A stretch of DNA of 64,000 nt from the NCBI GenBank assembly GCA_024762925.1, contig JANTGM010000004.1, forward strand, positions 1 to 64,000, written 5' to 3'. The DNA is from Kofleriaceae bacterium. GTDB lineage: Bacteria > Myxococcota_A > Polyangia > Haliangiales > Haliangiaceae. The notes below the pieces were generated by a model, which had not been told where the DNA came from, did no database searches, and was given only the letters and a program-made list of their open reading frames with translations. Positions 1 to 64,000 of the stretch are shown piece after piece. Positions within the stretch are counted from its first letter, which is position 1, and each line of letters begins with the position of its first letter. Both the position numbers and the translations under genes were made by a program.

Positions 1-136
1 GTTTGCTGGCGAGGCGGGAAGAGGGAGTTTGCTGGGGCAAGCGACCGAGGAACAACGAAGAAGACGGGCTGAGCCAGTCTCTCCAGCGGGCGAGAAGGCG
101 AGTGAGCGCGTTCTATATGCATGAATCGCGCACGAG

Positions 137-664
137 CTAGGACTTGGTGCGCGATCGGCCCCAACTGAGAAAATCCTTCCAACTCTCTTCGGGCGTAGCT
201 CCAATGTTTAGCGAGTACTTGCTGAGCAACCCACGTGGGCGCTCTGGTTTCTTTGCCAGACGCATATTTGCCTCCGCTGGGGTTCGACACCCCTTGCTGC
301 CATTGCAGTCAACACACGCTGTGACGATATTCTCCCAGGTCATGCCACCTCCCTTTGAGCGAGGCACGACATGGTCGCGAGTGAGTTCTTTAGCGGGCAA
401 CTTCTTGAGGCAGTACTGACACTGATGGTTGTCTCGCAAAAAGATGTTCTGCCTGGTCATGGCAATGCGCATTCGCCGGCGCTGGACGAAGCTTGTGAGC
501 CGAACCACTGCCGGCATCTGCAAGGTCCACGAAACCGCTCGAAGTACCCGATCGTAGCTCTTCACAACCTCCACTTTTCCGACGCACAGCATCGAAACCG
601 CTCGCTGCCAGGAAATCACCCGCAGCGGCTCGTAAGTGGCATTCAGAAGAAGAGTCCGATTCAC
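137..664 (-). CDS. HNH endonuclease family protein
   Basis: Predicted small HNH nuclease of 175 residues. The N-terminus [14 protein letters not shown] is typical of a widespread bacterial HNH family and fixes the start. The HNH core lies at about residues 80-130. It has a zinc-type CxxC pair (CQYC), the [10 protein letters not shown] segment with the catalytic His, then WENIV and a second Cys pair (CVDCN) followed by KG. Members of this family are common next to housekeeping genes, and their cellular substrate is mostly unknown. It stands alone on the minus strand, with about 150 bp of apparently non-coding DNA to the next gene. The fold is confident; a role in restriction or repair cannot be decided from the sequence. 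Confidence 0.88.
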
Positions 665-817
665 AATATTTCATACTAGCCCGGAATCCGTACCCTCGCA
701 AAGGAGCTTCATCACGCTACTGAGGGGGATTGGGGAGCAAAAGGGTCCAGATCCTGCCTTCCGTGAAGGAGAATATCCCCTTTGTCTTCAGAGAGTTACC
801 TGCCCTAGCGTTTGAAG

Positions 818-1507
818 CTAGCGGACGATCTTTGGACCAGCCAACATGGCCTCATCCATGATCGGCTCTTGGGAGACACCGACAGCTCCCCTGCCACGAG
901 CCTGCAAGAACTCGAGAAACGCAATGGCGGTTGGCAGGTCGAGGGGCGTGATTTCATCGAGGATCTCGCGCGCCTGTCGTCTCAGCGCCTCGCCAGCGGC
1001 TCCACTTGGAGTAGGTTGGGAAACTGGCGTATCAACCGCCTCCAACGTCTCGGGTCCAGTGAGCGAGCCCCAGGGCGGCTCACTTTGCCCTTCAAGCTCG
1101 TGATTCGCCAGCCAATTCTGTATGTGCCAATGCAGGAGATTGGAGCGATAGCTAAACCAACGCTCACGTTCTGTGGGATAGGCGAGCAGAACATCTTTGA
1201 AGCGCCGAAACGCGCCCTTGCCATCAATTGAGATGAGGAGCCGCTGCTGAAGTGCCTCATCGGCAACAGAGCCCACAAATCGCTCCATCCAGCGGTATTG
1301 CTCCCGAGACGAGGCCGGCTCAACTCGCACGTAGTCATCAATGTTTGCAGCGACGTTTGCCTTCAAAGCAGGAGCTTCAGGTTCGCCAGCGCTAATGGTA
1401 ATGACTTGCCCACTGGAGCGCTCAATGAAACTCTCAGTTTGTGGTGAGTTCCTCTCGACGGCTGTCTCCAGCGCCTCCCAGTCGATCAGAATCTGTGTCA
1501 CAGCCAT
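818..1507 (-). CDS. UPF0158 family protein
   Basis: A 229-residue soluble protein. Its centre matches the UPF0158 pattern: a YxWMERF segment, then [13 protein letters not shown], then an aromatic stretch ([18 protein letters not shown]). Function of this family is not established. The C-terminal 70 residues (Pro/Thr-rich linker, then [14 protein letters not shown]...) are an add-on beyond the usual domain. A purine-rich GGGGGAG lies just upstream of the ATG, supporting the start. It is transcribed divergently from rpoZ. Family assignment rests on motif recognition only. Confidence 0.8.
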
Positions 1508-1639
1508 CGCTCCCCCTGCTCGTTTAAATTAGGCCTGGAATCAAAGTACCAGGATACTCTGGCGGCCAATCTTAGGCAAGCAGGCCCCACACCGGGCAGA
1601 GGCTGAATGACCGTGATGTCAGCCGATCTGCCACAGGCC

Positions 1640-1668
1640 TTGACACCTGCGATGGGGTGGCTAACACT
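1640..1668 (+). promoter_or_regulatory. candidate sigma70-type promoter for rpoZ
   Basis: A perfect TTGACA sits at 1640-1645. With 16-17 bp spacing it faces a poor -10 (TAACAC at 1662-1667 or AACACT at 1663-1668). The rpoZ ATG is only about 12 bp further on and has no visible Shine-Dalgarno sequence, so a leaderless or near-leaderless transcript is possible. The -35 is convincing, the -10 is not. Confidence 0.35.
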
Positions 1669-1679
1669 GCGCGCTTCTT

Positions 1680-1922
1680 ATGGCACGCGTAACCGTTGAA
1701 GACTGTCTCGAAAAGGTCCCTAACCGCTTTGCACTTGTTGTCTTGGCCGCATCCCGTGCCCGACAGCTCAGCCGAGGCGATGACGCCCTTGTCGAGGCCG
1801 ACAACAAACCTGCTGTCATGGCACTTCGAGAAATTGCCAAGAACCTTGTGCACTACAAAGAAGACGTAGACGAGGTTGTTCGCGAGTACCTTGATGAGCG
1901 CAAAGCCGCTGGACTTAGCTAA
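1680..1922 (+). CDS. rpoZ: RNA polymerase omega subunit
   Basis: An 80-residue protein that starts [20 protein letters not shown], the signature opening of bacterial omega. It continues with [10 protein letters not shown] and [10 protein letters not shown], the helices that cradle the C-terminal tail of beta-prime. Omega helps assembly and stability of RNA polymerase and can form part of a ppGpp site. Length is normal for the family. The gene is monocistronic here, followed 90 bp later by a PATAN/J-domain gene in the same direction. The usual neighbour gmk is absent. No oddities. Confidence 0.95.
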
Positions 1923-2012
1923 GTAGATGTAAGCGGCCATCTCGCCAATGAGATAGCCTCGCAACCGCCAAAAATTTGCCGCCGCAGGTGGTGCCCCCTA
2001 GGGTGGGAGTCG

Positions 2013-2810
2013 ATGTCAGTGTCTCTACCACCCTCGGCTCAGCGTTTGGAGCGAGGCGAGTTTGTTCTCCTCTGCTACCGCCTTGGCCAAAGCAAAGCAA
2101 CAGGGGTGCTCACTCTTGAACTCGATCAAGGCAGCTCCGAGCTGCTAGTGCTTCGTCGCGGGCAAGTGTTCACACGCAATAGTGATGCTCTTGGTCGCAG
2201 GACACGTCGACGACTTGAAACGCTTGCGGTCGCGGGCTGCTACGCCCACTTTGATAGTGGTCTGGCAGCGTATCCGCCGAGCATTGGCCAACCCTTCTCC
2301 CTGGCCGATTGGGCGCGCTCCCACCTCGAATCGCAAATCGACTCGGCGCGAGCACAGGAGCTGGTGCGAGAACTCGCTGGCGTCCGCCTGGTCGCCGTTC
2401 CCGACAAGCTTCCAGACTTGGCAAGCTTGGACGCCACGGATCAACGCATCGTGGAGACCATGCGGATGCCAAGGCGGCTCGATCAAATCTGGCCGCTCGC
2501 GCGCACACCACGTTTTCGTCTGCTGTGCTTCATCCACTTCATGCGGGCAGTGGGCGCGGTTCGAGAGCAGGGGGTTGCAACCAGTGCGCGTCCCCGTATT
2601 GGAACACCTGGTAGGCGGAGTGAGGCAATGCGCACCTTGGGGCTCAAGGGCTTTGCAAGTCCACAAGAGGTGAAGCGAGCCTACCGCAACTTGGCTCGCA
2701 CATTACATCCAGATCTGAACCACACGCAGACGAGGGCTGAGCGTCGCGCAAGCGAACAGCAACTCGCCGATGTGAACAGCGCCTATCGCGAACTCATGCA
2801 AGCGCGCTAG
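2013..2810 (+). CDS. PATAN/DUF4388-like protein with C-terminal J domain
   Basis: A 265-residue soluble protein with two recognisable parts. Residues about 15-90 (FVLLCYRLGQSKATGVLTL, ELLVLRRGQVF) resemble the PATAN/DUF4388 fold found in many myxobacterial and deltaproteobacterial regulators. Residues about 203-262 form a J domain with the invariant HPD at 232-234 and the helix KRAYRNLART before it. J domains stimulate the ATPase of DnaK-type Hsp70, so this is probably a specialised co-chaperone. There is no Gly/Phe or zinc-finger region, so it is not DnaJ itself. The client is unknown. The gene ends 12 bp before the RtcB-like gene, so the two may be co-transcribed. Confidence 0.78.
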   Translation: MSVSLPPSAQRLERGEFVLLCYRLGQSKATGVLTLELDQGSSELLVLRRGQVFTRNSDALGRRTRRRLETLAVAGCYAHFDSGLAAYPPSIGQPFSLADWARSHLESQIDSARAQELVRELAGVRLVAVPDKLPDLASLDATDQRIVETMRMPRRLDQIWPLARTPRFRLLCFIHFMRAVGAVREQGVATSARPRIGTPGRRSEAMRTLGLKGFASPQEVKRAYRNLARTLHPDLNHTQTRAERRASEQQLADVNSAYRELMQAR

Positions 2811-2822
2811 GCTTCGGGGTCT

Positions 2823-4031
2823 ATGAACGACCCCAAGCTTGCCTACGCCAAAGAACACGTCTTCATGGCCGGCGTTGACGATAGTGGCGCGCGGCTTTGC
2901 GAAGCCAACCTCCCCTATGGCCTTGCCAAGATCCACCACGTGCAAGCCGAGCTCGGATTGCCACAAGATGCGTCCTTTGTCGGCTCGCCCGACTGCACCA
3001 TCACACGTAACAAGAGGCGCTGGCAGCAAGGCTTTGGCTATGGCGGTGTCTACCAATGGTCTGGAGACTTCGCCGTCTTGGACATCAAGACCAACGCGTG
3101 CGGCATGCTCGTTGGCTCGCTTGACGAGATGCCCGAGCATGAAGCCGTCAAGGAGCAGCTCCGGATTCTTGAGCGCGATGGCTTGACGCTTGATGGCACT
3201 CGCATCGATAACGACCTCACCGAGTCCAATCACTTCGTCGATCTTCTTACGGTGGATCCCCAGGAGCAAAAGGAAGAAGCCCCCGCTGGCGCCAAGCACT
3301 TCTTCATCATGCACTCTAGTGGCCATGAGCACCGAGCAAATACCGCGCTTGGTCCAGGATTGTACTACGACGAGTCCGAAGAACTCGTTGCCATGGCACG
3401 CAGAATCGAGACCCCGTGGGGTGACATTCGCATTCTCGAAGGTGCGATGGCAGCGCGTTGGTACCAGTTCTATAAAGAAGCAGAAGATTTCGTATTCCGC
3501 AGGCGAGAACTGCTCGCAAAGCATCTCTTCGGCGATTTTACGGTTACGGTCAATGCAACGCATCAGGGCTTGGTGCGCGGTTACAACCAAGCCAATGTTG
3601 GCTGCTATCACTACGACGTTGAAGATGGCACGGATGACGGGCCGCTCTTTCCGCTCACACTCTCGCCCGAACTGCCATGCTATCTAGTTCGTGGTAAACG
3701 CAACGTGAGCGAGGAAGCCATGACCAATCTTGGGTGGGACGAGCGACTCGACAAGCATGGCCTTCGCGAGCGGATTGCCGACACCAATCTGCTGCCTCAC
3801 GGTGGCGGCTACCGGTACACGCAGTTTAGTGGGGTTGCCAGCGTGGTTCAGGAGGGGCCCGACAACCGCTTCTTCGAATTGCAATCGACAACCCCCGGTG
3901 AAGAAAACCCGCGCATCGCGACGCCTCGCGACTTGCCATACGCGTATCGCGGAATGGAAGTTAAGGATCGCATGACTGAGCTTGGACTTGGCGATCCAGT
4001 GGTAAAACTCAATCTCAACTACGTTCTGTAG
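2823..4031 (+). CDS. divergent RtcB-like protein
   Basis: A 402-residue protein that keeps the order of RtcB RNA-ligase motifs despite low overall similarity. It has an Asp/Cys metal segment (LDIKTNACGM, D87/C93), the NHF motif (ESNHF, H137), the HSxG motif (MHSSGHEHR, H164) and a helix resembling the RtcB AMxxAxxYA helix (GAMAARWYQFYKEA). Then follow a central His (NATHQGL, H247), CYLVRGKRN at 286-294, PHGGG at 325-329 (candidate for the guanylylated His), and a C-terminal AYRGMEV...GLG...VVKL like the AYKDIDEV tail of RtcB. RtcB joins 2',3'-cyclic-phosphate to 5'-OH RNA ends using GTP and Mn2+. The D-to-C spacing is longer than in canonical RtcB. The activity could be altered or lost. Confidence 0.7.
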   Translation: MNDPKLAYAKEHVFMAGVDDSGARLCEANLPYGLAKIHHVQAELGLPQDASFVGSPDCTITRNKRRWQQGFGYGGVYQWSGDFAVLDIKTNACGMLVGSLDEMPEHEAVKEQLRILERDGLTLDGTRIDNDLTESNHFVDLLTVDPQEQKEEAPAGAKHFFIMHSSGHEHRANTALGPGLYYDESEELVAMARRIETPWGDIRILEGAMAARWYQFYKEAEDFVFRRRELLAKHLFGDFTVTVNATHQGLVRGYNQANVGCYHYDVEDGTDDGPLFPLTLSPELPCYLVRGKRNVSEEAMTNLGWDERLDKHGLRERIADTNLLPHGGGYRYTQFSGVASVVQEGPDNRFFELQSTTPGEENPRIATPRDLPYAYRGMEVKDRMTELGLGDPVVKLNLNYVL

Positions 4032-4058
4032 AACGCCAATCGTTCGCGAACGGACTCC

Positions 4059-5495
4059 ATGCCAGTGAATCAGGCACTCGCTCCAAAGGTCGTGTGGCTC
4101 TGCGCACTGAGTCTTTGCTACTACTGCGCTGTCACCATTGGCGATACGGTGGCTCAGTCCGTCTTTGTGAGCCGCCTCGGAGTTGGTGCACTGCCGAACA
4201 TCTTCCTTCTCAAAGCAGGAATCGATGTGCTCTCGGGATTCCTCTACCTGCCACTCACCCAGGGGCGCTCACCGAGGCGAATTTGGCAAGTATTGCTGTC
4301 CTTCTACGCACTCGTCGTTGCAATCGGCTGGTGGACAAGTTCGGGGAGCGGCAGCGATTTCGGCGCTTATGTCCTCTATGCTGGCCATGAGGTCGCCTGG
4401 ACCCTAGCAGTCATTCACTGGGGAATCTTCTTACTCGACGTGTTTGGCCCAGCTGAGAGTCGCAAGCTCTTCCCCGTGCTCTTTGGCGTTGGCAGATTAG
4501 GAGCATTGCTAGGTGGCTTGCTCGTGGGAAGCCTCGCAGTGCCTATCGGAGCCAGCAACCTTCTGTGGATCGCCATCACCCTCGCCCTCATCTCGGTGTT
4601 TGCAAGCACGCGCCTGGGAAGCCACACACCTCGCCGCGAAGCGCACTCCAGCATTGGAAAAGCCCGGCGCGACGCGCTCGCATCTCCGCTCATTCGGCTC
4701 ATCGCTCTTTCCACCGCAACGATGGTCATGCTTCGCTACGGGCTGCGAATGGTCTCACTAGATGAGATCCGCAGCGCCTTCGATCACGACAAAGATCAGG
4801 TTGCTGCCTTCTTGGGACTTTTCTCAGTGGTCGGAAACGCGCTCGCTTTCGTCCTTGGCCTCTATGTGGTTCCGCGTATCTTGGCCCGTCTCGGTGTGGG
4901 AGCTGCCAACTTGGCCTATGCAAGCTCAACGCTCTTCGCATTTCTTCTAACCTGGCTCTTGCCAGGCCTTGCCTCTGCAAGTGGCGCGCGCTTTGTGGAA
5001 ATGCCACTCAAACACTCACTCAAGACCCCACTCTCAGTGCTCTTCTACGGCGCCGAAGAACCTCGCATTCGCATCGCTGCTCGGTCGATAATTTTTGGGG
5101 TCGCCATTCCCGTCGCAACCGTGGTCGCTGGGCTCAGTTTTCGCGAACTGCGCAGTCACGTAGGTCTCATCAGCGTCTTGGGTGTGGCCACCTCGATCCT
5201 CTACGTAGCAATCTGTGCTTGGCAGAATCGGGTCTATCGCCAACGACTGGAGCACTTATTGGCCATCGAGTTGAAAGACGAGACGCCACCTGCGGAGCCC
5301 ACTGAGCGCTGGGAGCTGCAGCTGCAAGAAATGGCTCCAGCTCTTGGCGATCGCCCACGACAGCTCGCGGCACAGGCGTTTGCAGCCGACAATGAGGCTC
5401 TGCGCTCCCTGGCCTTGGTCGTGCTTAGCGAGCAGCTGCCCCATCACTTGGCCTCGGCAATTGGGCGCGCTACGCTCCAGCCTGATGGCGGTTGA
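4059..5495 (+). CDS. polytopic membrane protein, MFS/nucleotide-transporter-like
   Basis: A 478-residue integral membrane protein with about ten to twelve hydrophobic segments, beginning with WLCALSLCYYCAVTIGDTVA. The layout (paired helices with short basic loops, then a cytoplasmic helical tail of about 80 residues after the last helix) fits an MFS-type or ATP/ADP-translocase-like carrier. No substrate-defining motif is recognised. It overlaps cheW by 11 bp and so is translationally coupled to the chemosensory operon as its first gene. This suggests a sensory or transport role tied to that pathway, which is inference. The start ATG is 27 bp after the RtcB-like stop codon. Confidence 0.7.
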   Translation: MPVNQALAPKVVWLCALSLCYYCAVTIGDTVAQSVFVSRLGVGALPNIFLLKAGIDVLSGFLYLPLTQGRSPRRIWQVLLSFYALVVAIGWWTSSGSGSDFGAYVLYAGHEVAWTLAVIHWGIFLLDVFGPAESRKLFPVLFGVGRLGALLGGLLVGSLAVPIGASNLLWIAITLALISVFASTRLGSHTPRREAHSSIGKARRDALASPLIRLIALSTATMVMLRYGLRMVSLDEIRSAFDHDKDQVAAFLGLFSVVGNALAFVLGLYVVPRILARLGVGAANLAYASSTLFAFLLTWLLPGLASASGARFVEMPLKHSLKTPLSVLFYGAEEPRIRIAARSIIFGVAIPVATVVAGLSFRELRSHVGLISVLGVATSILYVAICAWQNRVYRQRLEHLLAIELKDETPPAEPTERWELQLQEMAPALGDRPRQLAAQAFAADNEALRSLALVVLSEQLPHHLASAIGRATLQPDGG

Positions 5496-5970
5496 ACATG
5501 AGGGCCAAGCAGAGCTCACCAAACTGGTGTGCTTCTTGTTGCAAGGCCAAGAGTACGCCGCGGATATTTTCTTCGTCAAAGAGTCTCTCAAGATGAAGCC
5601 GATTACGAGGGTCGCCCTCACACCCGGCTGGCTCGCTGGCATCATCAACCTGCGCGGAGACGTGGTCGCTGTTATCGACGTATCGCTGTTCTTGGGAATG
5701 CCCAAAACGGAAATCTCTTCGAGCACACGGATCGTTGTTGCCACACACAAGGGCCGCCGAGCGGGGCTCCTTTGCGATGCACTCTGCAACCTTCGCAACC
5801 ATGACCTTGCGACCCTGCAACCTCCCCCTGCCACATTAGACGAATCTGCGTCTTCGGTTCTGGCGGGCGTCCTCACTCTCGAGGACGACAAACCACTGCG
5901 CGTACTTGACCTCGGGGCTCTCTTTGAGAGTCGCGAGCTTGCGTCCTTTCGACGCGGAGATTCTCCATGA
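5485..5970 (+). CDS. cheW: chemotaxis coupling protein CheW
   Basis: A 161-residue CheW-domain protein. The start chosen is ATG 5485 (MAVEHEGQAELTK), because the longer in-frame extension lies inside the preceding gene and has no family similarity. Typical CheW features are FLLQGQEYAADIFFVKES, then TPGWLAGIINLRGDVVAVID, the conserved NLRG loop that contacts receptor and CheA. CheW links receptors to CheA in the signalling array. It overlaps the previous gene by 11 bp and the MCP gene by 4 bp (ATGA). Confidence 0.92.
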   Translation: MAVEHEGQAELTKLVCFLLQGQEYAADIFFVKESLKMKPITRVALTPGWLAGIINLRGDVVAVIDVSLFLGMPKTEISSSTRIVVATHKGRRAGLLCDALCNLRNHDLATLQPPPATLDESASSVLAGVLTLEDDKPLRVLDLGALFESRELASFRRGDSP

Positions 5971-7979
5971 CCAAGAGTAAACGACGAGTGCCCATGTTCC
6001 TTAAGTTCTGGGTGGGCTGTTCTACCCTGGCAACGCTGCTGATTATCGGTGGCCTCTTGGTCGTGCGATCGGAGACCAAGATGAAGTCGCGTGGCGACTA
6101 CCTTGCAAAGCACTTCAAGCGCTACGAACAATACCAAGAGGGGCTTGGGCAAGCAGTCTCCTCTGTCGCCGCCATGATGGCCACGGATGGCGAGCTGATT
6201 GCGGCGCTCACTCCAACAAGCGCAACACCAACGCCTCCAGTAGACGAGGCAACCGGCAAAGTTCTTGCCGACCCCAAAACGCTCGCAGAGGGCCTCTTTC
6301 AGCGTGTCTCCGGCAAGAACGCCGTTCGCCCTGACCTCTTTGTCGTCTTTGATACGAGCAAGATGATCTGGAGCAATCCCGCATCGAAGCTCGGTCCCGA
6401 GGAGATTGAAGAGCTAGAGCCCGTTGCACGAGTACGCTCAGGTCAGGCGTTCTACAACAAGGTGCTCATCACAAACGAACGCGCCATCCAGCTGGCCGGC
6501 GTGCCCATGCGCTCCAGCACCGGAGCGGTGGTTGGTGGCATTCTTGTTGGCGTCGATGTCACCCGCTACATGAAACAGTACCAAGCACAAAGTGACACAA
6601 GGGTCGCGATGCAACACCAGCTATCGATGGTTCACAACGGCAAAGTTGTCGCCTCGGTGATGCCTCGAGACGTCTGGCCAGAGCTAGGCGTCCAACTCCA
6701 AGAAGAAAAATGGCATGAGACACAAGAAGGGGACTACACCCGGGTCTTTGTGAGTCTCAAACAGGGCAACTTCGATTTTACTCAGGGTCCCGTGGAGGGC
6801 TTTGCCGGCATCGACTCAGGACACATCGCCTCACTCTTCTTGCTTCGCAGTCGAGCAAACCTAAAAGGCCGCGGCCCCCGAATCCCCTGGATCGAGATGC
6901 TCATTGGGGCCGTATTGTCGCTGGCGATGGCTTCGCTCCTTGCCTTCTGGATCACCCGCCCCATCAAGAAGTTCGTGGTTCAGAGTCAGCAGATGCTCGA
7001 AGGAGGTGGCGACCTCAATCAGCGAATTGAAATTTCCTCCCGCGATGAAACGGCCGATCTGGCGCGCAACATCAACAAGGTATTTGCGCGGCTCTACAAC
7101 CTCGCCAGTGAGGTGCAAGGAGCCGCCTTCCACGTGGGTGCATCCTCCGCGCAAATCGGAGCCGCCTCACGCAATATGCTCGGTGGCCTCCAAGATCAGA
7201 CGTTCAAGATCGAAAGCTCCACCGCAGCGATAACCGAACTTTCCGCGTCGATTCAGCAAGTGGCAACAAACGCCAACCAAGCCGCCCAGGTTGCAGAGAA
7301 GACCAATACTGCTGTGGGCAATGCAGTTCAGCGCATGCAACAAATCCGCAGTTCGGTGGTGCAAGCATCATCGAAAATGGCTGAGCTTGGCGAGAGTTCA
7401 AAGCGCATCGGGCACATTGTCGAAGTGATTCGGCAAATCAGCGAGCAAACCTCACTACTCGCGCTCAACGCTTCCATTGAAGCGGCACATGCAGGGGAGC
7501 AAGGCCGAGGCTTTGCCGTCGTCGCCGATGAGGTTAGTTCTCTGGCGCGTCGTGTTGGGCAATCCGCAAAAGACATTGAGGCACTCATTCAAACTGTGAA
7601 AGAGCAAACAAGCGATGCGATTGCATCGATGGAAGTGGGCAGCTCGGACGTTGAAAGCGGAACTCTGCTCGTCACCAACACACTCCAAGATCTGGGTGAC
7701 CTCATCGCGACGGTGAATGACACCGCAACAGCGGTCCAAGAGCAGGCGGAAGTGTCTGATGAAATCGCGCGCAACATGGATGCCGTGCAGACCATCGCGT
7801 CCGAGCTTGTGGTCGGGTCTGAGGAAGCGGTGCAACAGGGAGAACAACTTCACACGCTGGCGTTCGAGCTCGAACGATCGGTTGGCGGCTTCAATCTCGA
7901 CGGCGAAAAGGACCCATCCGGATCAGTAAAACACCTAGCCAGCAACTCCCCTGCCGAGCTCACGGATGGTGACGCCTAA
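5967..7979 (+). CDS. methyl-accepting chemotaxis protein
   Basis: A 670-residue receptor. TM1 is at about 11-34, followed by an extracytoplasmic sensor of about 270 residues with a Cache-like look (GGILVGVDVTRYM), TM2 at about 306-328 and HAMP after it (WITRPIKKFV). The long cytoplasmic coiled coil carries the hairpin tip: the core EQTSLLALNASIEAAHAGE, then GRGFAVVADEV, at about 492-525. The tip is the CheA/CheW contact. Ligand is not predictable. It begins inside the cheW stop (ATGA) and overlaps cheR by 14 bp. No C-terminal CheR/CheB tether pentapeptide (NWxxF-like) is visible. Confidence 0.93.
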   Translation: MTKSKRRVPMFLKFWVGCSTLATLLIIGGLLVVRSETKMKSRGDYLAKHFKRYEQYQEGLGQAVSSVAAMMATDGELIAALTPTSATPTPPVDEATGKVLADPKTLAEGLFQRVSGKNAVRPDLFVVFDTSKMIWSNPASKLGPEEIEELEPVARVRSGQAFYNKVLITNERAIQLAGVPMRSSTGAVVGGILVGVDVTRYMKQYQAQSDTRVAMQHQLSMVHNGKVVASVMPRDVWPELGVQLQEEKWHETQEGDYTRVFVSLKQGNFDFTQGPVEGFAGIDSGHIASLFLLRSRANLKGRGPRIPWIEMLIGAVLSLAMASLLAFWITRPIKKFVVQSQQMLEGGGDLNQRIEISSRDETADLARNINKVFARLYNLASEVQGAAFHVGASSAQIGAASRNMLGGLQDQTFKIESSTAAITELSASIQQVATNANQAAQVAEKTNTAVGNAVQRMQQIRSSVVQASSKMAELGESSKRIGHIVEVIRQISEQTSLLALNASIEAAHAGEQGRGFAVVADEVSSLARRVGQSAKDIEALIQTVKEQTSDAIASMEVGSSDVESGTLLVTNTLQDLGDLIATVNDTATAVQEQAEVSDEIARNMDAVQTIASELVVGSEEAVQQGEQLHTLAFELERSVGGFNLDGEKDPSGSVKHLASNSPAELTDGDA

Positions 7980-9108
7980 CGCTCTTCCACCAGACGTGCT
8001 CGGAAAAATCCGCACGAGCATCACGGAGCGCACTGGTTTGAACCCGCAAGACTGGGTGCTGGAAGCCCGAGTGCAAGAACGCATGCGAGAGCGCGGCGTA
8101 GACCAGGCGCACACATATGCTGATCTACTTGGGGGCAGGCCCGAACTAACCGCTCTCATCGAGCTGTTGCGTGTCGGCGAGACCCGGTTCTACCGCCATG
8201 AGTCTCAAATGCGTGCGGTGGTCGAACTCGTCATGCCTGCGCTGCGACGCGGCGTCGGGCCCGCCAGACTGTGGAGCGCGGGATGCGCAACCGGGGAAGA
8301 AGCCTACACCCTTGCGATGCTGCTCTCACGAGGGCTTGACGGCCATCGCTCGTTCAAGATTCTTGCCTCAGACATTTCCCCAGCTAGCATCGAGCGCGCC
8401 AGGGCGGGAATTTACCGCGAAGCAGCGATCGGCACCTTGCCACACAGCTATCGAACCGGCTTTGAGCGTTCCGCCGACGGTAACTTCCAAGTCTCCCCTG
8501 CCTTGCGAGCGCTTGTGGAATTTGAGGAACGCAACCTTGCAACGGGAGGCTACCCAGGTTCCTTCGACCTGATCTTTTGCAGAAATGTTCTGATTTACTT
8601 CGAGGAGTCGGCGAAAGACGCGGCGCTTCGTCGGCTTGTCAAGGCACTCAAACCAGGCGCCTTCCTCTTCTTGGGGTACTCAGAGTCGCTCCGAGATGTC
8701 GCCGGTCTTGAGGTGGTTAGCAGCGACGAATGCACTGTTTACCGGCGGAAGATGGCGCTGGATTCCGCAGTGAACCGCCCCTCCACAGGCGTCCGAGTTC
8801 TAATGCCCACACCTTTGGACTCGGCAAACACCCAGCCTGCCACGTCGGTCCTCGTCGCCCTACAAGGCCAGTACTCCAACGGCCAACGCCTCCAGTCAGA
8901 GCTCGATGTGGCGTTTCGCAAAGCCACAACGCATGTCGTAGTCGACCTTGACGGAGCCGACTACTTGGGCCAAGAGACCGCTGATGTTCTTCGCAACATG
9001 CGTGAGAAAGCCATGCTTCGCGGAATCGCACTGCGCTGGTGTGCAACCCGGGCGGGCCACCTACGCTTTCTTCGCCGCCACAATCTTAGCGACGGAGACA
9101 AAGAATGA
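7966..9108 (+). CDS. cheR: CheR methyltransferase fused to a C-terminal STAS-like domain
   Basis: 380 residues. Residues 1-270 are a complete CheR: an N-terminal helical domain with RVGETRFYR, the SAM-binding WSAGCATGEEAYTLAM and the RNVLIYF motif. The enzyme methylates glutamates of the MCP. Residues about 285-375 add a STAS/MlaB-like domain (VLVALQGQ..., VVVDLDGADYL, LRGIALRW). In it the usual phospho-acceptor Ser (DxSG...DSSG) is replaced by GQET, so it probably acts as a binding or docking module and is not switched by phosphorylation. CheR-STAS fusions are unusual. It overlaps cheA by 4 bp. Confidence 0.88.
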   Translation: MVTPNALPPDVLGKIRTSITERTGLNPQDWVLEARVQERMRERGVDQAHTYADLLGGRPELTALIELLRVGETRFYRHESQMRAVVELVMPALRRGVGPARLWSAGCATGEEAYTLAMLLSRGLDGHRSFKILASDISPASIERARAGIYREAAIGTLPHSYRTGFERSADGNFQVSPALRALVEFEERNLATGGYPGSFDLIFCRNVLIYFEESAKDAALRRLVKALKPGAFLFLGYSESLRDVAGLEVVSSDECTVYRRKMALDSAVNRPSTGVRVLMPTPLDSANTQPATSVLVALQGQYSNGQRLQSELDVAFRKATTHVVVDLDGADYLGQETADVLRNMREKAMLRGIALRWCATRAGHLRFLRRHNLSDGDKE

Positions 9109-11912
9109 GCGATGCAGTTCAGCTTTGGGACGCATTCGTCACCCGCGGCCTAGACGATAGCCACGTCTTAGTTGATAGCATCGCGAAGCTCATTGGCGAA
9201 GAACTCGGGCGCGATTCGCTTCCCGAACTCGCATACATCTCCTTCTCGTTGGCTTCACAAGCGCTGCTCTTGGGTGCGCAAGACTTGGGCAAGCTAGCGG
9301 CGGCAATTGAACGATGCTTTGGCCTGCTCTACGACGGCGAAGTGGATCCGGCCCAAGCCCTCCCCCTTCTCGCCGCGGGCATCGAGACCGTCGACAAGGC
9401 CTTTGCCGAGCTCGAAGCGGCTGACGAGAGTGGCGCCCGCATCGAAAACACTCCCCTAAAGGCGGCTACCTACGAACTTGAGACGCTCTTTCCCATTCCA
9501 GGCAGCCTGGAAAGTGCCCCATCAAGAGCAATTGCAGGCGGACCGGATGTCCCAATTGGAAGGCTCGTTCGTCCGAAGCCTGCCGTGGGTATCAGCCGAG
9601 TTCTGCGCGATCAAGAGCCGGACCAGAGCCACAATCCTATGCTTGGAACGGAGCCCCCCGCTAAACTGTCGAGCGAGGTCGCCTGGCACCCGGAGCTTGG
9701 TGACGACATGATCGATCTCTTCTTTCTCGAGGTGGATGACCGCATCGAGGCACTATCAGCAAAACTCTTAGAAATCGAGCAGCGCCCAGGAGACGTCGAG
9801 TTGCTTCGCGATGTGTTCCGAGACTGGCACACGATCAAGGGCTCGTCGGCAATGGTGTCTCTCGAGCCCATGACCCAACTCGCCCATGCAGCCGAGGACC
9901 TGGTCGGTCAACTGCGGGAAGGAACTCGCAGCGCCACGGGGCCAGTCATTGATGCACTCTTGGCCGCCTTGGATGCGCTCCGCGAAATCGCCAGCCAAGC
10001 GCAGAACGACCGAGTCATCCGGCTGGTGCTCACTCCACTCTATGAACGCTTGCGTCAGCCCGAAGTACTAGCAATGGCCAACGTGGTCGCGACTCCACTG
10101 CCACCGCAAGACACAGCCGACGACAAGGCTCCCGCTCCCAGTCCACGCTCGAGCAAACGGCAAACGATTCGAGTCGACTTTGACAAGCTCGACAGTCTCA
10201 TGAATCTCATCGGCGAACTCGTGCTGGGCCGCGATAGCCTACGTGGTGCCGTCTCGGCGCTCTCCGCGCTTAGTGGCGAGTTGGCTGGGGAGCAGCAACT
10301 AAGTCGCATCCTTCGCAAGGCCGAGCGTTCCGAGAAAGGCCAACTGCAGGTGCTCAGTGAGGAACTTGGGCGCGTTGAGCGCGTTCTTATCGACATCTTT
10401 CAAGAGCTCGACAACTCGTCCGGGCGGCTAGACAGCATCTCTGCAGATCTTCGGGACTCGGTCATGGGGCTGCGCATGGTGCCTGTCGCTGGCACGCTGA
10501 GAAAACACCACCGAACGGTTCGCGACTTGGCCAATAGCATGGGCAAGAGAGTCACGCTACAGCTGCAAGGAGAAGACACCGAGCTAGACAAACTGCTTGT
10601 CGAAGCGATGGACGAGCCGCTCATGCACCTAGTCCGCAATGCCGTCGATCACGGAATCGAAATGCCGGCTGATCGCGAAGCGAGCGGCAAATCGCCCGAG
10701 GGCACAATTCATCTCAGGGCGATGCACAAGGGCAATCAAGTTGTCATTAAAATCCGCGACGACGGCGGTGGCATCGACCCAGAGCGCATCAAGGCGCGGG
10801 CGGTAGAACGACAGCTCATCACGCCGGAGGTGGCGGCCTCGATGAGCAAGAAAGAAATTCTCGAGCTCATTTTTCACGCCGGCTTTTCCACTGCAGAAGT
10901 TGTGTCGGAGGTATCGGGCCGAGGGGTTGGCATGGATGTCGTTCGGCAAACCATCATCAACCGCCTCAAAGGCACCATTGACATTGCTTCCGAGCTCGGA
11001 ACGGGCTCGACGTTCACCTTGCGATTGCCGCTCACGTTGGCGATTGCACAAGTGCTGCTCGCCCGAGCTGGCGGTGAGACGTTTGCGATTCCATTGGACG
11101 CTGTGGCCCGAACCCTTGTCTTGCCGATGACCGCCATCGATCGAATTCAAGACCGAGAGTTCGTGGCGGTCAAGGGCGAGCAGGTGCCCCTGATTCGCAT
11201 CAATCGAGTGCTCGGCTTGAGCGTCGGCCATGAAGATATTGCCCGGGAGCTGCGAGTGGTGTTGTGTGAACATGGCGAGAGCCTGTACGCGCTCGCGGTG
11301 GAGGCGCTCATTGCCAAGAAAGAGATCGTCATCAAATCTCTTGGCGACATCCTTGAAGATGTTCCATGTGCAGGGGGAGCAACCCTTCTTGGCGACCGCT
11401 GTGCGATCATTCTCGATGTCGGAGCGGTAATTCGGCGAGCCGTTCAAGGGTCCGCTGGGGCGGGCTATGGCCCTCCTCCCGCACCAAGGAGCGATTCGCA
11501 ACGGTCCAAAGACTCAACAGACGCGGTTCCAAACCCCGATTCGGCCTCAGTACTTCTCGTAGAGGACTCAGAGGTCGTGCGAGAAGCACTCCGGCGCCTT
11601 CTCACACAAGCAGGCTACCGAGTTGTGGTTGCTAACGATGGAGTGGAAGGGCTTGCCGCAGCCAAGAAAGAAGCGTTCGACCTCGTCTCAACAGACGTGA
11701 TGATGCCACGCATGGATGGATATGAACTCACACGCGCGCTTCGCAAGACGCCAGAGTATCGCGACACCCCCATCATCATGGTGACGAGTCGTGGCGAGCG
11801 CATCGATAGGGTTCGGGGCTTCGATGCTGGTGTCGACGAATACATCACCAAGCCACACGATAGGCATCTCTTGGTGCGCACGGTGAAGCAACTCTTGGGG
11901 GAGATGCCATGA
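9105..11912 (+). CDS. cheA: hybrid chemotaxis kinase CheA with C-terminal receiver
   Basis: 935 residues. In order: a helical, His-lacking HPt-like region at about 1-105; a linker; a true HPt at about 200-300 with H242 in WHTIKGSS; a dimerisation helix pair at about 355-450 (MNLIGELVLGRDSL). Then come a HATPase with the N box HLVRNAVDHG at 508-517, DDGGGID and GRGVGMDVV, a CheW-like domain at about 650-785, and a receiver at about 810-935 with D864 in STDVMMPRMDG. It phosphorylates CheB and receivers in response to MCP state. The fused REC may act as phosphate sink or output. No CheY gene follows, which gives weight to the REC domains here and in the next gene. Confidence 0.93.
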   Translation: MSDAVQLWDAFVTRGLDDSHVLVDSIAKLIGEELGRDSLPELAYISFSLASQALLLGAQDLGKLAAAIERCFGLLYDGEVDPAQALPLLAAGIETVDKAFAELEAADESGARIENTPLKAATYELETLFPIPGSLESAPSRAIAGGPDVPIGRLVRPKPAVGISRVLRDQEPDQSHNPMLGTEPPAKLSSEVAWHPELGDDMIDLFFLEVDDRIEALSAKLLEIEQRPGDVELLRDVFRDWHTIKGSSAMVSLEPMTQLAHAAEDLVGQLREGTRSATGPVIDALLAALDALREIASQAQNDRVIRLVLTPLYERLRQPEVLAMANVVATPLPPQDTADDKAPAPSPRSSKRQTIRVDFDKLDSLMNLIGELVLGRDSLRGAVSALSALSGELAGEQQLSRILRKAERSEKGQLQVLSEELGRVERVLIDIFQELDNSSGRLDSISADLRDSVMGLRMVPVAGTLRKHHRTVRDLANSMGKRVTLQLQGEDTELDKLLVEAMDEPLMHLVRNAVDHGIEMPADREASGKSPEGTIHLRAMHKGNQVVIKIRDDGGGIDPERIKARAVERQLITPEVAASMSKKEILELIFHAGFSTAEVVSEVSGRGVGMDVVRQTIINRLKGTIDIASELGTGSTFTLRLPLTLAIAQVLLARAGGETFAIPLDAVARTLVLPMTAIDRIQDREFVAVKGEQVPLIRINRVLGLSVGHEDIARELRVVLCEHGESLYALAVEALIAKKEIVIKSLGDILEDVPCAGGATLLGDRCAIILDVGAVIRRAVQGSAGAGYGPPPAPRSDSQRSKDSTDAVPNPDSASVLLVEDSEVVREALRRLLTQAGYRVVVANDGVEGLAAAKKEAFDLVSTDVMMPRMDGYELTRALRKTPEYRDTPIIMVTSRGERIDRVRGFDAGVDEYITKPHDRHLLVRTVKQLLGEMP

Positions 11913-13708
11913 AAGTCCTGCTCTTCACAGACGATCCTGTCTTGCCAGAATTTCTTCGGCGGCCGCTGGAACCGCTTGGCCACAGGCTCATGCAAGCAAG
12001 TTCCGCATCCGCATTCCACACAGCGCTTGAGAGCAGCGCTCCGGACGCAGTCCTCTTGCCAAGACGGCTGCCAGACAGCGACGCGGCGGCAGAGATTCGA
12101 TTCCTGCGAGAGCACCCGGCATGCGGCGAAGTAAGTATTATTCTTATATGCCTGGGAATCGACGACAAGACGAGCACAAGCGGCCTCGCGGTCGACGGCC
12201 GGCTTTCTGTGCCATTTAGCGACGCTGACGTTCTTACCGCGTTGAACGTAAGCGAACGGGCAAAGAAGCTCATTCTCCTGGTCGATGATTCGCAGCTAAT
12301 TCACAGTCACACAGCACCGATCCTGCGCGACGCTGGCTATGAAGTGGTCTCGGCCTACGATGGGGCAGAAGGCCTGCGGTTGACTCGTGAACGAAAGCCC
12401 GATTTGCTGATAAGCGATGTTGAGATGCCAAAGATGGATGGCTACGAACTCTGCCGTCTCATCAAGGAAGATCCAGGGACGGCCCACCTTCCCGTTCTGA
12501 TCTCGTCGACGCTGGGAGAGAGCCAAGACTTGGAGCGCGGATTTGACGCTGGTGCGGACGACTACATGGTCAAGCCTGTGATCGCCGTTGAGCTACTCAC
12601 TCGCACAAAGCAGCTTCTCGCTGAGAGCATGCCAGCCACCCGCGAGCACATCTTGGTCGTCGACGACTCGCCAGCCCAACGCCACTACGTTGCAGATTGT
12701 CTGTCGCGCCAAGGCTTTCGCATCTCGACGGCGGAGAATGGGCGAGTCGCGATGGAAATGGTGCTAGCCGAGGCCCCACACTTGGTGGTGTCCGACTACG
12801 AGATGCCGGAGATGACGGGTTTTGAGCTTGTGCACTCCATTCGCGCAAACGCGCAAACACGAAACACTCCGGTCATCATGCTAACGGCTCGCGACTCCAA
12901 GCGAGACATGGCGCAAATGCGTGCAGCCGGAGCAAGCGCATACTTGGTGAAACCCTTTGCGCAAGACAAGTGTATCGCCACCGTTGAACGCACCTTGGCC
13001 GAGCGCAGGCTGCTCGACTACAAGATCGCTTCGAGTGTGTATATTTCTCAAGGTGCACAGGCGGCCGCCGAGGAGCGAGCTCTCAGCGGCGAAATGTCCT
13101 CGATTCGAGCGCAGGAAGAGGAGCTTGCCATTCTCTTTTCGGATCTTGCCGGCTTCACCTCGATGTCGCTACACATGACACCCCGCGAAGTAATCGAGCT
13201 ACTCAACGACTACTTCGATGTCATGTGTCCACTCATCGTCGAGCTTGATGGCGATATCGACAAGTTCATTGGCGATGCCATCATGGCGGTCTTTCCAGAG
13301 ATACCTGGCAAGGCCTCGCCCGCCGAGCGAGCAACCCGGGCAGCAATGGCGATGCAGGCATGTATGCCGGCCTTCAATGCAAATCGCCCTGTCAAGCTAG
13401 CCATGCGCATCGGTGTCAACACGGGTCCCGTGGTGCGTGGCGACTTGGGTTCCGCTGTTGTTCGCCGCGACTACACAGTCATTGGCGATACCGTAAACCG
13501 GGCCAATCGCTATGAGATGAACAGCCCCATCGGTGGAGTTCTGATCAGCCAGTCAACGCGCGACATCCTCGGTCCTCTCATCGAAGTAATTCCTCATCCC
13601 GGCCTCACCCTCAAAGGCGTTGACAGCCCTGTGGTGGGATACGAAGTGAGCAGCATCGGACCTCCTACCAATCCTCCTCTCGCCCAAACTACTGAGCAAG
13701 AAGTATGA
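11909..13708 (+). CDS. three-receiver adenylate cyclase (REC-REC-REC-class III cyclase)
   Basis: 599 residues. REC1 (1-115) is degenerate: the phospho-Asp position reads LLPRRLP. REC2 (about 120-240) has D170 and K222 and REC3 (about 246-366) has D296 and K348, so both look active. After a helical linker, the class III cyclase (about 405-575) keeps both metal Asp residues (SDLAG D412, GDAIM D456). K452 in DKFIGD and D in VIGDTVNRANR are the pair that selects adenine, so cAMP is the likely product. All key residues needed in a homodimeric cyclase are present. It sits between cheA and cheB with 4-bp overlaps, so CheA phosphorylation is the probable input and cAMP the output of this pathway. Confidence 0.9.
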   Translation: MKVLLFTDDPVLPEFLRRPLEPLGHRLMQASSASAFHTALESSAPDAVLLPRRLPDSDAAAEIRFLREHPACGEVSIILICLGIDDKTSTSGLAVDGRLSVPFSDADVLTALNVSERAKKLILLVDDSQLIHSHTAPILRDAGYEVVSAYDGAEGLRLTRERKPDLLISDVEMPKMDGYELCRLIKEDPGTAHLPVLISSTLGESQDLERGFDAGADDYMVKPVIAVELLTRTKQLLAESMPATREHILVVDDSPAQRHYVADCLSRQGFRISTAENGRVAMEMVLAEAPHLVVSDYEMPEMTGFELVHSIRANAQTRNTPVIMLTARDSKRDMAQMRAAGASAYLVKPFAQDKCIATVERTLAERRLLDYKIASSVYISQGAQAAAEERALSGEMSSIRAQEEELAILFSDLAGFTSMSLHMTPREVIELLNDYFDVMCPLIVELDGDIDKFIGDAIMAVFPEIPGKASPAERATRAAMAMQACMPAFNANRPVKLAMRIGVNTGPVVRGDLGSAVVRRDYTVIGDTVNRANRYEMNSPIGGVLISQSTRDILGPLIEVIPHPGLTLKGVDSPVVGYEVSSIGPPTNPPLAQTTEQEV

Positions 13709-14772
13709 CTGCACAGACCATAAAAGTACTCGTTGTCGACGATTCCCTCTTCATGCGGGCTGCTATCAAGAGTCTCCTCGACTCGCGGCCCGAGTTCTAC
13801 GTTGTGGACATGGCCAAGGACGGCAAAGAGGCAGTCGACAAAGTGCTCTCACTACGCCCCGACGTTGTGACGATGGACTTCAACATGCCCCGTAAGAATG
13901 GCGTGGAAGCCATCGTTGCCATTATGGAGCAGTGCCCAACCCCGGTGCTCATGTTCTCGGCGCACACTCGTCAAGGCGCAAAAGAAACGTTTGATGCCCT
14001 GCATGCTGGTGCATTTGATTTTGTCACAAAGCCCGCTGGTGAGGTCTCGGCGCAATTGGACGGCATTGCGGATGAACTCTGCAGCAAGCTTGCAGCCGCA
14101 GCGCGAAGCACACCGCGGACAAAACCAAGGACACCAACGCGAACATCTCTGCGCACGACGCGACCTATGAGCGTGCCAACGCTCCGATCGTCGCGAACGA
14201 TGGCAGCAGTGAATCCAAACCCGCGCATCGTGTTCATTGCGATTTCCACTGGCGGCCCCGTGGCGCTATCCCGTGTCATTCCGCAGCTTCCAGCAAGTCT
14301 TCGAGTCGGTATCGTTATCGTGCAGCACATGCCGCCCACCTTTACCGGAGCCTTGGCCGAACGGCTCAATGCAGAAAGTCCTCTACAGGTTCGCGAAGCA
14401 GCCAACGGCGACATGCCCTGCCCTGGACTCGTGCTCGTGGCCCCCGGTGGACAGCACGTCGAATTCGATTCCAGCGGTGCCATTAAGCTCGTGGCAGGCC
14501 CGCTCGTTCACGGTTGCCGACCAGCCGCTGACGTGACCATGAAGAGCGCCGCTCGTGTGTACGGCCGCCGGGCCATTGGTCTCATCATGACTGGCATGGG
14601 GAAGGACGGCGCAGAGGGCTTGCTGGCCATCAAACAAGCTGGAGGCAAGACGCTCGCCCAAGACAAAGCGAGCAGTGTCATTTTTGGCATGCCGAAAGCT
14701 GCACTTGAACTGGATGCGGTCGACGAGATCGTGGCTCTCGACGACGTCGCAACCAAGCTACAGCAGATTTAG
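13705..14772 (+). CDS. cheB: chemotaxis methylesterase CheB
   Basis: 355 residues. Receiver at 1-125 with phospho-Asp D58 (VTMDFNMP), a Thr/Arg/Pro-rich linker at about 134-165, then the esterase/deamidase domain. The catalytic triad is visible: S181 in ISTGGP, H208 in QHMP, D301 in GMGKDGAEG. It removes methyl groups from the MCP when phosphorylated by CheA. It is the last gene of the operon and ends 8 bp from the convergent haem lipoprotein gene. No hairpin terminator is visible between them. Confidence 0.94.
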   Translation: MTAQTIKVLVVDDSLFMRAAIKSLLDSRPEFYVVDMAKDGKEAVDKVLSLRPDVVTMDFNMPRKNGVEAIVAIMEQCPTPVLMFSAHTRQGAKETFDALHAGAFDFVTKPAGEVSAQLDGIADELCSKLAAAARSTPRTKPRTPTRTSLRTTRPMSVPTLRSSRTMAAVNPNPRIVFIAISTGGPVALSRVIPQLPASLRVGIVIVQHMPPTFTGALAERLNAESPLQVREAANGDMPCPGLVLVAPGGQHVEFDSSGAIKLVAGPLVHGCRPAADVTMKSAARVYGRRAIGLIMTGMGKDGAEGLLAIKQAGGKTLAQDKASSVIFGMPKAALELDAVDEIVALDDVATKLQQI

Positions 14773-14780
14773 CGTTTTTC

Positions 14781-15482
14781 TTAGGGCTTCAGATCGAACT
14801 CGGCCCAGAGTGCTCCACGCAGATCTCCGTTTTCATACCCCGTAGCTTTGTCTTCCGGGTAGCGAGATGCGAGCAGAGTCTTCATTGCTTCCGAATGCGG
14901 ATCCGTACTTCCATGACATGCGAGGCAAAGCCCACCTACGGCAAGTGGGATAAGCACGCGAGCGGTTCCGTCGACCACCTCTTCAACACCAGCGACACCT
15001 TCGGCCTTGCGCTCCCCAGTTTCAGTTAGCCAAGTCTTGACCCATTCTGGCGCCTCAGCGTTTTTCGGATTTCGCAGACGGAGAGTCGAGCGCCCGACGC
15101 GCAGCCGATTGCTGCCAACGCCCGCGGTTAGAGACGAGGCTTCCGCAGCACATGCCTGCAATGCCCCCTCTGGGCCGCCCTCTTGCATTGCACTCATGAG
15201 ACGTCCTTTGAGCGTGCCACCAAGAGCCTTTGCGCCGGCCTTTGCGGCAGCCAAGCCCTGCTCAGGCGATGCCTCCCCGGTCATTTCGTAAGGCGCAGGT
15301 GCGGCGGGCTCTGGAGCGGGCTCTGCGGTTTCGGGTATAGGTTCCGGTGCAGTCTTGGCCGCAGTCCCCTTAGCTGGTGTCGCGTGGGGCGCAACCTCAG
15401 AAGGTTTCGGTTGTTTCTCGTCCTCTTTCGAACAAGCACTCACAACGGCGATGGCACACAAACCTACTAGCAATCGATTCAT
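14781..15482 (-). CDS. mono-heme lipoprotein with Tll0287/DUF3365-like domain
   Basis: The start chosen at 15482 gives MNRLLVGLCAIAVVSACSK, a lipoprotein signal with lipobox VSAC. A Pro/Ala/Glu-rich linker to about residue 70 follows. The C-terminal domain has a single haem motif CLACHG and the surroundings of the Tll0287-like (DUF3365) haem domain: CAAEASSLT, RSTLRLRNPKNAP-like text (RNPKNAEAPEW) and LCLACHGS. Such domains bind one c-type haem in the periplasm and are often sensory. It faces cheB tail to tail. Function is unknown; a redox-sensing link to the chemosensory operon is only suggested by position. Confidence 0.75.
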   Translation of the reverse strand: MNRLLVGLCAIAVVSACSKEDEKQPKPSEVAPHATPAKGTAAKTAPEPIPETAEPAPEPAAPAPYEMTGEASPEQGLAAAKAGAKALGGTLKGRLMSAMQEGGPEGALQACAAEASSLTAGVGSNRLRVGRSTLRLRNPKNAEAPEWVKTWLTETGERKAEGVAGVEEVVDGTARVLIPLAVGGLCLACHGSTDPHSEAMKTLLASRYPEDKATGYENGDLRGALWAEFDLKP

Positions 15483-15576
15483 GAGCTGAGCATACGACAA
15501 AGCGCGATGGAACGCGGTTACAGGGGACTCTCCATCGCCTCAGCTGGCGCCCAGTCCGTGGACGCCAGGGGCAAGC

Positions 15577-16530
15577 CTACGGATTCGACGCCAAGAAGTG
15601 CTCGGCATCGATTGCCGCCATGCAGCCAGTGCCAGCAGCTGTGATGGCCTGCCGATACTTCTTGTCCTGCACATCGCCACAGGCAAAAACGCCAGGAACA
15701 CTTGTCGTGGTTGTTCCGGGCTTCGTCAGCACATAGCCCTGTTCGTCCAAGTCGAGTTGGCCGTCGAGAAAGGAGGTATTGGGGATGTGACCGATGGCGA
15801 AGAAGAGACCAAGACAGTCGATCTCGCGCTCTTTGTCGGTCTTCAAGTCCTTAACGCGAATCTTCTCCAAACCATCGGAGCCCAACGCCGCAGTGCAAAC
15901 CGTCGAGTAGAGGAACTCGATCTTGGGGTTGTCCTTGGCCCGCTGCGCCATGATTTTTGAGGCGCGAAGTTCATCGCGACGCACAAGCAAATAGACCTTG
16001 CTAGCGAACTTTGTGAGGAAGTCTGCTTCCTCCATAGCCGAGTCGCCTCCGCCAATCACCGCGAGCGGCTGATTGCGAAACATTGGCAATGCTCCATCAC
16101 AAACTGCACAGGCAGAAACTCCGCGCTGCCAAAACCCGTCGGGCCCATCACCTGCACCGGGAATATCCATACGCTTCGCAGTTGCGCCAGTTGCAAGAAT
16201 TACTGTATCGGCCTCGCCCTCTTGCTCGTCAGTGCTGTACTTGAACGGACGGGAGCTAAGGTCGAGCTTGGTCACCGTCTCAGTGACAATGCGAACATCA
16301 AAACGCTGCGACTGAGCACGAAAGCGATCGCACAAATCGGGCCCGCTGATGCCTTCGGGGAAACCGGGAAAGTTCTCAACCTCGGTTGTCGTCGTAAGCT
16401 GTCCGCCGGCAGCAACGCCACCTGCCATGAAGCCTTCGAAAAGGAGAGGAGAGAGCTCTGCTCGAGCTGTGTAAATTGCCGCAGTGTGTGCGGCTGGGCC
16501 GCTACCGATAATCAGAACTTTTTCCGCCAT
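15577..16530 (-). CDS. trxB: thioredoxin reductase
   Basis: 317 residues from ATG 16530 ([20 protein letters not shown]). The longer in-frame extension upstream has no family similarity. FAD-binding GxGxxA motif is at about 8-14, the redox-active CAVC at about residues 140-143 ([10 protein letters not shown]), the NADPH motif [10 protein letters not shown], and the C-terminal FACGDVQD. It reduces thioredoxin with NADPH in the cytoplasm. Length is normal. It is transcribed in the same direction as rlmI upstream, with 37 bp between the genes. Confidence 0.95.
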
Positions 16531-16567
16531 GGGCCGGGATGCTAGCCCATATTGGCCCACGGTTTCG

Positions 16568-17884
16568 CTAGCGAGCGAGACAAACAGCGAACTTGAGGTA
16601 GTTGCCTTGGGTGAATGCTGGACTGACAGGAAAGTCCACAGGCAGCCCCTGACGTTCGATGATCTGCAGCTCACGACCCGCGCGGCCAGCCCCCACCGCC
16701 AACGCGGTGTCAAAATCCTGCTGCGTCATCTTGTGCGTAGAGCATGCGGCAACAAGAAGCCCTCCTGGCACCAGCACCTCAATGCAGGCAGCGACGAGTT
16801 CGCGGTAGTCACGCACGGTGCTCCAGGGCTTGCCGCCCTTCGACCCACTGGCAAAGGCTGGCGGATCGATGACGATCATTCCAAATTTGCGGTCTCGATC
16901 GCTGAAACGAGCGAGTGTCTTGAGCGCGTCTCCGACGATGAGTTCTGGGCCCTCTGCATCGAACCCATTGATTCCAAAGTTGCGACGAGATCGGGCGTGG
17001 GACTTGGCGTGAACATCGACCGCGGTTACCGACTTTGCACCGCCGTGCGCAGCGTAGACCGAGATAGCGCCCGTGTAGCTAAAGAGGTTGAGTACGTCGC
17101 GGTCTTTCGCCCAACGAGCAACGGTTTCCCGCCCCAAACGCAAATCTGGAAAGACCCCGGTCGACAGCGGAGCACTCACATCCACCAAGAACTTCAGCGG
17201 CCCTTCGCTCACCTCAAATTCCACGGGCGCGACCTCACCGCGAACGAGAGTCGATCCCGTACGTGGAGCTTCGCCTCCTAGCGGCTTGTAGCGCCGCTGC
17301 TCGTAGATTCCCTTTGGGGACAGCTTTGCTTCAAGTGCGTCGTAGATCGCGGGGAGAAAGGCCTCAACGGCGGGCGTGCTCACTTGTGACACGAGAAAGT
17401 CCCCGTACCGATCTACGCTAATGGCAGGAATGCCATCGTTCTCTGCATTGATGATTCGCAAGCACTCCATCGAGTCGAGATCAAAGAAACGAGCTCGCAT
17501 ATCTACCGCTGCATTGACACGCTTTGCCCACATCTGTGGCCCGACCTGAGCCCGTTCGTTGCGCGACACCACCCGAATTGCGATCGCGGAATTGCCATCG
17601 ACAACCCCCCGCGCCACAAAGGCCCCTTCCCAGTCGACGAGTTCGACGATGGTCCCTTGCGCTCCCAGTGGCTTCTTTGCATCGAGCGCCTCGGAGTAGA
17701 CAAAAGGATGCCCAAGCCAAATGCGCTGTGCCACATCGTCATGAAGGCGTGCCACGCCTTTACGCACAGTTGGCCGACCGGATTGCCCCCGGGCTGAGCG
17801 CGACTCTCGTCGCATTGGACCTCGCTCTTCTTTTGTCATTGGGAAGGCGCGCAGTCTATCCACGGCGGCTTGCGTGTCAATCAT
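16568..17884 (-). CDS. rlmI: class I rRNA large-subunit methyltransferase, RlmI type
   Basis: 438 residues as drawn. Internal Met codons 16 or 24 are alternative starts, since the first 35 residues are poorly structured and basic. An N-terminal PUA-like part ([37 protein letters not shown]), a central EEHEA-type domain and a Rossmann methyltransferase follow. SAM motif is [14 protein letters not shown], then TAVDVHA and IVIDPPAFA. The late Cys of CSTHKM is the expected m5C nucleophile. The family methylates C1962 of 23S rRNA (E. coli numbering). Specificity by homology only; other YccW-like enzymes share this layout. Confidence 0.85.
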
Positions 17885-17903
17885 TTATCCCCAGCGTTGC
17901 TCA

Positions 17904-17960
17904 GCCAGCGATTTGGCGCTCGGCCAGCGATTTGGCACTCAGCCAGCGATTTGGCACTCG
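17904..17960. repeat. 19-bp direct tandem repeat, three copies
   Basis: Three head-to-tail copies of a 19-bp unit (consensus GCCAGCGATTTGGCACTCR) at 17904-17922, 17923-17941 and 17942-17960, with only two or three base differences. They lie in the 174-bp gap between the divergent rlmI and MshEN-like genes. There are no spacers, so it is not a CRISPR array. They may be slippage-made or an iterated protein-binding site. Confidence 0.85.
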
Positions 17961-18006
17961 GGATCCGCAAATGGGATTTCAATGAATTCGACTCGGGGTG
18001 GGATTT

Positions 18007-18035
18007 TTTACCCCACATGGTAGTCGAAGTAAGAT
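18007..18035 (+). promoter_or_regulatory. candidate promoter for the MshEN-like gene
   Basis: TTTACC at 18007-18012 and TAAGAT at 18030-18035 with a 17-bp spacer, each four of six to the sigma70 consensus. They lie 24 bp before the ATG at 18059. An imperfect inverted repeat GTGGG...CCCAC (about 17999-18016) overlaps the -35. Confidence 0.35.
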
Positions 18036-18058
18036 AGACTGCCGCTCGCCTTATTGAT

Positions 18059-18349
18059 ATGGGTACTTACGATACTATCAACGAAGTTGACGCCACTGTT
18101 GGTCAGACTCTGCATGTCGCAGCGCAAGGATCTGGAGCGGTAGTGGCGCGCCTAACCCCAATTCGATTTGGTGAGTTTCTGTGCCAGCAACAACTAATCA
18201 CCGAGGAACAACTGCTCGAAGCCTTGGGTGACCACTGGTCAAATGGCGGCAAGATCGGCACAGCTGTCGAACGCCAAGGCTTTCTCGATTTTGACGAGAT
18301 CGAGCGCCAGGCTGCCGCGTACCACTCATTGGAAACCGTCGAAATCTAA
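18059..18349 (+). CDS. small stand-alone MshEN/GspE-N-like domain protein
   Basis: A 96-residue protein. After about 35 variable residues comes the helix-turn pattern of the N-terminal domain of PilB/GspE ATPases: RFGEFLCQQQLITEEQLLEAL, then GKIGTAVERQGFLDFDEIERQAA. In PilB or MshE such domains can bind c-di-GMP or regulatory partners. PilB in this same window (22538) starts with a clear relative. Here the domain is alone, without any ATPase. A second-messenger-binding or adaptor role is plausible, not shown. It is followed at 124 bp by the histone-tail membrane protein. Confidence 0.65.
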   Translation: MGTYDTINEVDATVGQTLHVAAQGSGAVVARLTPIRFGEFLCQQQLITEEQLLEALGDHWSNGGKIGTAVERQGFLDFDEIERQAAAYHSLETVEI

Positions 18350-18473
18350 TCCACCCAGATTTCGCATCATTGCCCTTTCTCTCCAACCATATTTCCACTA
18401 CTTCTGCCGTTCCCAAACGGCGCAATCCCCAGAACCCAATCGATTCCTTACGCAGAATCCCGAGGAGCGCAGT

Positions 18474-19643
18474 ATGCTGAACCCCCAGAATTCAAAGAGC
18501 CAACTCGGCGAGACGTCCCAGGAGCAATTCATGTCGGCAAACAAAACTAGCAAGAGCGATAGTAAGAGCAGTACCAAGGCCCCACGAAGTGGCCGCCCAT
18601 CCGCGCTCATGCAGGTCGCCAACACCATCGACACAAGCGTCGACTCTTCGCTCGATGCGTTCATCGCCGAGGCGAACTCAACCCTGGATGACATGGGAGG
18701 TTGGGGACTCAACCCAGAGTCGGCTGCGGAAGAATTGGCCAGTGCCTCGGCGGCAGAGGAAGCCGAGAAGCGGATTGCCGAGGCTGAGCGGCGCTCGAAG
18801 GAACTTGAAGAGGAGACGCAGAAGCAACTAAAAGCCGCGCAAAGCCAAGTTGCTGATGCTGAGGCTCGTCTCGCAGCTGCAGAGCAGCGAGCTGAGAGAG
18901 CTGAGAAGACTGCCAAGAGCGCAAAAGCGAGCCTTACCGCCACCGCAGTTGCCAAGAGTCAGGCGAAGCAAACACCAGCCCCGGCAGCCAAGGTTGAGGA
19001 GAAGAAGGAAGAAGCGAAAGCGGCGGTGGTCGCAAAACCCGTTGTTGCCGCTCCAACTCCCGTCGAAGAAACCAAGAGTTCACCCAAGCTAGGGCTCTTC
19101 CTGGGGGTCTTTGCTGCCGGTGGTCTCATCGCGTTTGGCGCGACGAAACTCATGGGAGGCTCATCGGACTCAACCGAATCCAAAGCTGCACCCACAGTCA
19201 CCCAGCCAGCTACCACAATCCCCACTGCACCAACGCCAACGCCAGCAGCAGTTCCCGCACCAGAGGTCAAGTCTCTAGCGGACACCGAGCCGGCTGTTGA
19301 ACCACTTCCAACACCAGCTGACGAAGCTGCTGCGGCCGCTGCAGCAGAGGCCGCTGAAGCTGCGGCCACGGAAACGGCAGCTGCTGAAGCTGCGGCCGAG
19401 CTTGCGGCAAAAGAAGCCGCTGATGCGGAACTGGCCGCGGCCAGTGAAGCTGCTGCGACTAAACTCGCTGAAGAGCAGGCGGCCAAGGAGAAGGCAGCCA
19501 AACTGGCGGCAAATAAGAAGGCACCTGCCAAGAAGGTCACAAAGAAGAAGAGACCCGCTGCAAAGAAAAAGAAACCCGCTGCGAAGAAGAAGAAGGCACC
19601 TGCCAAGAAGAAATCTGGCGGTATCGTCGACCCATTCGCATAG
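18474..19643 (+). CDS. coiled-coil membrane protein with histone-H1-like Lys/Ala tail
   Basis: 389 residues from ATG 18474, preceded by GAGGAG six bases upstream; the in-frame extension before it is not coding-like. Layout: a Ser/Lys-rich N-terminus; a charged coiled coil at about 95-150 (repeated Ala/Glu/Arg, such as EEAEKRIAEAERRSKELE); a Lys/Pro/Ala linker. One hydrophobic segment follows (LGLFLGVFAAGGLIAFGAT), then a Pro/Thr stretch and an Ala/Glu coiled region. The final 45 residues are dominated by KKAPAKK / PAAKKKK repeats, like eukaryotic H1 or bacterial H1-like proteins. The tail could bind DNA or acidic polymer. If the N-terminus is cytoplasmic, the tail would be periplasmic. No known family recognised. 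Confidence 0.7.
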   Translation: MLNPQNSKSQLGETSQEQFMSANKTSKSDSKSSTKAPRSGRPSALMQVANTIDTSVDSSLDAFIAEANSTLDDMGGWGLNPESAAEELASASAAEEAEKRIAEAERRSKELEEETQKQLKAAQSQVADAEARLAAAEQRAERAEKTAKSAKASLTATAVAKSQAKQTPAPAAKVEEKKEEAKAAVVAKPVVAAPTPVEETKSSPKLGLFLGVFAAGGLIAFGATKLMGGSSDSTESKAAPTVTQPATTIPTAPTPTPAAVPAPEVKSLADTEPAVEPLPTPADEAAAAAAAEAAEAAATETAAAEAAAELAAKEAADAELAAASEAAATKLAEEQAAKEKAAKLAANKKAPAKKVTKKKRPAAKKKKPAAKKKKAPAKKKSGGIVDPFA

Positions 19644-19848
19644 CGTATCGGGAGCGCTGGCCTTGGATTCTCAAGGTCATACCGCTCGCCAATCGCTGTA
19701 ACACTCCAGGCCGCAGTCAGCCAATTCGGTGATGACTGTGGCCTTTGTTTTGGACCTTTGCCCCAGCAGATTGCTGTGGTAAACCCCGCCACCGTTACCG
19801 GCCGCGGCCCATGAAATCACAGGGCAAATCGGCAAGGAGGCCCCACTC

Positions 19849-21249
19849 GTGCACCAAACAAAGAATCGACACTTCTCTTCCCTGCTCGCCACGGCACTTG
19901 GTGGCGCTGGCGCTCTCGGACTCGTCTTCGGACTCAGCATGCCCAATGCGCAAGCTCAGGGCGCCCCTGAAACGCCTGCGGCAGAAACGCCTGCTGCCGA
20001 AGCACCTGCTGCCGAAGCACCTGCTGCCGAAGTGCCTGCTGCAACCCCAGGAGATGAGCCCGCTCCCGCGGAGACCCCAGACGAGACTCCAGCTGAGCCA
20101 ACCGGGCCAAGCGCTGAAGACATGCTCAAGGCCAAAGAGGCCTTCATGAAAGGCAAAGAGCTTTTCGACGCCAAAGACTTTGAGAATGCTGTCGATCAGT
20201 TCAAAGAATCGTACAAGCTATCGAAGAACCCGGTTCTTCTCTACAACATCGCCTTCACGCACGACGAAATCGGCGATGCACAGCTTGCGACTTTGTACTA
20301 CGAAAAATTCCTACGAGACACGAACAAGGGAGCTGCCAACCGCGACCTGGCTCGAAAGCGTTTACGCACCCTGAAGAAGGAAGCCGGAGGTTCTACCGAC
20401 GGTCCTGATGAGAGCACTGTCACAGCATTCAAGCACACCGTCGTCGACGAAGCTCCTCCCGGCATGCCACTCGACATCGTAGCAGTGGTTCCAGAAGGCG
20501 TACCATGGCGCGTTGTGCTTCACTACCGCCCCGCTGGCGAGCCCAAGTTCACGAGTGTCGAGATGCGCTACCGCTTTAAAGAGCTTGTCGCGCGAATTCC
20601 AAAGACCGCCACAACCAGCAAGAACGTCCAGTACTACCTCGAAGTCGAAGATGGCTCGGGCAAAGTGTTGGAGCGCTCGGGTGAGCCAACAAGCCCTCAC
20701 ATCGTATACATGGAAGAGGGTGCCAAGCCGCGCTTCTACGCTGATACGGTGGGTAGTCCGGTGAACACCCAAATCACCGATTCCGATTCTCCCAACGGTG
20801 CTGGAATCACGGGCGGCAACAACAACACCGTCAACACCGATGGCGGTTGGACCGACGTCCAGTCATCGAAGTTCAGCAAGCTCAAGTGGGGGACAACAGC
20901 TGGGGCGGCAACCTTCATCCTGCTCTCTGGCACCTTCTACCTCATCTCTTCGAGCCACTCGAGCACGCTTGAGGACGAGGCCCTCAAGTCGCAATTCGGC
21001 AACTGTCCTGACGCTCCTTGCAACCAGTTTGCACAGAAGCAGAAAGACCTTGAGTCTCTGGGACAAACCTACGAGACCCTAGGAACTGTTGGCCTTGCTC
21101 TTGGAGCTGCCACCGCCGTTGCAGCGGGTGCCCTTTGGTACATGGAGCTCACAGACAAGGGCGATAAGAAGAATTCCACTACCTCCCTCATCACCGTTCC
21201 CACGGTTGGTGACGACTACCTTGGCGCTACAGCCTCGATTCGGTTCTAG
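19849..21249 (+). CDS. exported TPR-type protein with Ala/Pro repeats
   Basis: 466 residues from GTG 19849, with AAGGAGG eight bases upstream. Signal peptide to about residue 37 (LSMPNAQAQ). Then a low-complexity ETPAAEAPAAE stretch made of 15-bp repeats, then a TPR-like helical region at about 90-170 (AKEAFMKGKELFDAKDFENA, NPVLLYNIAFTHDEIG). A beta-rich middle follows, then a TM segment near FILLSGTFYLISSS and a second hydrophobic helix near GLALGAATAVAAGALWY. Such proteins are common in myxobacterial envelopes and may scaffold complexes. No catalytic motif. It ends 2 bp before the next lipoprotein gene, so the two probably form one unit. Confidence 0.75.
   Translation: MHQTKNRHFSSLLATALGGAGALGLVFGLSMPNAQAQGAPETPAAETPAAEAPAAEAPAAEVPAATPGDEPAPAETPDETPAEPTGPSAEDMLKAKEAFMKGKELFDAKDFENAVDQFKESYKLSKNPVLLYNIAFTHDEIGDAQLATLYYEKFLRDTNKGAANRDLARKRLRTLKKEAGGSTDGPDESTVTAFKHTVVDEAPPGMPLDIVAVVPEGVPWRVVLHYRPAGEPKFTSVEMRYRFKELVARIPKTATTSKNVQYYLEVEDGSGKVLERSGEPTSPHIVYMEEGAKPRFYADTVGSPVNTQITDSDSPNGAGITGGNNNTVNTDGGWTDVQSSKFSKLKWGTTAGAATFILLSGTFYLISSSHSSTLEDEALKSQFGNCPDAPCNQFAQKQKDLESLGQTYETLGTVGLALGAATAVAAGALWYMELTDKGDKKNSTTSLITVPTVGDDYLGATASIRF
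19970..20043 (+). repeat. 15-bp coding tandem repeat
   Basis: About five near-identical copies of a 15-bp unit (consensus GCCGAAGCACCTGCT) in frame, coding the AEAPA pentad in the N-terminal linker of the TPR protein. Copy number could vary by slippage without changing frame. Confidence 0.75.
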
Positions 21250-21251
21250 TC

Positions 21252-21914
21252 ATGACAAACGCAAAGAACATGTCACGCAATTCGGTACTCTCCTTGGGCT
21301 TCGCCCTCAGCCTCACAATCGCTGGCGGCGCACTCATGGGCGCATGCAATACGTACGATCCAGATCTTGGCAGCGCACCGTTTCGCTGTGGTCTCGACAG
21401 TCCTCGTTGCCCTGAAGGGTACGAGTGCGTTTCCTATTCAGCGGCAGAGGAAATCTGTGAGCGAAAGGGTGATGACACGGTCCGTGCCGACGGAGGTCCA
21501 GAACCCGATGGGAGTGGTGGCGACTTTGTCTGCAACAACGACAGCGACTTTGAGCCAAACGAATCGCTTGGCGACCCAACGCTAACCACAATCCCCGCAG
21601 TTGACACCTCGGTCCGCTACGTGAGCTTGGCCATTTGCCCAACGACAGACCAGGATTTCTTCCGGTTTGAAGTTGCGACCAATGCCACCAATGTTACTGC
21701 CGAGATCGAATACCAGGCGGGTCGTGGCACTCTTGCGCTCGACATCCTCAACAACACTGGGGTCTCCATTAGCAGTGCTCAGGCCGTTGGTGGCAATCCC
21801 AATATTCTTCGAGCGGCCATTCCCAACCTACCTGTTGGCATCTACTTCGCACAGGTTCGTGCTGGCGAAGCTGGAGTGCAAAACAACTACTCCATCGAGA
21901 TCATTACCAACTAG
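21252..21914 (+). CDS. lipoprotein with pre-peptidase C-terminal-like domain
   Basis: 220 residues. Lipoprotein signal with lipobox ALMGAC (mature Cys about residue 35), then a Cys-rich segment (FRCGLDSPRCPEGYECVS) like those in many myxobacterial surface lipoproteins. A beta-sandwich of the PPC type ends it (DQDFFRFEV, LALDILNNTG, LPVGIYFAQVRAG, NNYSIEI). PPC domains bind carbohydrate or protein, or cap secreted enzymes. No catalytic domain is present. Starts 2 bp after the TPR gene stop. Confidence 0.72.
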   Translation: MTNAKNMSRNSVLSLGFALSLTIAGGALMGACNTYDPDLGSAPFRCGLDSPRCPEGYECVSYSAAEEICERKGDDTVRADGGPEPDGSGGDFVCNNDSDFEPNESLGDPTLTTIPAVDTSVRYVSLAICPTTDQDFFRFEVATNATNVTAEIEYQAGRGTLALDILNNTGVSISSAQAVGGNPNILRAAIPNLPVGIYFAQVRAGEAGVQNNYSIEIITN

Positions 21915-22046
21915 TGTGGGATCCAGAGGCATAGAACGCCCTGGCTTGGTTCTTCGCCCTTTGAACGCCTTCTGCTCATCGTTGCTCAGATCCTTCCTTG
22001 CCCCAGCAAGGTCGTCCTTCGCCGCCAACGATAGGTTGGCAGCCAG

Positions 22047-22244
22047 TCATGCGTCTAGCAGCTCAAAGCGCATGCGCCAGCGCTCATACTCGCTGCGCAA
22101 CTCAGTGGCTCGCGATGGCTGCCGCTGGGCTGCCTGCTGCAAACGCCTCAGGATCTCGCTCGTGCCATCGTGACGTCTCGACATCAATCGCAGACGCAGT
22201 TCACTCCGGATTCTCGCCAGCTCACGGTGTTCTTGATAACTCAT
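22047..22244 (-). CDS. small basic helical protein of unknown function
   Basis: A 65-residue, Arg/Glu-rich, probably all-helical protein (RIRSELRLRLMSRR, ELRSEYERWRMRFELLD). A GGGGAG lies five bases before the ATG, which is the main reason to accept it as real. It lies alone between the lipoprotein gene and pilB, on the opposite strand. No family recognised. The flanks (21915-22046 and 22245-22537) show no other convincing gene; the second must hold the pilB promoter. Confidence 0.5.
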   Translation of the reverse strand: MSYQEHRELARIRSELRLRLMSRRHDGTSEILRRLQQAAQRQPSRATELRSEYERWRMRFELLDA

Positions 22245-22537
22245 TGATACTCCCCGGTTGATGAAGTCCCCAGACTCCTACGCTGTGGTACTCGGCCGCT
22301 TTCTGCAAATTTTCTGCATTTCTTGTCGCTGGGAACACATTGCCGACGCTGTGCTCCTATGTACGCCCATATATAGGCAGATATAGCGCCCGTCTACGCA
22401 CTTGCACGGAACTCGCGTTGCCTCGTAAATCCCTGTAAGCTTGTGAGCCGGCGGGGTTTCTGTCGAACCTCGTGAAACTCTTGCATCCTCGCGGAGGGGA
22501 TAGACCGTATGGGCCACAGCAGAATGAGCCGTAGCAA

Positions 22538-24238
<1,701 letters not shown>

Positions 24239-24261
24239 CGCTCCAAAACGAGACCACCCCA

Positions 24262-25356
24262 ATGCCGCCAACACTGCACCAACTTCTAAAGGCCATGATC
24301 GACAAGGGAGCGTCGGATCTTCACATCACGACCGCTTCCCCGCCACAGCTTCGTATCGACGGTGAGCTCGCGCCTCTGAGAACCGAGCCGCTATCCCCTG
24401 TCGAAACCAAGCAGCTGTGTTACTCCATCCTCACCGATGCTCAGAAGCTTCGCTTCGAAGAGGATCAAGAGCTCGATCTCAGCTTTGGCGTAAAGAATCT
24501 TGCGCGCTTTCGCTCAAACATTTTCATGCAGCGAGGAGCAGTTGCCGGCGCGTTTCGAATGGTGCCCTTCAAGATCATTCCTCTGCGGGATCTTGGATTA
24601 CCACCGGTGGTTGATGCCCTCTGTGAGCGCCCGCGCGGACTTGTGCTTGTTACCGGGCCTACGGGATCCGGAAAATCCACGACCCTGGCCTCGATGATCG
24701 ACAAGATCAACTCCACAACCCGACAGCACATCGTCACGATCGAGGACCCGATTGAATTCATTCACGCCCACAAGGGCTGTCTCGTCAACCAACGAGAGAT
24801 TGGTGCAGACTCACAGAGTTTCAAGCGTGCCCTGCGATACATCCTTCGCCAAGATCCAGATGTCGTTCTCATCGGCGAGCTTCGCGACCTTGAGACCATC
24901 GAGGCCGCACTTACGATTGGTGAGACGGGCCACTTGGCGTTTGCAACGCTGCATACCAACGGCGCGGTCCAGAGCATCAACAGAATTGTCGATGTGTTCC
25001 CGCCCCATCAGCAGTCGCAGATTCGCGCAGTGCTTTCCTTCGTACTTGAGGGCGTGATTTCACAGACGCTCATACCAAACCTCAGTGGCCGAGGCCGCAC
25101 GCTCGCCATGGAAGTAATGGTTCCAAATTCAGCTATTCGAAACCTCATTCGCGAGGATAAGGTGCATCAGATTTATTCTCAGATGCAGATTGGTCAGAAG
25201 AAGTTCGGCATGAAGACGATGAATCAATCGTTAAGCGAATCGGTGCTGCTCAAGAAGATTTCTCTTGAGGATGCCTTGATGCGCTCGGACGACATAATAG
25301 AACTCAAGACACTGATAGCAGAAGCAGGCGGCGGCCCACGGCCCTCACGCACGTGA
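24262..25356 (+). CDS. pilT: type IV pilus retraction ATPase PilT
   Basis: 364 residues. It starts MPPTLHQLLKAMIDKGASDLHI as PilT proteins do. Walker A GPTGSGKSTT lies at about 131-140, Walker B VVLIGELRDLETIE, His box TGHLAFATLHTNGA. Near the C-terminus the PilT-specific AIRNLIREDK motif is present, essential for retraction. It depolymerises pili and so drives twitching-type motility. Lies 23 bp after pilB. Confidence 0.96.
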   Translation: MPPTLHQLLKAMIDKGASDLHITTASPPQLRIDGELAPLRTEPLSPVETKQLCYSILTDAQKLRFEEDQELDLSFGVKNLARFRSNIFMQRGAVAGAFRMVPFKIIPLRDLGLPPVVDALCERPRGLVLVTGPTGSGKSTTLASMIDKINSTTRQHIVTIEDPIEFIHAHKGCLVNQREIGADSQSFKRALRYILRQDPDVVLIGELRDLETIEAALTIGETGHLAFATLHTNGAVQSINRIVDVFPPHQQSQIRAVLSFVLEGVISQTLIPNLSGRGRTLAMEVMVPNSAIRNLIREDKVHQIYSQMQIGQKKFGMKTMNQSLSESVLLKKISLEDALMRSDDIIELKTLIAEAGGGPRPSRT

Positions 25357-25383
25357 AGGCACTCGGGAGAATAGGAACAAACA

Positions 25384-26586
25384 ATGCCCAAGTTTGATTG
25401 GCAAGGTCAGTCCCGAGAAGGGGACATGCTCAGCGGCACCTACAGCGCTGGCAATAAGGACGAGGTTCTCGCGCGATTGCGCGCCGAGAACATCACTCCT
25501 CGCAAAGTCTCGAAGCAGGCCAGAGAGATAAGTTTCAGCATTGGAACCGGTGTTAGCCACCAAGACCTGCTCATCTTCACGAGGCAGCTTGCCACGATGA
25601 TTGATGCGGGACTTCCCTTGGTCCAGTGTCTCGACATTCTCGGCACCCAAAGCGACAACAAGAGCTTCGCCAAAGTGTTGCTTGGAGTTAAGGGACACGT
25701 CGAAACGGGTGCCACCTTTTCCGAGTCGCTTCGCAAATACCCCAAGGTCTTCGATGAACTCTACGTCAACCTCATCGCCGCCGGTGAGGTCGGCGGTATC
25801 CTAGACACCATTCTCACCAGACTCTCGGAGTACATCGAGAAAAACGTGAAGCTCAAGCGCCAGGTTAAGAGCGCGATGGTGTACCCAATCTCGATTCTTT
25901 GCATCGCGATCTTGGTTATCGCCGTCATGCTTGGCAAGGTCATCCCAGTCTTCGAGGAGATGTACCAAGAATTCAAAGGAGCGACGCTTCCAGAGCCAAC
26001 GCAAATCGTCATTGGCATTTCAAACAGCTTCACCAGCAACTGGTACATCTACTTTGGAAGTTTGGCTGCCTTTCTAATATTTATGACCGTTACCCTAAAC
26101 AATCCCAAGGGTAGAAAGGTCTTTGACGCGCTCATTCTAAAGTTCCCTGTCATCGGCTCGGTGATGAGAAAGATTACCGTGGCGCGTTTCACGCGAACGC
26201 TTGGCACCCTGCTCGCCTCTGGTGTCCCAATTCTCGACTCCCTCGAAATCTGCGCCAAGACATCTGGCAACAAGACCGTTGAAGCCGCCATCTATCACGC
26301 TCGCGAGAAGATTTCAGAGGGTAAAGACCTAGCTTCGCCTCTCATGGAAACCGGAGTATTCCCCTCCATGGTTGTACAAATGATCGGAGTTGGTGAGCAA
26401 ACAGGCGCCATGGATCAGATGCTTCAGAAGATTGCCGACTTCTACGAAGAAGAGGTGGATGTTGCTGTAGCTGCCATGACATCTCTTATGGAACCCATCA
26501 TGATGGTCTTCCTCGGTGGTCTCGTCGGTGGTCTCATTGTCGCCATGTACCTCCCGGTTTTCGAACTGGCTGGCAACATCGGCTAG
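25384..26586 (+). CDS. pilC: type IV pilus inner-membrane platform protein PilC
   Basis: 400 residues, two GspF/T2SF domains. The first (FTRQLATMIDAGLPLVQCLDIL) and the second (FTRTLGTLLASGVPILDSLEI) are followed by the GEQTGAMDQML signature. Three membrane helices are seen (around SILCIAILVIAVMLG, IYFGSLAAFLIFMTV and the C-terminal MMVFLGGLVGGLIVAMYL). It is the rotor/platform that couples PilB and PilT to pilin. Lies 27 bp after pilT. Confidence 0.95.
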   Translation: MPKFDWQGQSREGDMLSGTYSAGNKDEVLARLRAENITPRKVSKQAREISFSIGTGVSHQDLLIFTRQLATMIDAGLPLVQCLDILGTQSDNKSFAKVLLGVKGHVETGATFSESLRKYPKVFDELYVNLIAAGEVGGILDTILTRLSEYIEKNVKLKRQVKSAMVYPISILCIAILVIAVMLGKVIPVFEEMYQEFKGATLPEPTQIVIGISNSFTSNWYIYFGSLAAFLIFMTVTLNNPKGRKVFDALILKFPVIGSVMRKITVARFTRTLGTLLASGVPILDSLEICAKTSGNKTVEAAIYHAREKISEGKDLASPLMETGVFPSMVVQMIGVGEQTGAMDQMLQKIADFYEEEVDVAVAAMTSLMEPIMMVFLGGLVGGLIVAMYLPVFELAGNIG

Positions 26587-26593
26587 GCAGCGG

Positions 26594-28345
26594 TTGGCCC
26601 AAGAGAGCAACAACACAAGAGAGCCCTCAGACGAGGGCGTTACACGCAATAAACGGCCGGTTCGCGATTCACGCGCTCCGGCCGATTCTCTTTCTCAACT
26701 CGCCGCTGGCAACCCCGGCCACGAGGATCTCAGAAGACGGCTTACCTATCTGATGGCCTTTCGAGTGCTTCTTATCACCTTGGTGATGGGGGCAACGACA
26801 GTCTTGTATTGGCTCAGTGATGCTGACCTAACGCAGCCAACCGCTCTTATTCTCTACGGCGTCATCGCCACGACCTACCTTCTAACGATCATCTACGCCC
26901 GAGCACTAAGCAAAGAGGGCGACTATCGCGAGTTGGCCCTCTGGCAAGTTGCCGGAGACCTCGCCATCGCGACCATCATCGTGCATGTCACCGGAGGCGT
27001 GCAGAGCGCCTACACATTCTTCTATCCCCTCGCAGTCATCGCCTCGGCCGTAGTCCGTTATCAGCGAGGAGCCATTCTCGTGACCATGGCCGCCGTGCTT
27101 CTCTTCTTGGCGGTGGCCTTCCTCGGTTGGATCGAAGTGCTGCCAACGCCAGGTGGCCCAGCTGCGGCCCCAAGCGAACTCGGCGCGCTCGCCTTTGCTA
27201 GGGCCCTAGGTCTTAACCTCGCGGCCATCGTTGGAGTTGGCGCAATGGCGGTCCAGCTGGCAGCTCAGCTCCAGAAATCTTCTCACGACTTGGAAGTGCA
27301 TCGTTCGGTCGCGGCGGACCTTCTCACATTGCATGAAGACATCGTCCGCTGTCTCACGAGCGGTCTTGTCACGGTGGACCTGTCCGGCCGCGTGCTCACC
27401 ATGAACGAGACAGCCTGCGAGATTCTGGGGAGCCCTCAGGAGGCCGTCATTGGGGCACCCCTGGAGCAGTTTGCCCCACAACTTGCCTCGGCGCTGGGCG
27501 GCTCGCCCATCGACCAGGAGTCGCGACGCGGTGAGGTGCGCCATGGAGCGCTCATTCTCGGCATCTCGATCTCACCGCTACTCGACCACACGTCCGAAGC
27601 CATTGGTCGCATCATCAATTTTCAAGATCTCACCGAGGTCCGCCAGTTGGAAGAGCAAATCAAACGCGCCGAGCGATTGACGGCAATTGGCACGATGGCA
27701 GCTGGCGTCGCACACGAAATCCGCAACCCACTCGCTTCCATATCCGGATCTATCGAGCTACTGAGCAGCTCGCCATCGCAAGACCAAGACAGTGTCGCGC
27801 TCATGAACATCGTCACGCGAGAAATTGAGCGACTCAACTCACTCATCACAGAACTCCTGGAGTACGCAAGTCCACGTGCACCCAGCATCATGCACTTTGA
27901 CGTCTGCGAAGTGATTCGCGACACCTTGCGAGTCTTTGCGCAAAACTCCGAGTTCTCCTCTGTGGTGGTGGAATTCTTAGATGATGATGGAGAACGGGGT
28001 CTGCCTTTACGCGCCGACCCCGAGAAGATTCGCCAAGTAATCTGGAACCTCCTTCGCAATAGTGCTGAGGCCTCAGGAGAAGGGGGGAACCATGTCTGGG
28101 TGTCCGCAACGCGTGAAAGTGACTCGGTCGTGATTTCGTTTCGGGACGATGGACCGGGGATCGCAAAGGAACTTCTCGACAAGGTTTTCGATCCGTTTTT
28201 CACAACGAAGTCCAAGGGATCGGGGCTTGGGCTCGCTGTCGTGCAAAGCACGATTCTCGACCACCAGGGAGAAGTTTGGGTTGAGAGCGAAGAAAACGCG
28301 GGGGCTAGCTTTCACGTCCGCCTCCCATATGCTCCCCTATCCTAA
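26594..28345 (+). CDS. pilS: sensor histidine kinase PilS
   Basis: 583 residues from TTG 26594, seven bases after the pilC stop. The alternative ATG at 26516 lies inside pilC and would add a non-homologous leader. About six membrane helices (residues 55-230), a PAS domain (LTSGLVTVDLSGRVLTMNETA), a HisKA with the phospho-His in AAGVAHEIRNPLAS (about residue 373), and a HATPase with N box WNLLRNSAEA, DDGPGI and GSGLGLAVVQ. PilS normally phosphorylates PilR to control pilin transcription. No pilR follows it here. One-base overlap (TAATG) with the zinc-finger gene suggests coupling. Confidence 0.88.
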   Translation: MAQESNNTREPSDEGVTRNKRPVRDSRAPADSLSQLAAGNPGHEDLRRRLTYLMAFRVLLITLVMGATTVLYWLSDADLTQPTALILYGVIATTYLLTIIYARALSKEGDYRELALWQVAGDLAIATIIVHVTGGVQSAYTFFYPLAVIASAVVRYQRGAILVTMAAVLLFLAVAFLGWIEVLPTPGGPAAAPSELGALAFARALGLNLAAIVGVGAMAVQLAAQLQKSSHDLEVHRSVAADLLTLHEDIVRCLTSGLVTVDLSGRVLTMNETACEILGSPQEAVIGAPLEQFAPQLASALGGSPIDQESRRGEVRHGALILGISISPLLDHTSEAIGRIINFQDLTEVRQLEEQIKRAERLTAIGTMAAGVAHEIRNPLASISGSIELLSSSPSQDQDSVALMNIVTREIERLNSLITELLEYASPRAPSIMHFDVCEVIRDTLRVFAQNSEFSSVVVEFLDDDGERGLPLRADPEKIRQVIWNLLRNSAEASGEGGNHVWVSATRESDSVVISFRDDGPGIAKELLDKVFDPFFTTKSKGSGLGLAVVQSTILDHQGEVWVESEENAGASFHVRLPYAPLS

Positions 28346-28683
28346 TGCATAGCGAGTCATGCCCATTATGCGCCGCAACCGAGGGCGCAACTCACGCTGT
28401 ACATATCTGCGGCAACTGCCACGCAGGCCTGCACATCACTGGCGCTCTACCTGTATCGGTCACTGGTGAGTTTAGTGCGGTGAGCGAAGCGATGCTCGAA
28501 GCGCAGTTTCGATCAGAAAACCCCTCAGAGGAAACAACCGCGACCTGTTGTTGGTGCAACAAGAGTCCATCACAGGTAAGAAAAATGCTATCGCAAGGCA
28601 GCTATCACATCTGCAACGAGTGCGTGGCTCTGTGCGCCGACATCCTGCAAATGGAACTGGGCGACAACTACGGCAGCTCCTAG
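28345..28683 (+). CDS. stand-alone ClpX-type zinc-finger protein
   Basis: 112 residues. The C-terminal 45 residues match the C4 zinc-binding dimerisation domain of ClpX: CxxC in CCWCNKSPSQVRKML and CxxC in YHICNECVALCADIL. The N-terminal half has a second CxxC pair set (CPLC...CGNC) and no AAA+ part. In ClpX this domain recruits substrates and adaptors. A free copy could act as an adaptor or competitor for ClpXP. It overlaps the pilS stop by one base. Whether it belongs to the pilus pathway is unknown. Confidence 0.75.
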   Translation: MHSESCPLCAATEGATHAVHICGNCHAGLHITGALPVSVTGEFSAVSEAMLEAQFRSENPSEETTATCCWCNKSPSQVRKMLSQGSYHICNECVALCADILQMELGDNYGSS

Positions 28684-28689
28684 CTTGCG

Positions 28690-29470
28690 CTGTGCACACA
28701 TGGGCACCATGCGAAAACTGCCCCTGCTCCCCCTCGTCGCAACTCTCGCTCTCGTCGTCGAATTCTCGCTGGGCACGCTTGGCGATGAGCTTCTCGGTAC
28801 CTCGAGCAATCTGCTTTACGAGCGTTTGCGCATCTGCTTTAGGGGGCGGTGGTACGGGGCGAAACACGACATCTCGGTTGTTGTTTTGGGCGAAGACGCC
28901 ATCGGGCAAGATATTGTGAAAGTGGCAATTGAGATTCAGCAGCGAGCCAAAGCGCTGCACAAAGCCGATGGCACCACACATGGGATCTGTGATGCCAAGG
29001 CGTCTTGCGGCGCGCTTCTGCCAGGCGAACACTTTGCGCAAGGCCATGTCGAGTACGCGGCTTAGCAAGTCGTGATCTGTCGCGAGCAAGAAACGCACAC
29101 GCCTGGGCACACAGAGCACCCACTGGCGATAGGGGGAGGGCAGGCAAGACGTTGTCAAGCATGTGCGCTGCGGTATTGCTCATGCGCCTTGCTGTGCACG
29201 ATGGACAGAAACCGCGTCCTTTGCACGAGAACGCTACGAGTTTTTCGTTTGGGCATTCCACGCATTTGACCCGCACAAAACCGCGCCTGAGCTGACCACA
29301 GTCTAGGTACTTCTTAAATTCACGGCCGACAAAGGCCGGGTAGCCAAATCCGTGCTCACTTCGCTCTTCCGCTGCTGACAGGCAAGCACCGAGGTTTCGA
29401 TGTATGACGCCATGCAGGACCGTTTCTTCCGGCTTCCGGCGCTCGTAGGCTGAGGGAGCTAGCGGTGTTT
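28690..29470 (-). pseudogene. IS91-type transposase remnant (frameshifted, truncated)
   Basis: Reading the minus strand from about 29470 gives an IS91-type N-terminus (YERRKPEETVLHGVIHRNL, then FKKYLDCGQLRRGFVRVKC). The zinc-binding FSCKGRGFCPSCTARRM follows, then HMLDNVLPALPL. Homology then jumps to another frame near 29130 and continues with YRQWVLCVPRRVRFLLATDHDL and GAIGFVQRFGSLLNLNCHFH until about 28690. The catalytic C-terminal part is missing: homology stops at the end of the zinc-finger gene. No terminal ori/ter sequences or target repeats were recognised. It is an old, inactive insertion. Confidence 0.85.
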
Positions 29471-29528
29471 TTAGAGCGCCCAGATGACGCAGATACCTGG
29501 GGGGCTAGCGCTTGTCCCTCGCGTTTCG

Positions 29529-30296
29529 CTAGTAAAGGGTTTCCAGAGCATCCGTTGCAGCTCGCGATGGGGGCCCCACCCGGGATCTCGCCTTTTGCGC
29601 CCAAGGACCGTCGGGGTAAGCCTGCAAAGCTCGAGCAAAATAGTCACGGGCGTAGTCTTCTTGGCCTCGCAATGACCAAAGCCTCCCAAGATCGAAGCAG
29701 CGCTCTGACTCGAAGAGCGCGGAGCCTTGCCCCTCGCGCCAGGTAGCCTCCAGATCGCGAATCGATTCCTCGTAGCGCCCTAGCTCTAGCAACAACAGTC
29801 CACGCGTGTGGCGAAATCCCGGTACATGCGGCCGCATTGCAACACACTCCTTTGCCAGATTGAGCGCACGATCGAGTTCCTTGCCCGAGCGAGCGAGACA
29901 GTAGGCGCGAAGGTTGAGGGCCACAGCTTTCAGCGAGGTCTCTGACGCGGGCACAAGGGCGCGATCGAGCCGCCGCAAACAAGCCTCAAAGCGCGCGTCA
30001 GCAGCGTCGCAAGCAGCGAGGGAGAGTTGACAGGAGAGTCGTATCGAGCGGGACAGTGCCACAAAGCGCACAAGTGCATAGCGTCTGCGAGCCTTCTTGC
30101 ACTCTCCCCTCGCAAGTGCGGAGGTAGCAGATGAAACGAGCAATCTCCGCACGATCCGGGCCCCCCAAAGCCCCAAGATGCTGGCGAGAAGTAGCCAAGC
30201 CACCGATGGTCGCCCGATCAAGAGCTGTACTGGCAGGCCAACGAACAGGACGGCCAGCGCCAGGCCAGCAAACCGCTCTATTAGCGCTCGGAGCAC
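29529..30296 (-). CDS. TPR-type membrane protein
   Basis: 255 residues from GTG 30296. Two hydrophobic helices at the N-terminus (FAGLALAVLFVGLPVQLL and SVAWLLLASILGLWGA), then a cytoplasmic or periplasmic helical solenoid of TPR type (FRHTRGLLLLELGRYEESIRD, RGQEDYARDYFARALQAYPDGPWA). TPRs serve as protein-binding scaffolds; partner unknown. It is divergent from miaB, whose start lies 20 bp away. Confidence 0.7.
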   Translation of the reverse strand: MLRALIERFAGLALAVLFVGLPVQLLIGRPSVAWLLLASILGLWGARIVRRLLVSSATSALARGECKKARRRYALVRFVALSRSIRLSCQLSLAACDAADARFEACLRRLDRALVPASETSLKAVALNLRAYCLARSGKELDRALNLAKECVAMRPHVPGFRHTRGLLLLELGRYEESIRDLEATWREGQGSALFESERCFDLGRLWSLRGQEDYARDYFARALQAYPDGPWAQKARSRVGPPSRAATDALETLY

Positions 30297-30316
30297 GTTC
30301 TTATGATAGCGCGCTC

Positions 30317-31774
30317 ATGACCATCATGGTAAGCACGGCGCCCATGGGCCACGAAGACGCACCAGAGCAGCTTGTACAGCTCGGGAAGCGCAGTCCCTCA
30401 TCCGAGGAGGCGCCTCCGAGCGCGACACTCAATGAGGCTGGCGACGGTCCGCGAGTCTACTTTGAGACCTATGGCTGCCAAATGAATGTGGCCGACTCAA
30501 ACATGCTGAGTGGACTTCTCAGTGACGATGGATACCGCAAAGCCAAGAGCCTCGACGATGCGGATGTCATTATCGTCAACACCTGCGCGGTTCGGGAAAA
30601 GGCCGAAGAGCGCGTCTACCGGCGCGCAAACGAATTGGTAGCGCACAAGAAGCGCAAGAAGGGCGTTGTGCTCGCGATTACCGGCTGCATGGCAGAGCAC
30701 CTCAAAGAGAAGATTCTTGAGCGCGCTCCTCTGGTTGATGTTATCGCTGGACCGGATGCCTATCGACGAGTGCCGGCTCTGATCGCCAAAGCCCAAGGTG
30801 GCGAGGCCGAGGAAGCGCTTATTGACACCAAACTCGACAAGCGTGAGACCTATGAAGGCGTCGAACCTGGTGACGCGGGTGGAGACGGGGTCTCAACGTT
30901 TCTCACGATTCAACGAGGCTGCGACAAATTCTGTACCTTCTGCGTTGTTCCATACACACGAGGACGCGAGCGTGGGGTTCCTCCCCGAGAAATTCTTAGA
31001 CAAGCACGAGACTTCGCTGCCAAGGGATATAAGGAAGTTGTCTTACTTGGCCAAACGGTAAACTCCTATGTCTATGAAGGCAGCACCTTTGCCAACCTCC
31101 TGCACGCTGTAGCTGGCGTCGAGGGCATTGAACGCATTCGCTTCACCTCGCCCTACCCCGTGTCGTTTACCGCTGATGTTATCGAGGCCATCGCCACGGA
31201 ACCCAAGATCTGCAATTTCCTGCACCTTCCAGTGCAGAGCGGCTCTACGGCCGTACTCAATCGCATGAAGCGCGGCTACACTGCGGAGGATTTTCTCACT
31301 CTCGTGCGCGAGCTGCGCAAGGCCGTGCCAAACATCGCACTCTCCACCGACATCCTCAGCGGATTTTGCGGAGAAACCGAAGAGGACCATCAGATGACGC
31401 TAGAGCTGATGCGCGAGGTGCGCTTCGACTCGGCCTTCATGTTCTCGTACTCCGAACGAGAGCTAACGGTCGCGGCTAAGAAAATCCCCGATGACATTCC
31501 GCCTGACGTAAAGAAACGCCGGCTGAGGGAGATCATTGCACTCCAAGAGCAAATCTCGCGCGAAGTGCATGCCGCCCAAGTGGGAAAGACGGAGAACGTC
31601 CTTATCCACTCTCGTTCCAAGCGCAGCGACAAGCAGCTTGTAGGTCGTACCGACGGGTTTAAATCAGTGATTCTGCCACGAGGCGACTACGCACCAGGTG
31701 ACTTTGCCGAGGTCAAAATCGTCGAGTCCACGATGGCTACGCTTTTCGCGGAGGGCGCGAGAGACGCTCTATGA
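30317..31774 (+). CDS. miaB: tRNA-2-methylthio-N6-dimethylallyladenosine synthase MiaB
   Basis: 485 residues from ATG 30317 (ATG 30326 also possible). The longer in-frame extension overlaps the divergent TPR gene. The UPF0004 domain has three cluster Cys (YGCQMN, TCAVREKAEERVY, TGCMAE). The radical SAM CxxxCxxC is in RGCDKFCTFCVVPYTRG, and a C-terminal TRAM domain follows. It adds the methylthio group to i6A37 of tRNAs, using two [4Fe-4S] clusters. The N-terminal 35 residues are a non-conserved acidic extension. A TATGAT lies only about 10 bp before the start codon. Confidence 0.94.
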   Translation: MTIMVSTAPMGHEDAPEQLVQLGKRSPSSEEAPPSATLNEAGDGPRVYFETYGCQMNVADSNMLSGLLSDDGYRKAKSLDDADVIIVNTCAVREKAEERVYRRANELVAHKKRKKGVVLAITGCMAEHLKEKILERAPLVDVIAGPDAYRRVPALIAKAQGGEAEEALIDTKLDKRETYEGVEPGDAGGDGVSTFLTIQRGCDKFCTFCVVPYTRGRERGVPPREILRQARDFAAKGYKEVVLLGQTVNSYVYEGSTFANLLHAVAGVEGIERIRFTSPYPVSFTADVIEAIATEPKICNFLHLPVQSGSTAVLNRMKRGYTAEDFLTLVRELRKAVPNIALSTDILSGFCGETEEDHQMTLELMREVRFDSAFMFSYSERELTVAAKKIPDDIPPDVKKRRLREIIALQEQISREVHAAQVGKTENVLIHSRSKRSDKQLVGRTDGFKSVILPRGDYAPGDFAEVKIVESTMATLFAEGARDAL

Positions 31775-31816
31775 CCTGCCCCGCAACTCGCCAGCGGTAG
31801 AGCAGGCTCACATGCC

Positions 31817-32011
31817 CTAAGCCATCGTGAACAAGCTCCGGCGCGGACTTGCGGCCAAGACATCGGTGCGCGACCAAATCACCGCAACCAAGGCTCCCCA
31901 CTCGAGAACCACCCCAGACCCCGCCGAAACGCCCACCCCCCCGAGAGCTAGCAGCAATGAGTAGAGGCCCTTGCCCACGGCAGATCCCGTAACGAAGCCG
32001 CGCCATAGCAT
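31817..32011 (-). CDS. possible small membrane protein
   Basis: A 64-codon frame starting MLWRGFVTGSAVGKG, with one Gly/Val/Leu-rich hydrophobic stretch long enough to cross the membrane and a basic tail (SPRRSL). It is 40 bp downstream of the TerB-like gene on the same strand. No ribosome-binding site is visible and no family recognised. It may be chance; if not coding, the 277-bp gap 31775-32051 holds nothing I can identify. Confidence 0.25.
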   Translation of the reverse strand: MLWRGFVTGSAVGKGLYSLLLALGGVGVSAGSGVVLEWGALVAVIWSRTDVLAASPRRSLFTMA

Positions 32012-32051
32012 TTGGTGCGGTCTTGGAGGGCCTTGGCCTCTCGGAACTCTT

Positions 32052-32423
32052 CTAGGCCTCCGTGATTGCTGACTCGATCGACTTTGCCGTCGCTTCGTCG
32101 ATGTTAAGCCCTTCGCGAAGCCGTGCCAACATCGCGGTTTCTTCCTTGGCCATGTCAAGGTCGACCAATGCCATTCGGAGCGCGGCTCGATAGATGCCCT
32201 CCCGTGCAGGGCCCGACAGTCCAGAAATTGAATCGGTGGACAACTCGACTTTTGCGTCCAGCAGCCCGCTCGCCGTCTTGCGATCTTCATCGCTTAGTTG
32301 GGCTACCGAAATGAGCTTAGTGATCGCGTCGCGCTCTGAGTCCTGAATCACTCCATCGGCCCATGCCAAGGCGGCCCAGACTCGGATGACTGCAAGGTAT
32401 TGGCTCTCTTGAGATTCGCTCAT
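32052..32423 (-). CDS. TerB-like protein
   Basis: 123 residues, all helical. It has the TerB/DjlA-N pattern: a first helix VIRVWAALAWADGVIQDSER with the acidic metal-binding loop, and a second half LRMALVDLDMAKEETAMLARLREGL. TerB-like domains occur alone and in stress or envelope systems and can bind calcium. There are no tellurite-resistance partner genes here, so the name reflects fold only. Confidence 0.72.
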   Translation of the reverse strand: MSESQESQYLAVIRVWAALAWADGVIQDSERDAITKLISVAQLSDEDRKTASGLLDAKVELSTDSISGLSGPAREGIYRAALRMALVDLDMAKEETAMLARLREGLNIDEATAKSIESAITEA

Positions 32424-32518
32424 GTCGCCACGATAGAACTAGTGCTGAGTCCAGGCAAGCAAGGAGGTCTGGTTTAGTGCTGTGCAGCCTCCCCCCCAAA
32501 GTCCTATACTAAGCGCTC

Positions 32519-33871
32519 GTGACCCCTCCACACGATAGCGATGCGGTTCTCCCCTCGCTCGACTTAGATGCGCTCGGTCAACGACGTTCCGATCCAGTCA
32601 TCGAAGTTCCCAGAGCACCTCGGCAGCGCCGCAGCGCGGGGCCTGGCGACATGATTGGCGGGCGCTACGTTATTGACGGTCAGATCGGCCGAGGCGGCAT
32701 GGGGCGCGTTCTTCGCGTGAGACACATCGTTCTCGACAAGGCGTTTGCGCTGAAGCTACCACGAGCCCGCTATGCCACTGATGCAACAGAGCGGCAACGC
32801 TTCTATCGCGAAGCGCGCATGGCCAGCTCCCTCGACCACGACAACATTTGCAGCATCGTTGATTTTGGAGACGATCCGGTCTTTGGACTCTTCATGGTGA
32901 TGGAACTGCTCGAAGGGCAGCCGCTCAAGGAAAAGCTCACCAAGGAAAGCCGGCTTTCCCACAAGTCTGCAGCAGACATCATGCTGCAAATCGCCGAGGC
33001 TGTGCGCTACGTACACAGCCAGGGAGTAGTGCACGGCGACATTAAACCCGACAACATCCTGCTCATTCGAACCGCCGATCGACATCGCTTTGTGAAGCTG
33101 CTCGACTTTGGTCTCGCTCGTCCACAATCCGATGAGAGCGATGGATCCGTTCGTGGGACTCCAGAGTACTTGGCCCCGGAGCGCATTCGAAAGGCACCAG
33201 CTTCGGTTGCCTCTGACATCTACGCCATGGGAATTCTCTTTTACGAACTACTCGTAGGGAATCCACCATTCCGAGGCAAGGCAACCGACGTCCTGCGCCA
33301 GCATCTAGACGACGAGATTCAGGCTCCCTCCGAGTTAATTAACGACGATCTCGACAAACGTGCCGACTTGATTGTCGCGAGAGCTACAGCGAAGAACCCA
33401 AACGACCGACACGCCAGTGTTTCCGCATTTCTCTACGAGCTGCACGCGTTTTGTGACATGCACGGAATCTCGAGCAGACGGCGCTCTTCGGATAGCAGCG
33501 TTCTTGTGCGCAACGCAGCGAGCATGGCCGCAAAGGTTGGAGCCGAAGTGTTTGAACAAGCGCCCGTGCCGCTCGCGGCCGTTTCCAAGGATGGGACGAT
33601 TCGAGTGGCCAATCGCGCCTTCCTTCGCTTTCTGGGCCGCGGAACCCTAACGGAAGACTTGCGCCTCCCACAAACGAGATTGCTCGCGGTCTACCCGGAA
33701 CTTGTGCGCGACCTGAAGACTGTGGCAACAACGGGGCAAACCATCAAGCACACGTTCACGATGAGCGCCGGTGAGAATAACTCGGTACGAGTGGCGATCG
33801 TGCTTAGCACTCCAGCTGGCGAAACGAGCGGAAGTTCGGCGATTCACATTGCGTTGCATCCACTTGGGTGA
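32519..33871 (+). CDS. Ser/Thr protein kinase with C-terminal PAS-like domain
   Basis: 450 residues from GTG 32519. Kinase domain at about 48-310: Gly loop IGRGGMGRVL, ATP Lys in ALKLP, catalytic loop VHGDIKPDN (Gly replaces the Arg of the usual HRD, so a non-RD kinase), DFGLAR, GTPEYLAPE. Residues about 350-445 resemble a PAS domain (VPLAAVSKDGTIRVANRAFLRFLG). No transmembrane helix, so it is cytoplasmic. A TATACT at 32505-32510 lies directly before the start. It may phosphorylate Thr residues read by FHA domains, including those of the 55275 protein (inference). Confidence 0.9.
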   Translation: MTPPHDSDAVLPSLDLDALGQRRSDPVIEVPRAPRQRRSAGPGDMIGGRYVIDGQIGRGGMGRVLRVRHIVLDKAFALKLPRARYATDATERQRFYREARMASSLDHDNICSIVDFGDDPVFGLFMVMELLEGQPLKEKLTKESRLSHKSAADIMLQIAEAVRYVHSQGVVHGDIKPDNILLIRTADRHRFVKLLDFGLARPQSDESDGSVRGTPEYLAPERIRKAPASVASDIYAMGILFYELLVGNPPFRGKATDVLRQHLDDEIQAPSELINDDLDKRADLIVARATAKNPNDRHASVSAFLYELHAFCDMHGISSRRRSSDSSVLVRNAASMAAKVGAEVFEQAPVPLAAVSKDGTIRVANRAFLRFLGRGTLTEDLRLPQTRLLAVYPELVRDLKTVATTGQTIKHTFTMSAGENNSVRVAIVLSTPAGETSGSSAIHIALHPLG

Positions 33872-33914
33872 GCACATCGACTCGTTGGCATGTCCGCTGC
33901 ATCCGATCCTCGAC

Positions 33915-35522
33915 ATGCCCGCTTTTGGCTCGAATCAGGCTGAATCTGTGAACCCTCGTGCACAATCGTTGGTTCGACGGTTGCTTCTATGCCTCACCGT
34001 GTTGAGCAGTCTCGCCAGCTGTGGTGCGACGAAGAAGTCTTTGATCTTCGAGCAGACTCTGCCGATTCCGACGGGGCGCTTTGCAGGCCCAATTGAGGTT
34101 CAGCTCCCTCGGCGAGCGGCAGACAGCGTGCGCGACTACGAAATCCGAACGGAGCTTGCGAGTGCTTGTGGACCTCGTTTGCGAATGTCGTATCCCGATG
34201 GCGAAGTTGCAAACCTTGGCCCAAAGAGCCCCACGTGGCAGTCGCTGCTCGCACGTCGCGCCGAAGCAGGGAACAAAGCTATACGCTCCGACACTACGAA
34301 TACTTCGTACCAAGCTACGGCGGCGGTGCCTGTTCCTGCGGGGCCACCTGTGCCAGCTTCTGCTCTTGGTCCCCCTGCTCCAGCCACACAGTCTCTTGTG
34401 GCTCCAGTTGGGCCAAGCGGCTACCCGCAAGCCGCCGGCCACTGGCAACAGACCTCTGTCGAGAGCTGGCCGGGTCAAATGGAGTTTCTGCGAACTCGCG
34501 ACCATCGCTGCGCCAGCGTACAGCGCTACAAGCGAACCTATACAACCGCCTTCGACGAAACCGGACGCCTCACCATCTGGGCAGAAGTCCCGCAAGAACT
34601 GGCGAACGCGACTCTCAAGATCGAGGTCTACGAAGTAATCGATGTCGACAAGGAAAGACGCATCGCAAACCGTGAGCGCAAACGGCAACGAAGGCTCGAG
34701 CGCGATGCGCGAGTCTCTGTGCGCGTGGAGGCCAAGCCCTACAAGGCCCGTAAGGTGAAGCCCCGGCCACCGATGCCAAAGCCAAAACAGGAAACTCCAA
34801 GAGCTGCACAGGCTGAGGGCGCGCGATGGAATAGCGGACACTGGCAGTGGACCTCGGGCAAGGGCAAGTGGGTTTGGATTCGTGGTCACTGGCTGCCGCC
34901 CTCAACATCACCGCCCCCAAAGTCTGGTCCGGGCGTGCCCCCGATTGCAGGCTGCACGTGGCATGAGGGCTATTGGGCGTGGCAGCAACGCGATGGCAAG
35001 TGGATTTGGACAGAGGGCTATTGGAATCCTCCGCCACCCAAAACGGAAAATCCGGGTGCGCCACCGGTGCCCGAGTCTCCTTGGATTGTGGGGCGCTGGA
35101 CTCGAACCAAGCAGAGTTTCACCTGGGTTTCTGGGCACTGGGGCAAGCCACGACCACGAGCAGAAACACCACCGCCACCACCATTCGCCGGCGCAAATTG
35201 GCAAAGTGGTGCTTGGCTTCAATTGAAGGGCAAGTGGATTTGGTCGCCCGGGTACTACGCAGAAAGCACCACGCCGCCACCGCTCCCAAAGCGCGAAGTT
35301 GCGGGCCGCTCACCAGCGGTTGGAGCAGTGTGGCTCGCAGGGTTCTGGCGTTGGATACCAAGTGCTTCCGACTACCGCTGGGTCGCAGGGCATTGGGAAA
35401 CGCCACCAGGTGCCGGCTATAGGTGGATTCCCGACCCGCCCGATCCTGCAATCGGCCACTCCGTTAGCGGCCACTGGAAGATCATTGTTGATGCTCCAAT
35501 CAACGTCGAGGTGCGCCGCTGA
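33915..35522 (+). CDS. lipoprotein with WxxGxW repeats
   Basis: 535 residues from ATG 33915 (GTG 33948 is an alternative). Lipoprotein signal LLLCLTVLSSLASC gives a lipid-anchored protein. A Pro/Ala-rich middle and a basic helical stretch (RRIANRERKRQRRLER) are followed by at least five Trp-rich repeats of about 45 residues with the WxxGxW / GHW...WV(W/S)xxGHW pattern, for example GHWQWTSGKGKWVW and GYWAWQQRDGKWIW. Repeats are separated by Pro-rich linkers. Function of this repeat family is unknown; a cell-wall or polysaccharide contact is a guess. It overlaps the next lipoprotein gene by one base. Confidence 0.78.
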   Translation: MPAFGSNQAESVNPRAQSLVRRLLLCLTVLSSLASCGATKKSLIFEQTLPIPTGRFAGPIEVQLPRRAADSVRDYEIRTELASACGPRLRMSYPDGEVANLGPKSPTWQSLLARRAEAGNKAIRSDTTNTSYQATAAVPVPAGPPVPASALGPPAPATQSLVAPVGPSGYPQAAGHWQQTSVESWPGQMEFLRTRDHRCASVQRYKRTYTTAFDETGRLTIWAEVPQELANATLKIEVYEVIDVDKERRIANRERKRQRRLERDARVSVRVEAKPYKARKVKPRPPMPKPKQETPRAAQAEGARWNSGHWQWTSGKGKWVWIRGHWLPPSTSPPPKSGPGVPPIAGCTWHEGYWAWQQRDGKWIWTEGYWNPPPPKTENPGAPPVPESPWIVGRWTRTKQSFTWVSGHWGKPRPRAETPPPPPFAGANWQSGAWLQLKGKWIWSPGYYAESTTPPPLPKREVAGRSPAVGAVWLAGFWRWIPSASDYRWVAGHWETPPGAGYRWIPDPPDPAIGHSVSGHWKIIVDAPINVEVRR

Positions 35523-36427
35523 TGCCTGTCAAGATACGAATAACTCTTACCGCAGCTTTGCTATGCGCATCTATTGCTGGTTGCGGTGCCGTTTTCGACA
35601 CGGCTTATACGCTCACTGATGGAAAGTTCAGCGAATCGGAAACCGACAACCGCCCAACCGAGCATACGGAGAACTCTATCGAGTACGAAGTTGGTGCAGA
35701 TCTAGCTCTTCAGTGTTTTGCGCGAACTCGGCGTATCGAGCGCACGGCGACGATAAGCAAGACCTTCGAATATCGAGGAGGCTTTGAGAAATCCACCTAT
35801 GCCGGAGCCGCAGTAGCAGACGGACTCATTGGCGCGCTTGTTGCGGGCACGATGCTCGGCATCTGCACAAGCGAGGAGAGCGACGTGAGTTGCCTCAACA
35901 TGACTTGGGCTTCTCCTTTCGCGATCGACCTTGTCTACTCGCTGATCCGACACAAGACGGTGCGCCCTCCGGTACTTGTCGGGAAAACTCGCAGTAGCGA
36001 TTCCCTGGTGCACGGAGCCACTCCAATTGATGAGCAGCAAACCGATTGCAGCAGCGTTGCCTCGCTCTGGCTAGGAACAGCCACAGGCCCCTCAAGAGTA
36101 GAGCGACTGAACTCGGGTGGAGAGGAGCAACGTCTTCGAGAAGGCGCGATTGCAGTCGCGCTGGTATCAGCACCTGCAGGCTCCACGGCGCCCACTGAAC
36201 CAGCATTGGTGCAAGCGCATCTCTCGCTATCGCCCGAAGTCGCGCAAGCCTGGGCATCGCAAAATGACTTGGCGCTTTGGGTTCAGAACGGCCAGGGCAC
36301 AATATCGAGAGTCCTGGTTGACCGGTGCACCGTTCTGCGTCCACTTGCGCACTCCTTCGTAGGCGAGGTGCGAACGACGTTTGACCAGAACTGCCCGCTG
36401 CCCGCACCTAGCGGCGGACAACGCTAG
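35522..36427 (+). CDS. lipoprotein of unknown function
   Basis: 301 residues. Signal and lipobox ALLCASIAGC. A hydrophobic Gly/Ala stretch near GAAVADGLIGALVAGTMLG could insert in the membrane. The rest is beta-rich with three or four Cys that might form disulfides. No family recognised. Translationally coupled to the WxxGxW lipoprotein (TGATG, one-base overlap), so the two may act together at the envelope. Its stop overlaps the convergent PhnA-like gene by 4 bp. Confidence 0.68.
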   Translation: MPVKIRITLTAALLCASIAGCGAVFDTAYTLTDGKFSESETDNRPTEHTENSIEYEVGADLALQCFARTRRIERTATISKTFEYRGGFEKSTYAGAAVADGLIGALVAGTMLGICTSEESDVSCLNMTWASPFAIDLVYSLIRHKTVRPPVLVGKTRSSDSLVHGATPIDEQQTDCSSVASLWLGTATGPSRVERLNSGGEEQRLREGAIAVALVSAPAGSTAPTEPALVQAHLSLSPEVAQAWASQNDLALWVQNGQGTISRVLVDRCTVLRPLAHSFVGEVRTTFDQNCPLPAPSGGQR

Positions 36428-37005
36428 CTCACACGTTTGAGAAACTTGGTTTTCAAGACCAAAGTGATCTTGTTGACTCGTCCTTCGATGTTCTCCGGAT
36501 CATCGATGAGTCGAATGTTGCGAACCATGGTGCCGCGCTTCGCAACGAAGCCCGCGCCTTTCACATCCAGGTCCTTGATGAGCGTAACGGAGTCGCCATC
36601 TGCGAGTTGCGCCCCGTTGCTATCCAGCGTGACAACTGCGTCGATGGCATCGCTCTCGACATCGGAGTCGGCCCATTCTTGAACCTCTTCTGAAAGGTAA
36701 ACCTGGCCGATCAGATCTTGAGCCCATCCCTCACCTTCTAGTCGTTTTAGGAGGCGGTAGCCAACAACCTGCACTGCCGGTACTTCGCTCCAAATCGACT
36801 CGCGCAAGCAAAACCAATGCGTCGCCTCAAGCTCAGAAGTTCCAAGAACCTGAGAACGACAGGGTTCGCACGCATAGATATACCGATCTGCGGAATCGTG
36901 TTCTCCGGTGGGCGGCACAGCCAACGCTTTGAGCCCCTCTGTAGAGGCGCACAACTCGCACGCATTCCCGCTCCGGGATCGTAGTTTGTCCTCAATACTA
37001 CTCAT
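36424..37005 (-). CDS. PhnA/YjdM-type zinc-ribbon protein
   Basis: 193 residues from ATG 37005 (MSSIEDKLRSRSG). N-terminal zinc ribbon (CELC...CEPC) and the C-terminal SH3-like YjdM domain: DSNGAQLADGDSVTLIKDLDVKGAG, then KRGTMVRNIRLIDDPENIEGRV and TKFLKRV. Members were once linked to phosphonate metabolism through gene position in E. coli, but the biochemical role is unsettled; this is not phosphonoacetate hydrolase. No phn genes nearby. Confidence 0.85.
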   Translation of the reverse strand: MSSIEDKLRSRSGNACELCASTEGLKALAVPPTGEHDSADRYIYACEPCRSQVLGTSELEATHWFCLRESIWSEVPAVQVVGYRLLKRLEGEGWAQDLIGQVYLSEEVQEWADSDVESDAIDAVVTLDSNGAQLADGDSVTLIKDLDVKGAGFVAKRGTMVRNIRLIDDPENIEGRVNKITLVLKTKFLKRVS

Positions 37006-37068
37006 GCGCTTTTGTCTACCACAGCCCAGCATTCGCTGTACCTCAGTGGGGTAGTCTAGCACTCAGCA

Positions 37069-37539
37069 ATGAGACTTTTTGGTAAAGGCCCCGCAGCACC
37101 CCAAGTCCACAAGACCATGCCCATGGACCAGATCATGCGGCTCGCCGGTGAGGTGGAGGACATCGCCCAAAGTGGGCGTGTGCAAGCAGAAGCCCTCGAT
37201 GACCTGAGCGCCGATCTAGGTGTGCCACGCGAAAAGCTCTATGCGAGTTTGGGCTCTAGCCCTCACCTTGAGCTAGAGACCGAGCACCCAGTCCAATTCG
37301 TTGTTTGCTCTGGTGGTTGCCAGCAGCGCGGTGCGCTGGTTGCATTGCAAACTCTTCTTGACGCTCGAGAAGACCGAATGGAAGAGGGCCAGCCCGCCTT
37401 TGACGTGATTCCCCGCCAGTGTTTGACCCGCTGTCAGCAGGGTGCAGTTGCAGAGGTGCGAACGCCTGATGGCACTGCGGTGCTCACAGCAATCACCGCC
37501 AAATCGATCACCGACGCGATCAAAGAGGTTCTAGGCTAG
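37069..37539 (+). CDS. thioredoxin-like [2Fe-2S] protein with NuoE-like layout
   Basis: 156 residues. N-terminal helical part (DQIMRLAGEVEDIAQ, LSADLGVPREKLYASL) as in NuoE, then a thioredoxin-like ferredoxin with cluster Cys in VVCSGGCQQRG and RQCLTRCQQG. NuoE-type domains bind one [2Fe-2S] cluster and serve NAD(P)H-linked enzymes. There are no nuo genes here, so the partner is unknown; the flavoprotein at 55275 is one candidate among many (inference). Convergent with the aldolase gene, ends overlapping by 4 bp. Confidence 0.78.
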   Translation: MRLFGKGPAAPQVHKTMPMDQIMRLAGEVEDIAQSGRVQAEALDDLSADLGVPREKLYASLGSSPHLELETEHPVQFVVCSGGCQQRGALVALQTLLDAREDRMEEGQPAFDVIPRQCLTRCQQGAVAEVRTPDGTAVLTAITAKSITDAIKEVLG

Positions 37540-38189
37540 GAAGTTTTCTGATACGCGATCGCCAGCGCTGACAAGATGGCGAGGCCTGCCTCGGAAGCGG
37601 AGCGGCCAAAACCAATAACACCATCGATGTGTCCCCCCATAGCCATCAGTCTCACCTCTGATAGCGCTGTGCTGCGATAGAGCCGCTGCACTTCGGTGGC
37701 CATCCGTGGAGTGCCATATGCTATGCCCGCATCGCTGATGGGAATGCCCAGGACCGCGGCGTGTTTCCAAATTGCCGGTGCATGCACGTGAAAGACAAAG
37801 CGAAGTGCAGGCGTGAGGTCGTAGAAGGCCCCATGAGTCATCGACTCGGACGACGGCATGCATCGCCCTTCACTCTCAACACTGTTGTTGCAAATCGAAT
37901 AGCGGTGAACAAGGGCGTAGTGTTCCAGCGAAAGCGCCTCATACGCACCCGTTTGGCTTCCCGTGATTAGGAAGCTGCGCTTTCCTCGAGCGCTAGAAGG
38001 TGGCGCGAGTCGGCCGCTGAGATTGCCAAACCCCAGGCCACCGTAGCGCTCCGAATCCGCCCCCAGAAGCCCCGTCTGCACGAAGATACGGCGCCACGCC
38101 CCAAGCTCTACGGCCAACTCCTCATGACGCGGTGCTAGATCTCGGCTGCGATGCTCCGCAGTAAACTGAATGACGCCTTCTTGCTCCAC
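37536..38189 (-). CDS. class II aldolase/adducin family protein
   Basis: 217 residues from GTG 38189. The zinc site of class II aldolases is complete: E115 in PSSESMTHG, H134 and H136 in FHVHAP, and H187 in MGGHIDG. The N-terminal GLGFGNLSGR phosphate-binding loop is present. Family members include L-fuculose-1-phosphate aldolase, ribulose-5-phosphate epimerase and the methylthioribulose-1-phosphate dehydratase/aldolase of methionine salvage. Its start faces mtnA 53 bp away, which favours the last group, but specificity is not readable from motifs. Confidence 0.83.
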   Translation of the reverse strand: MEQEGVIQFTAEHRSRDLAPRHEELAVELGAWRRIFVQTGLLGADSERYGGLGFGNLSGRLAPPSSARGKRSFLITGSQTGAYEALSLEHYALVHRYSICNNSVESEGRCMPSSESMTHGAFYDLTPALRFVFHVHAPAIWKHAAVLGIPISDAGIAYGTPRMATEVQRLYRSTALSEVRLMAMGGHIDGVIGFGRSASEAGLAILSALAIAYQKTS

Positions 38190-38242
38190 CGCCCCTCTTC
38201 TCTACCACAGACAAGACGAGTAGCATCGCCACCAGGGACACC

Positions 38243-39346
38243 TTGAGAGTATCCGGAAAACACCTGCGAAGCATCGAACTGGCGGACGACGGCTGGTCGT
38301 GCCGCATCATCGATCAGCGAATGCTGCCCCATCGCCTCGTGCATGCAAAGCTGTGCAGCCTTGAGGAGGTCGCACGAGCTATTTCCGAGATGTGGGTTCG
38401 CGGAGCCCCTTTGATTGGAGTGACTGCCGCCTATGGGCTAGCTCTTGCAATGCGAGCCGACTGCACCGACGAGGCACTTACAGAGGCTCACCGAGTGTTG
38501 TTCTCAACCCGTCCCACAGCGGTTAACTTGCGCTGGGCGCTCGATCGACTTACCAAAGCCCTACAGACCGCTTGCCCTAGCGACCGCGAGAGCATCGCTT
38601 ACAAGATGGCTTCAAAGCTCGCAGAAGAGGACGTGCGGTGCTGCGAAGCGATTGGGACTCACGGCCTCACGCTCTTCGAGCAGATCTTGCAGAAGAAGTC
38701 GCACTCGGGCCCGCTCCGCATTCTCACGCATTGCAATGCAGGTTGGCTGGCGACCGTAGACTGGGGAACCGCCCTCGCTCCCATCTACAAAGCGCAAGCA
38801 GCTGGCATGGATGTCCATGTCTTCGTAGATGAAACTCGCCCACGCAACCAAGGTGCATCACTCACTGCATGGGAACTTGTGCAACAAGAGGTTCCTCATT
38901 CGATCATCGTCGACAACGCTGGTGGGCATCTCATGCAACATGGGCTCGTCGACCTTTGCATCGTTGGCAGTGATCGGACGACAGCCTCCGGAGATGTGTG
39001 CAACAAAATCGGCACCTACCTGAAGGCTCTTGCGGCGGCCGACAATGGCGTTCCGTTCTACGCCGCCTTGCCCTTCTCGACCATCGACTGGACCATTCGC
39101 GATGGTCTAAGAGAAATACCTATTGAAGAACGTACACCACGAGAGGTAACCCACGTCCGAGGACGGGCACACGACGGCAGGTTCGAGGAAGTCGCCATAA
39201 CACCGAGCGAGAGCACTGCGCGCAACTTCGGTTTCGACGTCACTCCAGCGCGACTCGTCGGCAAGATCATTACCGAGCGAGGCATTGCAGATGCGAATGA
39301 AGAAAGCCTCGCGCAACTGTATCGAGAAGGCGGAGAGTCATCGTGA
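38243..39346 (+). CDS. mtnA: S-methyl-5-thioribose-1-phosphate isomerase
   Basis: 367 residues from TTG 38243 with AGGGA just upstream. This start gives the typical opening (SIELADDGWSCRIIDQRMLP). Family motifs: VRGAPLIGVTAAYG, the catalytic Cys in THCNAGWLAT, RPRNQGASLTAWEL, the catalytic Asp in VGSDRTTASGDVCNKIGTY, and PFYAALPFSTID. It converts methylthioribose-1-phosphate to methylthioribulose-1-phosphate in methionine salvage. eIF2B-like relatives exist but the NAGWLAT and DRTTASGD motifs fit MtnA. Confidence 0.93.
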   Translation: MRVSGKHLRSIELADDGWSCRIIDQRMLPHRLVHAKLCSLEEVARAISEMWVRGAPLIGVTAAYGLALAMRADCTDEALTEAHRVLFSTRPTAVNLRWALDRLTKALQTACPSDRESIAYKMASKLAEEDVRCCEAIGTHGLTLFEQILQKKSHSGPLRILTHCNAGWLATVDWGTALAPIYKAQAAGMDVHVFVDETRPRNQGASLTAWELVQQEVPHSIIVDNAGGHLMQHGLVDLCIVGSDRTTASGDVCNKIGTYLKALAAADNGVPFYAALPFSTIDWTIRDGLREIPIEERTPREVTHVRGRAHDGRFEEVAITPSESTARNFGFDVTPARLVGKIITERGIADANEESLAQLYREGGESS

Positions 39347-39406
39347 AGCGACACGTTCGAGTTGGCGAACAGACCTGCGAGAAGACGCGGAGTTGGTTGT
39401 AGGAGA

Positions 39407-40432
39407 ATGCTGCTCCCCTGGAAGCCGCGCTGGAAGCCGGTGTCCGTTCTCACGGGCTTCCTCGGCAGTGGCAAGACAACGGTCCTGCAACATCTGCTTA
39501 GCCTGCCCAAGATGAGTCGCACTGCACTCATCATCAACGAATTTGGCGAAGTCTCTGTGGACCATCTCTTGGTCGAAAACGCCGAAGAGAAAATGGTCCT
39601 GCTGGCGAATGGCTGTGTTTGCTGCTCGGTTCGAGGGGACTTGGTGCAAGCAATCCGCGCCCTCTTTGCAAGACAACAGAATGACGAGATTCCCCCGTTT
39701 GATCGCATTTTGCTAGAAACGACCGGGCTTGCGGATCCAGCGCCAATCGTGCAGTCGCTAATAGGTCCTGCCCTCGCCCACTACCCAGTCTACTTTGATT
39801 CTATTGCAACCACAGTGGACGCAACAAATGTGTTGGAAGCGCTTCCTGAGCACTCGCAAATGCGCACGCAAATTGCCGTCGCAGATTCTCTGATTGTCAC
39901 CAAGCAAGACATGGTCGATGAGCAGCGCTTGCAGGAGGTGGAAACCCGCATTCGACAGCGTAACCACAGGGCGTCTCTAACACGCGCCACCAACGGTGAG
40001 GTTCCCAGTGACCTGATCTTTGGCCAGAAGCTTCTCGACCCAACAGCTTCTCCGAAGGAAATGCGAGAAACCGTCAGCCGTACACTCTCGGCGCCCACCG
40101 AGGAAGCCGGCTCTGCACATACAGATGGCATCCAGTCCTTTGTCGTGATTCGAGATGAGGCGCTAGAGTTTGGAGCGCTACAGCGTTTCTTGCGCGCGCT
40201 TTGCGGCTACCAGGCGCAGGATCTCTTGCGCGTAAAAGGGCTTGTCAAACTTCGTGGCTCTGAGAAAAGTCCCTATGTCGTTCATGGTGTGCAAGCGGTC
40301 ATGCATCCGCCAACGAAGTTGCGCCGTTGGCCTACGGGCGACCACCGCACAAGGTTGGTCTTCATCACAAGAAACATTGCCTCTGCGGACATTGAAAACA
40401 TGCTAGATGGCATGGCGAGCGGTTTTGGATAG
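39407..40432 (+). CDS. CobW/COG0523-type GTPase (metallochaperone family)
   Basis: 341 residues from ATG 39407; AGGAG is close before it. Walker A GFLGSGKTT, the metal-binding CxCC in NGCVCCSVRGDL, Walker B LLETTGLADP and the base motif TKQD. The C-terminal CobW domain (SFVVIRDEAL, RVKGLVKLRG, RTRLVFITRN) is complete. COG0523 GTPases insert or traffic metals such as Zn or Co. No cobalamin genes or Zur box are seen, so the metal is undecided. Confidence 0.88.
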   Translation: MLLPWKPRWKPVSVLTGFLGSGKTTVLQHLLSLPKMSRTALIINEFGEVSVDHLLVENAEEKMVLLANGCVCCSVRGDLVQAIRALFARQQNDEIPPFDRILLETTGLADPAPIVQSLIGPALAHYPVYFDSIATTVDATNVLEALPEHSQMRTQIAVADSLIVTKQDMVDEQRLQEVETRIRQRNHRASLTRATNGEVPSDLIFGQKLLDPTASPKEMRETVSRTLSAPTEEAGSAHTDGIQSFVVIRDEALEFGALQRFLRALCGYQAQDLLRVKGLVKLRGSEKSPYVVHGVQAVMHPPTKLRRWPTGDHRTRLVFITRNIASADIENMLDGMASGFG

Positions 40433-40606
40433 TCTGTTCCAACCAGCCAATATCGCAGGACTTTCACGACAGGAAGCTATGAGCGTACAGCCCACATGTA
40501 GGCGTTCGGGGGTAAATCTTGCTGTTGTGCGTGCTTGTTTGCGACAATCACTGGCGCTACTCGCAGACTCGCGTTCGCCGAGGAATCAATCTCAGCCACT
40601 GACCAC

Positions 40607-42160
<1,554 letters not shown>

Positions 42161-42204
42161 CGGCTGGGAGTTCGGTGTGAGGCACAGCAAGGTGCCGAAA
42201 CGAC

Positions 42205-42239
42205 AAAGCCCCCTTTCGAAGGTCTCGAAAGAGGGCTTT
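42205..42239. terminator. bidirectional hairpin terminator
   Basis: A 15-bp stem with one mismatch: arms AAAGCCCCCTTTCGA (42205-42219) and TCGAAAGAGGGCTTT (42225-42239), 5-base loop. A- and T-runs border the stem so that it can work on both strands. It separates the kinase gene from the convergent cytochrome operon. Confidence 0.85.
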
Positions 42240-42258
42240 CTTCGATTGAGAGTTCTAC

Positions 42259-45200
42259 CTAGTTCGTAGCCTTGGCCTTGGTAACCTTGGGCACATCGAA
42301 CTCGCAGCGGCCCGTAACCGCGTTGAAGCTCTGGGATGAGCGACAGACATCGCCCTCACGAGCTGATGCGTCCCCATCGCCGGATCCTAAGCCTAGCACT
42401 TCGCATTCGCCTCCGGCCAAGAAGCCATCATCGACGAAACCAAGCTGCCCAAGGCCATTACCGTTGATGTCCGTTGTGTCTGGATCCTCACACATCTGGA
42501 TTGCATACATTCGCTGCATGACGGGTAGCGATAGAACACCAGAACCGGGCATGAAGGAGTCGCGCATTCGTCGACCTGTCTGCGTATTGATCTTCTCCCA
42601 GTATGCTGGCCTTGCCATACGACCGCCAGAGTTGATGATTCCAGAGGCTTGACGGAAGAACGGCTCACCGCTTGGATCGTCGGCGAAGAACGCTCCTGCA
42701 ACAGGATCGAACGATGGATCCCTCGCGGAGATGGTTGGGTCTCGGAAATCCATGTCCAGCCCACAGTTGGCGTCCTGTGGGTTTGGTAGACATCGCTCTT
42801 TGACGTGCAGCGTGTTGTCGAGCTTGAAGCCCAGCAAGTCGCCGGTGATGCCGTCGGAGGCGAGAATCCACTGCTGGCCAGGCATGATGCTTACAATCAC
42901 GTCTTGTGCGTCCAGCACCTCACCCGGTGGTCCGAAGACGTCGAGTAGGTTCTGAATCACAACAGGGTTCGCAGATGTTGTGATGTCAACATCGAGCACA
43001 CCATCGGTACCAACGGCGAGGTAGGCATGGCCGCTGGCGATGGAGAGTTCGTTGATATCCAGCCCGGGAAGAACGATTGCTTCGTCGGCGCCATCGGCAA
43101 TTGCAGGTGCAAGTGGCTCGAGAATGCTCATCACTGCGAGTCCGCCGGTTGTGCCCGCATAGAGCTGGAAGGCACCAACCGCGAGACCGTTGACCGTAAC
43201 AGTTGGGTCAATTTGAAAGCTCACAGTGTGCACTGGCGTTTGCGGCACAGCCAGGTCAAAGACCTCGATGGTGCCAACGTCGGTGCCAACGTATGCAATG
43301 TCGCCAGCTAAGACAATTTCTGTAGCATTTCCGCCACCGGGGATTGCCACGGTTGCAAGAATCTCTGCAGCGTCATTGCCAGCGTTCGGAGCGTCGTTGA
43401 TCTGCACAGCCGTGATGCCAGCTGCGCCATTGGCAACATAAACAAATGGGTCACTAACATCTGGTGAGATATGGGCCAATGCATTGGCGACATCAGGCAA
43501 GTTGAGAACGAAGACCTTGTTGGCATCCCCAACCGAGGGACGAGCGGCCGTTACATGGCCACGTCCAGAGATGTCACTGACAATCAAGATGCCGGCCGCA
43601 CCATTGCTGTGCGTAGAGACCATGACATCCCGAAGCGTTGGAGGCTGAGTTTGCCCTGCTGCCACTGGAGTCGCATTGAAGTTGCGAATAAGCGCTACGT
43701 CGGTGCCTGTGAAGTTGCCATCAATGCCGCCTGTGCCATCGAGATTCACCTCGACCTCAGCAGCCACTCGGTCCAGACCATTGACGATAATTCCCGGGAA
43801 GCGACTTGAGCCTGCTGCACCTGGGAACTGCCCCTCTTGCTTGTACTCGAAGAGCTCAAGACCGTTGCCACCAGCCATCATGACCCAGTCGCCAACGTAG
43901 CCATAGCGGCTTGCACCGAGGCCCATTGTCTCGCCAAGGATGTGATCGTTGCGAACACGGCCCTCTTCATCAACGAGGCTGTGACACTGCTCGCAGCTTC
44001 GAACTTCTTCTGGACGAACTGTGTGCGGCATCGTTTGGTTCATTGCCGAACCACTGGTTGCCACGTTGGAGCGACCTGTATTCGCATCGAGTTCCTGGAA
44101 TGTTGAGAACGTGATGTTGTCAACCAGAGTGCCATCACCATCGCTAATCGATGGGTGAACAATCATCGAAGAGCGGAATGGAGCGAGACGCTGGCCGTCT
44201 GCTGCGGCGGCGGTACCGAGAACGAATGGTGACCGCAAGAAGCTCAGAAGCTGGAAGTTCGTTGCTCCGGCTTGTAGGGAGTTGTTCATCCAAACCTCAT
44301 TCTCTCCGGCAACCTTCTCAATGGTGCCGTCGGGAAGTAGGCTGTTCTTAACCAAGTCACCGAGGCTGGTGTTGTCATGGCAACCCATGCAGTTGAGCAC
44401 CCAAGAGGTGTGGCAGGAGTAGCACTCGAGCTTTGCAGTCTTAAGGGGAGACGCGCCTGGTTCCCCCTCAAACTCAGACCCCGCTGTGAAGCCATTCTCG
44501 TCTGTTGGCTCAAGAGGAAGGTGGAAGCCGCTGTGCGCAAGTTCAGCACGTGGGTTGTAGCCCTCGTCCTCGGGATTGGTGGTATCGGGAATCTGCGGAA
44601 CCTCCCAAGTGAGACCTGGGGTCACGCGAGACCGCTGGATAATCTTGCCACCTTTGACTTCAAAGAAGGGCCGGCCATCCTGGTCAACTGCTGCCGACAT
44701 TAGATTGCCGCCATTCGCTCCTGAGGTCACAAGCGTCGCTTCTGCAGCTAGCGAGCCGTGGCAATCGTCGCACTCGATCTCGATGACTTCATGGTTGGTG
44801 CCATAGAGATGACCGTCGCCGTGGCTGTCTTGCAGCTGGTGACAATCGATGCAGTGCATGCCCCGCTCATAGTGAATGTCCATGAGGCGCGTTGCACCGT
44901 TTGCTCCACCATACACAAAGCGCGCTTGGCGACCATCGAAGCTGCGCTCTCTTGGCATGCGGTCGATAAGGTCAAGCTTGTTGTTGCCGTTCAAGTCCTC
45001 GTTGATGGTTGCCTCTGCGATAACTTTGCCATCCTCGTCGACAGCTTGCAGCACGACCTCTTCATCAAGACGGCCGTTGTTGTTGCAGTCCTCGGTGAAG
45101 GTCGCCGGTGCACAACCACCAGCACCAGCAATGATGCCCTGGTCAAAGAGCTGCTTGTCTCGCTCAATTGCGAGTTCGATAATCTCAAGTCCCTCTTCTG

Positions 45201-46998
45201 GCTCAATGAGTGTTGTCACGCCCCCAACCGTCTCTTCGCGAACGAGAGAGTCGAGGATGCGAACTTGATCGCCATCGGCCGAGATGAATTCGATGGGTGC
45301 TCGCCTTGCGAGGTCGTCGCGCTGCTCTTCTTCCGTCGTTCCCGTGTACGCAAAATTCACGCGAGTCACAAATGCGTGGCACAAGCCGCAGGTATCTGTG
45401 TCAACCCGCGTTGTCAGCTCGTGATTTGCCGAGTAGTGACGCTGCTGATCTTTGTCGGCAACGTTGGAGAATTCGCGTTCCGCAGTAGTGACAGCCATGC
45501 CTACAAGTCGGCGCTCACCGCCAATCTCTTGGATATCCTGGTTCTTCGCGTCAAATTCACGGTGGACTGTGGTTGGGTCGCGAACCTCCTCAAAAATGGT
45601 CTCGCCGTTCTCGATCTTTGCGACCTTCTGTGGATTGCGAGCTCCATCAAAGTTGTACTTCATGTGACAGCTTGTGCAGCCCATGGAGTGACCGCGCCCA
45701 AATGGGTTGTTGGTCTTGATGATGTCGACATTGGGTTTGATGGACTGCCCAAAGAGGAACGTCTGGTTCCGAACAGAGCCGGGGAAGTTGAGGGGGAAGT
45801 ACGCGCGGAATCCTCTCAGAATCGTGTCCACAGGGTCTGGAATGCCTGGTAGCAACTCGTCATTGAGTGGTGGCTGCATGGAAGGCATCGGGGCTGCCGG
45901 ATCCTTGAGGGGCTTTCCGCCCCATTCGGGGAAACGCGAGTCCTTGCCACCAACGTGCGCAACCGTCGTGTCGGCCTCAACCCCCTCTTGCCTCACGAGC
46001 GTGCCCTGCGTTGCTTCGAATGCGGGCAGGTCTGCCTCATCGATATTGGATGCGACGTTGCCGGGGGCACCAGCAACAGCGTTCGGATCGTTCACCTCAG
46101 CAAGCGCTTCTAGGCACTCAGAATCAAAGAATGGTTGCGTGCGTCCCGTTGGATCCTCAAGCGATGCATCGTTGACAATGCAACCGTCGATGCCCGTGTA
46201 GTCGAAGCTGTAGCCAAAACCACCACGGCGAGGATCGGGGGCATCTTCAAGCAAGTCACGCCCTTCCTGGAATGCCGCTCGCCAGCTCTCGTTGCCGTAG
46301 TAGGCGCCGTTGATAACGGCGGAGTTGTTGGTCATCACAGATCGGCGATTGCTCTCGACCACGCTCTGGTGACAGCCGCCAGCGGCATTGCCATTGTTGG
46401 CAGAACTCGAGGCACCACAACCAATCGTGGCAACACGCAAGTCACCCGGGTTCAGCCATCGTGTGTAGTTGAGATCGCGGTTGTACTCAGAGTCGATAAA
46501 TTGTCCAACGCCCTCACCTTGAAGGCCAGGTTCAGCAATCTCACCAAAATCAACCAGGACATCTTGGCCCAGACCGTTTACATCAAACTCGGGCCCCTCA
46601 TCGACAATGCCATCACCGTCATCGTCCATGCCGTTGCCGTAGAAGAATCGCGCAAGGCCTGGCTTGGGCTTAACGTGCGCCTCTGCGAGCAAGTCCGGAT
46701 CGCTGTAGATGTCTTCATCTTCGAAGGCGTTATCGGGAATCTCTACTTGGTCGTTGCCACCATGGCAGTCGACACAACGCAGCTTGTAGGTACCGTGAAC
46801 CTGCTTAGACTCCAGCCCCGCGTGACAGTTGATGCATGTCCCATCAAATTCGAAGTCGTCATTAACGACCGTCTCCTTGCCCTTGATACAGGCGGTAGTT
46901 CCGAGTGCCAGCACGAGTCCAACGAGAAGGAGTGAAAGACTAAGAGCCCCTTGCTGTCCTCGCTGAAAGCCAATGTTGTGAGTTTTGCGTTCGTTCAT
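42259..46998 (-). CDS. giant decaheme-type lipoprotein with beta-propeller
   Basis: 1579 residues. Lipobox ALGTTAC with Cys 37 as lipidation site. Nine CXXCH motifs (about residues 55, 75, 441, 537, 716, 743, 858, 870, 1000) and one CX14CH (C194...C209-H210). Ca-binding-like loops (MDDDGDGIVDEG at about 124-135, CNNNGRLDEE, NGNNKLD). Residues about 1130-1395 form LVIVD/beta-propeller-like repeats (GAAGILIVSDI, YVANGAAGITAVQI, AYVGTDVGTIEVFDL). It is the last gene of the six-gene operon; GAGGAGG lies ten bases before the ATG. A surface-exposed terminal oxidoreductase or electron donor to an outside partner is likely by analogy with OmcB/MtrC-type proteins, but it matches none of them closely. 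Confidence 0.88.
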   Translation of the reverse strand: MNERKTHNIGFQRGQQGALSLSLLLVGLVLALGTTACIKGKETVVNDDFEFDGTCINCHAGLESKQVHGTYKLRCVDCHGGNDQVEIPDNAFEDEDIYSDPDLLAEAHVKPKPGLARFFYGNGMDDDGDGIVDEGPEFDVNGLGQDVLVDFGEIAEPGLQGEGVGQFIDSEYNRDLNYTRWLNPGDLRVATIGCGASSSANNGNAAGGCHQSVVESNRRSVMTNNSAVINGAYYGNESWRAAFQEGRDLLEDAPDPRRGGFGYSFDYTGIDGCIVNDASLEDPTGRTQPFFDSECLEALAEVNDPNAVAGAPGNVASNIDEADLPAFEATQGTLVRQEGVEADTTVAHVGGKDSRFPEWGGKPLKDPAAPMPSMQPPLNDELLPGIPDPVDTILRGFRAYFPLNFPGSVRNQTFLFGQSIKPNVDIIKTNNPFGRGHSMGCTSCHMKYNFDGARNPQKVAKIENGETIFEEVRDPTTVHREFDAKNQDIQEIGGERRLVGMAVTTAEREFSNVADKDQQRHYSANHELTTRVDTDTCGLCHAFVTRVNFAYTGTTEEEQRDDLARRAPIEFISADGDQVRILDSLVREETVGGVTTLIEPEEGLEIIELAIERDKQLFDQGIIAGAGGCAPATFTEDCNNNGRLDEEVVLQAVDEDGKVIAEATINEDLNGNNKLDLIDRMPRERSFDGRQARFVYGGANGATRLMDIHYERGMHCIDCHQLQDSHGDGHLYGTNHEVIEIECDDCHGSLAAEATLVTSGANGGNLMSAAVDQDGRPFFEVKGGKIIQRSRVTPGLTWEVPQIPDTTNPEDEGYNPRAELAHSGFHLPLEPTDENGFTAGSEFEGEPGASPLKTAKLECYSCHTSWVLNCMGCHDNTSLGDLVKNSLLPDGTIEKVAGENEVWMNNSLQAGATNFQLLSFLRSPFVLGTAAAADGQRLAPFRSSMIVHPSISDGDGTLVDNITFSTFQELDANTGRSNVATSGSAMNQTMPHTVRPEEVRSCEQCHSLVDEEGRVRNDHILGETMGLGASRYGYVGDWVMMAGGNGLELFEYKQEGQFPGAAGSSRFPGIIVNGLDRVAAEVEVNLDGTGGIDGNFTGTDVALIRNFNATPVAAGQTQPPTLRDVMVSTHSNGAAGILIVSDISGRGHVTAARPSVGDANKVFVLNLPDVANALAHISPDVSDPFVYVANGAAGITAVQINDAPNAGNDAAEILATVAIPGGGNATEIVLAGDIAYVGTDVGTIEVFDLAVPQTPVHTVSFQIDPTVTVNGLAVGAFQLYAGTTGGLAVMSILEPLAPAIADGADEAIVLPGLDINELSIASGHAYLAVGTDGVLDVDITTSANPVVIQNLLDVFGPPGEVLDAQDVIVSIMPGQQWILASDGITGDLLGFKLDNTLHVKERCLPNPQDANCGLDMDFRDPTISARDPSFDPVAGAFFADDPSGEPFFRQASGIINSGGRMARPAYWEKINTQTGRRMRDSFMPGSGVLSLPVMQRMYAIQMCEDPDTTDINGNGLGQLGFVDDGFLAGGECEVLGLGSGDGDASAREGDVCRSSQSFNAVTGRCEFDVPKVTKAKATN

Positions 46999-47016
46999 GA
47001 TGGTGATGCCTCCTCG

Positions 47017-48192
47017 TTAGTTCACGAGGTCGTCGAGTGAAGGTTTCTTGCGGCGGCGCTTGCGCGGCTTGGAATCGTCGTCGTCGACGAGAGAGTCTAG
47101 GTTGGAGCTGCTAGAGCTGCTCTTGCCCGTAAGGCTGTTAAGAATCGACTTGGACGAGTGGCAGAGCGAGCACTTGCCCGTGCCCTTGCTCTCGTTCAAC
47201 GCAGACCGATGACAGCCACTGACGCCACACTTGTTGTGGGCTCGGTCCCTGCTGTTGTCCATGATTGGCGCTTGCTTGACTTCGAGAAGACTCTGGTAGC
47301 CGTACCCCTCGTAGCGCCTGAGAGAAAACATGAAGTGGCAGTGGCCACACTGCAATGCCTCGCCGTCTTTCTTGGTTCGATGCCCCTCGCGCTCGTGCTC
47401 GAAGCATGGAGTCGCAGCTTTGCGCTTCGTTTTGAGGGCGGCATACCGAACGGAGTTGCAGCTTCGCACGTCTGTGCTGAAGCGACGCTGCTTGAAATAG
47501 GCCTTTGGATCGCCAGAGGCATGGCACTTGGTACAAGTGCCCATCGCGAACTCGGGTTCCATCGTGCGGCTCTCCTTGGCAGCGCCATCGTGGCAGAGAA
47601 CGCACTCGCTATGCCCAGGCCCCTCAGTAGCCAGGGCAAACGTTGTGGAATCCACAACATGGCAGGTTCGACAGCCCCCGCCGTTCGCCGCTGCAGCCTT
47701 GGTGTGGGCCAAGTGGTTCATTTCCACATAGTGGCCTGGCTTAGAATTATTCTTATATAGGCTTACGGCCTTTGCCTTGACGAATGGACTGGGCGCGCGC
47801 CCCGCCCCATCATCGTGACAACCAAGACAAAAGCCCGCCGCTTTTCGGTAGCGCTCGGGCGCATCCTTGCGTGTCCGCTTGCCTACGCTCAGAAAATCGG
47901 ATGCATGACAACCAGCTGAAAGGCAGGGCTGGTGTCCATGACTGGCAGGCCTGGTAAGAGCGCCCTGGGCATCATTGCCATGACACTGCTCGCAGGCTGC
48001 GATATCTACAGGATCGTCCAAATACGCATGTGCGGAATGGTCGAATTTGAGTGGCACCACGGTGCCCTCAGGGCTTTTGTCCTCTGGGTTCTGGCCAGGC
48101 GCAAGCGACACCACAGCTCCCAATACGAGAGTCGTCGTTGCAGCGCCGGTTGCAAGAACGCTCAGCCTCACGGCTTGGCAACTCCGTGGCAC
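47017..48192 (-). CDS. nonaheme c-type cytochrome with Ser/Asp/Arg tail
   Basis: 391 residues. Signal-like N-terminus (LSVLATGAATTTLVLGAVVSLAPG). Haem sites: seven CXXCH (CEQCH, CLGCH, CRTCH, CVLCH, CTKCH, CGHCH, CSLCH) and two CX4CH (CLSAGCH, CGVSGCH). Many free His in HxxH-type spacing (FDHSAH) could be distal ligands, as in cytochrome c7/c3 relatives. The last 45 residues are odd: a Ser run, a DDDD run, then RKRRRKK. This charged tail is absent from its two sister cytochromes. It overlaps the upstream gene by 25 bp. Periplasmic electron carrier. Confidence 0.87.
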   Translation of the reverse strand: MPRSCQAVRLSVLATGAATTTLVLGAVVSLAPGQNPEDKSPEGTVVPLKFDHSAHAYLDDPVDIAACEQCHGNDAQGALTRPASHGHQPCLSAGCHASDFLSVGKRTRKDAPERYRKAAGFCLGCHDDGAGRAPSPFVKAKAVSLYKNNSKPGHYVEMNHLAHTKAAAANGGGCRTCHVVDSTTFALATEGPGHSECVLCHDGAAKESRTMEPEFAMGTCTKCHASGDPKAYFKQRRFSTDVRSCNSVRYAALKTKRKAATPCFEHEREGHRTKKDGEALQCGHCHFMFSLRRYEGYGYQSLLEVKQAPIMDNSRDRAHNKCGVSGCHRSALNESKGTGKCSLCHSSKSILNSLTGKSSSSSSNLDSLVDDDDSKPRKRRRKKPSLDDLVN

Positions 48193-49031
48193 TTCACGCA
48201 GCCGAACCCGGTCGTTTTGAAGGCGTTAACTCCATCATGGCAAGCATCGCAGCTTTGCATCGTTGGTCGGGGGATTTCCGACAAGGTGTTCGCATTCTCT
48301 ACGCCGCTATGACACAGCTTACAGCCAGGCGTTTCTCGTGACTTTTCTCGAGGATCGCGATCATGATCATCATGACGAAATCGAGCTCGTACGGCGTATT
48401 TTGATTGATTCTTTAGCCGCTCTGCCTGGTAGCCAAGCTTGTGACAGTCGCCACAATCGCTCATGAGCGGACGAAGCCCCCCTTGGTGGCAACTCCCACA
48501 GACCGCGTGTGCTTCCGGCTTCTCGCCTTCCACATAGACGTTGCCATGGCAGCTCTGACACTTAACGCCACCCTTTGCAGCTTTGTCACTCTGGTGTGTC
48601 TTGTGGGAAATCTCGCCACCAAACTCAGATGTTGGCAAGTCGCGAATCCGCGCAATCTGTTTCACCCAAGGCTCGTTGGTGTCATGGCAGACGACACAAA
48701 TCTTGGGCTCTCGGCTCATGTACTCCGAGGCGTGGCAGCCAGAGGTGTTGCAGGGCTGGTGATTCTTGCCTCGGGTGACAGGCTCAATTTCGAAGCCCTT
48801 GATGCCGTGACACTGTTGGCAGTCCTCAACCGCAACACCTTTGCTCTGATGCAGCTTGTGCCCAAATCGAACCATCTCAGCACTTGGAGCAGCGGGTTCG
48901 GCAGCAGCAGCCTTTTCTTGTGCATAGCTATCATCGCTTGTGCCAAAGACGAGTGCTGCGATGACCGCCAAACCAGCGGCCACTAGGCCACGCCATACGC
49001 GGGGAACGGAGATCATGGATAGACGAGACAT
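48168..49031 (-). CDS. nonaheme c-type cytochrome
   Basis: 287 residues. Signal peptide with a cleavage-like SYAQ-E. Eight CXXCH (CQQCH, CVVCH, CQSCH, CGSCH, CGDCH, CKLCH, CDACH, CVKCH) and one CX4CH (CNTSGCH). The CX4CH segment HQPCNTSGCHASEY aligns with HQPCLSAGCHASDF of the 391-residue protein, so the two are paralogues. His-rich FGHKLH and ISHKTH pieces supply distal ligands. A soluble periplasmic carrier between inner and outer membrane is the simplest reading. Contiguous with the gene before it. Confidence 0.88.
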   Translation of the reverse strand: MSRLSMISVPRVWRGLVAAGLAVIAALVFGTSDDSYAQEKAAAAEPAAPSAEMVRFGHKLHQSKGVAVEDCQQCHGIKGFEIEPVTRGKNHQPCNTSGCHASEYMSREPKICVVCHDTNEPWVKQIARIRDLPTSEFGGEISHKTHQSDKAAKGGVKCQSCHGNVYVEGEKPEAHAVCGSCHQGGLRPLMSDCGDCHKLGYQAERLKNQSKYAVRARFRHDDHDRDPREKSRETPGCKLCHSGVENANTLSEIPRPTMQSCDACHDGVNAFKTTGFGCVKCHGVAKP

Positions 49032-49874
49032 TTAGTTGCCTCCTTGCGTGTGACACTTGGTACAGGTGGTGCCGATCGCGTTAAACGCCTTCTTGCCGTC
49101 GTGACATGACTTCTGGCAACTCTGCATGGTTGGCAATGGAACTGTCGTATCGGCTTCGGCTGATTTGATGTTTTCGTGGCAGGTGAGGCAAGCCCGGCCC
49201 GCAGTGCCAACTCGGTCCACGGCAGCATGGGCTTGATGGTCAAACTTGCCTTTCACGGCAAATGGATTGGCATTGCGTTTTGCAACGACAGCTTGTCCCG
49301 TTCCTTTGGAGTGACAACCGTCGCACGACTCCTTGATGCGTGGTGTCACGCCTCGTGCGTGGCAGCCAGAACACAGAGCGTGCCCAGCGGAGAGATTGCC
49401 TTGTGTGGGAGCGCCAGCACCAAAGCTGCCATGACAGCTCTCGCATTGCTCACCACTCTGGCTTGGCCGAATGTGCTTGCGGTGAGAATAGTTCGCAGAG
49501 AACTCACTGAGCCCTGCAGCTGGTGCGACATAGCCACTCGGCGTGCACTCGGACTTAAATGTCACGTGGCAGGTGAGGCAAACTTTGCCCTCCTTCTGCT
49601 TCAGTGTTCCACAGCTCGAACTGAACTTGTGACAGGAGAAACAACGAGCATGCTCCTTTTTTCCCTTTTGCTGCCACTCGCCATCGGCAGTTGCTGCATG
49701 ACACCGAGCGCACTCAACCTTGACGGTGCTCGCATGCTTCTCATGGCTGAAGAGGCGGTCCTGAGGGACAGCGGTTTGCATGCCCTTCTGCCCGATTGCC
49801 GGAACGGAAATGGCGGCGATTGCCAGAACAATGAGGCCAATGCCCCAAACTTGCGTGCGTGTTCGTACGCTCAT
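49032..49874 (-). CDS. nonaheme c-type cytochrome
   Basis: 280 residues. N-terminal signal (GLIVLAIAAISVPAIGQ). Eight CXXCH (CARCH, CFSCH, CLTCH, CESCH, CSGCH, CDGCH, CLTCH, CTKCH) and one CX3CH (CQKSCH), the last being a rare spacing. FSHEKHAS and YSHRKH hold distal His. The C-terminal half (PTMQSC...CHDGKKAFNAIGTTCTKCH) is clearly related to that of the 287-residue cytochrome (PTMQSCDACHDGVNAFKTTGFGCVKCH), showing duplication within the operon. One base separates it from the porin gene. Confidence 0.88.
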   Translation of the reverse strand: MSVRTRTQVWGIGLIVLAIAAISVPAIGQKGMQTAVPQDRLFSHEKHASTVKVECARCHAATADGEWQQKGKKEHARCFSCHKFSSSCGTLKQKEGKVCLTCHVTFKSECTPSGYVAPAAGLSEFSANYSHRKHIRPSQSGEQCESCHGSFGAGAPTQGNLSAGHALCSGCHARGVTPRIKESCDGCHSKGTGQAVVAKRNANPFAVKGKFDHQAHAAVDRVGTAGRACLTCHENIKSAEADTTVPLPTMQSCQKSCHDGKKAFNAIGTTCTKCHTQGGN

Positions 49875-49875
49875 C

Positions 49876-51576
49876 TTAGAAATTAGCCTCCATAAGAACC
49901 CGCAGGCTCACCATCGCGTCGATATCTGCCGCAATGCTCTGCGACGGTTGAGCCACCTCTCCCGTCGTGCGCAAGCGAACTAGTGATGTCGGCCAGTAGC
50001 CAACATCGAAGCGCACACCACCGCGGCCGTCGTTGTCGAGAACCGCGTAGGGTGACTCGATGTCCAATACCCGCACATAGCCTCCAAAAGCGGCGGATGC
50101 TTTCTTCTTGCCAAAGTTGTAGCGAGCCTCGCCCGACAGTTCGTGTAGTTGTTTTGTTCCGGTGCCGGTGGTGTCGTCAAAAGCCGAACCTTCGAGATTG
50201 CCTGTGGCGTCCAAGTCATGTGCTCGGAACTTGTACTGCCCAGTTGTGGTGAGGCGCTTGCCAATCAGCGCACTACCCGCGATCCCAAACTCTTGAAAGG
50301 GCCGAGAGAATGCATCCGATTGCTCGGCGTTCTTGACGAGTCGATTGCGATAGAAGGCATAACCTTCAAAGTTACGCGTGAGCTGATAATTGGCGCGCGC
50401 CCCAATCAATGTGGAGTTCTGTGGTGTACCAATCGCAAGCCCGAGCTCTTGCCCAACATTGACAACATCTATGGGTGATGCGCCGATGTAGTCAAAAGCG
50501 AGTTCCCGTGCAAAGTTCTTTTCGACATCGGCAATGACAGTAAGGTCATCACCAATACTCTGGCGAACCTGCCCCCCAAGCCGTCCAATACCAGAGCTAT
50601 TGTCTCCATCGGTGCCATCATCGATGAAGCGTCCACGGAAGTAGAGTCTGGTGTTTCGCGCGACTCGAGCACGGCTATTGGCCTCGATGAAGATGGGTGC
50701 AGCCGCGTCATCCCCACCAGCGTCGTAACGCATGAAGTCAACGTTGAGATCAGCTGGGTAGCCAAAAATCTCTTCGCCCCGCAACTTCACGCCCGCTCCG
50801 GCAAGAAGGCCTGGGTCATCGTTGAAGAAGAGGGAAACTCGCTGGCCAAAGAAGGCCGAGACCTCGGCCATTCGGTGGTCATAGGCCGCGGTGATGCCAT
50901 CGAAGTTTGCTACGAAACGATTTGAGCCATAGCGGTACTGGCGACCGGCGCGAAGATAGATTGAGTCGAGTACCCCGCCCTTCTCTCCGCCGAGGCCATC
51001 AAGTTCTGCGTACCCTGCCCGAATGAGCAAAGCCTGACTCTCATCACCGTCGTATACGTAGTTCATCGCAGTGAACTGACCACCGCCTGCATCGAGCTGA
51101 AAGCGCGAGAGAAAGTAGCTGTTGAGCGAAGGCATCAAGACACCACGTGTGCCGATAATGGCGTCGCCAAGCAAGTAGTTCCGATTGTCTGCGTAGGCGT
51201 TGCCTTGCGCATCCACAACATCGCCAGGTGCAAATCCCGTCTGGGCGACGTTGCCACTCAGCTGGCTGACATCAAGCCCATATCCGACGTTGGTCTTGAA
51301 TATGACACGCTCTTTGATGTCTCGGTACTGCGTTGGAATTGCCCTGTACTCGAGTCGAGACGTCTTTGCCTTTGCTGCAGGGGCTTCCTTCTTGGAAACG
51401 GAAGCATCTTCGGCAGCAGCACTGCGCATGTTGAGCGTTGACAACTCTCGCTGTGGAAGCTGCTTGAGACGGAGATCCATGGGGCTCTCGGCCAACGCAA
51501 CACTGGTACTACCCACAACAGCCGCACCAGTAACCACACCAGCAAGGACTCTACGTATTTTTCTTAGACGGCTCAT
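49876..51576 (-). CDS. outer-membrane beta-barrel, porin-cytochrome conduit type
   Basis: 566 residues from ATG 51576, which overlaps the stop of the 15-heme gene (ATGA). Signal peptide ending SVALA-ES. After a Lys/Ala-rich plug-like segment the chain shows amphipathic strands throughout (YFLSRFQLDAGGG, SIYLRAGRQYRYG, NTRLYFRGRFIDDG, FEGYAFYRNRLV) and ends with Phe (MEANF), the C-terminal signature recognised by the Bam machinery. It would form the sheath through which a multiheme protein crosses the outer membrane, as in MtrB or OmbB. Sequence similarity to those is not obvious. Confidence 0.82.
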   Translation of the reverse strand: MSRLRKIRRVLAGVVTGAAVVGSTSVALAESPMDLRLKQLPQRELSTLNMRSAAAEDASVSKKEAPAAKAKTSRLEYRAIPTQYRDIKERVIFKTNVGYGLDVSQLSGNVAQTGFAPGDVVDAQGNAYADNRNYLLGDAIIGTRGVLMPSLNSYFLSRFQLDAGGGQFTAMNYVYDGDESQALLIRAGYAELDGLGGEKGGVLDSIYLRAGRQYRYGSNRFVANFDGITAAYDHRMAEVSAFFGQRVSLFFNDDPGLLAGAGVKLRGEEIFGYPADLNVDFMRYDAGGDDAAAPIFIEANSRARVARNTRLYFRGRFIDDGTDGDNSSGIGRLGGQVRQSIGDDLTVIADVEKNFARELAFDYIGASPIDVVNVGQELGLAIGTPQNSTLIGARANYQLTRNFEGYAFYRNRLVKNAEQSDAFSRPFQEFGIAGSALIGKRLTTTGQYKFRAHDLDATGNLEGSAFDDTTGTGTKQLHELSGEARYNFGKKKASAAFGGYVRVLDIESPYAVLDNDGRGGVRFDVGYWPTSLVRLRTTGEVAQPSQSIAADIDAMVSLRVLMEANF

Positions 51577-52910
51577 CGCACCCCCCGGTGACAACGCGAA
51601 CATGTGTCTTCGTATGTGTGACAGGCCATGCAACTTGTGAGGCCAAAGCGTGCACTCTCAGCATGCCCACCGAGGCGGAACTCACCAAGAGGCTGGTGCG
51701 AGCGCGGAGGGATTGAGTGACAAGCAGTGCAGTAGTCTGCTTGGTGGCAGGTTGCACACCGATCGCGGTTCACAGATGCTTCGCGACCGTGATTCTCGTT
51801 GCGCCAACCGAGCATGTGGTCCTTCGGACGCATCACCTCGTGGCATTGGAAACACGAGTCACGAGAGTTGCCGCTCAAGTTCTCGTGACAGTATTTGCAG
51901 TTGGCATTCTCGTCGGCCGCCTGCTCGGCGTGATTGGCGCGGAACTCCAAGTTGTGATTCTCGGGAAGCGTCGAACCAGTGAGGTGAGTTCGCGGTGTAT
52001 TGCCATCGACCATGCCCTCGTGGCAAACTTTGCACTGGGCGATTCGAACCCGCTCAGGGGTTCTCTTTGGGTCTTGATGACACTTTGCGCATTCCTGCAT
52101 TTGCGGAACGCTGACATCCTTGATCTCTGTCGAGAGGGCCACGTCTTCGTGACAGGATTCACAGCCAATGCTGGCACCAGCGCGGTCTTGGACGTGATCT
52201 CCGTGCGAGAAAATTAGGCCCTCGGTGATCATGATTCGGCCTTGGGCGATATCCACTTTGCTCTGCTTGTGGCAACTCGCGCAGTCGGACATGCTCATGA
52301 CTTTCTTCGCCTTGCCCTCATGACAGCGAGCACATGCGTCGTGGCGAGGCAGGAGTGGATCGCCTGTCTTCTCATCTCGGGAATGACAGTCATCGCATCC
52401 AAGATGGAAGCCAACTGCCGATTCCATGCCCCCTTTGTCGAGGTGATCGCGATGAGAAAAGTTCGAAGCGAGCACTTTCTTGCTGCCACGCGATGGGAAG
52501 ACCTGCATCTTCGTTGCACCTTCGGCGGTGATATCGACGCTGACGTGGCAATTCTTACAAAACGCCCCAGGAGGCTTGTAGAACTCTTCTTTGTGGCAAT
52601 CGTCGCAAGGCGCATGATCGTTGCCCCCTGGGAATGGAGCAAGCCCCTTCCGCACATCCTCTTGTGGGTGACAATCCTTGCACTCGAGCCCACGATCCTT
52701 GTAGCTGGTAATGCGCTTGTCATTTCCGGTGTGCAGTTCGTGGGGAAAGCGATTGCTATCTGCGGCAATCACCTCGGCACTTGCCTTGGTCGAAGACCGA
52801 GATCGACCACTACAGGCGGCGCTCAACGAGAACGCGAGGACGAAAACAATTGGTAAGCCAAGACCAACTCTCCCCCCCCGCAAACCATCACTCAATACTC
52901 GGCGACTCAT
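51573..52910 (-). CDS. 15-heme lipoprotein cytochrome
   Basis: 445 residues from ATG 52910 (MSRRVLSDG). Lipobox LSAAC. Fifteen CXXCH motifs, all of standard spacing: CKDCH, CDDCH, CKNCH, CDDCH, CARCH, CASCH, CESCH, CAKCH, CKVCH, CKYCH, CFQCH, CATCH, CTACH, CMACH, CSRCH. Distal-ligand patterns FPHELH, FSHRDH, FSHGDH. It is the first gene of the operon and coupled to the barrel gene. It could be the outer-membrane wire (MtrA/OmaB role) that fits inside the barrel, or a periplasmic-side lipoprotein; the sequence does not decide. Confidence 0.9.
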   Translation of the reverse strand: MSRRVLSDGLRGGRVGLGLPIVFVLAFSLSAACSGRSRSSTKASAEVIAADSNRFPHELHTGNDKRITSYKDRGLECKDCHPQEDVRKGLAPFPGGNDHAPCDDCHKEEFYKPPGAFCKNCHVSVDITAEGATKMQVFPSRGSKKVLASNFSHRDHLDKGGMESAVGFHLGCDDCHSRDEKTGDPLLPRHDACARCHEGKAKKVMSMSDCASCHKQSKVDIAQGRIMITEGLIFSHGDHVQDRAGASIGCESCHEDVALSTEIKDVSVPQMQECAKCHQDPKRTPERVRIAQCKVCHEGMVDGNTPRTHLTGSTLPENHNLEFRANHAEQAADENANCKYCHENLSGNSRDSCFQCHEVMRPKDHMLGWRNENHGREASVNRDRCATCHQADYCTACHSIPPRSHQPLGEFRLGGHAESARFGLTSCMACHTYEDTCSRCHRGVR

Positions 52911-52946
52911 GGTGCGATGCCAGGATAACCACAAAGTTGCCTTTAC

Positions 52947-52958
52947 AGGAATTATCCT
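52947..52958. promoter_or_regulatory. inverted repeat AGGA-N4-TCCT in divergent promoter region
   Basis: AGGAATTATCCT, a 4+4 bp inverted repeat around ATTA. It lies between the cytochrome operon and the cNMP/ferredoxin gene, in an 107-bp divergent intergenic region. Candidate operator or half of a larger site; short enough to be chance. Confidence 0.3.
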
Positions 52959-52961
52959 CCT

Positions 52962-52975
52962 CTACTATCTAGTAG
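52962..52975. promoter_or_regulatory. palindrome CTACTA-TC-TAGTAG, candidate operator
   Basis: A perfect 6-bp inverted repeat with a 2-bp centre in the 107-bp gap between the two divergent redox operons, four bases from the first palindrome. Its central position suggests joint control of both directions. It does not match the CRP consensus TGTGA-N6-TCACA. Confidence 0.4.
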
Positions 52976-53017
52976 TGGATGTTGCCCACCGGCGGGATCA
53001 CGTAGCGAAGTCGGACG

Positions 53018-55255
53018 ATGGCCAATTCCACGCATGAAACCGGAGCAACGGCTCCCCATGTTGCCCTGCTCAGTCAGGTGCCATTTCTCTCCGACGCCAG
53101 TTCCGAGGTTCTGAAGAACCTGGCTGAGAACACCCTGGTAAGGCGATATACGGCCTATGAGCCGATATCCCAGCAAGAGGAATTCGCTCACTCCATGTTC
53201 ATCGTGGTCTCGGGGAGCGTCTCGCTTCACGCCGTTCGCAGTGATGGAGTTTCGATTCCCCTGGGCACCCTCACACGCCCTGGCGAGTTTTTCGGTGAGG
53301 AAGCTTTGCTTGGAAGGGGAATCCGCTTGGCCACGGCGGTGGCAGATACAGAGACGGTGCTCTTGGAGGTGGAGCAACGGAAATTTGCCCTGCTCGCCCG
53401 CAAAACCAGCGGAGCTTCCGAGGCGCTTGAGTACACCTACCACCAACGCTCGATCATCACGTTCATTCAGATGCACCCGTATCTGTCGCAGCTTCCTCCA
53501 GGTCAGGCCAGTCGGCTCATCGCCGGCGCTACCATGGCGACGTATCAGAAGGACGAGCTGCCTGTGCGCCAAGGCGATGCAGCGACACAAGTCATGCTGA
53601 TTGCCGATGGTGTGCTCAAGGCGCTTCGAACCACAGATGATGGACGGCTCTCGGTATTGGCCTACTTCAATAGTGGCGATGTGGTTGGCTCCCACGATCC
53701 GCCACAGCGGCCCTACAGCCTGACGGCTCTTGGCAAGGCCGAGGTCATCTTCATTCCAAAGGCAGCGTTCGACGAACTTGAGTTCACCGCACCACAAGTC
53801 TACGCCCGCTTTGGCAAGGACCGGATGTCGCGCACAGGCATCATGGAAAATGCCGGCCAGACGATCTTCGGATCCGCAGAGGCGCTCTTTCAAGAGGGCA
53901 TGGAAGTTGAGTCCTTGCTCATCATCGACCTGGACCGATGCGTTCGATGTGGCAATTGCGTTCGGGCATGCCACACCCGGCATGAGTACACCCGACTTGA
54001 CCGACGTGGGCCGATCTTTCGCCGGCGAAAATCCCTCTCCTCCAAGGAGCACGAGCACCTTCTGATTCCTTCATCGTGTCGCCACTGTCGTGACCCTGAG
54101 TGCATGATTGGCTGTCCTACGGGGGCTATCGCGCGCCACCCAAATGGCGAAGTCGAAATCAATGAGAACTGCGTCGGTTGCGATAACTGCGCTCGCAAGT
54201 GCCCCTACGGGAACATCACCATGCGGCCAATCCCGGAGGCCGAGCAGAAAGACAACATCGTCAAGCAGGCAATCAAGTGCAACCTGTGCCGTGGCCACAA
54301 ATACTCCAATTGTGTGCATGAGTGTCCACGTGGTGCCCTGCTCCGTGTGAACCCTTTGGAGCACTTTGATGAACTCGCGCTTGTCCTTGCTGCAGATCAA
54401 GATCGAGAGGGACAAGGAGCTTCAACGCGCCGCAAGCTTCCAAAGCGCTCAAGTCGCCCCATGACAACGTTGGTCGCCTCGGTGCTCTTACTCCTGCTCT
54501 TCTCGGGCGGCATTACCGCTGCGCACTTCATGGCCCCGGATTCCTACTCGGCCTCGAGTCCGCTTGGCCTTGGATTTGGCGTTGTGGGTGCTGTATGCAT
54601 TGTATTGGCCCTCTTGCTCGGCGCTCGGAAAAAGCTCAGCAACCACGGTCTGGGACGGCTCGAGAGCTGGACACAGTTACACATGACGTTTGGCGGTATT
54701 GGTTTTGTCGCCGCGATGGCTCATGCTGATTACGGAGTTGCCGGCATCGGCACCACATTGCTAATGCTTCTCTTCGCGCTCGAAATCATAACTGGCGTGA
54801 TAGGACAGCTGCTCTATTCAAACGTGCCGAAGATTCTGACCCACATCGAGAAGTCTGGGAATTCAAAGCTCATTGAAGACCTCTACGAGGAGCGCAACGA
54901 GCTCCGAGAGGGCTTGCGACAAATTCTGATCAAGCAACCATCTGAGGTTCGCGCCTTTGCATCGACCTTGCGACGGCTTGCAGGCTCTCCACGGCGCAGG
55001 TACAGCCGCCGCTTCGACGCCGCCCAACACCAAACGTTCCTACTCGCCAACCTGCCGTTGCAGGGGCATTTGGAGCACCATCGCCCTGTGATTGAGAGGG
55101 TACTCACCGACCATTGCAAAATCTCGGATACCGTGGCGCAGATCAAGCTGCACCGAGTTCTCAAGCAATGGCTCTTTCTTCACCTAGCCACCTCTGCAGC
55201 TCTCGTCACCGTACTTATCCTCCACGTTTTCACCATGCTTCCGATCGTCTGGTAG
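53018..55255 (+). CDS. cNMP-binding x2 / four-cluster ferredoxin / b-type membrane fusion
   Basis: 745 residues. cNMP domain 1 at about 15-130 keeps the phosphate cassette GEFFGEEALLGRGIRLATA (E95, R103). cNMP domain 2 at about 150-260 has a degenerate cassette (GDVVGSHDPPQRPYS). A DmsB/NrfC-like region at 305-445 holds four Cys groups (CVRCGNCVRAC, CRHCRDPECMIGCP, CVGCDNCARKCP, CNLCRGHKYSNCVHECP) for four [4Fe-4S] clusters. Then about five membrane helices (482-600 and 716-740) with His 555, 569, 722 and 736, spaced as haem b ligands (H722-x13-H736). It probably links cytoplasmic donor and quinone or periplasmic haems, gated by a cyclic nucleotide. 19 bp before the FHA fusion gene. Confidence 0.88.
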   Translation: MANSTHETGATAPHVALLSQVPFLSDASSEVLKNLAENTLVRRYTAYEPISQQEEFAHSMFIVVSGSVSLHAVRSDGVSIPLGTLTRPGEFFGEEALLGRGIRLATAVADTETVLLEVEQRKFALLARKTSGASEALEYTYHQRSIITFIQMHPYLSQLPPGQASRLIAGATMATYQKDELPVRQGDAATQVMLIADGVLKALRTTDDGRLSVLAYFNSGDVVGSHDPPQRPYSLTALGKAEVIFIPKAAFDELEFTAPQVYARFGKDRMSRTGIMENAGQTIFGSAEALFQEGMEVESLLIIDLDRCVRCGNCVRACHTRHEYTRLDRRGPIFRRRKSLSSKEHEHLLIPSSCRHCRDPECMIGCPTGAIARHPNGEVEINENCVGCDNCARKCPYGNITMRPIPEAEQKDNIVKQAIKCNLCRGHKYSNCVHECPRGALLRVNPLEHFDELALVLAADQDREGQGASTRRKLPKRSSRPMTTLVASVLLLLLFSGGITAAHFMAPDSYSASSPLGLGFGVVGAVCIVLALLLGARKKLSNHGLGRLESWTQLHMTFGGIGFVAAMAHADYGVAGIGTTLLMLLFALEIITGVIGQLLYSNVPKILTHIEKSGNSKLIEDLYEERNELREGLRQILIKQPSEVRAFASTLRRLAGSPRRRYSRRFDAAQHQTFLLANLPLQGHLEHHRPVIERVLTDHCKISDTVAQIKLHRVLKQWLFLHLATSAALVTVLILHVFTMLPIVW

Positions 55256-55274
55256 CAAGATACGAACTCTTCCT

Positions 55275-58200
55275 ATGTCTCGCTTCATGCGCTTGCTCTT
55301 TCACCGTGGCCCCTGGGCTGGCCGCGAGCTTGTGACCGCAGCACCGATGCTCCGCATAGGTAGCGACCCCTCGAAGAACGACCTTGCGCTGGATGACCCC
55401 GAACTTGCGCAAGCACATTGCATCGTGCAGCGGTCTTCCCGCGGAGAGTACATTCTGGAAGACCTCAGCCAGATGAGCGCATCGCTGTGCATCAACGGGC
55501 AGATCCCGCAAGATGACGCCGCGATCTATCTCTGCCCTGGAGATCGATTCGAACTTGGCGGCTCCGAGATCGAAGTTGCCGAGGCAAGCCCGAGACTCCT
55601 GCAAATCTCTGGTGCACACGCTGGGCGCGAGTTTCCTCTAAGCGAAGAGCTTCTCAGTTTCGGCCGGGCTCCCGACAATGTCATTGCAATCGACGACTCG
55701 GAGGCATCGGTCTATCACGCTGTCATTCGAAGCACAGCTCCGGGTTTTTCCCTAGAAGACCAACGCTCCACAAATGGCACGTTCGTCAATGGCAAGAGAG
55801 TCTCGTCTCACATTCTTGGGGATGGCGATATCGTTCGTCTCGGCCAGCAGGAGTTCCTCTTTGCCGCAGTGCAGAGTCCACTTGAGCCGGCAGATGATAT
55901 CGCGCCAGGCCAGCGCCGCCTCGACGATGTTCGGGCCTACTTCCAGATCCTCACAGGCACCCAACTCAATACACGGATCGAACTCGGATCGCTTCCGCTG
56001 CTGATCGGAACGGGGCTCGACTGCGACTTCGTCCTACACGACTCAGCGGTTGCCCCGGCACATGCTCGGGTGGTGCCAAACAACGACCTCTACTACCTTC
56101 AAGACCTCGGTTCAGGGGACGCGACGCTGGTCAACGGGCGGCGAGTTACAGGAGAACCTCGACTACTGCAACCCGGAGATCTTCTTACTTTTGGCTCTAC
56201 AACGGCCGAGTACCACGTAAAGGGCGGTGTTGTTAGCGAGACTGGCATATCGATGGCAATGACGTCGGTCATCGCGGCGGGTGCCTACGACCTAACGCCA
56301 CAAGCCAAATACGTCGTCAATGGGCATGTTGAGGTCTGCGATGAGATTCTCATTGGCAGCTCGCCAGGATGTCACCTCCAACTCGATAGCGATGGGATCA
56401 GCCCAATGCACTGCCGCATTCGCTGGTCAGGTCAGTTCACCATTGAGGACACCTCGGTCTCGGGAACGTTCTTAGGCGACAAGCGCATCGTCAAAGAATC
56501 GCTACAAGACGGCTTGGTGATCCGCATCGGCCAGGAGCTTGTCGATGTGCGCATCGCCGGCGAGCGATGCAGCTTGGACCAAATCGATCGAGCCACGGCC
56601 GCTGCCGCGATTGAGGTCGCACATGAAACCTCGTTCGACCTCTCGAAGGCACAGCTCGATCCCGCCAACATGGGTGGCGCTATCACGAGCGCTTACAAGA
56701 CAGTTTACAAGCTCAACTACGCGGACGTCGACTCATTAGTCCGTGAGCGCAAAGAGAAGTTCCGCCAAGGGGCCCCAGCCTGGCGTCCCAGCACGGACAT
56801 TCGCAGACCGGCGACGGCTCGAATCAGTGTTATTCTTACCATCCTCGCCTCAATCGGACTTGCGGCCTTCGCATACAGCAGGAACCACATCACAGAAGTC
56901 CTGGTGAATCATCCGCTCAGCGAGTCCCATTCTACAGCTCTCTTTGTCCAACAAGCCGAGCAACATGGCCTAAGGGCAGACTGCCGAGCCTGCCACAGCT
57001 TGGGTAACGGACTCTCCGACGATCTCTGTCTCACCTGTCACGAGGGGCTCAGCGCAGGCATGCGAGAGGAGCACCGCTCGACAAAGAAGGCCTTGGCTCC
57101 GGGACGTAGGCTGCCAAATTCAAGCTGTGCCGATTGCCATCGCGAGCACAATGCAACGCCACGATTTGTCATGGGAACTCCGTCGCTGCTCGGGGCTGGA
57201 CGTGGCTGTGCAGAACAAGCTTGTCACCCAAATCAGCATGAAGGCGACTTCGACAAGGACTCGGCGCCCATCGTGAACGCTGCCGAACTGCGACTGGCCG
57301 CAGGACCGATTCCCAATTTCGACACTCCCCAGGAGGAGTTTCACATTGCACATGCAAGCGTTGAGCATGAAGGCAAGAGCATTGCGATTGCCTGCACAAC
57401 CTGCCATGCAAAAGCCGATTCTCAGACCGGGGAGCTTGTTGAGCGCGAGCCTGGCAGAGCGTGTTTTGGATGCCATAGCGGTGGAGGTTCACTGCAACAG
57501 GAGTGTCTCTCCTGTCACGGCCTCGAACACGGCAATTCCCATGGCTTTGTGCGAGCCGCGACTGATGACCCTGCAATGGCAACAGTCACGCCAAAAACCA
57601 GTGCCCACCACTCACTCTTCTGGGCCTTCCTCATAATGGTCGCGCTCTTTGTTCCACTCGTTTTCTTTGGCCTTGTGCTGCGTTTGCGAGCTCGTCGAAC
57701 TGCAACACAGGTCGTCGCGCGGCTTCATGAGTTCCCTGTGGAGGCCGTCAAGCACCTGGTGCACTCGATCAATATGGACAAGTGTGTTGGCTGCCATGCG
57801 TGTGTGCAAGCCTGTCCAACCAGCGTGCTCGAACTCGTCAATCACAAGTCGCAAATCGTCAACTTCGATGCGTGCATTCAGTGTCGTGCGTGCGAAGCCT
57901 CCTGTGCCTTTGGTGCGCTCGTCATGCATGAAGCGGATAAGCCTCCGCCATCAATTAAGATGCCCGATCTTGACGCGGGACTGCAGACTCCTGTGCCAGG
58001 TCTCTACCTCATTGGACAAGCTGCGGGCATAGCTCAGGTAAAAAACGCGAGCAATATGGGTCGCACCGTCATCGACCGAGCTATGCAAGCTGGCCTCAGT
58101 CCCGGCGAAGGACAACGGCTGGGCGCACAAGTGGATGTGGTAATTGTCGGTAGTGGCCCCGCAGGGCTAAGTGCAGCTCTGAGCTGCCAGCACCACGGTT

Positions 58201-58985
58201 TGCGCGCACTCGTACTCGAGAAACAGCCCGACTTTGCCTGGACCATTCGCAACTACTTCCACAAAGGTAAAGAAGTCATGGCCGAGCCACATGAAGTTCA
58301 GCTCGCTGGTTTGCTGCCTGTTTGGGATACGGACCGCGAAGGCCTACTCGCGGCCTGGAAGAACACCCTCGAAACCGCCAAGCTTGAGATTCACTACCGC
58401 CAAGACGTCACAAACATCGAACACAACGGCCAGCACTTTGCTGTGAGTGTTTGCGACGCAGCTGGCAATCCAACCGGCACCTGGACCGCAGCCCGAGTTG
58501 TGATTGCTGTGGGGGGCTTGGGCCATCCGCGCAAGCTTGGCTGCCCAGGAGAAGAACTCGACAAGGTTCGCTCGGCCCTTGTCGACCCAGACGAGTTTCA
58601 TGGGCGCGATGTGCTTGTTGTTGGCGGCACGGACTCGGCTATTGAAGTTGCGCTTGCGCTCGCAGCCACAAACCGAGTCCAGTTTTCGTGTCGTGGTGAG
58701 AAGTTCGATAGAGCCAAACAAAAGAACCGCGACCGCATCGAAGAAGCCTTTCACTCGGGCTTGATCGCTCCACACTTTGTCACTCAAGTGGTTAACGTGA
58801 CCGAGCAAACGGTGACGCTGGAGAACCGCAAAGACGGCACACAGGTGGAGTTTGCCAACGACCTCATCTTCGCATTGATTGGTGGTATTCCCCCGAACAA
58901 GTGGCTTGAGTCGCTTGGGGTGAACTACGTTGAAAAGCCGCACAGCTGGTCACCGCCACCAACTGACGAAATTCTTCGAGGTTAG
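55275..58985 (+). CDS. FHA x4 / heptaheme / 2x[4Fe-4S] / FAD-NAD(P) oxidoreductase fusion
   Basis: 1236 residues. Four FHA domains: about 15-100 (degenerate), 115-197 (canonical FGRAPDN...STNGTFVNG), 232-316 and 347-427. TM1 at 514-534. Periplasmic domain with seven haem sites: CRACH 570, CLTCH 585, CADCH 618, CAEQACH 645 (CX4CH), CTTCH 707, CFGCH 730, CLSCH 744. TM2 at about 780-804. Two [4Fe-4S] motifs (CVGCHACVQACP 837, CIQCRACEASCAFG 867). FAD motif VVIVGSGPAGLS at 955-966 and NAD(P) motif VLVVGGTDSAIE at 1113-1124. Topology is self-consistent: FHA and flavin inside, haems outside. It would take electrons from NAD(P)H to periplasmic haems, with FHA domains sensing phosphothreonine. Confidence 0.9.
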   Translation: MSRFMRLLFHRGPWAGRELVTAAPMLRIGSDPSKNDLALDDPELAQAHCIVQRSSRGEYILEDLSQMSASLCINGQIPQDDAAIYLCPGDRFELGGSEIEVAEASPRLLQISGAHAGREFPLSEELLSFGRAPDNVIAIDDSEASVYHAVIRSTAPGFSLEDQRSTNGTFVNGKRVSSHILGDGDIVRLGQQEFLFAAVQSPLEPADDIAPGQRRLDDVRAYFQILTGTQLNTRIELGSLPLLIGTGLDCDFVLHDSAVAPAHARVVPNNDLYYLQDLGSGDATLVNGRRVTGEPRLLQPGDLLTFGSTTAEYHVKGGVVSETGISMAMTSVIAAGAYDLTPQAKYVVNGHVEVCDEILIGSSPGCHLQLDSDGISPMHCRIRWSGQFTIEDTSVSGTFLGDKRIVKESLQDGLVIRIGQELVDVRIAGERCSLDQIDRATAAAAIEVAHETSFDLSKAQLDPANMGGAITSAYKTVYKLNYADVDSLVRERKEKFRQGAPAWRPSTDIRRPATARISVILTILASIGLAAFAYSRNHITEVLVNHPLSESHSTALFVQQAEQHGLRADCRACHSLGNGLSDDLCLTCHEGLSAGMREEHRSTKKALAPGRRLPNSSCADCHREHNATPRFVMGTPSLLGAGRGCAEQACHPNQHEGDFDKDSAPIVNAAELRLAAGPIPNFDTPQEEFHIAHASVEHEGKSIAIACTTCHAKADSQTGELVEREPGRACFGCHSGGGSLQQECLSCHGLEHGNSHGFVRAATDDPAMATVTPKTSAHHSLFWAFLIMVALFVPLVFFGLVLRLRARRTATQVVARLHEFPVEAVKHLVHSINMDKCVGCHACVQACPTSVLELVNHKSQIVNFDACIQCRACEASCAFGALVMHEADKPPPSIKMPDLDAGLQTPVPGLYLIGQAAGIAQVKNASNMGRTVIDRAMQAGLSPGEGQRLGAQVDVVIVGSGPAGLSAALSCQHHGLRALVLEKQPDFAWTIRNYFHKGKEVMAEPHEVQLAGLLPVWDTDREGLLAAWKNTLETAKLEIHYRQDVTNIEHNGQHFAVSVCDAAGNPTGTWTAARVVIAVGGLGHPRKLGCPGEELDKVRSALVDPDEFHGRDVLVVGGTDSAIEVALALAATNRVQFSCRGEKFDRAKQKNRDRIEEAFHSGLIAPHFVTQVVNVTEQTVTLENRKDGTQVEFANDLIFALIGGIPPNKWLESLGVNYVEKPHSWSPPPTDEILRG

Positions 58986-59070
58986 CCTCCGAGCAGGAAG
59001 CACAGAAAACACAAGAGCGCTCAGCCCTGGATGGATTGAGTGCCTTCGGCATGAATCTTAAGAAGAATGC

Positions 59071-59762
59071 TTAGTTCTTGCGCACAGCCTCAAAGCTTGA
59101 TGGAGCCGCGAAGTCGCCCTCGTTGATGCCAAGTGCTGACTGCCAGTTGCCATCCACGGCGCTCAGTTGCGTTGCCCTAAGACCATCAGCCTTTGACTCC
59201 ATGTGGAAGGTGCCCTCACCACCAGCGAAGTGCAGCTGCGCCGTTTCCAGTTTTTGAATCTGTGCGTCAACTCGCTCGGCGGCGAGGTCAAGTCCCTGCT
59301 CACAAGGTGTCACCATTTGCGGCACAGAGAGTACTGTAAGGCCACTGACGACAACGTCTCCAATATTGGCGGCGAGTCCCTCACAGTCGACCATGTCGGA
59401 GAGGGCCTGTCCCAAGTCCGCAATCCCCAGCTGCGATTCAAGAGCACTGTGAAACGCAGTAACAGCAAAATCGCCAAGTGGTAGCTCAAGCTCATGATCT
59501 CCCACGTTCATGGTGCTACAGGATCATCGGAGAGCAATCCAAGTGGTCCAAGGGCACCAGAAATTATCTGAGGCATATCGGGTGAGTTGCGAAGATCAAA
59601 GGTGCTCGTGACTTCATACTCACCAGCAATCTGGGCTACGGCATCTGGATCGCTAGGATCGCTTGGGCCCCTAGGGCCATCGTCGCCAGTCGCTCCCACT
59701 TGGCCGGTGCACGCAGCAGCAAAGAGAAGGGGAGCTAGGAGGAATGAGGACTAGAGCGCCAT
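59071..59762 (-). pseudogene. decayed lipoprotein gene (in-frame TAG and frameshift)
   Basis: From ATG 59762 the frame reads M-A-L, then TAG at 59751-59753, then SSFLLAPLLFAAACTGQVGAT, a clear lipoprotein signal. That frame ends in TGA at 59508-59510. A second frame starts ATG 59511 (MNVGDHELELPLGDF) and runs to 59071 with what looks like the rest of the same domain (146 residues). Nonsense plus frameshift suggest a broken gene. Alternatives: the second frame is a real separate cistron with a 4-base ATGA overlap, or sequencing error. No family named. Confidence 0.6.
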
Positions 59763-59971
59763 ATGCGCCTTGTAGAGCAAGCAGTGGGCCAGGTCGGGCC
59801 AACACATTGACCGGGCGCAAAGCATGCGCTCCGAGTAGATAGAACACCTACATGTCCCTTCAATGGTGCCAATGTGGTGAGATCTGCCGTTCCTGGCGAC
59901 CTGGGACAGGGGGTTCTGTCCGCGATCTCAGTCCATGCACCAACTCCAAACTCCGGCTAGGCTTAGTGAGC

Positions 59972-60544
59972 ATGAAGTATCGCATTACCTACAACGCCCC
60001 GGTGGTGCTGACCTTCACCCTCATCGCGGTTGGAGTTCACCTCCTAGGCGAGTCCTTTCGGCAGTATTTCGTGATGCGGCCAAGCCTAAACACCTTTGGC
60101 GACTTCATCGCGCTCTTCTCGCACATCGTTGGCCACGGCAGCTGGGAGCACCTCCTGGGTAACTTCACACTCATCCTGCTTTTGGGGCCCATTCTTGAGG
60201 AACGTCATGGAAGTGGGCCCCTGCTCTTCATGATTCTAGCCACGGCGCTAGTCACCAGCATCCTCAACCTGCTGTTCTTTAAGACCCATGTGCTTGGGGC
60301 TTCGGGCATCGTCTTCATGTTCATCCTCCTGGCTTCAACAGCAAACGTGCGCAGACGAGAAATTCCGCTAACCTTCATTGCGGTAGCGGTCCTGTATCTT
60401 GGCGGGGAACTGGTGGCGGCTTTCAAAAACGACCAGATCTCACACATGGCTCACCTTATTGGGGGGCTGACCGGGGCGGGGTTTGGCTTCATGGGAGCAC
60501 CATTGAAGGGCCTCAAGCCTGCGAAACAAGCGCCGAAACACTGA
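59972..60544 (+). CDS. rhomboid-family intramembrane serine protease
   Basis: 190 residues from ATG 59972 (MKYRITYNAPVVL); the in-frame extension before it is not conserved. Six hydrophobic helices. Rhomboid motifs: HGSWEHLLGNF on helix 2 (oxyanion His/Asn), the catalytic Ser in LGASGIVF, and the catalytic His in ISHMAHLIGGLTGAGFG. It cleaves substrates within the membrane. It is short, without extra domains. The 209 bp before it hold nothing recognisable. Confidence 0.88.
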   Translation: MKYRITYNAPVVLTFTLIAVGVHLLGESFRQYFVMRPSLNTFGDFIALFSHIVGHGSWEHLLGNFTLILLLGPILEERHGSGPLLFMILATALVTSILNLLFFKTHVLGASGIVFMFILLASTANVRRREIPLTFIAVAVLYLGGELVAAFKNDQISHMAHLIGGLTGAGFGFMGAPLKGLKPAKQAPKH

Positions 60545-60677
60545 ACATAGGCATACGCTCCAACACGATCCCCCTGCATGACCGCAGAAATCGTCTCTAG
60601 GGGCAAGCCCGTTGCCAAAAGAACTGGTGCATTCCAGCAATCCTGCTAGTGTGCGGCGACTTCTAGGGGGATTTATC

Positions 60678-62531
60678 GTGGCTACTAGTAAGACAACGAC
60701 AAAGAAAAACTCAACAAATACAACGGTGGATGCAAAATCTGTGAGTACATCAAAAAAAGCCGATCGCAATACTGCTGAGGAGACCGGGGGGTCCAAAGCA
60801 AAAAGTAAGACTACAAAGGGCAAGACCAAGGCGAAGAAAACCGATTCGAAGGTCGATGCCGCAAGTGATGAGCCCGCAGCAGGTGCAGAAGCACTGGCCG
60901 CGCTGATAACGATTGGCAAAAGCAAAGGCTTCGTTACCTACCAAGATGTCAACGAGCACATGCCGTCAGACATCACCTCAACTGCCGGCATCGAAAAGTG
61001 GCTGGGTGGCTTGGGTGAGCACGGCATTCAGATTGTCGACTCGGAACAAACTGGCACTGCACAAGCCCAGAAGACCGTTACTGCGAAGAGCAAAGGCAAG
61101 AGCAAGCTCTCCGATGAGGACCACGATGAATCTGCAGAAGCCGAGGAGTCGGCCGCAACCGCTTCTAGTGGTGGCGACCCAATGCGCATCTACCTTCGCG
61201 ACGTCGGTGGCCAACAGCTTCTTACTCGTGAAGGCGAAGTAGAAATCGCAAAGCGCTACGAAGAAGGCAAGAATCGCATCTTGCACGCTTCTTTGTGCTC
61301 GGCTCTCACCAGCCACGAGCTATCCGAAATCTCCCGAGGCCTTAAGGCTGGCGAGATTCGCCTCAAGACGATTGTCACTGACATCGATGAGGACTCGGAA
61401 GAGGGCTTCGATGCAGAGTGGCAAACCAAGCAAACCTGCAAGACGATCGACAAGCTGCGCCGCCTAGAACAAAAGGAACAGGGCTTCCGCGCTTCGCTCT
61501 CCGAAGCCAAAGACAAGGCCGCGATCGATGAGATCAAGGAGTCCATCGAAAACAACCGCAAAGCTATGCGCAACGCAGCCTCGGGTCTTGCGCTCCGTCC
61601 AAAGCTCGTCGTGGAGTTTGCCGAACGCATCACCTCAACTCTCGATGAGGTGAATCGTCTGGAGCGCTTAGTGGACAAAACTCGTGATGAGGTTGCTCTT
61701 GCCGAGGCCAAAGAAGAACTCGCAAAAATCCACAAGCACTGCGCCATGGACACAACAGAGCTCCGCACCCTCGTCAAAGAGGTGAGGGCTGGTGAGCGTG
61801 TCGCAGAGCGAGCCCGCACCGAGCTGGTGCAAGCCAACCTCCGACTCGTAATCTCGATCGCGAAGAAGTACGTCAAGCGCGGCATGCAGTTCTCGGACTT
61901 GATTCAAGAGGGCAACATTGGCCTTATGCGTGCTGTAGAGAAGTTCGACTACCGTCGCGGTTTCAAGTTCTCGACGTACGCTACCTGGTGGATTCGCCAG
62001 GGCATCACTCGGGCCCTCGCCGATCAGGCGCGAACCATTCGTGTTCCTGTGCACATGGTCGAGAACATCAACAAGTTGGCTCGTGTCACTCGAAGCCTCG
62101 TTCAGGAACTCGGCCGACAGCCAACTCCTGAAGAGACCGCAGAACGCATGGAGCTTCCCGTTGAGAAAGTTCAGAAGTACCTCAAGATCGCAAAGCAGCC
62201 AGTGTCACTTGAGAACCCTGTGGGCGATGATGGTGAGGCAACGCTGGGCGACTTCATTGAAGACAAATCCAGCCTCTCGCCAGCCGATACGCTCTTCGAG
62301 AACGATCAGGCCTCGCAGACCCGCAAGGTGCTTCAGACGCTTACACCACGCGAAGAACAAATCATTCGCATGCGCTTTGGCATTGGTGACGAGTCCGAGC
62401 ACACCTTGGAACAGGTAGGCAAGAGCTTCAACCTCACTCGCGAGAGGATTCGTCAGCTCGAGAGCAAGGCGCTCTTAAAGCTACGCCACTCATCTCGCTC
62501 AAACCGGCTCAAGGCGTTTACCCAACGCTAA
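60678..62531 (+). CDS. rpoD: primary sigma factor RpoD
   Basis: 617 residues from GTG 60678, with TAGGGGGA seven bases before. A Lys/Thr/Ser-rich N-terminal tail (about 65 residues), region 1.1 ([17 protein letters not shown]), region 1.2 ([28 protein letters not shown]), a non-conserved acidic region, then region 2 ([47 protein letters not shown]), region 3 and region 4 ([24 protein letters not shown]). It directs RNA polymerase to housekeeping promoters. Followed by a strong terminator. Confidence 0.96.
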
Positions 62532-62555
62532 CCCGGTCTTTTGCAGACCAGCAAA

Positions 62556-62586
62556 AAAGCCTGCTAGCAATTCGCTGGCAGGCTTT
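62556..62586. terminator. bidirectional hairpin terminator after rpoD
   Basis: Stem of 13 bp (one T-G wobble): arm AAAGCCTGCTAGC at 62556-62568 and GCTGGCAGGCTTT at 62574-62586, 5-base loop AATTC. Six A before and T-rich DNA after let it serve rpoD and the convergent lipoprotein gene. Confidence 0.9.
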
Positions 62587-62631
62587 CTGTCTTTCGGAAG
62601 GCACGCCAGAACGTGGCGCAGGGTTTAGGAG

Positions 62632-63432
62632 TTATTCTGTGGTAACGACAGCATCCTCAACAATGACTCCGTACTTGTAGCCAGCACCAAAGTCCTTATC
62701 GAGAGCAATCTTGCCCTTCACAAGAACCGTCGCACCAACGGCCGCAGTCGACATCGTGGTGATGGTTAGATCATTGGTGCCCTCGGCTCCACTGCCGTCT
62801 CGCAAGTGAATCCAGTTGCGCCCCATGATGCCACCGTTGTACTTGACGACCTTGCCGCGCAGCGAAACCTCTTTGCCAGATAGCTCAGCCTTCTTTGCAA
62901 AGACGTCCGCTACAGTGGACCCGCCCTCGGGCTTGGCGATGCCGGTGAAATCGACCGCTGCAGGGTTGGCTCCAGCCGCGGTCTTTGCGCCCGCCGCACT
63001 AGGCGCCTTGGGAAGAGCACCATTGATGGTGTACCCAGGAACGAAATACACCAACTCAAACGTGCGCTTGAGGGTATTGGAGGTGAAGTTCTGCATGGGC
63101 ATTCCGCCAGCGTACGAGATGGAGTCACCGACCTCTACTTCAGTTTCAGGTGCAGCGGCCCACACATCGCCAGTTGCGCCTTCGAGCTTCACGTATGTGT
63201 AGCCACCAGCGTTCATCGTCTCAGCGACCTTGCCCTCCCCTTTCGCAGCAGACTTGCCTTCGGTGGGCTTTGCTGCGGTGGTGGCGGGCGGATGACTACC
63301 GTGGCCAGAGGGTGCGTTGGCTGGCTGACTGATAGTCGCTGGCTGTAGACCGTCATCAGATTTTTTCTCGGCTTTCTTGCAGCCCACCAATGCCAGGCTT
63401 GCAACGGATACCAGGAGGAGTGTGCGATTCAT
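62632..63432 (-). CDS. OB-fold lipoprotein
   Basis: 266 residues. Lipobox LALVGC (mature Cys about 18). A low-complexity His/Pro/Ala linker, then a first beta-domain (GGYTYVKLEGATGDVWAAAPETE). The C-terminal OB fold has the pattern known from NrfJ-type or nucleotide-binding envelope proteins (GKEVSLRGKVVKYNGGIMGRNWIHLRDGSG, VLVKGKIALDKDFGAGYKY). Such proteins sit near c-type cytochrome genes in many genomes, and a link to haem-protein assembly is possible but not shown. Confidence 0.78.
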   Translation of the reverse strand: MNRTLLLVSVASLALVGCKKAEKKSDDGLQPATISQPANAPSGHGSHPPATTAAKPTEGKSAAKGEGKVAETMNAGGYTYVKLEGATGDVWAAAPETEVEVGDSISYAGGMPMQNFTSNTLKRTFELVYFVPGYTINGALPKAPSAAGAKTAAGANPAAVDFTGIAKPEGGSTVADVFAKKAELSGKEVSLRGKVVKYNGGIMGRNWIHLRDGSGAEGTNDLTITTMSTAAVGATVLVKGKIALDKDFGAGYKYGVIVEDAVVTTE

Positions 63433-63567
63433 ACAGATCGTGTAGCACGTGGAACCTTAGGGAGCTAGCCTGCTCGTATGGCGCAGCGCACTGATACGAA
63501 AGGTAAGACCTGCCCAGATCCAGGAGCACAGAGACCTCTCGCTCGCTTTCTTGCCCTCTGGACGAAG

Positions 63568-63944
63568 GCTCACTCACACAAGAAGGCTATGAGCTAGCAT
63601 TTGGAACCAATCACCTGGGGCGTTCTTGTTCACTCTCCTTCTCGAACCAACCCTCCCCAACGGAGCTCGCATCGTCATGGTTGCGAGTGATTCACATCGC
63701 ACAGCCAAACAGGGGATCGACTTTGATGCGGTCTGCCAACACCGAGACGTTCCCCGCCCCACACGAGTATGGAGTCTCAAAGCTCGCCAACATACTCTTT
63801 GCCACAGAACTGGCCCGACGGCTCGCAGATCGTGACATCACTACCTACTCGCTCAATCCAGGGCGTATCGCTTCAAATATTTGGAAGCGGGTGCCATGGC
63901 CGATTCAACCGCTTAATAACGCGCCAGAAGAAGTCCAACGATGA
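63568..63944 (+). pseudogene. short-chain dehydrogenase fragment with two frameshifts
   Basis: Three frames in succession give one SDR: EGYELAFGTNHLG (from about 63568), a shift near 63620, then FLFTLLLEP, ARIVMVASDSHR and IDFDAV, a second shift between about 63735 and 63765, then YGVSKLANILFATELARRL with the catalytic YxxxK, and SLNPGRIASNIW. The N-terminal cofactor motif TGxxxGxG is missing. It resembles retinol-dehydrogenase-like SDRs and is certainly not functional as it stands, unless the shifts are sequencing errors. It runs to within 60 bp of the window end. Confidence 0.82.
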
Positions 63945-64000
63945 AGGCGCGATGACGAGCCTTATGTGTGCCTGCGCCCCTGAGTTGACGAAGCAGAGCG

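Follow-up and report, generated by a model that had tools for sequence, protein, structure and literature searches.

A predicted receiver-adenylate cyclase as the probable dedicated output of a chemosensory pathway in Polyangia

Introduction

The targets of known chemosensory pathways are motors, c-di-GMP (Wsp) and, indirectly, cAMP (Pil-Chp). In the Wsp system of Pseudomonas, the CheA-type kinase WspE phosphorylates the receiver-diguanylate cyclase WspR. The class III adenylate cyclase CyaC of Arthrospira is regulated by receiver phosphorylation and carries its own kinase. In Pil-Chp of Pseudomonas aeruginosa, the receiver is a separate protein, PilG, which activates the cyclase CyaB (PMC12632253). 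WspC is treated as a typical CheR-TPR of its pathway class, and receiver-mononucleotidyl cyclase fusions were placed by a 2012 survey among the outputs found in CheR-TPR clusters of the alternative cellular function (ACF) type (PMC3447774). The main text of that survey gives the category only, with no function tested and no mention of the three Polyangia genera that we looked for. Chemosensory output through a mononucleotidyl cyclase is therefore known as a category; the conserved che-cyclase pathway treated below was not found described in the literature searched, most subscription papers lying outside the search.

Here we analyze a 64,000-nucleotide stretch, referred to as the window, of the 6.79-Mb genome of an uncultured myxobacterium of the Kofleriaceae (Polyangia, Myxococcota) against a comparison set of 289 Polyangia genomes. 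An earlier note on this DNA had proposed a chemosensory pathway with cAMP as its output.

Results

Nine genes at 2013-14772 of the window, all on the + strand, follow one another with gaps of at most 27 bases and, at the last five junctions, with overlaps of 4 or 14 bases; they therefore most likely form one operon. A promoter and terminator scan gave no signal above shuffles. The genes are as follows.

2013..2810, +, DnaJ-domain protein, 265 aa, first gene of the putative operon (Pfam DnaJ, E 8e-9; homologues 5' of cheW in L067, L074 and L083)
2823..4031, +, 402-aa protein, probably cotranscribed (homologue upstream of the same operon in L054; no family match at E <=3 in Pfam or 0.1 in NCBIfam)
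4059..5495, +, 478-aa protein, probably cotranscribed (homologues 5' of cheW in L051, L054 and L109; no family match in Pfam or NCBIfam)
5485..5970, +, cheW, coupling protein (Pfam CheW, E 2e-32; frame open from 5344, likely ATG at 5485 read from the frame)
5967..7979, +, MCP, transmembrane chemoreceptor with a predicted periplasmic Cache-type sensor (Pfam MCPsignal and HAMP; AlphaFold2, Foldseek)
7966..9108, +, cheR, methyltransferase with a weak C-terminal STAS-like stretch (Pfam CheR, E 3e-50; STAS below its cut-off)
9105..11912, +, cheA, hybrid kinase with Hpt (H242), dimerization, ATPase, CheW-like and C-terminal receiver (D864) domains (Pfam)
11909..13708, +, output response regulator with a degenerate receiver (REC1), two further receivers (REC2, D170; REC3, D296) and a predicted class III adenylate cyclase domain
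13705..14772, +, cheB, methylesterase with a receiver (Pfam CheB_methylest, E 6e-62, and Response_reg; above the NCBIfam CheB cut-off)

MCP, CheW, CheA, CheR and CheB, the components of a Che pathway, are thus encoded in one operon, and the Hpt and ATPase residues of CheA are intact. The output is a multidomain response regulator, a feature that the locus shares with ACF systems. The two family-less proteins at 2823-5495 apparently begin the same operon, are conserved 5' of cheW in families f16 and f17 (L051, L054, L109), and the second, to judge from its sequence, looks like a membrane protein. Just 3' of cheB, a Tll0287-like protein is encoded on the opposite strand (14781-15500).

The earlier note had found neither CheY nor a motor gene. 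This holds for the operon and the window but not for the genome, in which FliG is encoded on contig C10 and a stand-alone CheY-like protein lies beside another CheA on contig C37; absence of a flagellar motor from the genome was accordingly rejected.

The periplasmic domain of the MCP was modeled with AlphaFold2 (mean pLDDT, 90). The best Foldseek matches of the model were the sensor domains of DctB, PctD, Mlp37 and LuxQ (E 2e-8 and weaker, 10-14% identity), from which we assign the sensor to the Cache type. It is far more variable than the cyclase (mean column identity of 31% versus 57%).

The cyclase is encoded by a single 599-aa open reading frame spanning exactly 11909-13708, flanked by cheA and cheB with an ATGA-type 4-base overlap on each side. 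Pfam analysis of the protein returned Response_reg (E 8e-61, in two scoring stretches) and Guanylate_cyc (E 2e-25). REC2 contains the residues D126/D127, D170, S200 and K222 and REC3 the residues D252/D253, D296, T326 and K348, while the phospho-acceptor position of REC1 is occupied by P rather than Asp. All six of the cyclase residues that were checked are present: the two metal-binding Asp residues (D412 and D456), the transition-state Asn and Arg (N530 and R534), and an adenine-selecting Lys/Thr pair (K452 and T523) rather than Glu/Gly. The same K/T pair occurs in the adenylate cyclases CyaB of P. aeruginosa (3r5g) and CyaC of Arthrospira (1wc0), and the Synechocystis guanylate cyclase 2w01 has E and G at the equivalent positions. 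The predicted product is cAMP; guanylate cyclase activity was discarded as the prediction because of K452/T523. Each part of the earlier description, a triple-receiver cyclase between cheA and cheB with a full catalytic set and two intact receivers, was thereby borne out.

Forty-six homologues could be aligned. D412, D456 and K452 are present in 46 of 46, and T523, N530 and R534 in all 44 that cover these positions. D170 is likewise found in 46 of 46 and D296 in 44 of 46; in a wider homologue set, the exceptions at D296 are confined to a group without che genes. No homologue in the alignment or the wider set has Asp at position 51 in REC1. Since the homologues align with the key residues essentially invariant, this architecture is far beyond chance. 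The helical stretch leading from REC3 to the cyclase domain (approximately residues 361-380) is as conserved as the receivers. The multidomain AlphaFold model had a pTM of 0.52, and its domain arrangement was left uninterpreted.

The locus resembles Wsp in having a che operon without a CheY of its own, a hybrid CheA and a receiver-cyclase fusion that would make a second messenger. It differs in that the output domain is a class III nucleotide cyclase (Guanylate_cyc) rather than the GGDEF domain of WspR, is preceded by one degenerate and two intact receivers, and is accompanied by a CheR with a weak STAS-like tail (7966-9108) in place of the TPR that is known from CheR fusions and expected in WspC. 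Pfam gave no TPR match in this CheR, which also sets the locus apart from the ACF survey clusters. Pil-Chp is likewise a chemosensory pathway and raises cAMP, as this one is predicted to do, and CyaB (3r5g) is among the nearest solved cyclases, but in the window the cyclase has receivers of its own within the same polypeptide, encoded inside the operon; PilG/PilH-type single receivers and pil/chp genes, which would mark the Tfp class, are absent from the nine operon genes. CyaC (1wc0) belongs to the class III adenylate cyclases, as the window protein is predicted to, and has its K/T pair in common with it, whereas at this locus the kinase role falls to a chemoreceptor-coupled CheA. The same architecture and residues recur, at 31-38% identity, in three-receiver cyclases of Gammaproteobacteria and divergent Polyangia, which have no partner CheA or che operon beside them.

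Two further sets of loci were noted. In Gammaproteobacteria metagenome-assembled genomes (L207-L216, L220 and L231), receiver-cyclases 32-38% identical to the window protein have no adjoining che genes, and that of L212 adjoins an HD-GYP-like protein and an FGE-sulfatase protein. In Treponema metagenome-assembled genomes (L236:774-8131, L237 and L238), a cluster of MCP, CheW, CheB and CheR is followed by a protein of 507 aa in which Pfam finds CheW-like and receiver domains and no kinase domain, and then by a cyclase of 594 aa with an N-terminal receiver so degenerate that Pfam misses it. This is a second che-linked cyclase of different make-up.

A search of the 289 genomes for the cyclase gave 49 carriers, almost all of them metagenome-assembled genomes. 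Four were divergent homologues (33-34% identical) of a different group, and 45 were kept; the cyclase stretch of a same-genus relative is 80% identical. At phylum level, strong matches were confined to the class Polyangia, bar two weaker ones. The cyclase and the partner CheA occur together in 42 of the 289 genomes, the cyclase alone in 3, CheA alone in 1 and neither in 243 (Fisher P = 9e-46, a statistic that ignores phylogeny). Among the exceptions, the cyclase of G128 is a fragment on a short contig, and in the single genome with CheA alone (G120) the contig ends inside cheA, just before the expected start of the cyclase; this incomplete CheA still groups with the partner CheAs. In G029 (L081) and G265 (L082) the cyclase adjoins cheB, and the genome search revealed no recognizable partner CheA, for which loss, another kinase or assembly gaps are possible reasons. 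Within the window's own family, the two genes are acquired or lost together, with 16 of the 17 genomes that lack the cyclase also lacking the partner CheA.

The order CheW-MCP-CheR-CheA-cyclase-CheB is kept in families f1, f3, f6, f9, f17 and f22 and in part of f14. Approximately 18 genomes of f14, f16, f26 and f31 encode CheA at another locus than the cyclase and CheB, which lie within a few kilobases of each other, yet they retain both CheA and the cyclase. From 20-kb neighborhoods their cyclases had seemed to be orphans without CheA, a reading that was dropped once a search with CheA located the partner kinase at other sites in these genomes.

In a cyclase tree, che-linked and split cyclases group together in a single clade (95% SH-aLRT), separate from a group of Gammaproteobacteria and a few Polyangia without che neighbors. 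A CheA tree whose sample included the CheAs of other systems from the same genomes placed the partner CheAs in one clade (99/97 support), separate from all other sampled CheAs. Throughout this CheA clade the Hpt histidine is kept (36 of 36 members covering the position), as are the ATPase boxes and the C-terminal receiver, which is intact (Asp, 40 of 40). In the CheA of the window this receiver occupies residues 816-927; it was absent from the earlier note and would be a fourth receiver competing for phosphate, besides that of CheB. The split genomes fall into two separate clades in both trees, f16 with f31 (and f32 in the cyclase tree) and f14 with f26, which suggests that the operon was probably broken twice independently.

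The window also encodes, at 53018, a protein in which two cNMP domains, along with clusters of the ferredoxin type, were confirmed. In the first cNMP site, RL stands in place of the R82-S83 of Escherichia coli CRP, and the second site lacks the motif. The protein has two paralogues, one on contig C26 that keeps RS and one on C16, so that the genome has three cNMP-ferredoxin proteins (53018-55255 on C4, C26 and C16; L099, L106) with differing cNMP site residues. The gene is found in 8 of the 289 genomes, 4 with the cyclase and 4 without. It lies in a redox module at 51573-58985, together with a gene for a 453-aa protein and one for a 1,236-aa fusion of FHA, cytochrome c3-like, ferredoxin and pyridine-nucleotide oxidoreductase domains. 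As the neighbors at 51573 and 55275 travel with it in L150-L152, the 53018 protein belongs to a conserved cytochrome/redox module of its own. Across the whole genome there are nine class III cyclases, and about 15 proteins carry a total of 22 cNMP-binding domains. One of these proteins is a CRP-like regulator on contig C50 with a cNMP cassette of canonical form (GEMSLFDGKERSA) and a C-terminal stretch that reads as a putative helix-turn-helix.

Discussion

These data make it likely that the locus encodes a chemosensory pathway whose dedicated output is a predicted adenylate cyclase. The earlier proposal that CheA signals to the cyclase gains from the operon order, the shared history of the two proteins, the adenylate-type substrate residues and the invariant receiver and catalytic residues. 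Because both proteins have traveled together through many related lineages, they very probably function as one sensing pathway; their co-occurrence, the retention of both when unlinked and the invariant residues argue well for a route from CheA through REC2/REC3 and the cyclase to cAMP.

In the mechanism that we propose, the Cache-type chemoreceptor, acting through CheW, would control autophosphorylation of CheA on H242 of the Hpt domain. Phosphate would then pass to D170 and D296 of the cyclase, to the receiver of CheA itself and to that of CheB. Class III cyclase activity needs a dimer, and phosphorylation of REC2, REC3 or both may shift the pairing of the cyclase domains through the helical linker, bringing those of the dimer into or out of register and so setting cAMP output. 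REC1, for which the usual phosphorylation is precluded, probably serves in structure or docking and may tune the flow, and the CheA receiver is probably a phosphate sink or tuner. CheR and CheB would adapt the receptor. The cAMP would then act through general cAMP receptors of the cell rather than specifically through the 53018 protein; we infer that the C50 CRP-like regulator is the most natural of these and the best candidate.

Phosphate could be routed in other ways. FrzE is a CheA-CheY fusion, and by analogy the receptor, kinase and CheB could serve a main output through the C-terminal receiver of CheA; the cyclase would then be a phosphate sink or a side branch, its activity of little importance. 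That receiver is intact and conserved throughout the clade, and several receivers compete for one Hpt at the locus. A mere sink, however, would not need metal, substrate and transition-state residues that are invariant in all che-linked and split homologues covering them, and the cyclase is kept alongside CheA even where the two are unlinked; we regard this routing as distinctly improbable. A somewhat stronger case, but still an unlikely one, can be made for a cyclase that several histidine kinases use in common as a phosphorelay output, CheA being only one input or REC2 and REC3 each answering to a different kinase. The presence of two separate, intact receivers in the protein would suit such an arrangement, as would G029 and G265, which keep the cyclase without a recognizable partner CheA (assembly gaps being possible), and the related cyclases of Gammaproteobacteria and other Polyangia; since the same architecture occurs there without che genes nearby, it does not by itself require CheA. 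Against sharing stand the near-perfect pairing with one CheA clade and the strict gene order in unsplit lineages, which favor the dedicated CheA-to-cyclase route.

As to what the cAMP controls, the earlier note had it reaching the 53018 protein and hence electron transfer. Both genes lie within one 64-kb window, and the first of the two cNMP domains has a partly canonical phosphate-binding cassette. The idea nevertheless fares badly: the protein occurs in few genomes, half of them without the cyclase, compared with 45 that bear the cyclase; its conserved neighbors are redox genes; the S83 equivalent is L and the second site is degenerate; and nine cyclases and about 15 cNMP proteins share the genome. 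We consider it highly improbable and rejected the protein as the cAMP target. Type IV pili are a less remote candidate. By analogy with Pil-Chp of Pseudomonas, the pathway may regulate them; the targets, direct or under cAMP control, would be pilB, pilT, pilC and pilS (a PilS-type kinase), which lie at 22538-28345, 8 kb downstream of the che operon. These genes keep their position relative to the operon in G091 (f3) and G046 (f22). Unrelated genes in between, such as a methyltransferase gene at 16568, are kept in the same synteny block, however, so the proximity may be plain synteny, and in G079, G109, G072 and G279 the adjoining stretches examined contain no pil genes. With weak synteny and the analogy behind it, the pilus link is a reasonable guess, albeit somewhat unlikely.

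Our preferred reading thus remains the CheA-to-cyclase pathway, in which receivers and a predicted adenylate cyclase are joined in one protein inside a che operon conserved over many Polyangia families. Compact and testable, the system lends itself to asking how cAMP could be set by arrays of receptors and why a cyclase should need a dead receiver beside two working ones, and the natural split of the operon provides a clean test of partnership without gene linkage. A bolder version is a serious possibility, if short of probable: that this is an old, dedicated chemosensory-to-cAMP pathway of Polyangia, with one kinase and two receivers of a single cyclase, in which, in some lineages, cyclase and CheB later relocated away from the CheA half and the partnership was kept. 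If so, the cAMP output could integrate two phosphorylation events, as an AND gate or as an activator plus a brake, and adaptation by CheR and CheB would give a cAMP signal that tracks change rather than level.

Follow-up and report, generated by a model that had tools for sequence, protein, structure and literature searches.

How might a myxobacterium move electrons across its whole cell envelope, and would it do so with the parts of conduits already described? The question is raised by a window of 64,000 bp, the whole stretch of DNA analysed here, from a Kofleriaceae bacterium (GCA_024762925.1, contig JANTGM010000004.1, positions 1–64,000, forward strand). Six open reading frames on its minus strand at 42259–52910, transcribed in the order P0001 to P0006, encode multihaem cytochromes and a putative beta-barrel. 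They are tightly packed, with intergenic distances of -4, +1, 0, -25 and +18 bp in order of transcription, in agreement with a first-pass annotation that had described a six-gene set with overlaps or gaps of at most 18 bp; the 25-bp overlap of P0004 and P0005 is also kept in a close relative (L028). That annotation took the set to be complete at six genes, which needs correction: two inner-membrane genes that it overlooked, P0007 and P0008 (53018–58985), diverge from the set and travel with it. The 107-bp intergenic region between them (52911–53017) is common to the outer- and inner-membrane halves; no consensus promoter above chance was found in it, and a promoter and terminator scan returned fewer sites than shuffled sequences did. 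Our reading, to which we give a probability of about 0.7, is that the eight genes (42259–58985) encode a cell-envelope electron conduit, a new porin-cytochrome lineage with its own inner-membrane module.

Haem content of the gene set

Five of the six proteins are cytochromes. P0001 (51573–52910, 445 aa) has 15 CXXCH motifs. The three exported 9-haem cytochromes are P0003 (49032–49874, 280 aa, with c7-type repeats; eight CXXCH and one CX3CH), P0004 (48168–49031, 287 aa; eight CXXCH and one CX4CH) and P0005 (47017–48192, 391 aa, GTG start; seven CXXCH and two CX4CH), and the giant P0006 (42259–46998, 1579 aa) has nine CXXCH and one CX14CH. Shuffled sequences give 0.01–0.14 CXXCH per protein, so this density is not due to chance. 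The atypical sites are supported by alignment with relatives: the nearest one has CX2CH at the CX3CH position of P0003 and retains the CX4CH sites of P0004 and P0005, and the CX14CH of P0006 (46369–46419), aligned with other phyla, falls on CX2CH in 37 of 76 homologues and on CX4CH in 31, the CX13-15CH version occurring only in the window's own clade. By motif count, shuffling and conservation, the 52 haem sites reported at first pass stand. The counterparts of P0003 and P0004 are fused in relatives as one protein with 14–16 CXXCH plus atypical sites.

Among 13 homologues the P0001 family has, besides its 15 motif histidines, 15 further invariant ones, as a bis-His wire would, and its lipobox cysteine (C33) is nearly invariant. 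Unlike MtrA, P0001 is thus a predicted lipoprotein, and it could be anchored to the inner leaflet without crossing the membrane.

The barrel and its companion lipoprotein

P0002 (49876–51576, minus strand, 566 aa) has no cysteine, carries a signal peptide and ends in an aromatic residue; with low confidence, it is predicted to be an outer-membrane barrel. Its AF2 model, made from an alignment of five sequences, has about 19 strands after residue 189 at a pLDDT of 48. Foldseek searches with this low-confidence model matched outer-membrane barrels of all kinds, with OprD-type porins and TonB receptors among the best, and at this pLDDT a conduit barrel and a substrate porin are not separable. The MtrB chain 6r2q_B appeared among many other barrels (E 3.3e-4, TMq 0.35, for a query of pLDDT 48); it was not prominent, and was absent from a second listing of 50 matches. 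P0002 had no match in Pfam, NCBIfam, PDB sequences or the plasmid collection searched, and a barrel profile gave only chance hits to PDB sequences.

MtrB is a 26-stranded barrel folded around MtrA. Membership of the MtrB/PioB family was rejected by sequence, as PF11854 was matched neither by P0002 (hmmscan, E up to 1) nor elsewhere in its own genome; at sequence level, this HMM result agrees with the earlier placement of the barrel outside that family. In design the set resembles MtrCAB, MtoAB and PioAB, with a barrel, a candidate wire cytochrome and, as in MtrCAB, a putative surface multihaem lipoprotein. It differs from them in lacking PF11854, in the c7-type repeats and 15 haem sites of the predicted lipoprotein P0001, and in having three extra 9-haem cytochromes. 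Geobacter OmbB-OmaB-OmcB and the Pcc system of Anaeromyxobacter, also a myxobacterium like the window's host, likewise pair a barrel with an adjacent cytochrome that is rich in haem and close to P0001 in haem count, the Anaeromyxobacter system having a porin and a 12–14-haem cytochrome (Shi et al. 2014, PMC4245776). These cytochromes are of 338–344 aa and described as periplasmic (PMC4245776), which sets them apart from P0001. Two general features of porin-cytochrome systems are present both in the window and in its relatives, where a barrel gene adjoins an exported multihaem cytochrome gene, and P0001 and P0006 are predicted lipoprotein multihaem cytochromes from their conserved lipobox cysteines.

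The same gene order occurs in five further loci (L022, L024, L025, L026 and L027) and across the split contigs L028/L030, and most of the genomes sampled from a single myxobacterial family, for which the literature search turned up no conduit, carry a P0002-family barrel. Every locus read has a P0001-family gene beside a P0002-family barrel, both in this taxonomic order and, elsewhere in the phylum, at distant loci (L161–L164). In L161 and L162 the large lipoprotein cytochrome by the barrel is replaced by an unrelated cytochrome c554-type protein, the same pattern as the swapping of surface components reported for Geobacter conduits (PMC6148476).

It might be argued that the cytochromes store or shuttle electrons within the periplasm, with the barrel an unrelated co-transcribed transporter, and that the outer membrane is not crossed at all. 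The poor barrel model, with its porin and TonB receptor matches, is consistent with this, as is a P0007/P0008/P0005 paralogue set that exists without a barrel; however, the barrel keeps its place next to P0001 even at distant loci, though their other neighbours change, and both P0001 and P0006 have a lipobox cysteine. We consider such a store very unlikely, and favour a conduit in which P0001 would form a complex with P0002 and serve as the wire through or at the barrel, perhaps filling it.

The giant decahaem-propeller cytochrome

The propeller noted on P0006 at first pass was confirmed at the level of structure prediction. The C-terminal beta-propeller (42832–43899, residues about 1034–1389) models well, with AF2 pLDDT of 70–97 for most of the last 220 residues and lower values for the first blades, and matches beta-propellers with a VIA Z of about 26; the model is without the haem part, and the fold search covers the propeller only. 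A PDB sequence search with P0006 returned no match. Ten haem sites are conserved in register among 76 homologues from many phyla, and the lipobox cysteine (C37) is invariant in six aligned type-A proteins. With both the ten in-register sites and the propeller, P0006 is by sequence a member of a decahaem-propeller family, undescribed in the literature searched, that extends to at least six other phyla (Planctomycetota, Acidobacteriota, Zixibacteria, KSB1, Calditrichota and Alphaproteobacteria). The giant had been presented as part of a new lineage; its propeller stands, but it belongs to a cross-phylum family and is not unique to that lineage.

A barrel lies near the giant in 39 of 48 long loci, and a P0007-like gene in 25 of 48 long loci of other phyla. 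The partner barrels in those phyla belong to another family: kinship with P0002 was rejected, since hmmsearch in both directions and hhalign gave nothing, and the giants therefore have partner barrels of two families unrelated by sequence.

The P0006 family is remotely related to ExtM of the Geobacter ExtHIJKLMNOPQS cluster for selenite and tellurite. The haem part of P0006 scores 78.9 bits against the ExtM model (NF040943) and other giants 90–92 bits, about a tenth of the equivalog cut-off of 800 in the case of P0006, and the model has 599 positions against the 1579 aa of P0006; matches of the giants to ExtN and ExtO are weak. The Ext cluster, like the window, brings together a barrel, several cytochromes and an inner-membrane cytochrome b (PMC5877670), but the window set has no rhodanese-type gene. 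By analogy, P0006 could act at the outer membrane as an enzyme on a soluble substrate such as an oxyanion, with the barrel its substrate channel and the wire feeding the enzyme, solid-phase transfer not being the function. The scores of 79–92 bits point this way, as does the lowered selenite and tellurite reduction of Geobacter on deletion of extI (PMC5877670). So does the presence of only six conserved non-motif histidines for ten haems across the 76 giants, which may leave a site open at some of the haems. Within the clade of P0006 itself, however, 12 non-motif histidines are invariant, a number that would allow each of the ten haems bis-His ligation, and the ExtM cut-off is far off. A soluble-substrate enzyme thus seems unlikely to us, and we prefer P0006 as a putative surface-exposed oxidoreductase at the end of a conduit.

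The inner-membrane half and the direction of flow

P0007 (53018–55255, plus strand, 745 aa) has two cNMP-binding domains, 4Fe-4S domains and a C-terminal transmembrane cytochrome b, as assigned from Pfam and motifs. Its WX3HX13H motifs lie at residues 551–569 and 718–736, with TGVIG at 592; both motifs are also present in 11 further homologues, and none of 5000 shuffled sequences has both. P0008 (55275–58985, plus strand, 1236 aa) is ordered, by Pfam and a TM scan, as four FHA domains, a transmembrane segment, seven haem sites (six CXXCH and one CX4CH), a second transmembrane segment, 2[4Fe-4S] and an NAD(P)H/FAD reductase; a seventh CXXCH, at 837, is within the ferredoxin domain. Where the contig reaches, both genes diverge from the set in the relatives (L022, L026, L027 and L030; P0007 alone in L025). 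A paralogous pair also occurs with a P0005 paralogue and no barrel, so the two proteins are not dedicated to outer-membrane traffic.

The pair of WX3HX13H motifs with [ST]GXXG gives P0007, by sequence, the inner-membrane signature of PCC3 and PCC4. These systems also share with the window a barrel and several multihaem cytochromes, the porins being compared by description only. PCC4 further resembles it in a PF13247 Fe-S protein beside the inner-membrane protein (subgroup II), which is fused within P0007 (residues 347–441, 35.6 bits against a cut-off of 26.2). However, PCC4 as described has three periplasmic cytochromes, with 4, 5 and 10 haems, and lacks an extracellular cytochrome (PMC5566968), whereas the window has 15 + 9 + 9 + 9 + 10 haem sites and two predicted lipoproteins. 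The alphaproteobacterial and planctomycete giant loci may overlap with PCC4. The claim of a new porin-cytochrome lineage is thus upheld by the conserved barrel and cytochrome sets of relatives and qualified by this known kin.

Most likely, a wire of more than 50 haems would run from the cell interior through the outer membrane to the giant surface haem protein. At its FAD/[4Fe-4S] end, P0008 would exchange electrons with cytoplasmic NAD(P)H, or ferredoxin, and would pass them across the inner membrane to the haems that it carries on the periplasmic side; P0007 would do likewise through two b-haems, probably in connection with the quinone pool; and P0003, P0004 and P0005 would span the periplasm to P0001. 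The same parts could run inward: P0006 would oxidise a donor outside the cell (Fe(II), Mn(II) or some other reduced compound), and its electrons would reach the quinone pool and haem-copper oxidases, or go uphill to NAD(P)+ through P0008. The genome encodes three haem-copper oxidases, along with Cytochrom_C_asm proteins, and PCC3 and PCC4, which share the cytochrome b signature, have been proposed to work in the inward direction in organisms that oxidise Fe(II) (He et al. 2017, PMC5566968). Sequence does not set the direction, however, and outward flow would suit the NAD(P)H/FAD domain of P0008 just as well; we regard inward flow as quite possible, if short of probable.

A literature search, with subscription papers and preprints outside it, found no description of this set, of the decahaem-propeller family or of conduits in Kofleriaceae or Haliangium. 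Outer-membrane electron conduits appear to have several origins with unrelated parts, and this set would add an independent barrel family and a wire whose conserved spare histidines equal its haems in number. With the linked two-gene module, the path between NAD(P)H and the periplasm becomes concrete and open to test, and the giant can serve as a marker in the search for such systems in the six groups named above. Tentatively, we suggest that the giant, the NAD(P)H/FAD-FeS-FHA inner-membrane wire and the PCC3/PCC4-type cytochrome b may be one ancient, undescribed system of at least seven phyla. In Myxococcota its outer-membrane crossing would have been replaced by an unrelated barrel and 15-haem lipoprotein, so that a single locus would encode a continuous route between cytoplasmic NAD(P)H and the cell surface. 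The cNMP and FHA domains might allow cyclic nucleotides and phosphoproteins to gate this route. Near giants of other phyla, a single protein combines FAD with cNMP/FeS domains at five loci (L076, L077, L079, L085 and L110).

Composition and conservation of the six-gene set

Genes P0001-P0006 occupy 52910-42259 on the minus strand, with gaps between successive genes of -4, +1, 0, -25 and +18 bp. Counts of haem motifs on the translated reading frames confirm the gene and haem numbers of the first-pass annotation: a 15-haem lipoprotein (P0001), a beta-barrel of 566 aa (P0002), three exported cytochromes with nine haems each (P0003, P0004 and P0005), and a decahaem lipoprotein of 1579 aa (P0006, the giant). 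Shuffled versions of the proteins hold a mean of 0.01-0.14 CXXCH motifs. The atypical haem sites of P0003-P0006 hold up against relatives, as judged from aligned sequences. The nearest relative has CX2CH where P0003 has CX3CH and retains the CX4CH sites of P0004 and P0005; the column of the P0006 CX14CH site, among 76 homologues, is CX2CH in 37 and CX4CH in 31, and a CX13-15CH stretch there is confined to the window's clade.

The gene order is kept in five loci of relatives (L022, L024, L025, L026 and L027), in all of which P0003 and P0004 are a single fused protein, and also in L028/L030, where it is divided between contigs. L038-L041 lie on the same contigs as L027, L025, L024 and L026 and were not added to the count; L042 lies on that of L028. 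The P0006 homologue of one relative, G030 (L121/L022, G030:C353), has an in-frame TGA inside the match; a sequencing error, or a position close to the start, may account for it.

The set is real and conserved, and represents a porin-cytochrome lineage whose barrel family is probably new, Anaeromyxobacter and the putative porin-cytochrome cluster PCC4 having been compared by description; no account of this lineage was found in the literature searched. An eight-gene trans-envelope set describes it better than a six-gene outer-membrane one.

The barrel and its 15-haem partner

Of 192 genomes in the class, 29 carry the barrel family (alignment A5), and these belong almost entirely to the family and order of the window; four distant genomes from other parts of the phylum have it as well. 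A P0001-family cytochrome adjoins the barrel in all distant loci read (L161-L164); in L163 it is just a fragment with 6 CXXCH, related to the C-terminal part of P0001. P0001 and 12 homologues retain all 15 haem sites together with 15 additional invariant histidines, as a fully bis-His wire requires. The remaining neighbors of the pair differ between loci. One group of loci has TPR proteins plus a 15-haem cytochrome. In two distant loci the giant is replaced by a 1200-aa cytochrome c554-type lipoprotein (L161, 7672-11289, P0021; L162, 3791-7474). Geobacter conduits are reported to show the same pattern, a conserved crossing with an exchanged surface lipoprotein (PMC6148476).

The window's own genome carries a second pair of 15-site lipoprotein and barrel (L021, C152, 3748-6737), with TPR, DUF481 and DUF5916/CBM9 neighbors and no further cytochromes around it. 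L029 and L032, from the same genus, are arranged similarly.

P0002 is ruled out by sequence as an MtrB-type member, and comparison of its fold with MtrB rests on a poor predicted model (pLDDT 48). Anaeromyxobacter has a pair of porin and 12-14-haem cytochrome (PMC4245776).

The inner-membrane pair and the predicted electron path

P0007 and P0008 (53018-58985) lie on the opposite strand, 107 bp from the six-gene set. P0007 combines a pair of cNMP-binding domains with 4Fe-4S domains, among them PF13247, and has its membrane part at the C-terminus. This part contains TGXXG and the WX3HX13H motif twice, a combination that marks the inner-membrane proteins of the putative PCC3/PCC4 conduits (PMC5566968); both WX3HX13H motifs occurred together in none of 5000 shuffles. 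The set shares this signature and a PF13247 protein with PCC4 but differs in haem counts, and PCC4 lacks an extracellular cytochrome, whereas one is predicted here. P0008 comprises, in order, four FHA domains, a TM helix, seven haem sites (6 CXXCH and 1 CX4CH), a second TM helix, two 4Fe-4S motifs and a TrxR-like NAD(P)H/FAD domain, with an extra CXXCH at 837 within the ferredoxin domain. With this topology, a single chain would lead electrons from NAD(P)H in the cytoplasm to haems in the periplasm.

By analogy, the set would work like the MtrCAB and Pcc conduits. In the most likely scheme, P0008/P0007 would exchange electrons with NAD(P)H or with quinol; the route would include a periplasmic stage formed by P0003-P0005, a crossing of the outer membrane through P0001 inside P0002, and exchange at the cell surface by P0006. 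We infer complex formation, the crossing, surface exposure of P0006, direction and substrate from the parts, gene order and co-conservation observed. The genome encodes Cytochrom_C_asm proteins and three haem-copper oxidases, so that the host presumably makes c-haems and respires oxygen; the oxidases would also suit an inward flow through the conduit, which is conceivable.

Paralogues of P0007 and P0008 (50 and 47-49% identical) adjoin a P0005 paralogue elsewhere in the genome (L152, C26:17000-36900, 8898-15960), with neither barrel nor giant in the vicinity, so the inner-membrane module has another use too. Another haem-rich cluster of this genome (L156, C43:1-14000) encodes a 775-aa protein with 28 CXXCH and a 16-CXXCH protein; P0007/P0008-like genes there adjoin 464- and 548-aa proteins.

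The giant cytochrome in other phyla

A scan of genome contigs yielded 228 relatives of P0006; the taxa named in their titles include Planctomycetota, Acidobacteria, Zixibacteriota, KSB1, Calditrichia and Alphaproteobacteria. Essentially all of 76 aligned giants keep ten haem sites, and the C-terminal third is a beta-propeller in the predicted structure. Conserved non-motif histidines number six over all 76 and 12 within the window's clade, so outside that clade there may be haems without a fixed second ligand. P0006 scores far below the cut-off for ExtM.

Directly upstream of most giants lies a gene for a barrel-like protein whose C-terminus is aromatic. Of 48 long loci, 39 have a homologue of these other-phyla barrels close by; sequence comparison showed no relation between them and the window barrel. 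P0007-like genes (25/48) and 10-haem membrane-anchored cytochromes (21/48) also occur near giants in the long loci. In several giant loci a single protein fuses P0008-like FAD domains with P0007-like cNMP/FeS domains, which ties the inner-membrane module to the giant independently of the window. Among the loci with giants in other phyla, some may correspond to the PCC4 of He et al. 2017.

Elsewhere in the genome (L154, C22, 8569-10605), a 678-aa lipoprotein with 11 CXXCH, remotely like the giant and ExtM, is followed by a 332-aa protein. In the window, 16 kb from the set, genes with T2SSE, T2SSE and T2SSF domains (22538-26586) are pilB/pilT/pilC-like, of the kind that supplies the motor and platform of type IV pili or type II secretion.

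Follow-up and report, generated by a model that had tools for sequence, protein, structure and literature searches.

When second messengers control electron flow in bacteria, they are usually understood to do so through transcription, and the four-cluster iron-sulfur (Fe-S) subunits DsrO, NrfC, HybA and QrcC, as well as AegA, carry to our knowledge no cNMP domains. Redox enzymes with a CNB domain were already known: Kannan et al. listed in 2007 a group 13 (Bact_Pyrredox) of tandem CNBs with an N-terminal pyridine-nucleotide oxidoreductase (PMC2246266), in a paper whose main text gave no hit for ferredoxin, iron-sulfur, FHA or cytochrome. Among porin-cytochrome conduits, the ext cluster of Geobacter uses a Rieske/cytochrome b pair (PMC5877670). 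No account of a whole Fe-S/cytochrome b/FHA/kinase system was found in the accessible parts of the open-access literature.

Here we analyse a 64,000-nucleotide stretch of a Kofleriaceae genome (the window), which encodes a 745-aa cNMP/Fe-S/cytochrome b protein and, beside it, a larger partner protein (Table 1). As in Bact_Pyrredox, tandem CNBs are tied to a pyridine-nucleotide oxidoreductase, but the oxidoreductase of the window lies on a second chain, the flavoprotein being the product of the neighbouring gene, and the locus has Fe-S, cytochrome b, FHA and multiheme parts besides; the single-chain form is found in L071 and in Sphingobium L075, which fits the group in domain order and cassette. 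The 745-aa protein shares the sixteen-Cys ferredoxin arrangement with DsrO, NrfC, HybA, QrcC and AegA. Its two His pairs, 14 residues apart on two hydrophobic helices, recall diheme cytochromes b of the Ni_hydr_CYTB/DUF4405/Ferric_reduct type, from which it differs by a basic loop of about 117 residues between the His helices. The FAD/NAD(P)H core of the partner resembles the Bacillus YpdA/Bdr bacillithiol-disulfide reductase, but is fused to Fe-S, c-hemes and FHA and has the C-terminal FAD motif ahead of the core. A probable porin and multiheme cytochromes, including a large ExtM-like one, recall porin-cytochrome conduits such as Geobacter extHIJKLMNOPQS, but the pair of the window is cNMP-FeS-cyt b/FHA-FAD.

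Table 1 Features of the window and their coordinates.
Feature	Coordinates	Strand	Details
Large probable outer-membrane multiheme lipoprotein cytochrome	42259..46998	-	1579 aa, 9 CxxCH; ExtM-like middle part
Cytochrome c	47017..48192	-	7 CxxCH
Cytochrome c	48168..49031	-	8 CxxCH
Cytochrome c	49032..49874	-	8 CxxCH (+1 CxxxCH)
Probable outer-membrane porin	49876..51633	-	585 aa; predicted barrel (by eye and position)
Cytochrome c, probably a lipoprotein (judged by eye)	51573..52934	-	15 CxxCH; divergent from cNMP gene
cNMP1-cNMP2-4x[4Fe-4S]-diheme cytochrome b protein	53018..55255	+	745 aa; Pfam, NCBIfam, alignments
cNMP domain 1	53066..53449	+	~aa 17-144; PF00027 best stretch aa 42-126; family profile aa 16-144
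cNMP domain 2	53465..53836	+	~aa 150-273; second PF00027 stretch; family profile aa 150-273; cassette Glu missing
Four [4Fe-4S] motifs	53918..54343	+	~aa 301-442; Pfam, NCBIfam, PDB relatives, alignment
Cytochrome b-like membrane part	54464..55243	+	aa 483-742; ~five hydrophobic segments; H555/H569/H722/H736; basic ~117-aa loop
Partner protein	55275..58985	+	1236 aa; FHA x4, TM, 7 CxxCH, TM, 2x[4Fe-4S], YpdA-like NAD(P)H/FAD domain

The ORF listing and its translation give an intact frame with an ATG start, and the observation of a protein that joins cNMP, Fe-S and cytochrome b parts is confirmed. Two stretches match PF00027 (cNMP_binding; E 2.8e-30, 104.6 bits against a cut-off of 27.5), several Pfam 4Fe-4S models match C-terminal to them, and a PDB search related the protein to Fe-S subunits and to CNB domains from cGMP-dependent kinases. 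NCBIfam returned four-cluster electron-transfer subunits, with AegA, DsrO, NrfC, ArrB, DmsB and others at E 3e-19 to 1e-10 and the set of DsrO, NrfC, HybA, QrcC and AegA at E 3e-19 to 3e-6, as well as CRP (E 3.4e-13), at scores so far below the curated cut-offs that the protein is none of them. Homologues at E <= 1e-40 occur in 31 of 377 genomes sampled evenly across the phylum (Myxococcota), and in 21 of the 235 of good quality, which argues that the architecture did not arise by chance. The window's genome holds three copies, the 745-aa protein, C26 (50%) and C16 (30%); the third copy as query found 32 of the 377 genomes, among them G006, G050, G120, G186 and G361, which were left out of later comparisons. 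A scan of the whole collection gave a single close relative, from a Kofleriaceae MAG, that is 72% identical to the 745-aa protein. Two distant paralogues in the same genome as the 745-aa protein (L011, 6115-8367; L012, 393-2510) adjoin 26- and 28-heme cytochromes; they keep the Fe-S and membrane parts and a weak trace of the CNB fold, with no PF00027 match at the N-terminus in Pfam.

The sequence-only reading had named a first cNMP domain with the Glu and Arg of its phosphate cassette, a degenerate second one, four [4Fe-4S] groups and four membrane His residues, and each of these features withstood the comparison with homologues. Sixteen cluster-type Cys (C308/311/314/318, C354/357/362/366, C385/388/391/395 and C421/424/432/436), conserved in 36/36 rows of the family alignment, look like the ligands of four predicted [4Fe-4S] clusters. 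H555, H569, H722 and H736 are kept wherever rows reach them (31-32 of the 36, the other 4-5 being gapped) and are invariant in the 18 membrane-domain sequences of alignment A3, which are 18 of the 30 full-length rows, that is, the 36 minus the partial or cytochrome-less L019, L026, L038, L041, L069 and L074. They form two H-x13-H pairs, one per hydrophobic helix, and it is by this pattern that helix pairs of bc1 and related cytochromes usually bind two b hemes in a stack. The loop between the His helices contains 21 K+R and 13 D+E, and the charge distribution would put it and the N-terminus in the cytoplasm, so that H555/H722 would face the inner and H569/H736 the outer side. Because the AlphaFold2 model from two rows (P0001, L042) reached a mean pLDDT of only 42, the helix pairing rests on sequence, and the helix borders come solely from this low-confidence model. 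The C-terminal 275 residues matched no Pfam family, the membrane parts of 18 members gave nothing above cut-off in Pfam (best E 0.011-0.053) and NCBIfam, and a profile search of the PDB with the membrane part matched no solved structure; sub-threshold Pfam matches of the Ni_hydr_CYTB/DUF4405/Ferric_reduct type appeared in 2-6 of the 18 members.

The partner gene starts 19 bases after the 745-aa frame. Of its four FHA domains, only FHA 2 has the pThr-binding residues (GR...SVYH...STNG) complete, and the other three look degenerate. Its flavoprotein core is best matched by Bacillus YpdA (E 5.7e-26 to 7a76). An FAD 'GD' motif normally closes the C-terminal end of such flavoprotein domains. In the partner it sits between the Fe-S part and the flavin core (TPVPGLYLIGQAAG in the window, VPGLYLAGDVTG in the sister clade), whereas in a Sphingobium homologue that aligns to the partner domain (pairwise E 8e-07) it has its usual C-terminal place; the partner flavoprotein domain (57735-58985) therefore seems circularly permuted, although the permutation is not significant against the PDB alone. 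A heme/Fe-S/FAD partner was found near the cNMP protein in 27 of 35 fetched loci, including L071, where it is fused in the same frame; loci without one are L047, L048, L049, L063 (FHA part only), L067, L069, L073 and L074, several of them cut by contig ends. L071 (9250-11805), from another family of the phylum, encodes FAD-cNMP2-Fe-S on a single chain that lacks the membrane part.

The two proteins complement each other in anatomy. The partner carries hemes in the periplasm and FAD/Fe-S in the cytosol, and no membrane heme ligands were found in it; the 745-aa protein has membrane heme ligands, without c heme or flavin. Because the partner thus holds both ends without a membrane crossing and the 745-aa protein the crossing only, neither alone would be an unbroken wire. 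This complementary anatomy is the strongest argument that the 745-aa protein and its partner would each supply half of an NAD(P)H-FAD-FeS-heme b-heme c wire, and we regard it as very probable that the two form one system.

Phyla other than Myxococcota were reached through plasmid records only. A tblastn search of plasmids found 12 Sphingobium records covering 58% of the 745-aa protein and 2 others that match the Fe-S part only. Plasmid pMSHV of S. herbicidovorans encodes an 825-aa protein (L075) with FAD-cNMP-cNMP-Fe-S on one chain, and both of its cNMP cassettes look canonical when the sequence is read. The next gene encodes a free cytochrome b, a homologue of the window membrane part (E 2e-10) in which both His pairs recur, and is followed by that for an FHA-like protein with 10 CxxCH; a divergent cytochrome is homologous to the large cytochrome of the window (E 2.3e-46), and no homologue of the window's porin was found on pMSHV. 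That another phylum has the same parts with different cuts between them is a good argument for one system.

The best explanation of the locus, which we hold with moderate confidence, is a module that transfers electrons across the envelope and takes a cyclic nucleotide and a phospho-signal as its inputs, in which the 745-aa protein would be the inner-membrane wire and switch subunit, and for which we infer the ligand, the gating, the cofactor occupancy and the direction of electrons. NAD(P)H would reduce the partner's YpdA-like FAD domain, from which electrons would run along the partner's pair of [4Fe-4S] clusters, enter the four of the 745-aa protein and go on to two b hemes stacked between the H-x13-H helices, thereby crossing the membrane from the H555/H722 side to the H569/H736 side. 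In the periplasm the partner's seven c hemes would take them over, and the 15-heme cytochrome together with the porin/outer-membrane cytochrome would convey them to an external acceptor. When cNMP1 binds a cyclic nucleotide, for which cAMP is the likeliest candidate, the Fe-S domain joined to it would shift and thereby raise or lower the flow with no need for new transcription, and phosphorylation would act through the FHA domains or, in a sister clade, through a kinase and a pseudokinase. That the module transfers electrons across the inner membrane we hold with good confidence, and the chances that cyclic-nucleotide binding controls their flow we judge to be about even.

The cNMP1 phosphate cassette (FGEEALLGRGIRLATA) bears E94 and R103, and the corresponding cNMP2 region (VVGSHDPPQRPYSLTA) lacks the Glu. 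In the family alignment E94 and R103 are frequent but not universal (33/36 and 31/36 rows): L038 has Thr in place of Glu and lacks the Arg, L024 carries Tyr instead of Arg and L064 Asp instead of Glu, L069 and L074 are without the Arg, and L019 has a gap at the cassette. Among full-length rows each is kept in 29/30, and they rank 3rd and 4th in conservation among 120 cNMP1 columns; the lack of cassette conservation among orthologues, which the sequence-only reading had said would count against it, is thus not what the alignment gave. In cNMP2 the Glu is absent in the near clade, and most sister-clade rows have Gly-Asp there, so that this nucleotide site looks lost or changed, and the conservation of E94/R103 set against the loss of the cNMP2 Glu suggests that the cNMP1 site is under selection. 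cNMP domain 1 is therefore likely to bind a cyclic nucleotide, with cAMP the most likely predicted ligand and cGMP or another nucleotide possible. The CNB fold can also take other ligands, as nucleosides in trypanosome PKA illustrate (PMC6440977). A source of ligand exists in the nine class III cyclase matches of the genome, one of them inside the window. This triple-receiver cyclase (11909-13708) is next to a gene that is CheB-like by sequence, and the region 11909-14772 resembles a chemosensory cluster.

The same domains might instead be structural, with cNMP and FHA serving dimerisation or docking of an electron module that is not under nucleotide control. The degenerate cNMP2 of the near clade fits such a role, and so do L011/L012, whose lack of a recognisable PF00027 domain suggests that the core can work without nucleotide; we nevertheless consider it unlikely, as a place for E94/R103 within the four most conserved cNMP1 columns is unexpected for a pure scaffold and the Sphingobium chain is canonical in both cassettes.

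On the outer side, the reading of a gated module that delivers electrons across the envelope draws on the divergent genes. The five clustered cytochromes carry 9, 7, 8, 8 and 15 CxxCH, and their envelope location is inferred. The large cytochrome, found in 7/35 genomes of the order, matches Geobacter ExtM locally (E 2.6e-22), and the probable porin matched no Pfam or NCBIfam family. The porin has a conserved place in L043 and L093-L097, and the 15-heme gene is in the same place in L042, L043, L093 and L094, that is, in every contig long enough, each of which also has the divergent cNMP protein (L095, L096 and L097 end earlier). In L043, from a different family of the order, the whole eight-gene order is kept (OM cytochrome-three cytochromes-porin-15-heme cytochrome/cNMP protein-partner). 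Sequence does not set the direction of this chain, and electrons from outside, for example from reduced iron, might enter via porin and cytochromes and proceed to heme b, Fe-S, FAD and finally NAD(P)+ or ferredoxin, with cNMP gating uptake; low-potential Fe-S and FAD would be needed for reverse electron flow too. Such an inward module appears quite unlikely to us, given that ExtM, the closest relative with a name among outer-membrane proteins, is part of a Geobacter cluster linked to the reduction of selenite/tellurite and Fe(III) (PMC5877670). A Ser/Thr kinase with a TM tail (40535-42160), convergent with the large cytochrome gene, was considered as a cognate kinase and is not counted as part of the system, because G046 has no orthologue beside its OM cytochrome, only a weak match ~5 kb away.

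The phosphorylation input proposed for the outward, gated module would find its parallel in the sister clade, which has a Ser/Thr kinase and a pseudokinase-heme fusion in place of FHA. Near the cNMP gene, its full-length loci have a fusion of pseudokinase and pentaheme cytochrome in 19/19 cases, an apparently active Ser/Thr kinase in 17/19 and a VWA protein in 15/19, the kinase or pseudokinase status having been read from the active-site motifs of two kinase and three pseudokinase sequences. In L010 (5871-8852) the pseudokinase is joined by one TM segment to the pentaheme cytochrome c. In the unrooted tree the 19 kinase-clade rows and nine FHA-partner rows fall on opposite sides of one branch (support 100/99); tree rows L017 and L018 carried no kinase/FHA label. 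Since kinases write the phosphothreonine that FHA domains read, both clades seem to couple phospho-signalling to the same electron module. That a small flux through Fe-S/heme b instead alters the cNMP, FHA or kinase state, so that redox controls signalling, would suit the many signal domains (cNMP x2, FHA x4, or kinase plus pseudokinase-heme fusion) and the frequent sister-clade kinase, but is very unlikely, since the 745-aa protein has no output domain (DNA binding, cyclase) and the 54 CxxCH motifs and probable porin of the window cluster suit bulk electron traffic.

The first interpretation of the 745-aa protein is thus partly supported. Its fusion of CRP-type domains to a redox module stands, whereas the premise that such a fusion is an exception was too strong, as CNB-oxidoreductases had already been listed (PMC2246266); the proposal that cAMP gates the protein and switches respiration may hold for the module described here. 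More tentatively, the family may represent a widespread class of respiratory or extracellular electron conduit in which the wire of the inner membrane doubles as the receptor, with both cyclic-nucleotide binding and Ser/Thr phosphorylation directly gating an Fe-S/cytochrome b chain much as ligands gate ion channels. If true, a conserved wire with a canonical cassette would switch respiration, or else extracellular electron transfer, directly and fast, and for work on it the Sphingobium version offers a named cultured host, S. herbicidovorans; the module would also link kinase/FHA signalling, abundant in the phylum, to energy metabolism.

Follow-up and report, generated by a model that had tools for sequence, protein, structure and literature searches.

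The window, i.e. the whole stretch of 64,000 nucleotides that was analysed, comes from a contig of a Kofleriaceae bacterium. On its forward strand lies a gene whose product joins FHA domains, c-type haem motifs, iron-sulphur motifs and a flavin domain in a single chain, which we will call the FHA protein. The gene of a second membrane protein, its partner, ends 19 bp upstream, and beyond it is an operon of multihaem cytochromes transcribed in the opposite direction. The parts of the FHA protein are the following:

55275-58985, + strand: whole protein, an ATG open reading frame of 1236 aa (four FHA domains, TM helix, heptahaem domain, TM helix, two [4Fe-4S], FAD/NAD(P) domain)
55353-55559, + strand: FHA1, Pfam match; phosphothreonine (pThr) site degenerate in the window protein (GS, AxxH)
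55656-55844, + strand: FHA2, Pfam match; canonical pThr-binding residues GR..SxxH..STNG..NG
56001-56195, + strand: FHA3, Pfam match; degenerate in the window protein
56349-56531, + strand: FHA4, Pfam match; partly degenerate, retains S and H but lacks GR and SxNG
56700-56702, + strand: Thr476 in the FHA4-TM1 linker, a Thr in 15/16 aligned homologues; candidate phospho-acceptor
56823-56879, + strand: TM helix 1, hydrophobic segment, residues 517-535
56895-57623, + strand: periplasmic heptahaem domain, six CxxCH and one CX4CH; seven conserved candidate distal His
57624-57680, + strand: TM helix 2, hydrophobic segment, residues 784-802
57783-57905, + strand: two [4Fe-4S] motifs, 8 Cys, residues 837-877
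57957-58109, + strand: segment PGLYLIGQAAG..VKNASNMGR, residues 895-945; C-terminal FAD-binding element of the TrxR/YpdA fold, preceding GxGxxG
58125-58982, + strand: FAD/NAD(P) domain, YpdA/TrxR-like ferredoxin-NADP reductase fold, without the YpdA active-site Cys

This order of parts, which a first-pass annotation had read from the DNA, is borne out by the open reading frame, Pfam, motif and hydrophobicity evidence. The haem sites are CxxCH at residues 570, 585, 618, 707, 730 and 744 and CX4CH at 645, and when the protein was shuffled 20,000 times the CxxCH count never exceeded two. The CVGCH at 837 is no further haem site, as it belongs to the first of the two CxxCxxCxxxC motifs, which start at 837 and 867. 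All seven haem sites are present in 15/15 aligned haem-bearing sequences, and the candidate distal His positions 552, 600, 625, 655, 690, 693 and 752 are each kept in 13 to 15 of these 15. The positive-inside reading of the TM flanks, by which the topology was assigned, supports the self-consistent arrangement claimed earlier and places this domain on the periplasmic side, so that it has the motifs, distal His and location of a multihaem cytochrome c. The source genome also encodes cytochrome c assembly proteins.

The four FHA matches are all above the Pfam cut-off of 20.7 bits (whole-protein E 5e-59). In the window protein, FHA2 has all of the pThr-binding residues GR, S, H and N, while FHA1, FHA3 and FHA4 do not. 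FHA2 is also canonical in close relatives, and its kept ligand residues predict that it binds phosphothreonine. The pattern of degeneration differs between clades: at least one canonical FHA domain is found in 11/15 scanned sequences, and four homologues have no fully canonical one, so pThr binding by the array is not universal. GarA is among the best PDB matches for the FHA region. GarA itself reads, in cis, a pThr that lies outside its FHA domain.

In the flavin part, Pyr_redox_3 matches residues 954-1216 (E 1.2e-32), and the structure model (pLDDT 91) is nearest to YpdA and ferredoxin-NADP reductases. The two-dinucleotide-binding-domain fold is recognised both by TIGR04018 (E 5.6e-39) and by Foldseek (7a76, E 2.6e-23). 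The protein is not a YpdA bacillithiol disulphide reductase, as it scores 133.8 bits against an equivalog cut-off of 339.9 and carries a GSGPAG without the Cys. The domain appears to be circularly permuted, its C-terminal FAD-binding element preceding the GxGxxG. A plasmid search matched the flavin part only, together with the Fe-S part in Emticicia. The presence of an NAD(P)H domain suggests an electron donor other than quinol.

The protein had been proposed to be a complete NAD(P)H-to-haem wire in one polypeptide. This is unlikely: its own TM helices hold no conserved His, and thus no haem ligands, and the only conserved intramembrane His are four in the upstream partner. We dropped the single-polypeptide wire for a two-subunit reading. 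The partner is as follows:

53018-55255, + strand: partner subunit, 745 aa, with 2 cNMP-binding domains, four [4Fe-4S] (16 invariant Cys) and a 4-TM cytochrome b-like domain
54680-55225, + strand: span of its only four invariant membrane-domain His (H555, H569, H722, H736; 14 apart per pair)

The 16 Cys and the four His are invariant among 13 sequences with identity down to 20%. The pairs H555/H569 and H722/H736 are predicted to be ligands, with the signature of two b haems. The first cNMP domain retains the usual ligand residues. The structure model is of moderate quality (pLDDT 74), and Foldseek found no solved cytochrome b similar to its membrane domain. The partner may also contain a quinone site.

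Divergent from this pair are the cytochrome genes, with a kinase gene convergent to them:

51573-52934, - strand: 15-haem cytochrome c, divergently transcribed; lipobox-like start
49876-51633, - strand: porin-like protein, predicted beta-barrel of the outer membrane; ends in Phe, matches no family
49032-49874, - strand: 9-haem cytochrome c, probably periplasmic
48168-49031, - strand: 9-haem cytochrome c, probably periplasmic
47017-48192, - strand: 9-haem cytochrome c
42259-46998, - strand: 9-haem protein of 1579 aa, candidate surface terminal cytochrome; lipobox-like start
40535-42160, + strand: Ser/Thr kinase of the Hanks type, convergent with the cytochrome genes; possible regulator

In the window and in the genomes G011, G081 and G162, the gene order brings together what an outer-membrane conduit is made of, namely a predicted barrel, a periplasmic multihaem cytochrome and a candidate outer-surface multihaem protein. 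The genes of the 15-haem cytochrome and of the barrel adjoin the pair in these three genomes and, out of the class, in G436 and partly in G421 and G501. Orthologues of the 1579-aa protein sit in this gene cluster in G011, G081 and G162 as well, and its only model match is a weak one, to cytochrome c3. Pfam and NCBIfam scans of the barrel gave no match; its size and C-terminal Phe, together with the lipobox-like start of the 1579-aa protein and the gene order, point to a barrel and to a surface location. As for the kinase, a conserved link to the gene at 40535-42160 is unsupported, since G011 and G162 do not keep it next to the cluster. A sister operon lacking FHA holds related electron-transfer modules and a Ser/Thr kinase gene in 11 loci, and in it a kinase-like domain is joined via a TM helix to a five-haem domain. 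The kinase gene in these 11 loci is the strongest indirect support for control of electron entry by Ser/Thr kinases, which is plausible.

Homologues with the same order of domains were found within the class in G000 (a paralogue), G002 (two), G011, G158, G116, G081 and G162, and beyond it in G436, G515, G421, G501 and G476; the out-of-class homologues in G490 (cut at a contig end) and G460 (diverged) are imperfect cases. The homologue in G001 misses the haem domain altogether; a joint loss of this domain and of the partner was rejected, as partner fragments occur elsewhere in that genome. The FHA protein and the partner occur in an identical set of 8/290 class genomes, 7/8 of which also have the porin-like barrel. 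Overall, the partner is found in 13/14 FHA genomes and is adjacent in most loci. In G011, a frame of 2038 aa was considered as a fusion of the two genes and rejected, since it is a shadow frame and the genes are separate. A scan of genome contigs with the single FHA protein gave elsewhere only short matches to the Fe-S region. Next to the second copy in the source genome (C26) lies a gene for a 9-haem cytochrome, but no porin gene.

The architecture, ligand residues, conservation, co-occurrence and gene order, which the sequences themselves show, lead us to infer, with a probability of about 0.6, that the FHA protein serves as the catalytic subunit, and the carrier of the periplasmic haems, in a two-subunit inner-membrane NAD(P)H:cytochrome c oxidoreductase, which would feed the outer-membrane conduit and receive phosphothreonine and cyclic-nucleotide inputs. 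If the two proteins form such a complex and are loaded with their cofactors, electrons would pass from NAD(P)H to FAD and to the two [4Fe-4S] clusters, all on the FHA chain, then to the four [4Fe-4S] of the partner and to its two b haems, which would carry them across the membrane. From there they would return to the FHA chain at its seven c haems, and reach the 15-haem cytochrome, the barrel and the surface 9-haem protein. The net flow would most likely be outward, as disposal to an external acceptor. Such a flow would cost membrane potential, and strict control would therefore be useful. This control could be exerted by cyclic nucleotides at the partner and by phosphothreonine at FHA2, perhaps read from Thr476 of the same chain. 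Indeed, because the FHA protein travels with a partner that carries cNMP domains and the predicted membrane-crossing haems, the pair looks like a signal-controlled gate for electron export. The fuller proposal, in which this NAD(P)H-to-outside pathway is switched post-translationally at the inner membrane both by phosphothreonine (FHA array and Ser/Thr kinases) and by a cyclic nucleotide (partner), is a tentative one, to which we give somewhat less than even odds.

The array could instead be a scaffold, which would anchor the complex or help to assemble it, perhaps together with kinases or further FHA proteins, without gating it and with the electron path unchanged. The differing degeneration among clades and the four homologues lacking a fully canonical site fit this role, but the canonical domain kept in most sequences and the nearly invariant Thr beside the array argue against it, and we hold it to be unlikely while giving it some weight. 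A different function is that of a redox sensor, in which the redox state of the periplasmic haems or of NAD(P)H would reshape the array, so that phosphorylated proteins or kinases are recruited or released. Just one of the four FHA domains of the window protein is canonical, and the kinase-like five-haem fusion of the sister operon resembles a redox-sensing kinase; however, a sensor would need less than a full set of electron-transfer cofactors, two predicted b haems in the partner and a conduit dedicated to the outer membrane, which makes this quite improbable. The same low probability applies to inward flow, from extracellular donors through the complex to NAD(P)+. Porin-cytochrome conduits are able to run in both directions (PMC10734462, PMC6295460), but on general bioenergetic grounds most donors could reduce NAD(P)+ only uphill, and no subunit for energy coupling was seen. 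Finally, that a frameshift or an assembly join merged separate genes found no support and can be dismissed, because full-length homologues from many independent assemblies, spread over more than one class of the phylum, share the domain order and the seven haems, and GC3 is even along the frame (0.56-0.67).

To our knowledge, the inner-membrane entry points described so far for extracellular electron transfer are quinol-fed and have no known signalling domains. In the oxidoreductase proposed here, a conserved and co-inherited pair would draw its electrons from NAD(P)H, and it bears two kinds of signalling domains. If the two-signal switching proposed above is true, eukaryote-like signalling acts directly on extracellular electron transfer. 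The pair would make it testable whether outward electron flow is controlled directly by phosphorylation and cyclic nucleotides, beyond transcription alone; a phylum rich in Ser/Thr kinases is a place to look, and the sister kinase operon points the same way.

The first-pass annotation knew of no described protein with this architecture, and our literature searches likewise found no characterised enzyme that combines FHA, multihaem, Fe-S and flavin parts. For FHA and multihaem proteins they returned nothing relevant except one table entry, a "Forkhead-associated protein" (cluster 403) of the Gallionellaceae, with 10 haem motifs and present in 27 iron-oxidiser genomes (PMC10734462, Table 1). It shares the FHA name and haem motifs with our protein, and is known by name only, with no domain order, TM, Fe-S or flavin part described. 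The FHA switch proteins GarA and OdhI are soluble metabolic regulators without redox parts, unlike the 1236-aa protein. YpdA (Bdr) and the TrxR-like ferredoxin-NADP reductases, its best matches by sequence and structure, have the two-domain FAD/NAD(P) fold in common with the flavin domain, which differs from YpdA in its apparent permutation, in its fusion to two [4Fe-4S] and in having GPAG for the GPCG Cys. The partner shares the 16-Cys four-cluster fold of the DMSO-reductase-type subunits (HycB, FdnH, NrfC type), but is fused to two cNMP domains and to a membrane domain with two His pairs. As in the porin-cytochrome (Mtr/Mto/Pcc) conduits, a barrel-like protein is encoded together with multihaem cytochromes and with a multihaem lipoprotein that is a candidate for surface exposure, although here the barrel matched no described family and the core cytochrome has 15 haems. 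Among the entry systems, CymA, CbcL/MtrH/MtoC and ImcH are described as quinol oxidases or quinone reductases, and in 2018 no family beyond these three was known (PMC6295460). Scans against Pfam and NCBIfam picked out no CymA, CbcL or ImcH family. CbcL joins multihaem and membrane b-type parts. All of them are inner-membrane c-haem proteins that pass electrons to periplasmic and outer-membrane cytochromes, as is proposed here, whereas the present pair has in addition a flavin NAD(P)H domain, six [4Fe-4S] clusters, and FHA and cNMP domains.

The open reading frame at 55275-58985 on the plus strand encodes 1236 residues, hereafter the FHA protein, laid out as follows.

55353-55559, 55656-55844, 56001-56195 and 56349-56531, plus strand: four FHA domains (domain matches)
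Residues 517-535: first hydrophobic segment, C-terminal to the FHA domains
Between the two hydrophobic segments: seven haem sites, six CxxCH and one CX4CH
Residues 784-802: second hydrophobic segment, after the haem sites
C-terminal to 784-802: two [4Fe-4S] motifs, then a Pyr_redox domain

The first-pass annotation had described these parts correctly throughout. An apparent eighth CxxCH, at 837, falls within the first Fe-S motif, and the CxxCH count never exceeded two in 20,000 shufflings of the protein. Among its relatives and the 290 genomes searched of its class, the same domain order is found in a paralogue in the window's own genome (G000, contig C26), in two copies in genome G002, and in one copy each in G011, G158, G116, G081 and G162. 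It also occurs in other classes of the phylum (G436, G515, G421, G501 and G476); there, the G490 homologue is cut by a contig end and that of G460 has diverged. Since the order is conserved in so many genomes, an assembly or fusion artefact is rejected.

Identity to the window protein goes down to roughly 31-40% across the haem, Fe-S and flavin part, and all 15 aligned haem-bearing sequences keep the seven haem sites. The CX4CH is very probably a real site, because several relatives have CxxCH there. Bis-His haems require distal histidines, and the candidates (552, 600, 625, 655, 690, 693 and 752) are retained in 13 to 15 of the 15 sequences. The homologue of genome G001 (locus L027:1634-4834, G001:C643) cleanly lacks the entire haem domain and reads FHA - TM - TM - FeS - FAD in one frame. 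In out-of-class homologues (L106, L107, L108, L109), the first Fe-S motif is without its second cysteine (CxxxxxCxxxCP), like seven-iron ferredoxins.

The flavin domain (model pLDDT 91) has YpdA, TrxR and ferredoxin-NADP reductases as its best relatives. Its C-terminal FAD element, PGxYxxG(D/E/Q)..G..VKNAxNxG, precedes the GxGxxG instead of following it as in the YpdA/TrxR fold. When the usual order was put back in silico, the match to the TrxR model reached position 292 of 300 instead of 246, scores went up by about 7 bits over a control in which the FAD-element segment was shuffled, and the hit to 7jyp improved from 38 to 53 bits. Modest as this gain is, the motif is found all through the 41 aligned sequences, and the domain is likely to be circularly permuted. 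The permuted YpdA/TrxR-like domain (window 57957-58982) is common to all the Fe-S-flavin homologues examined. In two genomes of the genus, the gene of the second-copy FHA protein is followed directly by one for glutamate dehydrogenase (L022:6481-7887, called by Pfam; L025:1-1101, called by sequence similarity), a possible NAD(P)H link.

The protein had been read as a single-polypeptide wire from NAD(P)H to haem. The parts of this wire stand, but not its crossing of the membrane: the alignment of homologues reveals no conserved histidine in either TM helix, and without cofactors in between, the lipid bilayer separates cytoplasmic clusters from periplasmic haems by more than electrons can cross directly. 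The missing piece is supplied by the upstream gene.

53018-55255, plus strand: partner, 745 residues, with two cyclic-nucleotide-binding domains, four [4Fe-4S] motifs and four TM helices

Across 13 homologues, with identities as low as 20%, all 16 Fe-S cysteines are invariant, and so are four histidines of the membrane domain, the only ones invariant there. They form two pairs (555 and 569, 722 and 736), each with a spacing of 14 residues, the pattern of two stacked bis-His b haems; a predicted model of residues 291-745 places all four within helices. A Foldseek search with this model returned relatives for the Fe-S part and none for the membrane domain, so the cytochrome b assignment is drawn from the ligands. 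The first cyclic-nucleotide domain retains an FGExALLxxGxRxAT-like cassette.

In the class, the FHA protein is present in eight of the 290 genomes (G000, G001, G002, G011, G081, G116, G158 and G162), and the partner is found in exactly the same eight (E<=1e-75). Such a match would have a probability of about 1e-15 if genomes were independent, but its true weight is smaller because the genomes are related, the eight representing three genera. Altogether, 13 of the 14 FHA genomes searched have the partner; in the remaining one, G436, the FHA gene sits at a contig start. At the level of sequence, the parts of the pair and their co-inheritance are shown.

The pair adjoins a divergent operon.

42259-52934, minus strand: divergent operon, with a 15-haem cytochrome, a 585-residue protein, three 9-haem cytochromes and a 1579-residue 9-haem protein
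49876-51633, minus strand: the 585-residue protein, a predicted porin-like barrel

The barrel ends in a C-terminal Phe and had no match in a family search; the 1579-residue protein starts with a lipobox-like sequence. The barrel occurs in seven of the eight FHA-protein genomes, with a weak match in one other. Orthologues of the 15-haem, barrel and 1579-residue proteins share a cluster in G011, G081 and G162, and in G436 the 15-haem and barrel genes lie directly 3' of the FHA gene. Giant cytochromes with at least 30 haem motifs lie near other Fe-S-flavin family members (L042:6495-8822, L043:6950-11083, L047:9807-12581).

For the pair, we infer the following order, direction and regulation of electron transfer. 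NAD(P)H would reduce the FAD of the FHA protein, which would pass electrons to the two [4Fe-4S] clusters of the same chain, then to the four of the partner, across the membrane through its two b haems, to the seven c haems of the FHA protein, and on to the 15-haem cytochrome and the conduit. Cyclic nucleotide and phosphothreonine would be the likely inputs to a gate on this flow; pumpless outward electron flow costs membrane potential, which is a good reason for tight gating.

On the phosphothreonine side, the binding residues are found in FHA2 of the window protein and not in FHA1, 3 or 4. At least one fully canonical FHA domain is present in 11 of the 15 scanned sequences with an N-terminus, those of G158, G116, G081 and G162 having none. 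The linker between FHA4 and the first TM helix is variable apart from a few residues, among which is Thr476; 15 of the 16 sequences in the alignment have Thr at this position. In GarA and OdhI, the FHA domain reads a phosphothreonine outside itself in the same protein; Thr476 is therefore, by analogy, a candidate for the same cis reading. The 6.8 Mb of G000 hold 66 FHA domain matches.

A kinase gene (40535-42160) neighbours the cluster in the window only; in G011 and G162 this kinase gene does not adjoin the cluster. A link of Ser/Thr kinases to the electron-transfer pair, as judged from gene neighbourhoods, is found independently of the FHA domains, since kinase genes recur in sister loci devoid of them. 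There, an FHA-less form (TM - haems - TM - Fe-S - FAD), present in G000 (contig C16) and many other genomes, adjoins a cNMP-FeS-cytochrome b partner.

L046:1255-11012 (G000:C16): sister operon; also L080-L086, L089, L092 and L095

In 11 loci the FHA-less pair has a Hanks-type kinase gene nearby on the same strand, and several of these loci have a kinase-like domain joined via a TM helix to a multihaem domain; in L046, a VWA protein lies downstream. In the flavin-domain tree, the nine sister-type domains form one clade (100/100), and a third, haem-less type is nested among the FHA types (root uncertain), which looks like a later loss. Haem-less TM-FeS-FAD proteins (L028:7200-9503, L035:9251-12475 and similar) end in long C-terminal tails that look disordered and repeat (E/D)(A/P)TR motifs, which may be targets of kinases; near its N-terminus, the window kinase has an EEPTR of a similar kind.

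No paper on an FHA-multihaem-FeS-flavin protein was found in the open-licence literature, in agreement with the earlier statement that no described protein joining FHA domains to such a wire was known. FHA joined to haems is already catalogued by name only: a 10-haem "Forkhead-associated protein" (cluster 403) of 27 Gallionellaceae genomes is a table entry without further description (PMC10734462). As for the divergent operon, its gene layout is that of a porin-cytochrome conduit, with a barrel that is here a prediction.
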